A DNA stretch of 24,271 bases, taken from a virus. Where the stretch lies: the IMG/VR virus record IMGVR_UViG_3300031524_000083, positions 1 through 24,271 of that record, one strand, 5' to 3'. The notes beneath the pieces were generated by a model. It was not told where the DNA came from and did no database searches. It worked only from the letters and a program-made list of their open reading frames with translations. This document shows, piece after piece, positions 1 through 24,271 of the stretch (within the stretch, counting starts at the first letter, position 1; each line of letters starts with the position of its first letter). The position numbers and the translations under genes are program-made.

Positions 1-1
1 T

Positions 2-514
2 ATTGCAACTGGTTTTCTTAGAAATAGTTATGCACCGATCAGCGGAGTAGGCATAAATTTTATTGGGGGGTGCGGTGTTGTTATACCGGGTCTGGGTGGG
101 AGTGGGAATGGAATATTTGGGGTAGCAGGATCAGCGTCCATTGGATCAACAACTTTGGCATGGCCAGTTGCAACTGGTGGTGCCGATCCGAGCGGATTAA
201 TTAGACGATTATTATTAGATACTTCAGGTAGAACAATTACAGCAGCAGATCAATTTGGTATAAGTAGAATACTTGGAACATTATCACCACCATCATCACA
301 ACAGAATATTCCAGTATTAGCAGTTAACAATGTGGCATCTACTGATGGACAATCAGAACCAGAAATATTACTTCAAATTTTAACTGAATTAAAAATTCTA
401 AATTATTATATGTTTAACTTACCAACCCTTTTAAATGCAGGTAGTATAAATACAATTAGCGATGAACCCGGAGTTATCCGAAACCTAAATGACATTTCAT
501 CCAATTTTGAATAG
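2..514 (+). CDS. C-terminal part of a probable virion structural protein
   Basis: The frame is open from the window edge (codon at 2-4) to a TAG at 512-514, so about 170 C-terminal residues are visible and the true start lies upstream. The upstream half is rich in Gly, Val, Ile and Asn, as in phage beta-structured surface or tail proteins; the last 60 residues look helical (LLQILTELKILNYYMFNL). An internal TTG at 155 could be read as a start, but it has no ribosome binding site and the frame runs through it. The stop codon is part of the Shine-Dalgarno of the next gene (TAGGAG), so the two are in one operon. I recognise no family; the structural role is inferred from composition and context. 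Confidence 0.6.
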   Translation: MATGFLRNSYAPISGVGINFIGGCGVVIPGLGGSGNGIFGVAGSASIGSTTLAWPVATGGADPSGLIRRLLLDTSGRTITAADQFGISRILGTLSPPSSQQNIPVLAVNNVASTDGQSEPEILLQILTELKILNYYMFNLPTLLNAGSINTISDEPGVIRNLNDISSNFE

Positions 515-523
515 GAGCATAAT

Positions 524-1162
524 ATGCAAATACAAACACAGGTAGGACCAGTTGCTTCCACTACATCTATTGCCGCTGGCACAACTGTAGTAGCTAGATC
601 AGGACAACTTGGTGATTTAATTTCATCAGAATTACACGGAAGATATTATGAACAATCTTATAGACGTAATATATTCAATGCCGCTAATCAAACCGGTATT
701 GTAACTACAAACACACTGGCTGCTGCTGCTTACACTGGATTAATGTTATCAAATCCAGTTGGTTCTACAATTAACGTTGTTGTTAATAAAGCTGGTTTTG
801 GTTTTAACGTTCTTTGGCCAAACGCTTCAATTATTGCGTTGCTATGCGGTTATAACTCTTCAACAAACGTAACTCATACTGTTGCTGGCACACCACGTTC
901 TAACTTTTTCGGTGTTGGTTCTGCCGGTCAAGCATTAGTTGATACATCTTCAACTACACCATCTGCTTCAGTAATTACCCATATTCTTGGTGTTGGTTCA
1001 ACAGGTGCTTTAACTACAGAAATGGCATATGGTCCTACAATTGTAGACTTGGAAGGAAGTTTAGTTCTTCCTCCGGGAGCATGGACAGGATTTTATACTT
1101 CTGCTGTTTCCGGCGCTGCTGGTGGATTCTTTTCATTCCAGTGGGAAGAAGTGCCAGTATGA
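524..1162 (+). CDS. Probable virion structural protein, 212 aa
   Basis: The ATG is preceded by TAGGAG at a spacing of 6, overlapping the stop of the upstream gene. The protein is rich in Ala, Gly, Ser, Thr and Val with few charged residues, has no signal peptide or membrane segment, and reads as mostly beta. A C-terminal stretch with LEGSLVLPPGAW followed by an aromatic-rich strand resembles jelly-roll-like phage surface or fibre proteins. It is the last gene of its operon, followed by a strong terminator at 1190. The function is not established; a decoration, fibre or baseplate component would fit. Confidence 0.6.
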   Translation: MQIQTQVGPVASTTSIAAGTTVVARSGQLGDLISSELHGRYYEQSYRRNIFNAANQTGIVTTNTLAAAAYTGLMLSNPVGSTINVVVNKAGFGFNVLWPNASIIALLCGYNSSTNVTHTVAGTPRSNFFGVGSAGQALVDTSSTTPSASVITHILGVGSTGALTTEMAYGPTIVDLEGSLVLPPGAWTGFYTSAVSGAAGGFFSFQWEEVPV

Positions 1163-1189
1163 TTCATATACTTTTTATTCTTTAAGCTA

Positions 1190-1218
1190 AATACTCCTAG
1201 TATACTAGGAGTATTTTT
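1190..1218 (+). terminator. Rho-independent terminator, perfect 26-nt palindrome plus T-run
   Basis: Positions 1190-1215 form a perfect palindrome (arm AATACTCCTAGT) and a five-T run covers 1214-1218. It lies between the convergent genes ending at 1162 (plus) and 1252 (minus). The T-run lies on the plus side, so it mainly ends the virion operon. Confidence 0.85.
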
Positions 1219-1251
1219 ATATGCAAAATAAATAAAATATTTCCATAAATT

Positions 1252-3447
1252 TTAAATATCTAAACCTCCACATGGTCTGTAATTTCCCTTACAATTTATT
1301 AAATGAAAACGAGTCCAAATAACACCTTCGTTGTTCTTTTCAGTATCATATAAACGCGGGGCTTGAAACCTAACTGGAGTATCAAGATATTTTGCTTTTT
1401 CTGCATTAGTATAATAACCAAAAGAATTAATATTCCAAAAAGATACATGCGATGGGTCTTGAAATGCCCCTCTACCGTCGCTGCTTGGAATTTGTCCGAT
1501 GAGCCAGCCACCGGGAGCTAAAACTCTTTGCACTTCTTTCATAGTGTGAATTGAATCTTTTAGGTGCTCAAAAACATCAAATGAACGAATAACTCCAACT
1601 GAACTATCTTCAAATGGCCATTTTCCATTTAAGTCAGCGATAATATCTGCATCTTTTAGGTCAACAGTCTCATATCCAGATTTTGCAGCCATACGACCAC
1701 CAACTTCAATTTTTCGTAAATTATTCATACTTGCCCAACGTTCAACCAATCCATCAATGTATTGATCGTAAATACGATAAACATTATTTTGAATTTCATT
1801 ATTGATGTCTGGTTGTAACCATGTATTGTTTCCGTGAACTCTATAGATATACAATCCTTTATCAATATGTTTAAATTTTGTAACTTGATATAAACGACAC
1901 ATTAAATCAAGATCATCTAAAATTCTCATACCAATATTATAACCACCAATAGATTCATAAACAGATTTACGAAATGCTCTTAAATGATTGGGTGCAAACC
2001 AAATACGCGAAATACATTCCGGTGATGGTTCAAAAGAAATATGCTCATCTAGAATATGTCCTTTATATTCAACTTCTCTATATTTCCATCCATAATATTC
2101 ATTGAATCTTTCAATTTTATTAAATGCACTGTCAGCATGAATGGTATTTGAATATACAAATCCGATTTCTGGATCGGAAAAGGCGGCTTTTACATCTTCT
2201 ACAGCAGTTGGCATTAATAAATCATCATGATCTAATTCCAATAAAATATCTCCGGTTGCTCTTGCACAGGCATCGGCTTTTAAAGGACCAACCCATTTTG
2301 GCATATTATCTACAACAAATTCCTTTACTCGTGGATCGGTAAATCCAACTGGTTTACTTCCATTGTTATGAACAACTACCCATTCCCAATCAGGATCAGT
2401 TTGTTCTTGAAGACTTTTATAAACTTCCAATAAGTAAGAAGGATTGTGTGTTGGTGTAAAAATTGATACAAGATTTTTATTGGATTTATCCATTTCGTAT
2501 TTTGACTCCATTACTTCGCGAATTTGCCAATCACGATCATAACCATGAACTATAGCAAATGGTTTTAAATTTGAATTAGTAACACATTCACATCCAAATA
2601 GTGGCCCATTTGTTCCGGGAATAATAGTTTTATTATATCTATTGAATGCTATCATGTTATTTTTAGGATTATGACCATTGCTTGGATATAAAATACCGGT
2701 GTCATAATTTAATACCGGTGGATTATCTCGAACAAAAGGTCTACATTTTGCTCGTGCTGACCAAGACCAGAAAGGATGTAAACAAGCCGCAAATGATTTA
2801 TCCCAACGCGGAATATACAATGATGATTTGAATGGTTCTTGACGAAGAACATAATTTATACTGGGTTGACATGGTGGAAATGAACCATCATATTCTTTTG
2901 TGATTGCATAAACTTGCTGAAACACGTTCATCATCATTTCTGATTCTCCAGCCCATGTTCCACCATTTATTACTTCTTCATTTTTTATTTCTTCATACTT
3001 ACTATTACCAAGAATTGTTCTTGCCCATAATTGATTTGTTTCTTCTTGTTCAATTGTAACACATTCTGTTGAACCAACTAATTTATAAGAGCCTATATTT
3101 TCTTCCATCCAAACACTGGGATTAGATTGAAGAATTAAATCTTTGATATCTAACCAAAAAATATATCGAAATTCTTGATAATGCTTCGGTAAATAATCTG
3201 CCACAATACGTATGCGAGTATGAAAAAATGATTCTTGTGGGATTGGATTAGGAACATCAATTACTTCAAAACCATATTGCAATAAATATTTTCTAGTGAT
3301 AGGATGAATGTTCCATACCAACATTATTTTTCTGCCACTGAATCCACTTTTTTCAATTGAAACTAGATAGGCTTCAATACCGGGATATTTCAAAACGTAA
3401 GTTGGACCAGCCAAAACACCTAAAATACAATCATGTGTGGAATTCAT
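1252..3447 (-). CDS. Three-domain glycosyltransferase / glycosyltransferase / methyltransferase fusion, 731 aa
   Basis: Three modules can be read. Residues 1-320 look like a nucleotide-sugar transferase of GT-A type with an acidic motif WLDIKD near 98-103. Residues 325-560 are a family 2 glycosyltransferase: VSIFTPTHNPSYLLEVYKSL opens the domain, LELDHDD (about 403-409) is the metal-binding DxD-type motif, and DDLDLMCRL (511-519) is the acceptor-side acidic motif. Residues 575-731 resemble a class I SAM methyltransferase of the type 11 group (SFDVFEHLKD, then RVLAPGGWLIGQIP). The start ATG overlaps the stop of the upstream reductase gene (TAATG), implying translational coupling. A late-type promoter upstream suggests expression with virion genes; modification of virion or cell-surface glycans is inferred, and acceptor and sugar are unknown. 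Confidence 0.85.
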   Translation of the reverse strand: MNSTHDCILGVLAGPTYVLKYPGIEAYLVSIEKSGFSGRKIMLVWNIHPITRKYLLQYGFEVIDVPNPIPQESFFHTRIRIVADYLPKHYQEFRYIFWLDIKDLILQSNPSVWMEENIGSYKLVGSTECVTIEQEETNQLWARTILGNSKYEEIKNEEVINGGTWAGESEMMMNVFQQVYAITKEYDGSFPPCQPSINYVLRQEPFKSSLYIPRWDKSFAACLHPFWSWSARAKCRPFVRDNPPVLNYDTGILYPSNGHNPKNNMIAFNRYNKTIIPGTNGPLFGCECVTNSNLKPFAIVHGYDRDWQIREVMESKYEMDKSNKNLVSIFTPTHNPSYLLEVYKSLQEQTDPDWEWVVVHNNGSKPVGFTDPRVKEFVVDNMPKWVGPLKADACARATGDILLELDHDDLLMPTAVEDVKAAFSDPEIGFVYSNTIHADSAFNKIERFNEYYGWKYREVEYKGHILDEHISFEPSPECISRIWFAPNHLRAFRKSVYESIGGYNIGMRILDDLDLMCRLYQVTKFKHIDKGLYIYRVHGNNTWLQPDINNEIQNNVYRIYDQYIDGLVERWASMNNLRKIEVGGRMAAKSGYETVDLKDADIIADLNGKWPFEDSSVGVIRSFDVFEHLKDSIHTMKEVQRVLAPGGWLIGQIPSSDGRGAFQDPSHVSFWNINSFGYYTNAEKAKYLDTPVRFQAPRLYDTEKNNEGVIWTRFHLINCKGNYRPCGGLDI

Positions 3448-4349
3448 TAATTACCATCCATTTTGAAATAATTTTGATATATTTTTATATATTCTCCGAG
3501 AGCTTCTTTCCATGGTCTCATAACATTTAGTTCAAGAGTATCAAGTTTTGTAGTTAATAATTTTTCACTATCTGGTCGAGGAGCAAAATAATAATTTGAC
3601 CAATAATCAGATGAAACTTTATTTATTTTAATCTTATCTTGGAGATTTAGCAACTTTAAAAATTCAACAGCAACATCATATCTTGATGCATCCCCCTTAC
3701 ATACAGTATTAAAAGTTCCATATGTTTTTGTTTCGATTAATTTTTCTATTTGTAATGTAAAGTCTTTTACATATGTTGGTGTTCCTTGTTTATCTGTTAC
3801 TACATTTAATTCAGTTGCACCAGATTTTATTTGTTGCCAAATTTTTTGAATAAATTTCTTATCTTTAGGACCACTTCCCATACTCCACCCACATCGCAAT
3901 ACAATATGCTTTTTTGTGGACTGTGCAAATTGTTCTCCCATATATTTAGATTTGGCGTATACACAAAGTGGATTTGGATTAGCATAATCATCATAAAATT
4001 CTTGTTTACCATCAAAAATTCCGGCAGTGCTAACATACAAATATGGAACATCAAGAAGTTCAGCAAGCATAACACAGTTAGCTGATCCTCCGGCATTTGT
4101 TGTCATGGCAACATGTTGATACATTTCACAGCGTTCTAAATCTGTGTCTGCCGCTAAATTCATAATAATATCTGGTTTAAAATTTGTAACGTTTTCAAAT
4201 AAAGAGGTGTAATTGCGAATATCTTGATATTGTAGCCATCTTTCATTTACATCAATATCAGTCGCTAATATATCATGCCCTTTTGATTTAAAATAGTGAT
4301 ATACTTCTTGACCAAGCATACCGCCACAACCGATTATATATATTCTCAT
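3447..4349 (-). CDS. RmlD-like NAD(P)-dependent sugar reductase/epimerase, 300 aa
   Basis: This is an extended short-chain dehydrogenase. It has an N-terminal GxxGxxG dinucleotide motif (MRIYIIGCGGMLGQ, glycines 7, 10 and 13), NLAADTD near 64-70, STAGIF near 107-112 and the catalytic YxxxK as Tyr131-Lys135. Length and order match dTDP-4-dehydrorhamnose reductases (RmlD). I chose the ATG at 4349 because the GxxGxxG strand then begins at residue 3; a longer frame from a TTG at 4385 adds 12 unsupported residues. No clear Shine-Dalgarno precedes either start. It lies directly upstream of, and overlaps by one base, the glycosyltransferase fusion, so it probably supplies an activated deoxysugar to it. 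Substrate identity is inferred only. Confidence 0.83.
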   Translation of the reverse strand: MRIYIIGCGGMLGQEVYHYFKSKGHDILATDIDVNERWLQYQDIRNYTSLFENVTNFKPDIIMNLAADTDLERCEMYQHVAMTTNAGGSANCVMLAELLDVPYLYVSTAGIFDGKQEFYDDYANPNPLCVYAKSKYMGEQFAQSTKKHIVLRCGWSMGSGPKDKKFIQKIWQQIKSGATELNVVTDKQGTPTYVKDFTLQIEKLIETKTYGTFNTVCKGDASRYDVAVEFLKLLNLQDKIKINKVSSDYWSNYYFAPRPDSEKLLTTKLDTLELNVMRPWKEALGEYIKIYQNYFKMDGN

Positions 4350-4410
4350 AGTTATGATTATATTTGATAGTTTAGAAAATTGCAAGGAATAATTTTGATT
4401 AATTATAATA

Positions 4411-4418
4411 TATTTATC
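4411..4418 (-). promoter_or_regulatory. T4-type late promoter motif for the sugar-modification operon
   Basis: On the minus strand the sequence is GATAAATA, the same form as the motifs before the neck, sheath and tube genes. The start point would be near 4405, giving a leader of about 55 nt before the reductase ATG. Confidence 0.5.
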
Positions 4419-4453
4419 ATAAAGATATAGATTTTAGTTATTCATGATAAAAT

Positions 4454-4461
4454 AATAAATA
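4454..4461 (+). promoter_or_regulatory. T4-type late promoter motif for the membrane coiled-coil gene
   Basis: AATAAATA followed by CTATAG closely resembles the tube-gene promoter at 21198 (TATAAATACTATCAG). The expected start point is near 4467, leaving a leader of about 34 nt with a GGAG ribosome site. Confidence 0.5.
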
Positions 4462-4500
4462 CTATAGTAAGTATAATATAAATTTTCGGAGATACGCCAA

Positions 4501-5280
4501 ATGAAACTATTGTGGGCTACTGTATTGTTTTTGGTTTTATTTGTTCCAGTAACTATTGTTTATTCTCAAACAGATTTAAATAATATTAATAATAAAATAC
4601 AAAATTTAAACGATTGGAGAATTCAACAAGAACAACACAACGTAGATCAAGCTACCACCGATTCAAGAGAAAGAGCAGAAGGGTTAGCAAATTTACAAAA
4701 AGAGTTTGAAAAAATAAATTCAGAAATTGATTCACAAGGAAACACAATTAAATCATTGGATAGTTCGGTTTTACAAGTAAAATTTTTAGGTTTTCTTTTT
4801 TGCTTATTGCTTGGAGTAGCTGTTCCAATTACTATTGCCATTGTAAAAGAAAAGAAAACAACAAATGAGAAAAAAGAGTCCGATATAAAATCGTGGCATG
4901 ATAATATATTAGAAAGACTTGATGAGTTGGATAAATTTAAAATTAGCACCGAATTACAAATGCCTTTATTGATTGATCTTTCACAAAGCGTTGTAACCAG
5001 TCTTGTAAATTCATTACATCATCCCCATGATCACCATAGAATTGCCGACAATCTATTAGATAAAGTTGGTGGAGATATGACTGATGATGAAATATCTGAA
5101 TTATATTTAATTATGCTTGAACGTTCTATAGATCACAATGTTTCTCAATCAGAACAAAAAGCTGCCGCAGAATTACCAAATGCAATGAACATTGTTCAAA
5201 AATTAAAAGCAATACAACAAAAGAAAAATGATATCCCTAAAATTGATTTTAGTGTAGATGACATTTCAAATGATTTGTAA
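4501..5280 (+). CDS. Membrane-anchored coiled-coil protein of unknown function, 259 aa
   Basis: Residues 1-21 are a hydrophobic segment that reads as a signal peptide or membrane anchor (LLWATVLFLVLFVPVTIVYS). Residues 25-90 are a charged, Gln/Asn-rich predicted coiled coil. Residues about 93-115 form a second strong transmembrane segment followed by a basic stop (VKEKKTTNEKK). The remaining 140 residues are charged and probably cytoplasmic or, if inverted, periplasmic. The start is supported by CGGAG upstream. It is a single-gene transcription unit between a late-type promoter and the terminator at 5286. The arrangement would suit a late envelope protein, for example a lysis or spanin-like accessory, but no family is recognised. 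Confidence 0.65.
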   Translation: MKLLWATVLFLVLFVPVTIVYSQTDLNNINNKIQNLNDWRIQQEQHNVDQATTDSRERAEGLANLQKEFEKINSEIDSQGNTIKSLDSSVLQVKFLGFLFCLLLGVAVPITIAIVKEKKTTNEKKESDIKSWHDNILERLDELDKFKISTELQMPLLIDLSQSVVTSLVNSLHHPHDHHRIADNLLDKVGGDMTDDEISELYLIMLERSIDHNVSQSEQKAAAELPNAMNIVQKLKAIQQKKNDIPKIDFSVDDISNDL

Positions 5281-5285
5281 AATAT

Positions 5286-5314
5286 AAAATAGGCTCAGTA
5301 ATGAGCCTATTTTT
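5286..5314. terminator. Bidirectional terminator between convergent genes
   Basis: A 12-bp perfect stem (5286-5297 with 5302-5313; core AATAGGCTCA) closes a GTAA tetraloop. T-rich tracts flank it in both directions, so it can serve the plus gene ending at 5280 and the minus gene ending at 5317. Confidence 0.85.
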
Positions 5315-5316
5315 AG

Positions 5317-6135
5317 TTAGATAATTACCAAAGAAGTTCCACAATCACTGCAAAATTTATTGGTTGCTTTATTTACACGACCACATGTTATACATGTTGG
5401 TTTGTAATCAACTGTAATAGGTTCTATAACTTTTTTCTTTCCAACAGCCCCGACCAATTTAAGGACAATAACGTCTGATTGTTCACACTGGAAATCAGAA
5501 GTATTATAGAATTTTTGATTACTTATGCTTCCGGGAACAGTGATACCAGTATCATTTATATTATTATCTATAGATCGTAAACAAGATGAATTTATAGCTG
5601 ATGTTTTTTGAAAATTATCAACATCACTTTTTGGATTTGAAGAAGTTGAACAGTTCATTGCATAAATTTGATTACTGTTTTGATTTTGACATGTATTATA
5701 ATATGTAGTCCATGTATTATCACCTAATGATGGAGTTGTGGTGGTAATAATATAATTAGGCTGACATAACCATGGATTATATTGATATATTTTTTCAAAT
5801 TTATATTCAACTTTTACAAGACCATCATCTGATCCTATACCACGATGATTTTCAATATTACTTGTTCTTTCAATGAATTTAAATTTATTACCTTTTTCTA
5901 AGTTATTATTTTTTATAGATCGTTCTAGATCAAGTTGGCTATTTGGTTGTAATACTAACCAACCAGATACATCCTCGCCATCAATAGATACATGAACTTG
6001 TGCTCTCACGGAATTTAGGTTTTTAAGTAATAGGGAATATTCAGAATTGAATGGAATAGCCACTTCGCTGTTTTGTTCTCTTAAAACTTTTCCATTGACT
6101 TTAATACAAGATACAAAATTTTTATAATACATCAT
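5317..6135 (-). CDS. Late zinc-ribbon protein, probable virion-associated, 272 aa
   Basis: The C-terminus carries a four-cysteine zinc ribbon: CITC at 248-251 and CSDC at 262-265. The N-terminal 70 residues form a beta-rich segment (VSIDGEDVSGWLVLQPNSQL) of a type I associate with phage and bacterial surface proteins. The middle is Asn/Ser/Thr-rich with several further cysteines (about 135-225) and looks like a low-complexity linker. An AAGGAAT ribosome site precedes two adjacent ATGs (6135 and 6132); the first is used here. A late-type promoter lies about 100 nt upstream. Zinc-ribbon termini of this kind often mediate protein contacts rather than catalysis. The precise role is unknown. Confidence 0.65.
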   Translation of the reverse strand: MMYYKNFVSCIKVNGKVLREQNSEVAIPFNSEYSLLLKNLNSVRAQVHVSIDGEDVSGWLVLQPNSQLDLERSIKNNNLEKGNKFKFIERTSNIENHRGIGSDDGLVKVEYKFEKIYQYNPWLCQPNYIITTTTPSLGDNTWTTYYNTCQNQNSNQIYAMNCSTSSNPKSDVDNFQKTSAINSSCLRSIDNNINDTGITVPGSISNQKFYNTSDFQCEQSDVIVLKLVGAVGKKKVIEPITVDYKPTCITCGRVNKATNKFCSDCGTSLVII

Positions 6136-6231
6136 TATTCCTTCTCAGCACATCGTCTAAGTGCTCATAGTTTAAAGACGATAGGTTAAATTGTTATGTC
6201 GTGCAGTAATCATTTTACCGCAATACATATT

Positions 6232-6239
6232 TATTTATG
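6232..6239 (-). promoter_or_regulatory. T4-type late promoter motif for the zinc-ribbon gene
   Basis: The minus strand reads CATAAATA here. The start point would be near 6226, giving a leader of about 90 nt containing a weak 7-bp inverted repeat (6152-6158 with 6176-6182). Confidence 0.5.
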
Positions 6240-6243
6240 CAAT

Positions 6244-6268
6244 AAAAAAGACAGGCCGAAGCCTGTCT
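6244..6268 (-). terminator. Rho-independent terminator with UUCG tetraloop
   Basis: On the minus strand an 8-bp stem (AGACAGGC/GCCTGTCT) closes a TTCG loop and is followed by a run of six Ts. It lies just downstream of the gene ending at 6291 and ends the minus-strand accessory operon. Confidence 0.9.
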
Positions 6269-6290
6269 CTAAATTTAATTTTCTAATTTC

Positions 6291-6902
6291 TTACTTTTCG
6301 ATCTTGATTCCCTTATCCTTGGCCCATTGTTCAGCATTGATTTGAGCAGCAGCTTCGGTTGTCCATTTGTTTTTGTTATTCCAGACAACACTTACACCAC
6401 CGACATACGCATAAAAATGTGTTCCATTCGGCCACTTCTTGATTTCAATTTTCGCACCGGGAAGAATATATTGATCTATGTTTTGAATATTTGATTCTTC
6501 CATATCAGCGCCCAAAGTAAAATATCCACCCTTGTTGTTAATGTAGATCGCTCCAAATTCTTGAATAGCATTTGCCATATCTTTATATAGTTTATCGGAA
6601 ATATCACAAAACACTTCTACCATACTACGCGGGTTATCTTTATATGCTTCTGTTAAAGAAGCGCAATGAAGAAATGATGCCTCATTAGTGGACAGGTGAG
6701 GATTAAATGTTCCGCTTTCGATTCCTTGCCCCATAAGAGAAACATATTCATTGCTGTTAAGATAATTGGCAAATCCTTCGCGCAGTTTATTTTGTTTAAC
6801 ATCGTTCCAATAATAGGTTAGCTGATGAACACTGGAAATCTTGAACAAGTTTCCGTAATCAATGTCCATCTTGGGCCATTTAACTCTCGCAATAGTTGGC
6901 AT
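6291..6902 (-). CDS. Hypothetical protein, 203 aa
   Basis: The start is supported by AAGGTAA with 5 nt spacing to the ATG. The protein is soluble, with no signal peptide or membrane segment. The N-terminal half is mixed helical (VHQLTYYWNDVKQNKLREGF); the C-terminal third alternates strands and glycines (YVGGVSVVWNNKNKW) and ends in an Ala/Lys helix. It is the last gene of the minus-strand accessory run and lies directly before a strong terminator. I recognise no family or catalytic motif. Confidence 0.6.
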   Translation of the reverse strand: MPTIARVKWPKMDIDYGNLFKISSVHQLTYYWNDVKQNKLREGFANYLNSNEYVSLMGQGIESGTFNPHLSTNEASFLHCASLTEAYKDNPRSMVEVFCDISDKLYKDMANAIQEFGAIYINNKGGYFTLGADMEESNIQNIDQYILPGAKIEIKKWPNGTHFYAYVGGVSVVWNNKNKWTTEAAAQINAEQWAKDKGIKIEK

Positions 6903-6921
6903 TTATTTTACCTTTCTAAAT

Positions 6922-7179
6922 TTAGAAACTTACACCAAAACCGTTTGTAACACGAAATATTAGACAGTAAAGTCCAAATATTCCCATGATACCAGCCGCG
7001 ATAAATTGATGAAATAGAACAAAAATCAAACCTAATCCAAACAGACTTGTAATTACTGGAGCAAAAGAAAGAAATATACTTCCAATAAACAACCAGCCAA
7101 GAATATTTTTCGCGACGTTTGAACGAATAAATTCCCACAATATGATCCCAATTATAAATGCGAATATGAACTGTTTCAT
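6922..7179 (-). CDS. Small membrane protein, 85 aa, about three transmembrane segments
   Basis: Nearly the whole protein is hydrophobic: segments near 2-13, 20-46 and 50-80 could each span the membrane (for example FLSFAPVITSLFGLGLIFVL). I chose the ATG at 7179 because AAAAGGAATAAC lies directly upstream; a longer frame from 7224 overlaps the triple stop of the previous gene and has no ribosome site. It lies between small soluble hypothetical genes. It could be a host-membrane-directed accessory protein; no family is recognised. Confidence 0.6.
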   Translation of the reverse strand: MKQFIFAFIIGIILWEFIRSNVAKNILGWLFIGSIFLSFAPVITSLFGLGLIFVLFHQFIAAGIMGIFGLYCLIFRVTNGFGVSF

Positions 7180-7198
7180 GTTATTCCTTTTTTTATTA

Positions 7199-7516
7199 CT
7201 ACACAACTGGAAGTTTGTTTTCATCCAATGCTTTTTGAATCATGATATTTTGGGCTTGATATTTTTCTTCGGAAAGAAAACCTCTAGCATTCACTGGATT
7301 GTTAGAGTATATCGCATGACGATATTGAAGAATATCAATCCAATACGCACGAAATGCTTCTTCCCACGAGGCACCCTCACCCAATATCCATGAGCATTTG
7401 GATTGATATCTACCAATTTGATATTTTCTGCCAACGCGCTTAATCTTGGCATTGTAGGGGCCATCTCCCTAAATTGATTGCGCGTAAAGAAGTGCTTCTG
7501 GTTCAGTCATTGACAT
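7199..7516 (-). pseudogene. Small gene interrupted by an in-frame amber codon (15 + 89 codons)
   Basis: A GGAGG ribosome site with 9 nt spacing points to the ATG at 7516, or to an in-frame ATG at 7510, overlapping the stop of the upstream gene. The frame reads MSMTEPEALLYAQSI, meets TAG at 7469-7471, then stays open for 89 more codons (GDGPYNAKIKRVGRKYQIGR, later LGEGASWEEAFRAYW) to TAG-TAA-TAA beginning at 7201. The downstream part has no start with a ribosome site. Alternatives are a nonsense mutation, a sequencing error or suppression. A second reading with two compensating indels is also possible, because the +1 frame from ATG 7467 is open until about 7380. TAG is used as a normal stop elsewhere in the window, so general reassignment is unlikely. 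The function is unknown. Confidence 0.5.
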
Positions 7517-7715
7517 TTTTGTTAGCCTCCATAACGCTCAATTTAATAACATCAAAAACACCTTTTAGTTCCAATGCTCCAGCGCCAGCGATAAGTTTCT
7601 TTGATTCCTTGAGAGGATCATTCTCATCGATTTCATCAAGAAATTTATTTAGAAGATTGACTCGATCTTCAAGATGTTTGGTCAATGCCAAAATAATGTA
7701 ATTTTCAGTTGTCAC
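7503..7715 (-). CDS. Small helical hypothetical protein, 70 aa
   Basis: The start is GTG, overlapping the TGA of the upstream gene (GTGA), with GGGG eight bases upstream. The protein is almost entirely helical and acidic in its first half (LTKHLEDRVNLLNKFLDEID). Its last codons contain the GGAGG that serves the next gene, so three genes (7712, 7503, 7199) overlap end to end and are translationally coupled. No function is recognised. Confidence 0.6.
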   Translation of the reverse strand: MTTENYIILALTKHLEDRVNLLNKFLDEIDENDPLKESKKLIAGAGALELKGVFDVIKLSVMEANKNVND

Positions 7716-8167
7716 AGAATAATCCCCTTCTTCACCGCATCCACGGTGAACTTATAGCGAGTGCCACGAGCCGATACACCAATAACTGGATACTTGGGAA
7801 GCCTGTTTCTCAAACCAATAATCGTATACACGGTGCCGTTGATTGCACTGCGAAATTTCTTACCAAGCCAATCCTTTGGCAGACCATTGAGATAACCAAG
7901 ATTCAAATACTCACGGCTTTCCAAAGTGTCGTATGGGTCCATGCCGTTAGAAATGTCGGTAGATGCAACAGGATTGCGCCATGAGGTCTGGAGGGTAGGA
8001 GGAGCCTTGGGAACAGCCTTCAACTTGGAAAAAGTAACCTCGGTTGGGCTAAATCGCGCTCCACCATTAAAACCAATAACGAGATTATGCTTGTCGGCAA
8101 CAGCCTTGAAAGCAGTTTCAAGATCGGCACGGAGAGCGGAAATTGAAGAACGAGTAAATGAATTCAA
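7712..8167 (-). CDS. Conserved phage hypothetical protein, 151 aa, TTG start
   Basis: The start is TTG at 8167, supported by AAAGGA six bases upstream; no ATG or GTG occurs in the first 50 codons. The N-terminus is a helix (SALRADLETAFKAVADKHNL). The C-terminus has a small beta module (FRSAINGTVYTIIGLRNRLP then GTRYKFTVDAVKKG) that I associate with a widespread uncharacterised phage family. A consensus sigma70 promoter lies directly upstream, so it heads an accessory operon. Base composition is clearly less AT-rich than the tail genes. The function is unknown. Confidence 0.6.
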   Translation of the reverse strand: MNSFTRSSISALRADLETAFKAVADKHNLVIGFNGGARFSPTEVTFSKLKAVPKAPPTLQTSWRNPVASTDISNGMDPYDTLESREYLNLGYLNGLPKDWLGKKFRSAINGTVYTIIGLRNRLPKYPVIGVSARGTRYKFTVDAVKKGIIL

Positions 8168-8195
8168 CTGTGTTCCTTTCTTTGACTACAAGATT

Positions 8196-8224
8196 AGTAT
8201 ACCAAATATTGTTTTGTTTGTCAA
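8196..8224 (-). promoter_or_regulatory. Consensus sigma70-type promoter, minus strand
   Basis: TTGACA, a 17-nt spacer ending in TTTGG, then TATACT. The predicted start is near 8189, leaving a leader of about 20 nt with AAAGGA before the TTG start at 8167. Confidence 0.85.
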
Positions 8225-8231
8225 CTAAAAT

Positions 8232-8705
8232 TTAGATTTTATCGAAATTTGTGGGTGCCACATATGCAGCAGCTTTTCCTAAAATATTTGCTGCCTGAAA
8301 AATTGGAGATTTAACATCTTGAAATTCAACAAGATAGGTTTTGTAGAGATAAACGAATGCATCGGTAAGAATTTCACCGGGATTGTCTGCCTTCGGGTGA
8401 CACCAAGCGGCACGAGTTTGTTTATCGTCATACGCAACTTGATATTTGGCCAATTGTTCAGCTTCTTCGGCCTTTTTGTTCTTGTATTCTTCACAATTAT
8501 GGAAAGAGGTTTTGATGAGCCAAAGACCTGTCGGAGCCACGCCTTCGCCCTGCCAATAAGGTCTACGTGTTGATGTTCCAACCAGACCCCATTTGCCAGA
8601 TTTATATTGAACCCATGCGAGATTCTGGCAACCACATCGGCTACAAGTTTTCAAATCCCGCGCTGTGATCGATTTAATAAGGTTTTGGATCGGATTCTGT
8701 CTCAT
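8232..8705 (-). CDS. Hypothetical protein with N-terminal Cys-rich zinc-binding motif, 157 aa
   Basis: Residues 21-26 read CSRCGC and a second cluster HNC lies at 69-71, with a Trp/Gly-rich beta segment between (WVQYKSGKWGL); together they suggest a zinc-ribbon-like fold. The next part is a charged helix (EEYKNKKAEEAEQLAKYQ). The ATG at 8705 is preceded by AGGAAAGGTA, and a consensus sigma70 promoter lies upstream. It is a single-gene unit followed by the promoter of the next gene. Nucleic-acid binding is possible but not shown. Confidence 0.6.
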   Translation of the reverse strand: MRQNPIQNLIKSITARDLKTCSRCGCQNLAWVQYKSGKWGLVGTSTRRPYWQGEGVAPTGLWLIKTSFHNCEEYKNKKAEEAEQLAKYQVAYDDKQTRAAWCHPKADNPGEILTDAFVYLYKTYLVEFQDVKSPIFQAANILGKAAAYVAPTNFDKI

Positions 8706-8730
8706 TTGGCTACCTTTCCTCTACTATTTA

Positions 8731-8759
8731 AGTATACTAAATTTATAGCCAGATGTCAA
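8731..8759 (-). promoter_or_regulatory. Consensus sigma70-type promoter, minus strand
   Basis: TTGACA, a 17-nt spacer ending in TTTAG, then TATACT. The predicted start is near 8724, giving a leader of about 19 nt that contains the AGGAAAGG ribosome site of the gene starting at 8705. Confidence 0.85.
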
Positions 8760-8797
8760 CCAAAATATTTAAAAATAAACCCTTTGTTTTGAGTTAT

Positions 8798-9055
8798 TTA
8801 GTTCTCCAATAAGCAAAGCATTGCTTCTTCGTCTGATAACTTTTGGACATTTTTTGAAAATTTAGCTGCAATACGTTTACCATATAAATCATTTATTATA
8901 ATTTGATCTTCTGCGCTAGGTGCGCATTCCTTTGGATATTCGGGATCAAACTCTGCAACAATACCAAATTTATCAAATAATATAGAGATATCATCCCATG
9001 CTCTAAATTTAACATAGTCACCGATTTTTAGCTCATTACCATTGTGGTCAAACAT
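8798..9055 (-). CDS. Small IGDYVKF-family protein, 85 aa (unlinked paralogue of the 11148-12095 array)
   Basis: The protein opens with DHNGNELKIGDYVKF and ends with LSDEEAMLCLLEN, the signature shared with the tandem genes at 11396, 11631 and 11865 on the other strand. The last 39 nt (8798-8836) match 11591-11629 in inverted orientation with one difference, so the duplication is recent at DNA level. The start has a strong AAAGGAG site inside the end of the radical SAM gene, which it overlaps by 8 nt. The short Gly-Asp-Tyr-Val strand pattern suggests a compact beta barrel. The function is unknown. Confidence 0.7.
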   Translation of the reverse strand: MFDHNGNELKIGDYVKFRAWDDISILFDKFGIVAEFDPEYPKECAPSAEDQIIINDLYGKRIAAKFSKNVQKLSDEEAMLCLLEN

Positions 9056-9905
9056 TTACTTCTCCTTTCTTAATATCATAAACCCACTGTTTACGAACTC
9101 GACCAGATTCAGGGAAAAATTCCTGATCATGCACTTCGCCTTTTGGAGAATGCCCAAGAGTAACTGGATATGTTTCACTCACTCTTCCACTGGCGTAAAG
9201 ATTAACACTTTCTACTTCCACAAAATGAACATCCCAATAAGTTACTTCTGTATCATTTACAAGATGACAAGGCATCCCAAAAACCATTTTATGAATTGGC
9301 AAATATGCAAGCGGATCGCCAATATGTGGTTGTCCATAAGGCTCACGAAGATTAACGCGCTTGATTCCAAGTAGAGAAAGATAAGTTATTGTCTTCATTA
9401 AATCAATGCCAATATTTTCTGGACCAAGAACAATGTTAACCTTCAAATTCAAATTTGGATTTTCATTAATAATTTGTATCATATCGGGAGGAACGCCACG
9501 CCCCATCATTTTCCTATAAATGTCAACATCAAAACTGCAAATAGAAAGACTTGCCTTATCATATAAAGCAAAAACTTCCTTTGTATATGCAGCGCCATTG
9601 GTTCGAATAGCAAGATCGGTGTTTGGAAACTTGCTGCGAAGATACGCAGTAAGTTCAGCATGATGCTGATAAAGCAGTGGATCGGTATTTGTGCCAGTCA
9701 GACAAATTTCTTTAGTTGGGCGCTGACTCAACTGTTCACAAAAATGATCAATGTTTGCAAGAGGCCATTGCTTGAGAACATCATAGGTATCAAGGTCCAT
9801 CATATGCTGCCCGATGCAAAAATAACAGGCACGGTTGCATGGACCACTGAGATGAATATTACCAAACCAATGTTCGAATTTTTCGTTTGAATTCAAACAG
9901 CCCAT
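9048..9905 (-). CDS. Radical SAM domain protein, 285 aa
   Basis: The radical SAM 4Fe-4S motif CxxxCxxC is present as Cys23, Cys27 and Cys30 (GPCNRACYFCIG). It is followed by features expected of the partial TIM barrel: ICLTGTNTDPLL, a glycine/acid-containing strand in the position of the GGE motif, then LAIRTNGAAYT and LKVNIVLGPENIG. The start at 9905 is preceded by GAGGAATAAA; an upstream TTG at 9917 overlaps this site and is less likely. No second cluster-binding cysteine set is obvious near the C-terminus. It follows the GIY-YIG gene and is probably cotranscribed from the promoter at 10278. The substrate is unknown; peptide, nucleotide or tRNA modification are all possible. Confidence 0.85.
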   Translation of the reverse strand: MGCLNSNEKFEHWFGNIHLSGPCNRACYFCIGQHMMDLDTYDVLKQWPLANIDHFCEQLSQRPTKEICLTGTNTDPLLYQHHAELTAYLRSKFPNTDLAIRTNGAAYTKEVFALYDKASLSICSFDVDIYRKMMGRGVPPDMIQIINENPNLNLKVNIVLGPENIGIDLMKTITYLSLLGIKRVNLREPYGQPHIGDPLAYLPIHKMVFGMPCHLVNDTEVTYWDVHFVEVESVNLYASGRVSETYPVTLGHSPKGEVHDQEFFPESGRVRKQWVYDIKKGEVNV

Positions 9906-9935
9906 TTTATTCCTCAAACTTTCTCAGCATCAAAT

Positions 9936-10271
9936 CTATTTCGTTGAACTTGCCAGATTAAGTTCCGGTTTCAATGCCTTGATCAAGGCAACCTCTCTTG
10001 AATGAGCCTGTGCTTTGCCTCTAACGGTTTCCAGAATCTCCATGGTGACTGAATCGATACCAAACTTGCGAAGCGCGGTATATAGAGGCCATGATTTCGA
10101 TTCGTTTCTGGCACGTTCCAGATGCTTAGAAAACCGAAGATTTGCACTTTTCAGGACAGTTGATTGCGTTTTTGCCGTCAAACCGATATAAATCATATTC
10201 TCTACAACGATCTTGTAAAGTATATGAGTCCGGTCAGAACGCTTCTTCCGCTTTGTTTTTCTCTCATCCAT
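9936..10271 (-). CDS. GIY-YIG nuclease-domain protein, 111 aa
   Basis: After a very basic N-terminus (KTKRKKRSD) the sequence reads ILYKIVVENMIYIGLT, a divergent GIY-YIG pair in which the first half is LYKI. An Arg-containing helix (RFSKHLERAR) follows, and the C-terminus has the expected conserved Glu in a helix before a Pro-Asn ending (EVALIKALKPELN). The length is close to a bare GIY-YIG domain, with no DNA-recognition extension, so it could be a stand-alone endonuclease or a homing-type fragment. The ATG lies exactly at the predicted start point of the promoter at 10278, with no Shine-Dalgarno, suggesting a leaderless message. Confidence 0.75.
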   Translation of the reverse strand: MDERKTKRKKRSDRTHILYKIVVENMIYIGLTAKTQSTVLKSANLRFSKHLERARNESKSWPLYTALRKFGIDSVTMEILETVRGKAQAHSREVALIKALKPELNLASSTK

Positions 10272-10277
10272 ATATAG

Positions 10278-10306
10278 ATCATACCAAAATTCTATTTGAA
10301 TGTCAA
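10278..10306 (-). promoter_or_regulatory. Sigma70-type promoter giving a predicted leaderless transcript
   Basis: On the minus strand: TTGACA (10306-10301), a 17-nt spacer ending in TTTGG, then TATGAT (10283-10278). Counting the -10 box as -12 to -7 puts +1 at 10271, the A of the GIY-YIG start codon. Confidence 0.85.
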
Positions 10307-10403
10307 GGTTTATTTTATCCCGGTATACTGAGACCTGTCAAATAGGCTTATACGTCAAAATATGTAAAAAATGGTGTTTTTTGTCCTTTAGAATCAATAG
10401 CTT

Positions 10404-10433
10404 ATAGTAGTGGCGATAGGGTTAAACTACTAT
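10404..10433. other. Short inverted repeat upstream of the plus-strand promoter
   Basis: An 8-bp arm ATAGTAGT (10404-10411) pairs with ACTACTAT (10426-10433) across a 14-nt spacer, ending 4 nt before the -35 box at 10438. It could be an operator or incidental; there is no second copy beside the minus-strand promoter. Confidence 0.35.
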
Positions 10434-10437
10434 ATGC

Positions 10438-10466
10438 TTGACATTCAAATAGAATTTTAGTATGAT
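10438..10466 (+). promoter_or_regulatory. Sigma70-type promoter giving a predicted leaderless transcript
   Basis: TTGACA at 10438-10443, a 17-nt spacer ending in TTTAG, then TATGAT at 10461-10466. The predicted +1 is 10473, the A of the downstream ATG. It is almost identical to the divergent promoter at 10278. Confidence 0.85.
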
Positions 10467-10472
10467 CTTTAT

Positions 10473-11120
10473 ATGGGACAAATCAAACAATCCGCTAAGA
10501 AAATTTATGGCCGGGAACCCAAAACGTTGGATCAGGTTGGCAAAGCCGTCATTAAAATTATTGATACTCATAAAAGCAGCTATGGGGGCCATAAAAGGGA
10601 AGTCGTAGCCACAAAATGTGTTGGTTTGTCGTGGTCTATTACTCATTCTGATAGTGTTAGCAACTCTCACTCTGCTCCCGAAGGATATTTAACAAATTTT
10701 GGTGGTTATGGAACAAAAGATGGTGTTCCGCGTGGATATCCGGGATGGACTGGTCGTGTTTGGGTTCGATATGAAAATGATTCAACTACTTTTGGAAGTG
10801 ATCCCTTTAGTCAAACATTAACCCATACCGGAACAGGCAGTTGGGGTAGTTATGATGGACCGTGGCGCGAAGTTGCACACCAATGGTATGAACGATTTGG
10901 AAAATATAATCACAAAAGCGCCACTTATCCAGAACCACAAATTTATAGTTGGGATTTTAAGATTTTTGATGCTGATTGGCCAAAAATCGAGGATTATACA
11001 CATCAGGCAATGCTGAATATGCTTGAAGATAAACCACTTAATTCAATTTCTCATGTTTTTTTGTGGGAAGACCCAAAAACCAAGGCAGCAGATAAGAAAT
11101 TTCTTTTACAAAAATACTAA
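10473..11120 (+). CDS. Hypothetical early protein, 215 aa
   Basis: The ATG coincides with the predicted transcription start and no Shine-Dalgarno exists. The N-terminus is a basic helix (IKQSAKKIYGREPKTLDQVG). The middle is rich in Gly, Ser, Thr and aromatic residues (YPGWTGRVWVRYENDSTTF), suggesting a beta domain, and the C-terminus is helical with ISHVFLWEDPKT. It has no signal peptide, membrane segment or recognisable catalytic motif. It heads the plus-strand run that continues into the small paralogue array. The function is unknown. Confidence 0.65.
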   Translation: MGQIKQSAKKIYGREPKTLDQVGKAVIKIIDTHKSSYGGHKREVVATKCVGLSWSITHSDSVSNSHSAPEGYLTNFGGYGTKDGVPRGYPGWTGRVWVRYENDSTTFGSDPFSQTLTHTGTGSWGSYDGPWREVAHQWYERFGKYNHKSATYPEPQIYSWDFKIFDADWPKIEDYTHQAMLNMLEDKPLNSISHVFLWEDPKTKAADKKFLLQKY

Positions 11121-11147
11121 AATTTTGTAATTGATTAGGTGAATAAT

Positions 11148-11396
11148 ATGCTTGATAAAAACGGAAAAATATTGGAGGTTGGTGATGTAGTTCGTTGTAT
11201 GCCCCCATATTATAAAACGTTTAGATATACAAGTGTCATTATTGAAGCGGCGCAAAATTATGTAACGATTAACAGTAGTGGCATCAGTTCTACCGAACGA
11301 TGGAATTGTGGGGATTATGATTATGTAATCGACGATTCGATGAAAATATATAAAATTTCAGATAAAAGAGCATTTCTTTGGAAATTGGAACATTGA
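11148..11396 (+). CDS. Small IGDYV-family protein, copy 1 of the tandem array, 82 aa
   Basis: The ATG at 11148 is preceded by TTAGGTGAATA; an in-frame GTG at 11139 lies within that site and is not preferred. The N-terminus LDKNGKILEVGDVVRC and C-terminus ISDKRAFLWKLEH match the family with more divergence than the other copies. It may be cotranscribed with the upstream gene at 10473. The stop TGA overlaps the next start (TGATG). The function is unknown. Confidence 0.65.
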   Translation: MLDKNGKILEVGDVVRCMPPYYKTFRYTSVIIEAAQNYVTINSSGISSTERWNCGDYDYVIDDSMKIYKISDKRAFLWKLEH

Positions 11397-11629
11397 TGGT
11401 GGATAAAAACGGAATTGAATTAAAAATCGGAGATTACGTAAAATACACTGCTTGGTGGAATCCAAGCGATACTACTATTTACTTTGGACAAATTATTAAT
11501 TTGTTGGAATTAGATAACATTGTCAGCATCAAAGTAAGACTTTCGCATGATAATATCAATAGCAACTATTCATTTGCAGTTTATAAAGTATCAGACGAAG
11601 AAGCAATGCTTTGCTTATTGGAGAATTAA
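11396..11629 (+). CDS. Small IGDYV-family protein, copy 2 of the tandem array, 77 aa
   Basis: The ATG at 11396 overlaps the stop of copy 1. The sequence begins MVDKNGIELKIGDYVKY and ends KVSDEEAMLCLLEN. Its last 39 nt are nearly identical to the inverted copy at 8798-8836. The GGAG inside its Leu-Glu-Asn codons is the ribosome site for copy 3. The shared ends with a variable middle suggest a common small fold with differing surface. Confidence 0.7.
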   Translation: MVDKNGIELKIGDYVKYTAWWNPSDTTIYFGQIINLLELDNIVSIKVRLSHDNINSNYSFAVYKVSDEEAMLCLLEN

Positions 11630-11630
11630 A

Positions 11631-11864
11631 ATGATTCATACCGATAGTAAATGGAACAAGATTTTTAAAGTCGGGCAAATTGTGCGTGTTATAGATAGAG
11701 ATTTTACTGGCTATACTCGTAATATGTTTTTAGCACAAATAATATTAGTTGGTTCAGGATCAGTATATAAAATCAAATATTTAAATACAACATCTTCTCG
11801 ATTTGCGTGGCAAATGTCAGCAGTTAGTGATGAAGAAGCAATGTTATATATTCTGGAGAATTAA
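11631..11864 (+). CDS. Small IGDYV-family protein, copy 3 of the tandem array, 77 aa
   Basis: A longer frame opens at 11547, but the ATG at 11631 has TTGGAG at a good spacing and removes overlap with copy 2. This is the most divergent N-terminus (KIFKVGQIVRVI), but the C-terminus VSDEEAMLYILEN is canonical. Its terminal Leu-Glu-Asn codons again carry GGAG for copy 4. The function is unknown. Confidence 0.7.
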   Translation: MIHTDSKWNKIFKVGQIVRVIDRDFTGYTRNMFLAQIILVGSGSVYKIKYLNTTSSRFAWQMSAVSDEEAMLYILEN

Positions 11865-12095
11865 ATGAAAGATGTCAATGGAGTTAAACTAAAAATCGGC
11901 GATTATGTAAAATATCGACTTGATGAGATGTGCAGTTTTGACATTTTAAGCTCAGTAGTAGGAAGTGAAGTTGCTGGTTTTACAACTTATATTCATGTGA
12001 CATATAAAAATCAACGTGGATATATTCCAAAATATGAGCACAATGTTCGGAAAATTTCAGATGAAGAAGCTATGTTGTGGATGTTTGAGCAATGA
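11865..12095 (+). CDS. Small IGDYV-family protein, copy 4 of the tandem array, 76 aa
   Basis: The protein starts directly after the stop of copy 3 with CTGGAG at 7 nt spacing. The N-terminus MKDVNGVKLKIGDYVKY and C-terminus ISDEEAMLWMFEQ fit the family. Its stop overlaps the next start in ATGA, so the array runs into the repeat protein at 12092 by translational coupling. Confidence 0.7.
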   Translation: MKDVNGVKLKIGDYVKYRLDEMCSFDILSSVVGSEVAGFTTYIHVTYKNQRGYIPKYEHNVRKISDEEAMLWMFEQ

Positions 12096-12550
12096 AAAAT
12101 AAAATCAAAATGCCGAAAAATATCAATGATATTGGTAGTAAAATAAATAAATTAATAGCATCTCATAATATCAATGATCTATGCGAAGACTTACAAATTA
12201 TTGCTATAATACAAGATTATATGGTTTTTAATGATATTAAGGAACCATCAGAAAAAGTAAAAATAGCAGCTTTATCATTAAATGGTCATTATATTCTAAG
12301 GATGAAATTTCCATCACAAGAACTTTGGAAAACTGCCATAACAGAAACACCCACTACTATACGATATAATAAAAATCCAGATAAGGAATTACAATTATTG
12401 GCTGTTTCTTTAAATCCTTATGTTATAACATACATTGGTGATCCAGATGAAGATGTGCAACTAGTTGCATTAAGAGGAGACAGCACCATAATTAAATATA
12501 TTAAATATCCAACCGAAAATGCAATAATATTGGCTAAATTTTGCAATTGA
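12092..12550 (+). CDS. Helical-repeat (HEAT/DUF4116-like) protein, 152 aa
   Basis: Repeats of about 23 residues can be seen from residue 45 on, with a pattern such as DKELQLLAVSLNPYVITYIG then DPDEDVQLVALRG: an acidic Pro-containing turn, a Val/Leu-Gln-Leu-Ala helix, and a second short helix. This matches short alpha-solenoid repeats seen in phage and bacterial proteins whose members I cannot assign to a function. The start overlaps the previous stop by four bases. Such solenoids usually bind proteins. The last repeat is truncated. Confidence 0.6.
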   Translation: MKNKIKMPKNINDIGSKINKLIASHNINDLCEDLQIIAIIQDYMVFNDIKEPSEKVKIAALSLNGHYILRMKFPSQELWKTAITETPTTIRYNKNPDKELQLLAVSLNPYVITYIGDPDEDVQLVALRGDSTIIKYIKYPTENAIILAKFCN

Positions 12551-12575
12551 CAAATTTATTAAACAAAGATATTAT
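12547..12575 (+). promoter_or_regulatory. Sigma70-type promoter giving a predicted leaderless transcript for the exonuclease
   Basis: TTGACA at 12547-12552, which overlaps the TGA of the upstream gene, a 17-nt spacer, then TATTAT at 12570-12575. The predicted +1 is 12582, the A of the exonuclease ATG. Confidence 0.75.
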
Positions 12576-12581
12576 ATAAAC

Positions 12582-13133
12582 ATGAGTAAAATATATACTG
12601 ACATCATGATTGATATTGAAACTTTGGGAACTACACCAAATGCTCAAGTTTTAAGTATTGCAGCCGTGGCATTTAATCCATTTGAAATAACAACAGATTT
12701 TTCTGAAAATCCAACTCTTGATTTGTTGTTAACTCTCGAAGATCAACAAAATAGACATGTTGATGATGGAACGCTTGTATGGTGGTCTAAACAAAGTCAC
12801 GAAGTGCAAGATCGAATATTTGGAGAATCAGATCGAGTTTCTATAGTTGAATCTCTTGAACAATTGTCAAAGTTTTGTTGGCTAAAAAATAGAATTTGGG
12901 CACAAGGTATTACCATGGATATTTGTATTTTGACCGATCTTTATGGTGAACATAAAAAGAGTGTTCCATGGAACTATGGTGCTGTTAGAGATAGTAGAAC
13001 TCTATTAGATTTATATTCCGTGAATCAACCATTGGTGACGCATGACAGTCTCGCCGATGTTCTGCGCCAAATTAGCGGAACACAACAAGCCATCAAAGGT
13101 TTAGGAATTACTAAGTTTGTTCGAGAACACTAA
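12582..13133 (+). CDS. dexA: DexA-like 3'-5' exonuclease, 183 aa
   Basis: This is a DEDD-superfamily nuclease. The first motif is MIDIETLG with Asp11 and Glu13. A WWSKQS motif follows in the same place as WWKNQS in T4 DexA; ITMDICILTDLYG is the second motif, with an acidic metal ligand; and THDSLADV is the third, with the His and Asp of the DEDDh type. The order and spacing agree with T4 DexA, though this protein is shorter (183 versus about 227 aa). It acts on single-stranded nucleic acid ends; a role in DNA metabolism or RNA turnover during infection is inferred. No Shine-Dalgarno precedes the ATG, which coincides with the predicted transcript start. Its end overlaps the convergent protease gene by 4 nt. 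Confidence 0.85.
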   Translation: MSKIYTDIMIDIETLGTTPNAQVLSIAAVAFNPFEITTDFSENPTLDLLLTLEDQQNRHVDDGTLVWWSKQSHEVQDRIFGESDRVSIVESLEQLSKFCWLKNRIWAQGITMDICILTDLYGEHKKSVPWNYGAVRDSRTLLDLYSVNQPLVTHDSLADVLRQISGTQQAIKGLGITKFVREH

Positions 13134-13771
13134 TTTTTATTTTCATATAACTTATCTATATCTTTTTTCTTGAAATCTAATATATAAGAAAAAGCCAATT
13201 TAAAAGAAGATGTATTATCGTCTGGTGCAGGTTCAACAACCATTCCAGTTAATATTCCAATTAATTGTCCAGATTCGTTAAATATACCAGCCCCACTATC
13301 TCCATACCAAATATTAAAATCATATAATATTTGTTTTGGTTCATTATCACTTTGAGCTATGGTTCCAACAGTTGTTCCTTTTCTAAATATATCATGTAAT
13401 TTTCCGGGATTTCCAAAATAAAATATAGATTTTCCTTGAGTTGGTTCTTCATCTTTGATTGTAGTATAATTTTTAAAAGTTGTGTCTACAATGTAAATGG
13501 TATGATCATTATCATCTCTTATTCTACTAGTAATTGCTACTACCGCATTAATTCCTTCAAGATATAAAGCATCAGTTGGAAGTTCACAGTGACTTGCGGT
13601 AATTAATGAGTGAGGAGCAATCGCAGTTGCAGAACAATGTTTTGAATCCATAACTGTTTCTTGATGAGTTCGATATGTGGTATCATGAGCAATTTTTATT
13701 ACGGCGGGTGTTTGTGCTATAACTAAAATAGGAAAAATAAAAACAATAAAAGAAAGAATCATATTGCGCAT
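13130..13771 (-). CDS. Exported trypsin-like serine protease, 213 aa
   Basis: Residues 1-20 form a signal peptide (MILSFIVFIFPILVIAQ). The catalytic set of a chymotrypsin-fold protease is visible: His61 in ITASHC, probably Asp96 in TIYIVD, and Ser159 in YGDSGAGIF. Cys46 and Cys62 bracket the His as in the usual disulfide. Strong AGGAGAAAT precedes the ATG. The protein should reach the periplasm or outside. It lies downstream of the two neck genes on the same strand and may be transcribed with them late. Possible roles are processing of envelope proteins or competitor exclusion; a capsid-maturation role is unlikely given the signal peptide. Confidence 0.82.
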   Translation of the reverse strand: MRNMILSFIVFIFPILVIAQTPAVIKIAHDTTYRTHQETVMDSKHCSATAIAPHSLITASHCELPTDALYLEGINAVVAITSRIRDDNDHTIYIVDTTFKNYTTIKDEEPTQGKSIFYFGNPGKLHDIFRKGTTVGTIAQSDNEPKQILYDFNIWYGDSGAGIFNESGQLIGILTGMVVEPAPDDNTSSFKLAFSYILDFKKKDIDKLYENKN

Positions 13772-13828
13772 GGTAATTTCTCCTGTGACAAAAATATTAC
13801 ATAATTCTTTGCCGAATTTATTTAAAAT

Positions 13829-14977
13829 TTATGAATTACTATTTCCACCTTTATCTATTCTTAGTAAATTTGACAAATTTTGTATTACTGGTTCAACATT
13901 TCCGCTTGAATTTGTAAAGACATTAGAATTATTTATAAATTGATCCCTTTGTGTTTGTCCAGTTCCGGGAGTTAATGGAGTTCTCTGTTTGGTGTTTACA
14001 TAGGTCCAAGCAGTTCCCGAAAATCTATAAAGTCTAGCTGGAAAATAATCTTGTCTTAAAACATATTGACCGGTAGTTGGAGTTGATGGAAATTCTGTAG
14101 CAGTAGTTACTGGATACCCATCAACAGCTTCGCCACTATTTACAAGATAGCCGGTAAATTTTTGTTGTGGACTTGCATTTGCAGGTAATGGACCTTGCTT
14201 CGGGTCACCATTAACAAATAATGGTGCAAATAATGCATCAGTATTATATCCTGACATTGGAGTCTCATATTCAGCTTGAGTTACAATAGCTTGATTCATA
14301 GTTGTGTAAAGATTTCCAGAACTTGAAATATTACTATAAGTGGTAGTATTACCATTTATTAAAACTGGGCTACCATCTAATCCAATTACTATTTGATTTA
14401 ATATTTGAGAATATTCTTGAGTATCAACTAATGGTTGCATTCTTAATCTCCATAAATGATTCCACCAAGTAGGAGAAAAGCCAGAAGCCGGTCGTGTTCC
14501 CTCTTGAACAACATAATATCTTTTGAGCGCAATAGGAACTGTTTCGTCCAAACTATAAAATTCTTTTAAATTTGGAAGCTCAATTACATCACCTGCCATT
14601 AATTTTCTACCAAAAGTTTCAATCATATTATTTAAATGAACTGTCATATAAAGAGTTCCTTGACTAATCAGTAAACCCCATTGAGATAGGTCTAAATCTA
14701 AATCTTGTGGATTATAATGACATCTTAATCTATAAATGTCAGGGGCATATTTTCTATCTCTGTTTTCTTGTAATAAAAGGTCTTGAATATTTTGAGCACT
14801 TAGATTTGGATAAATTGGTTGAGTTGCATCATTGATAATATTTGGATTTTCGGAACCAAGATATTTATGGACATATGCTGATACTCCACCCATTGTAAAT
14901 TGCTCTAGAATATGAGCATCAAAAAATTTAAAATCTTGTCCGAGTTTTTCTTCGTGCCATAATGAAATGCGGGGCAT
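13829..14977 (-). CDS. Neck protein, gp14-like, 382 aa
   Basis: The N-terminal 190 residues resemble the T4 gp14 neck family: HILEQFTMGGVSAYVHKYLG, then DRKYAPDIYRLRCHYNPQDL, and GDVIELPNLKEFYSLDETVP in the place of the membrane-like GDLIYFP strand of T4 gp14. The C-terminal half is longer than in T4 (gp14 is about 256 aa) and includes a short module (TGQYVLRQDYFPARLYRFSG followed by AWTYV) that resembles the repeats inserted in the sheath at 16649. TAGGAGAG precedes the ATG. It lies 36 nt after the gp13-like gene, matching the gp13-gp14 order that closes the filled head and joins it to the tail. Assignment is by motif and synteny. Confidence 0.7.
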   Translation of the reverse strand: MPRISLWHEEKLGQDFKFFDAHILEQFTMGGVSAYVHKYLGSENPNIINDATQPIYPNLSAQNIQDLLLQENRDRKYAPDIYRLRCHYNPQDLDLDLSQWGLLISQGTLYMTVHLNNMIETFGRKLMAGDVIELPNLKEFYSLDETVPIALKRYYVVQEGTRPASGFSPTWWNHLWRLRMQPLVDTQEYSQILNQIVIGLDGSPVLINGNTTTYSNISSSGNLYTTMNQAIVTQAEYETPMSGYNTDALFAPLFVNGDPKQGPLPANASPQQKFTGYLVNSGEAVDGYPVTTATEFPSTPTTGQYVLRQDYFPARLYRFSGTAWTYVNTKQRTPLTPGTGQTQRDQFINNSNVFTNSSGNVEPVIQNLSNLLRIDKGGNSNS

Positions 14978-15013
14978 TTAATACTCTCCTAATTTATAAA
15001 ACAAAATTCTAAT

Positions 15014-15784
15014 TTAACCGATGAGAAGTCCCAAAGGGCGCTCACCGAATCTATAATTCTGAATATCCATATGTAATTCTGTCATGATAGCAGTAGCTTC
15101 GGCTTTCAATGAAGCACCGTTTAAAGTTGTGCCTCCACCGGGACCAACAATTGTAGAATATTTCTCGCGGGCTTGTCCCAATTCACTTAAACAAAGAGCA
15201 TATGTATATTCTTTTAAAAATGTTAATGTGCGATAGTCAGTTAATAGTTGCACCAATGGGCGCAAGTTATAAGTTTGAAGTAACATTGTTTCATCTTCAC
15301 AAAGAGGACGACGAATAAGCGACAATTTTTTAGTTACAGAATTGAAATTGAAATCAATTTCTCCACCAAACATACGTGATGCTTGAAATTGGAAATCTGA
15401 ATACAATTCAAAACTCAACAGACCACCACTACGTCCAGCATTTAGAATATATGTATTTAAATAACCTTGAGAAAATGGATCGAAATTACTTCCACCAGTT
15501 CCTAAGTCTCCAATACTTCTTCTCCAAATTTTTTGAACATATTGAATTTCTTCTGGTAATGTATATATCTGAACGTCTTTTTGTGGTTTTAAAAATACAA
15601 AACTTTCTTCAACGGCAGCTTGGCTACGAGTTCTAAAAACTTCCACAGCACGAACAATAGCATTTTCATAATGTTCAGGATCAAGTTCAACCTCTACCAT
15701 TTGATCACCTAAACGAAAACGAACATAATCAAAAACATTGTTTTTAAGTTTAGCTAAATCTACAACATTTCTTTCTTCGGCCAT
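15014..15784 (-). CDS. Neck protein, gp13-like, 256 aa
   Basis: The N-terminus contains the pattern seen in T4 gp13 relatives: VRFRLGDQMVEVELDPEHYE followed by AIVRAVEVFRTRS, then a strand with YTLPEEIQYVQKIWRR. The C-terminal third is helical with a Gly-rich loop (GPGGGTTLNG). The length is somewhat less than T4 gp13 (about 309 aa). GAGGTAA precedes the ATG, and a late-type motif GATAAATA lies about 20 nt further upstream. It is the first gene of the minus-strand late unit gp13-gp14-protease. The product is inferred to sit at the portal-neck junction. Confidence 0.72.
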   Translation of the reverse strand: MAEERNVVDLAKLKNNVFDYVRFRLGDQMVEVELDPEHYENAIVRAVEVFRTRSQAAVEESFVFLKPQKDVQIYTLPEEIQYVQKIWRRSIGDLGTGGSNFDPFSQGYLNTYILNAGRSGGLLSFELYSDFQFQASRMFGGEIDFNFNSVTKKLSLIRRPLCEDETMLLQTYNLRPLVQLLTDYRTLTFLKEYTYALCLSELGQAREKYSTIVGPGGGTTLNGASLKAEATAIMTELHMDIQNYRFGERPLGLLIG

Positions 15785-15803
15785 GATTCTGTTACCTCTT
15801 TAT

Positions 15804-15811
15804 TATTTATC
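15804..15811 (-). promoter_or_regulatory. T4-type late promoter motif for the neck-protein operon
   Basis: The minus strand reads GATAAATA. The predicted start point near 15798 would leave a very short leader that begins with the GAGGTAA ribosome site. Confidence 0.55.
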
Positions 15812-15820
15812 ATTTTAGGG

Positions 15821-15849
15821 TTGCATAACGATAAAAACTTAGTTATAAT
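15821..15849 (+). promoter_or_regulatory. Sigma70-type promoter for the dNMP kinase gene
   Basis: TTGCAT at 15821-15826, a 17-nt spacer, then TATAAT at 15844-15849. The predicted start is near 15856, a leader of about 30 nt. It is back to back with the late motif of the neck operon at 15804. Confidence 0.7.
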
Positions 15850-15885
15850 AAAAACAAGATCGATATTAAAGGAATAATTACATAT

Positions 15886-16536
15886 ATGATTATAGGAATT
15901 ATGGGAAATATTGGCTCAGGCAAGGGAAAAGTTTCTGAATATATTCAGGAAAAATATAATTTTCAAAAACTTAGTTTTGCTAATTCATTAAAATCAGCGG
16001 TTTCTTCTGTTTTTGATTGGCCACTAGAATTATTACAAGGTTCCACACCAGAAAGCAGAGAATGGAGAGAAACTGTTGATCAGTGGTGGAGCGAAAGATT
16101 ACATATTAAAGGATTAACGCCCCGATGGATTTTACAACAATGGGGAACAGAAGTTTGTAGATATGGCTTTCATCCAGATATTTGGGTTGCTTCTTTAGAA
16201 CACAGAATTATGAAATTAAATAATAACATTGTTATTGATGATTGCCGTTTCATTAATGAAATGGAATCTATAAGAAAATATAATGGAATTTTAATTAAAG
16301 TTACTCGCGGTGAATTACCTGAATGGTATAATACTGCATTAGATGAAGTAAGATATTTAAAAACTTATGGATATGAAACTGGTTTTGAAAGTATGATGGC
16401 AATAAAATACCCAGATGTTCATATAAGTGAATGGGGATGGATAGACGAAAAATTTGATTATGATATTGAAAATAATGGAACAGTTGAAGAATTGAATAAT
16501 AAAATTGACAATATTATTAAAAATATAACTATTTAA
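15886..16536 (+). CDS. Deoxynucleoside monophosphate kinase, gp1-like, 216 aa
   Basis: A P-loop stands at the N-terminus (GNIGSGKGK, Lys13). It is followed by LSFANSLKSAVSSVFDWPLE, the nucleotide-binding helix typical of phage dNMP kinases, and by a conserved segment TPRWILQQWGTEVCR and DIWVASLEH. VIDDCRFINEMESI is the Walker B-like strand and dNMP-site region. These are the landmarks of the T4 gp1 family, which phosphorylates dNMPs for phage DNA synthesis. The residue after the P-loop lysine is Gly rather than Ser/Thr; other phage dNMP kinases also deviate here (for example GKD), so activity is still likely. The ribosome site is a weak AAGGAA at long spacing. It has its own sigma70-type promoter among late genes. 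Confidence 0.85.
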   Translation: MIIGIMGNIGSGKGKVSEYIQEKYNFQKLSFANSLKSAVSSVFDWPLELLQGSTPESREWRETVDQWWSERLHIKGLTPRWILQQWGTEVCRYGFHPDIWVASLEHRIMKLNNNIVIDDCRFINEMESIRKYNGILIKVTRGELPEWYNTALDEVRYLKTYGYETGFESMMAIKYPDVHISEWGWIDEKFDYDIENNGTVEELNNKIDNIIKNITI

Positions 16537-16607
16537 AAATATATTTTTATTTTCCTATAAAATTCAAAATTCTCTTTTGTTAAAGTGGCTTCTTTCTATA
16601 TAGATTG

Positions 16608-16614
16608 CTAAATA
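16608..16614 (+). promoter_or_regulatory. T4-type late promoter motif for the tail sheath gene
   Basis: CTAAATA, the variant I recall from T4-like cyanophage late promoters. The start near 16620 gives a leader of about 29 nt with AATAGGAGA, shared with the tube gene leader. Confidence 0.6.
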
Positions 16615-16648
16615 TCAATAGACAAGTTTGTAATAGGAGAACTAACAA

Positions 16649-19600
16649 ATGGCAAATCTAATTTCACCCGGCGTAGATATTTCGGTAGTGGATCAAACAC
16701 AGTTTACTTCTGCACCACAGGGAACCGTTCCATTTATTTTGATTGCTACTGCCCAGAATAAAGTTAATCAAAGTAATACTCTTGCACAATATACCACTGC
16801 AAATACAGCAGGGCAAATTTATCTTGAAACTAGTCAAAGAAGTCTTGTTCAAGACTTCGGCGCACCAATTTTTGAAAATGTTCAAGGAACACCAGTAAAT
16901 GGTTCCGAACAAAACGAATATGGTCTAATGACTGCATTTTCAACATTGGGTGTTTCGTCTGCCGCTTATATTATGAGAGCGCCTATTGATCTTGCTGCAT
17001 TAAGTGGTTCTCTAACTGCTCCGGTTGGAACTCCACCAAATGATACATTATGGCTTGATACTACAGCCACAGATTGGGGTTTATTTGAATTTGACGCTGC
17101 AACCTTAACTTTCTTTCCAATTGTTTCAACAAACCAAACTGGTGATGGAAAATTATGGGTTCTTGATAGTTCAGTTCAAACTAATGGAAATATTGGTTCA
17201 TTAACTGCTTATCTCGGAGCTAATTGTCAGCCATCTTCTTCAATTGGAAAACCCGGAGATTATGCAGTTGTTCCAGCCAATGCAAGTAATCCAGTATGGT
17301 TCCAAAATAGTTCTGGAACTTGGGTTTTGGTTGGTTCACAAGCATGGCAAGATAGTGTTCCTACAGTTATCGGAGCTAATACTTACCCAATAGTAACTGG
17401 AAATATTATTTTAAATGGTTCCAATGTAAATTTCACCGCAAATTCATTATCTTCAATCGTAAGTGGAATTAATGCTGCAAATATTACCGGCGTAAACGCT
17501 GTTATTGTTTCAAATCGTCTTGCTTTAACAGTTGATTATCTTGCAAATAGTGGCAATGGTAACGTTGTGGTAACTGGTGATGTTTCAGTGTTGGGTAATG
17601 TTGGAATTTCAGCAGCTACCTATTATGCACCAGCTTATCAAGCAAGTCCATTTACAAATGTCCCACAATGGAATCCAACTGATGCAACACCTGAACCAAC
17701 TGGAAGCATTTGGTTTAATACAACTCCTCAACAAGAGGGTGCAAACATTGTCATAAGAGAATTTAATTCTGCAAGTAATGTTTGGACAGTTGAACCAGTT
17801 GTTATCTCTGAAAATGATGCAACAGTTAATACTCTTCTTGATCCAATTGGTGGAGGAATTAACATTCCTGCTGGAACACTTTATTTTGAATATGGTGCTT
17901 TTGGTGCCAACGCAGCTTCTATCCTATGGGAGCGCGTAGCCGGAGCAACTATTATTACTGGAACTGCTGTAAGTGCAAATGTTACAGCTAGCTCAACTTT
18001 TGTTATTAATACTGCTACTGTTGGAAGTAATACATTTACTGCCAACGTAACAATTACAATTCCATCAGTTCTTCCAACAGATTTTGTAGCTGCTGTAAAC
18101 AGTGCATCTATTCCGGGAATTACTGCTGGTTTAAATAGATTTAATCAGATTTACATTGAAAATACCACTGGTGAAACTTTCTATTTGTATGAAGGAACAT
18201 ATTCACCATTAACAACTGTTGGTATTCTTACATCACCAGCATTATCTGCAAAGGTTAGTAATTGGGTAACTCCAACTTATGTAGTTAGTGCAATTACACC
18301 AACCGCTGATCCAGCAAATGATACTATCTGGTATTATGATGACCCAACTGTTGCTGATATATTAGTTAATACTGGCAATGCATGGATGAGCTATAGAACA
18401 GTTACAGCAGATGCTCGTGGTTATAACCTTTCCTTAACTGACGTAAATGGTCCAATTGCAAGTGCAAGTATGCCGCTAACTCAAAGCAACGGTAATGTTT
18501 TAGCATATGGGGATATTTGGCTTAATACAGCAGATTTGAACAGTTTGCCAAGTATTTACCGTTATAGCACTGGTAATACTTGGGTTCAAATTAATAATGC
18601 AGATCATACAAGTTCAAATGGTATTGTTTTTGCAGATGCTCGTTGGTCTGCTGGTTTTAATGATATTTTAGAAGAACAAGCATTGGAAACAGTAATCTCA
18701 GCAGAAAACAATTATAATATTATAACTGAAAATTCAACCTATGCATTGCTTGATCCGGGATTAGGAATTCTTGAACCAATTAGCTTAATGTTGGTAGCAA
18801 GCCCTGCAAACTTAGACCCCGATGCACCAAGTTATGCATTGTATCCTCGTGGAACTTTACTATTCAATACTCGTCGTAGTGGTATGAATGTTAAACAATT
18901 CATGGCAAACTATTTTACAGTAAGTAGCAATGTTCCTTATTCAGATACTTGGGTTACTTTAAGTGGAAATAATGAATTGGGTGTTGCATATCAAGGAAGC
19001 GCAGCACAACGTAACGTTGTTGTGAAATCTTTGATTTCTGCTCTTGAAAATAGTTATCAAATTCAAGATGAATTCTATAATTTTAATTTGATGTCTTGCC
19101 CCGGTTATCCAGAAGTATTACCAGCCTTGGTAACTATTGATGAAGCTCGTGGTGAAACAGCATTTATTGTTTCAGATAGCCCACTAACATTACAAGCAAA
19201 TGCAAACGCATTGAATACTTGGGCAAATAATCTAAATCAATCAACAACAGATGATGTTAATGGATTGGTTACATTCTATGATTATGCAGCAACTTATTAT
19301 CCATCTGGTCTTACAACTGATCTAACTGGTAATAATATTGTTGTTCCAAGTAGCTTCATGGCACTTCCAACAATTATTCAAAGCGATGCAGTTTCTTATC
19401 CATGGTTTGCACCGGCTGGAGCACGTAGAGGATTAGTAACAAACGTAAGTTCTATCGGCTATGTTGATGAACAAACTGGTAATTTTATTACAAACAGTAT
19501 TTCTAAAGCATTGCGTGATGTTCTATATCCTGCATATGTAAATCCAATTAGTAATTTTCAAGCTGGTGGAATTCAGATTTATGGACAGAAGACTCGCAGC

Positions 19601-19951
19601 GGCCAAGACACTGAATTAAGCAGAATTAATGTTGCGCGTCTTGTTATCTATCTTCGTGGAGCATTAAATCAGATTGGTGGACAGTATGTATTCGAGCAAA
19701 ATGATAGCATAACTCGACAGGGAATTGCTTATCAAATCGGTGAATTCTTGAAGAGTATTCAAGCACTAAGAGGAATCACTGATTATGCAGTTGTTTGCGA
19801 TCTTTCCAATAATTCTCCCGCAACAATTGACGCAAATGAATTATTTGTAGATGTAGCTGTTGCTCCAACAACTGTGGCTGAATATATCTATATTCCTATT
19901 ACTTTGGTTGGTCAAGGGGTTATTACAACAAGCAGTGTAACCGCTGGTTAA
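16649..19951 (+). CDS. Contractile tail sheath protein, gp18-like, 1100 aa
   Basis: The N-terminus (MANLISPGVDISVVDQTQF) is the classical start of T4-type sheath proteins. Residues 690-1100 hold the conserved core, ending in a C-terminal domain with RLVIYLRGALNQIGGQYVFE and a final strand pair IYIPITLVGQG that links neighbours in the sheath. At 1100 aa it is much larger than T4 gp18 (659 aa). The excess is at about 120-650 and contains at least four copies of a short beta module (for example TGSIWFNTTP, NDTIWYYDD, GDIWLNTADL, each followed by a Trp-Val strand) and two segments resembling flagellin-hook IN domains (ITGVNAVIVSNRLAL; IPGITAGLNRFNQIYI). The inserts are probably on the outer tail surface. 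A CTAAATA late motif and TAGGAGA precede the ATG. Confidence 0.93.
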   Translation: MANLISPGVDISVVDQTQFTSAPQGTVPFILIATAQNKVNQSNTLAQYTTANTAGQIYLETSQRSLVQDFGAPIFENVQGTPVNGSEQNEYGLMTAFSTLGVSSAAYIMRAPIDLAALSGSLTAPVGTPPNDTLWLDTTATDWGLFEFDAATLTFFPIVSTNQTGDGKLWVLDSSVQTNGNIGSLTAYLGANCQPSSSIGKPGDYAVVPANASNPVWFQNSSGTWVLVGSQAWQDSVPTVIGANTYPIVTGNIILNGSNVNFTANSLSSIVSGINAANITGVNAVIVSNRLALTVDYLANSGNGNVVVTGDVSVLGNVGISAATYYAPAYQASPFTNVPQWNPTDATPEPTGSIWFNTTPQQEGANIVIREFNSASNVWTVEPVVISENDATVNTLLDPIGGGINIPAGTLYFEYGAFGANAASILWERVAGATIITGTAVSANVTASSTFVINTATVGSNTFTANVTITIPSVLPTDFVAAVNSASIPGITAGLNRFNQIYIENTTGETFYLYEGTYSPLTTVGILTSPALSAKVSNWVTPTYVVSAITPTADPANDTIWYYDDPTVADILVNTGNAWMSYRTVTADARGYNLSLTDVNGPIASASMPLTQSNGNVLAYGDIWLNTADLNSLPSIYRYSTGNTWVQINNADHTSSNGIVFADARWSAGFNDILEEQALETVISAENNYNIITENSTYALLDPGLGILEPISLMLVASPANLDPDAPSYALYPRGTLLFNTRRSGMNVKQFMANYFTVSSNVPYSDTWVTLSGNNELGVAYQGSAAQRNVVVKSLISALENSYQIQDEFYNFNLMSCPGYPEVLPALVTIDEARGETAFIVSDSPLTLQANANALNTWANNLNQSTTDDVNGLVTFYDYAATYYPSGLTTDLTGNNIVVPSSFMALPTIIQSDAVSYPWFAPAGARRGLVTNVSSIGYVDEQTGNFITNSISKALRDVLYPAYVNPISNFQAGGIQIYGQKTRSGQDTELSRINVARLVIYLRGALNQIGGQYVFEQNDSITRQGIAYQIGEFLKSIQALRGITDYAVVCDLSNNSPATIDANELFVDVAVAPTTVAEYIYIPITLVGQGVITTSSVTAG

Positions 19952-19967
19952 AATAGTTGTATTTAAT

Positions 19968-20005
19968 ATTAGGGTATGCTATACTATTGGCATACCCTAA
20001 TTTAT
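19968..20005 (+). terminator. Terminator hairpin after the sheath gene
   Basis: A 12-bp perfect stem (19968-19979 with 19990-20001; arm ATTAGGGTATGC) closes a 10-nt loop, followed by a short T-rich tract. It ends or attenuates sheath transcription before the endonuclease gene. Confidence 0.75.
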
Positions 20006-20017
20006 TGGACAAATCAA

Positions 20018-21181
20018 ATGAAAACTCGTATTTATAATACTCAACAGTTTATTGAACAATCAAAAAAGAATTATAATGAAGGAAGATATTCATATGATAA
20101 AACTGTTTATAAAAATGCAAAAACAAAAGTTATTATTACCTGTTTGCTTTGCAATAGAGATTTTGAACAATTGCCCAATAATCATATATCTGGTCATAAT
20201 GGTTGTATATTATGTTCTATAGGAGGTAATAAAAAAGACACTAGTATTTTTATAATGAAAAATAAAGATAAAAATATATATTCATATGACAAAACTGTTT
20301 ATAAAAATGCAAAAACAAAAGTTATTATTACCTGTTTGCTTTGCAATGAGGATTTTTTACAAACACCAGATTCTCATTCACGAGGTCATGGGTGTCCATT
20401 ATGTTATCGCAAAACATGTAATAAACAACGAATCAAGACTACTGAACAATTTATAGAAGATGCATCTTTGATACCAATTCATTTTGGCAAATATTCATAT
20501 GAAAAAACAAAATATCAATATGCAAGAAAAAATGTTCTTATAACTTGCTTAGTATGTAATAGAGATTTCTTACAAACACCAGATAATCATTTATCAGGAA
20601 AAGGATGTTATTTTTGTAAAAATAAATTGATTTCTGAGAAATTACTAAGTTCCACTAATGAGTTTGTTCAAAAAGCAAAAAAATTACCACTTAATGATAA
20701 TTATTCATATGATAAGGTAAAATATATTAATAGTAAAATTCCGGTTATCATAACATGTTTATCTTGTAATAAAGATTTCTTACAGGTTCCTACTAATCAT
20801 CTTCAAGGTTCTGGTTGCCCAGTTTGTAATAGTTCAAGAGGTGAGAAGGCAATTGAAAATTTTCTTATTTTGAACAAAATAGAATATAAAAGACAAGTAA
20901 GAATTACTGGGTGTCATCGAAAGAAAACACTTCCTTTTGATTTTGGAATTTATAATAATTATGGTAAATTATTGAGATTAATAGAATATCAAGGAATTCA
21001 ACATTACAAATCTTTTACTCATTTTGGTGGTATAGAAAAATTAAATAAAACATTAGATTCTGATAAAATTAAAAGTGATTATTGTTTGGAAAACAAAATA
21101 CCATTGTTAATTATTCCTTATACTGATTTTAATAATGTAGAAAGCATATTACAATTTTGGACTAATAAAGGTTACTTTTGA
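20018..21181 (+). CDS. Homing endonuclease: zinc repeats plus Vsr-like (EDxHD) nuclease domain, 387 aa
   Basis: The protein has four repeats of about 65 residues, each with a YSYDK-type segment, then ITCLLCNRDF, a xxNHxxG turn and GCxxC, so each repeat can bind zinc through two Cys pairs (CxxC ... CxxC). The C-terminus (about 285-387) is a Vsr-like nuclease: LPFDFGIYNN gives the Asp, LIEYQGIQHY the Glu, Gln and His, and KSDYCLENKIPLLIIPYTDF closes the fold. This matches the I-Bth0305I-type endonucleases. The ATG at 20018 is used; a longer frame from 19976 runs through the sheath terminator and is not supported. A GGA at 9 nt is the only ribosome site. The first two repeats are nearly identical at DNA level (69 nt). 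It is inserted between sheath and tube genes. Confidence 0.8.
   Translation: MKTRIYNTQQFIEQSKKNYNEGRYSYDKTVYKNAKTKVIITCLLCNRDFEQLPNNHISGHNGCILCSIGGNKKDTSIFIMKNKDKNIYSYDKTVYKNAKTKVIITCLLCNEDFLQTPDSHSRGHGCPLCYRKTCNKQRIKTTEQFIEDASLIPIHFGKYSYEKTKYQYARKNVLITCLVCNRDFLQTPDNHLSGKGCYFCKNKLISEKLLSSTNEFVQKAKKLPLNDNYSYDKVKYINSKIPVIITCLSCNKDFLQVPTNHLQGSGCPVCNSSRGEKAIENFLILNKIEYKRQVRITGCHRKKTLPFDFGIYNNYGKLLRLIEYQGIQHYKSFTHFGGIEKLNKTLDSDKIKSDYCLENKIPLLIIPYTDFNNVESILQFWTNKGYF
20087..20347 (+). repeat. Internal 69-nt direct repeat within the homing endonuclease gene
   Basis: Positions 20087-20155 and 20279-20347 are identical except for one base (GATAAA versus GACAAA), offset by 192 nt (64 codons). They encode the YSYDKTVYKNAKTKVIITC segment of zinc repeats 1 and 2. 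The near identity points to a recent in-frame duplication or gene conversion. Confidence 0.9.
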
Positions 21182-21197
21182 AAATTTTTCAATAAAG

Positions 21198-21205
21198 TAT
21201 AAATA
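21198..21205 (+). promoter_or_regulatory. T4-type late promoter, perfect TATAAATA, for the tail tube gene
   Basis: TATAAATA exactly matches the T4 late consensus. The start near 21211 gives a 24-nt leader with AATAGGAGA, as in the sheath leader. Confidence 0.8.
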
Positions 21206-21234
21206 CTATCAGTGTAGTAATAGGAGATATAATT

Positions 21235-21846
21235 ATGGCTTCCGCAAGTTTGCTTAATTTCACAGTTCCGCTTTCAAATATCGGGGATTCCGCATCGGGT
21301 CAGGGCTTAATAATGCCAAAATTGAAATATAGATTTCGTTTGACTTTTGTTGGCTTTGGTGTTTCGGTTGATACAACCGAATTGACAAAACAAGTTATAG
21401 ATTTTAAACGTCCAAGTCTAAAATTTGATGAACAAGTAATTGATGTTTATAACTCCAAGGTTCACTATCCCGGAAAGCCATCATGGGATGCGACTACTGT
21501 TACTCTTCGTGATGATATGCAAGGTAATATTCAGACGCTTGTTGGACAACAGATGCAAAAACAATTTGATTTCCTAAATCAAGCAAGTGCTAGTTCCGCA
21601 AGTGATTTTAAATTTTCTCTTGTTGCTGATACATTGGATGGTGGAAATGGTGCAGTTGAGCCAATTATTCTGGAATCTTGGAATCTTGTTGGATGTTATA
21701 TTAGTAACGCTGATTGGAGTGATAGTGACTATAAAACTTCTGATCCTCAAACTGTTAAACTATCTATTGTATTTGATAATGCATTACAAACTGCATTTGG
21801 AATCGGTTCACCTGTTGTTAGAACTAATGGTGTTCTAGCAATTTAA
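21235..21846 (+). CDS. Tail tube protein, gp19-like, 203 aa
   Basis: Motifs of the T4-type tube family are visible: a strand YRFRLTFVGF, then IDFKRPSLKFDEQVIDVYNS in the place of the P-x-hydrophobic segment followed by the N-x-Y-x turn, and VTLRDDM for the strand that precedes the long helix. The C-terminus has LVGCYISNADWSD and PQTVKLSIVFDNAL, typical of the last strands of the tube fold. The length (T4 gp19 is 163 aa) and the position just after the sheath, separated only by a homing endonuclease, agree. It would form the hexameric rings inside the sheath. A perfect late promoter and TAGGAGA precede it, and a terminator follows. Confidence 0.9.
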   Translation: MASASLLNFTVPLSNIGDSASGQGLIMPKLKYRFRLTFVGFGVSVDTTELTKQVIDFKRPSLKFDEQVIDVYNSKVHYPGKPSWDATTVTLRDDMQGNIQTLVGQQMQKQFDFLNQASASSASDFKFSLVADTLDGGNGAVEPIILESWNLVGCYISNADWSDSDYKTSDPQTVKLSIVFDNALQTAFGIGSPVVRTNGVLAI

Positions 21847-21869
21847 TTAAAAATCTCCTCCTGTTGCAC

Positions 21870-21903
21870 TAAAGCTCACCAAATTACTGGTGAGCTTTTA
21901 TTT
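21870..21903 (+). terminator. Rho-independent terminator after the tail tube gene
   Basis: A stem of 11 bp (TAAAGCTCACC with GGTGAGCTTTA, 21870-21880 and 21889-21899) closes an 8-nt loop; Ts follow at 21897-21904 with one interrupting A. Confidence 0.85.
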
Positions 21904-21907
21904 TAAG

Positions 21908-21915
21908 CATAAATA
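21908..21915 (+). promoter_or_regulatory. T4-type late promoter motif before the second homing endonuclease
   Basis: CATAAATA lies immediately after the tube terminator. The start near 21921 leaves a leader of about 52 nt, ending in AAGGAG before the ATG at 21973. Confidence 0.6.
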
Positions 21916-21972
21916 ATGTCAGTCACGGACTACCAATCCTACTGACTCTAATGCTATTAAGGAGCACCAGCT

Positions 21973-22934
21973 ATGCGTATTTATTATACAACTGAAATCT
22001 TTATTGAAAAAGCAAAAACTCATCCAAATCATATAAACTGTTTATATACTAAAACTGTTTTTGTTTCTTGGAAAGAAAAAATCTGTATAACTTGTCCTAT
22101 TCATGGAGATTTTTGGCAACGTTCAAAGGATCATATAGCTGGGGCAGGGTGTCCAAAATGTGCCAACCAAAATACAGGGATTAGGTGTCGATTTGATCAA
22201 GAAGAATTAATTAAATTATTAAACAAGAAACATAATTATAAATATACCTATGAAAATGTCATATATAAAGGGGCGCATTACGATATTATTGTAACATGCC
22301 CAAAACATGGAAACTTTAGCGTTAAAGCATATTCACATATTGCTGGAATAGGTTGTATTAATTGTGGTTACGAGTCATCTGCTGTCATTCGCAGAAAAAC
22401 AACAGATCAGTTTATTTTGGATGATCCAAAATACATAGTAATTTTTTTAATTATAATAAATCTGAATATATTACATCAAAAACAAAATTATGTATAACTT
22501 GTCCTATTCACGGAGATTTTTGGCAAATACCAAACAAGCACTTATTTGGTAGAGGATGTCCGAAGTGCAAAGAATCATCAGGAGAAACTATTATTAGGTT
22601 AATACTTGAGAACACAAAATTGAAGTATAAAAGTGAATTTAAAATTCCAGAATGTAAAAATATATTTCCTCTTCCTTTTGATTTTGCAATAATAAATAAT
22701 AAAAAAATTTTAGGATTAATTGAATATCAAGGAATTCAACATTATAGACCAATACGAAGATCAAGAAAATGGTCAGATGAAAAACTTCAAATGGTATTCA
22801 ACCAGATATTAAAACATGACTTAATTAAAAAAATATATTGTCAAACAAATAATATTCCTTTTCTTGAGATATCATACGCTCAAAAAGATAATATTAAAAC
22901 ATTGTTAGAAGAGTTCATTGTCAATATAACATAA
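21973..22934 (+). pseudogene. Homing endonuclease split by a -1 frameshift (zinc repeats plus Vsr-like nuclease)
   Basis: The first frame (21973-22497) encodes zinc repeats with CPIHGDF, CPKC, CPKHGNF and CINC motifs, then turns into nonsense after DDPKY. From about 22449 the -1 frame reads NYNKSEYITSKTKLCITCPI, finishes a further zinc repeat and continues into the nuclease domain: LPFDFAIINNKK, then GLIEYQGIQHYRP. The stop is at 22932-22934. The two frames together give one protein of about 320 aa, a close relative of the 20018 gene. The shift occurs at 22442-22448 (seven Ts), where the zero frame reads T TTT TTA. It may be an indel in a homopolymer, making this a broken gene, or a true -1 programmed frameshift. 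AAGGAG precedes the ATG. Confidence 0.8.
22443..22449 (+). other. Candidate -1 ribosomal frameshift site, T TTT TTA
   Basis: The heptamer is in phase with the upstream frame (codons ATT-TTT-TTA) and has the X XXY YYZ form known as an efficient -1 slippery site. Sliding back one base enters the frame that encodes the rest of the endonuclease. No downstream stimulatory structure has been verified. Confidence 0.45.
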
Positions 22935-22937
22935 ATA
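22930..22937 (+). promoter_or_regulatory. T4-type late promoter motif giving a predicted leaderless transcript
   Basis: CATAAATA overlaps the end of the endonuclease. If the motif occupies -13 to -6 as in T4 late promoters, +1 is 22943, the A of the next ATG. No Shine-Dalgarno is present. Confidence 0.55.
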
Positions 22938-22942
22938 TCTAT

Positions 22943-24082
22943 ATGAGTATTCTTTCACAAGTATTATCTGGAACATCTAATCAACCAGCAACTACCTTGC
23001 GTGATTATCAACATGCATCTAAAATTTTCCGACCTAACAATAGCAGTTTCTTACCCAAAAGTAAAAATTGGTTTCATATATTTTTTGAATTGGACCCAGT
23101 AGTAATTAGTGCCGTGAATGCCGCATTAGGAGAGGCAACTTCTAATTTTAGAATTAATTGGAATCCTACTAATGTTCCAATTTTAGGAATTTTAGCAAAA
23201 ACTGCAAAATTACCAACTTTTAAATTTGATGTTAAAAAGAATAATCAATATAATCGATGGAGTCTAACAACAACCAAAATAACATATGATCCAATTGAAA
23301 TAAGTTTCTGGGATGATACTGTTGATACTATACGAGGATTTTGGTATGCATATTATCAATATATGATTCAAGACCCACGATACGTAAATTTTCAAGCATC
23401 ACAAAATCAAGGAATAGCAGTTCCGTATCAATGGGCACCAAGCACAGCAAATGTTGAAATGTTATATAGCACTTCTTCTAATTGGGGAGTAAATTATGGT
23501 ATGGATACCGTTGATACTCTTGGTTCTGCGATGAATAAAACTAATCCATTTTTTAGAAGTATACGAATATATCAATTTAATCGTCAAACAAATTCTGATC
23601 CAACAATTGGACCACAATATACTGAGTATGTTTTAGTAAATCCAGTGATATCTTCCTTTGATCATGATACTGTTGATTTTTCAAGTTCTGAATATATGCA
23701 AAATAAAATGTCTATTGAATGTGAAACCGTTTTATATAACTCAGGATTAGTTAACAATGATGAAATTGCAAGTTGGGATGCAGTTCTTCAAACATTTTTT
23801 GATACTACTCCAAGTTTCATTGCACCAGTTAATACTAATTTAAATCAAGTTAGTCAATTAGGATCATCAGTTAATTCATCATTATTTAATGCTCCGTCTG
23901 TTTCCAACGGCGGAACAAACAGTGGAATTAATAGCGTAACTTCTATTTTAAATCAACCCAATGGCGATGCTACAACCGTTCAAAATTCTTCAATTGGGTT
24001 ATTAAACAATAAAATCGGTGTTCCTAATATTGTTCCGGGTTTTGGAAATAGTGGATTACCTCCTGATGTTTTAGGGGCATAA
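22943..24082 (+). CDS. Tube-fold tail protein (second gp19/tube-cap-like protein), 379 aa
   Basis: After an N-terminal extension (about 1-45) there is a tube-fold segment: WFHIFFELDP, then AKLPTFKFDVKKNNQYNRWS, then ITYDPIEISFWDD and a helix with FWYAYYQYMIQD. These correspond to the P-x-FxFxxxxxNxYNR and DxxxV/I-hydrophobic-WDD motifs of T4-type tube proteins. The protein is nearly twice the length of the tube at 21235 and ends in an Asn/Ser/Gly-rich low-complexity tail (about 290-379). It could be a tube initiator or cap of the baseplate (gp48/gp54 type) or a tail-terminator-side component. It follows the tube gene after a homing endonuclease. The ATG coincides with the predicted start of a late promoter and lacks a Shine-Dalgarno. 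Confidence 0.72.
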   Translation: MSILSQVLSGTSNQPATTLRDYQHASKIFRPNNSSFLPKSKNWFHIFFELDPVVISAVNAALGEATSNFRINWNPTNVPILGILAKTAKLPTFKFDVKKNNQYNRWSLTTTKITYDPIEISFWDDTVDTIRGFWYAYYQYMIQDPRYVNFQASQNQGIAVPYQWAPSTANVEMLYSTSSNWGVNYGMDTVDTLGSAMNKTNPFFRSIRIYQFNRQTNSDPTIGPQYTEYVLVNPVISSFDHDTVDFSSSEYMQNKMSIECETVLYNSGLVNNDEIASWDAVLQTFFDTTPSFIAPVNTNLNQVSQLGSSVNSSLFNAPSVSNGGTNSGINSVTSILNQPNGDATTVQNSSIGLLNNKIGVPNIVPGFGNSGLPPDVLGA

Positions 24083-24083
24083 A

Positions 24084-24271
24084 ATGAAAATAAAAGAATT
24101 ACTACGAGAATATAACGAACAACGATTAATAAATGACTTTGGCAATAAAATATTAACTAAAGCCAAAACAGATATTTCTGCTCCAAAAACCAACGATATT
24201 AAAGATATTTTAATAAAAATATCAGCAATGGACCCAACTCCAAATAAAGAACTAACTTTCTGGTGTGCTTT
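24084..24271 (+). CDS. Start of an unknown phage protein, truncated by the window edge
   Basis: The ATG lies one base after the previous stop, with AGGGG at 7 nt spacing inside the end of the upstream gene. The visible 62 residues are a charged helix (MKIKELLREYNEQRLINDFG) followed by ILIKISAMDPTPNKELTFWC. The DPTxNKxxxxW signature occurs in large T4-like phage proteins of unclear role, so it is likely virion- or assembly-associated; that is inference. The C-terminus is outside the window. Confidence 0.65.
   Translation, partial: MKIKELLREYNEQRLINDFGNKILTKAKTDISAPKTNDIKDILIKISAMDPTPNKELTFWCA

Follow-up and report, generated by a model that had tools for sequence, protein, structure and literature searches.

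Does transcription in some T4-like phages begin on the A of the start codon itself, so that the message would carry neither a leader nor a Shine-Dalgarno site? The question is raised by a 24,271-bp IMG/VR virus fragment from a T4-like contractile-tailed phage (hereafter the window), in which an earlier reading of the sequence alone had placed the predicted +1 of four genes on their ATG and had taken this for a genuine mode of translation control common to early and late genes. The window encodes a tail sheath, two tail-tube-like proteins, a head-tail adaptor, a dNMP kinase and a GIY-YIG-type homing-endonuclease-like gene. Two more contigs (G005 and G006) are of the same species, and the best long relative is a contig of 359,890 bp (G001) that is 68% identical in the tail-tube-like gene; three others (G002, G003 and G004) are ∼50% identical to the window in that gene. 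The nearest cultured phages are PA5oct-like (terminase 52%), followed by Phosso and Atu_ph07. The matches in genome collections were phage-like contigs binned with unrelated MAGs and pointed to no host.

Predicted leaderless starts in the window

The first of the four genes, a predicted leaderless early-type gene at 9936..10271 on the minus strand, encodes a GIY-YIG-like protein of 111 aa (phrog_19446, homing endonuclease family, E 9e-8) and is preceded at 10278..10306 (minus strand) by a sigma-70-type promoter, TTGACA-17-TATGAT, that ends 6 nt before the ATG. An inverted duplicate of this promoter, with the same hexamers, spacer and 6-nt distance to the ATG, lies on the plus strand at 10438..10466, upstream of a second predicted leaderless early-type gene (10473..11120, plus strand) whose 215-aa product has no family match and has homologs only within the same phage species. 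On the plus strand, too, a third sigma-70-type promoter (TTGACA-17-TATTAT, 12547..12575) stands 6 nt from the ATG of a predicted leaderless gene at 12582..13133 for an Rv2179c-like 3'-5' exonuclease of 183 aa (PF16473, E 8e-29; phrog_255). The fourth case is of another kind: a T4-late-type promoter, CATAAATA, at 22930..22937 (plus strand), kept in all of the relatives checked, lies 5 nt before the ATG of a predicted leaderless late gene at 22943..24082 (plus strand) for a tail-tube-like protein of 379 aa (phrog_13438, tail tube, E 1.5e-11). None of the four starts has a Shine-Dalgarno site, and in none is there an alternative start between the ATG and the upstream in-frame stop. By a loose rule, a Shine-Dalgarno match of at least 4 nt is present in 12 of the 16 other called genes of the window. 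The leadered arrangement is illustrated by a late promoter, TATAAATA, at 21198..21205 (plus strand), which sits ∼29 nt upstream of the ATG of the gene at 21235, where an AGGAG site is present.

The geometry and spacings of all four starts, and the predominance of Shine-Dalgarno sites elsewhere, thus agree with the sequence-only reading; its count of cases does not hold unchanged. The promoters of the genes starting at 10271 and 10473 are the arms of one 40-nt inverted repeat, 95% complementary, with both ATGs inside it, and since they are copies the four cases amount to three independent ones. The two genes form a divergent pair (10268-10476) in which the arms of the repeat are 129 nt apart. 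A probable further case had been missed, a nucleotide-sugar epimerase gene (phrog_540) at 3447..4349 on the minus strand with the promoter layout TTGCAA-17-TATAAT-7-ATG at 4357-4385; it is a weaker candidate, with two mismatches in the -35 box. The TTG that would start the longest ORF there (4385) itself belongs to the -35 box. Matches to the strict pattern TTGACA-N15..19-TATNAT-N5..7-ATG number three in the window versus none for the pattern read backwards.

Other features of the window are recorded here in their own right. The two tail-tube genes are separated by endonuclease-like ORFs, apparently split over two frames (21973-22934), and tandem small paralogous genes occupy 11139-12095 and 8798-9055 (minus strand), with pieces in common such as LKIGDYVK and SDEEAMLCLLEN.

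Conservation and spacing in related phages

Three of the four genes have orthologs in G001, and all three keep the geometry although the surrounding sequence has diverged (protein divergence 32-43%). The ortholog of the 10271 gene (at 66562 in G001, 68% identical) keeps the layout as TTGACGG...GGTATACTTATTAC-ATG, that of the 12582 gene (57% identical) has TTGACA-17-CATAAT-6-ATG, and that of the 22943 gene (68% identical) retains TAAATA-5-ATG. The 10473 gene has no ortholog outside its own phage species for comparison, and a search for further relatives of this gene and of the 10271 and 12582 genes returned, by that route, only the same species. The tail-tube gene can be followed further. Across the lineages compared (G001, L009, G002/L011, G003, G004 and L014, plus L074-L077 and L079), TAAATA-N5-ATG is found in all eight distinct relatives checked at the start; relatives that keep the upstream layout are 45-70% identical, and in several of these lineages a terminator hairpin and its T-run end directly before the TAAATA box.

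The genome-wide comparison of promoter-ATG coincidences with chance that had been proposed alongside the original observation was run on the relatives and bore it out. There are 256 TAAATA sites in G001, and an ATG opening a frame of at least 60 aa follows at exactly 5 nt in 26 of them versus ∼1.8 per position farther off (Poisson P ~2e-21), with 0-2 at each of the neighboring distances. A motif-free search of hexamers before the starts of G001 also ranked TAAATA, at -11, first for position-locking (23 versus 1.6 expected), ahead of the Shine-Dalgarno hexamer GGAGAA at -9 (19 versus 1.0); in the same search, Shine-Dalgarno hexamers alone took the top ranks in T4 and PA5oct, and S-PM2 gave nothing comparable. 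The 5-nt peak recurs in seven more long or mid-size contigs (G007, G008, G010, G011, G012, G015 and G016 contig 57), is weak in G014, and in some genomes (G007 and G011) is spread over 4-7 nt. With 13 contigs pooled, TAAATA-5-ATG is found 110 times versus 12.0 per position (P 2e-65), whereas neither GTG (5 versus 3.2) nor TTG (9 versus 4.8) is significantly enriched at this distance. Of these 110 cases, 100 have a pyrimidine at -1, compared with 49% at larger distances (P 5e-18). The gene calls behind these counts come from a simple purpose-written caller.

Cultured phages do not share the peak. T4, S-PM2 and PA5oct together have an ATG at 5 nt 7 times versus 5.0, and TAAATA-N5-ATG is not clearly commoner than its reversed counterpart in Phosso, PA5oct, Atu_ph07, SCTP-2, Vibrio 2.275, GAP32, 121Q, T4, S-PM2 or phiM12; T4 has 10 occurrences versus 5 reversed, yet no peak at gene starts. 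The late cases in G001 include genes for the tail-tube-like protein, the terminase large subunit (by homology), a tail sheath/sheath-stabilizer-type protein, a baseplate wedge subunit and a virion structural protein, together with many homing endonucleases. In 41 aligned late cases the TAAATA core spans -11 to -6, and farther upstream than about -13 the sequence is little conserved; the late box is relaxed at its first two positions, -12 being mostly A or C. A hairpin resembling an intrinsic terminator lies within 75 nt upstream of 18 of 97 late genes of the predicted leaderless class versus 50 of 2136 others (P 1e-10). Shine-Dalgarno-like matches of 4-5 nt are found in 4 of 35 late genes of this class and in 0 of 9 early ones. 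Many late motifs in the same genomes sit farther upstream, before genes with Shine-Dalgarno sites, and therefore the leaderless layout is not the sole mode.

A peak is seen for the other promoter type as well. With sigma-70-like promoters defined as TTGACA with at most one mismatch, a spacer of 16-18 nt and a TATAAT-like -10 element, the ATG lies at exactly 6 nt in nine cases in G001 versus ∼0.86 per position (P ~3e-7) and in three cases in the window, and reversed hexamers give no case at this distance. Among called genes there are five such cases each in G007, G008 and G016 contig 57, one in S-PM2 and none in T4 or PA5oct, and a pyrimidine occupies -1 in 22 of 27 early-class cases. We infer from their sigma-70 type that these promoters form an early class. 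In G001 (L028-L045), a repeated AAAGGACTTA precedes the -35 box of several sigma-70-type promoters, some of them of the predicted leaderless kind, by anything from a few to about 10 nt.

The arrangement is, then, wider than the four genes of the window. Conservation in the orthologs and the single-nucleotide peaks in related phages argue for a genuine arrangement common to early-type and late-type promoters, as had been claimed, and the absence of the late peak from T4, S-PM2 and PA5oct points the same way. Over a wider group of 88 terminase genes, TAARTA is found 4-8 nt before the ATG in 50 and at exactly 5 nt in 30. In one terminase subclade (loci L135, L138-L140, L143, L144, L146, L157, L174, L176, L185 and L206) TAAGTA replaces TAAATA with the 5-nt spacing unchanged, a pattern suggesting that the box can change while the spacing stays and that this subclade has a late sigma with altered specificity. 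A tree of 58 terminases, a subset of the loci with several open forks (the 88-gene set being the unselected count), places the trait scattered through an uncultured clade that groups with PA5oct, and not in T4 or S-PM2. As the tree forces at least eight changes of the trait, gains or losses at the terminase gene must have been frequent.

Proposed initiation at the start codon and alternative readings

We consider it likely, with a probability of roughly 0.87, that host sigma-70 and a gp55-type late sigma both start mRNA synthesis on the A of the AUG and so produce leaderless mRNAs. In early units, host RNA polymerase with sigma-70 would initiate there because the -10 element sits 6 bp upstream of the start codon, and in late units RNA polymerase with the phage gp55-type sigma would do so because the late TATA box sits 5 bp upstream. 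The late box of T4 is 8 bp long and spans -13 to -6 (PMC2988020); with a TAAATA core occupying -11 to -6, +1 therefore coincides with the first base of the ATG, and for sigma-70 the same follows from a -10 hexamer that stops 6 nt short of that base. The predicted mRNA would start 5'-AUG, lacking both leader and Shine-Dalgarno site, and would presumably be translated by direct binding of its 5'-terminal AUG, the 70S route of leaderless mRNAs. Both the 5' ends at the AUG and the 70S route are what we infer from the layout, and transcription may start 1-3 nt away from the A of the ATG. G001 encodes a gp55-like late sigma (283761-284702, minus strand; phrog_12791, E 8e-66); the window fragment does not span such a gene. 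T4 gp45, used as a single query sequence, gave no match in G001. Leaderless initiation requires AUG, and 5'-terminal AUGs are bound by 70S ribosomes in vitro, as PMC4965119 discusses with citations; the enrichment of ATG alone fits both properties. In our assessment the data very probably describe a clade-wide mode of expression, spread through a large, uncultured group of T4-like soil jumbo phages, one that serves a subset of genes beside those with Shine-Dalgarno sites.

For the biology, the simplest alternative is that these phages merely follow a host already rich in leaderless genes, in which case the messages would be leaderless and nothing about them would be phage-specific. We give this appreciable weight, short of an even chance. 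Some bacteria, such as mycobacteria, have many leaderless mRNAs (PMC4633059), and the early genes carry standard sigma-70-type boxes, as such an account would have it. The late class, however, depends on a promoter of phage type, whose position the phage itself determines; Shine-Dalgarno hexamers are strongly position-locked in these genomes too, so leadered genes are also common; and the breadth of the terminase clade, drawn from many different metagenomes, makes it probable that several hosts are involved.

A second alternative takes TAAATA-N5-ATG not for a promoter but for an AU-rich translation element within longer, leadered transcripts. A+T-rich sequence before start codons can aid ribosome binding in genes that lack a Shine-Dalgarno site, and, the 5' ends here being predicted, leader-bearing transcripts are conceivable. 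We nevertheless regard this explanation as improbable. A translation element would not be expected to keep a one-nucleotide fixed spacing equal to the start position of T4 late promoters, to be preceded immediately by terminators whose T-run it abuts in several lineages, to leave GTG and TTG starts without significant enrichment, or to share its ATG at +1 with a second, unrelated promoter type. The pyrimidine at -1 speaks against it as well: together with an A at +1, this is the usual initiation context of bacterial RNA polymerase. That the four window cases are chance overlaps of common AT-rich motifs with an ATG is very improbable, for although the window contains no more copies of ATAAATA alone than shuffled sequence does (19 versus 19.3 expected), chance is contradicted by the conservation in orthologs, the genome-wide peaks and the reversed-pattern controls, which gave 0.

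Initiation on the AUG, the reading that we prefer, does not by itself say when such messages would be translated. The sequence-only reading had raised a link to the state of the ribosome during infection, which is only a possibility. No phage homolog of IF3 was found in ten related records, and a bS21 gene is present in three of the ten (G007, G009 and G013), G001 not being among them; with bS21 in so few and absent from the closest relative, there is no simple ribosomal-protein link. A dual translation scheme, in which synthesis from the early and late leaderless set would track another state of the ribosome (such as undissociated 70S or IF3-poor initiation) than that of the Shine-Dalgarno genes within one infection, is a tentative idea that we hold to be rather doubtful.

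Relation to known systems and significance

The predicted messages resemble those of lambda cI and other natural leaderless mRNAs in their AUG 5' start, lack of a Shine-Dalgarno site and strong preference for AUG. The known phage examples, cI among them, concern one gene each, whereas here dozens of genes in one genome are involved, those for terminase, tail and baseplate proteins included, and they draw on two classes of promoter. T4-type late promoters (TATAAATA, served by gp55/gp33/gp45) share the TATA-box core and its distance from the predicted +1, and the gp55-like sigma of G001 extends the likeness; in T4, S-PM2 and PA5oct, however, the late box is not enriched 5 nt before the ATG, unlike in the uncultured clade. 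In the examples from PA5oct, Phosso and Atu_ph07, a leader carrying a Shine-Dalgarno site follows the late box, and PA5oct and its relatives (Arenbergviridae), although the closest cultured phages by terminase, have no genome-wide abutting late box. The annotated terminase start of PA5oct (NC_071039 128846; L058 18178) falls inside a terminator-like hairpin, and homology favors an ATG 27 nt downstream, at L058 18205. In AR9, a jumbo phage with mapped starts, leaders are 26-491 nt long (PMC5312081). Leaderless mRNAs and T4-type late promoters are thus each known; the open-licence literature searched contained no account of late genes with leaderless messages in T4-like phages, nor of the clade-wide combination.

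Leaderless mRNAs of phages are usually those of isolated genes, and here a whole uncultured group appears to use them, for terminase, tail-tube, baseplate and other late genes as well as for many small early genes, with a one-nucleotide precision kept over deep divergence. The arrangement offers a simple sequence signature by which leaderless genes may be recognized in metagenomes, with better annotation of start codons and promoters, and two naturally occurring classes of gene with which to ask under what conditions ribosomes prefer leaderless over leadered messages. A bypass of the usual ribosome-binding site on this scale would allow one route of making protein to be studied genome-wide.
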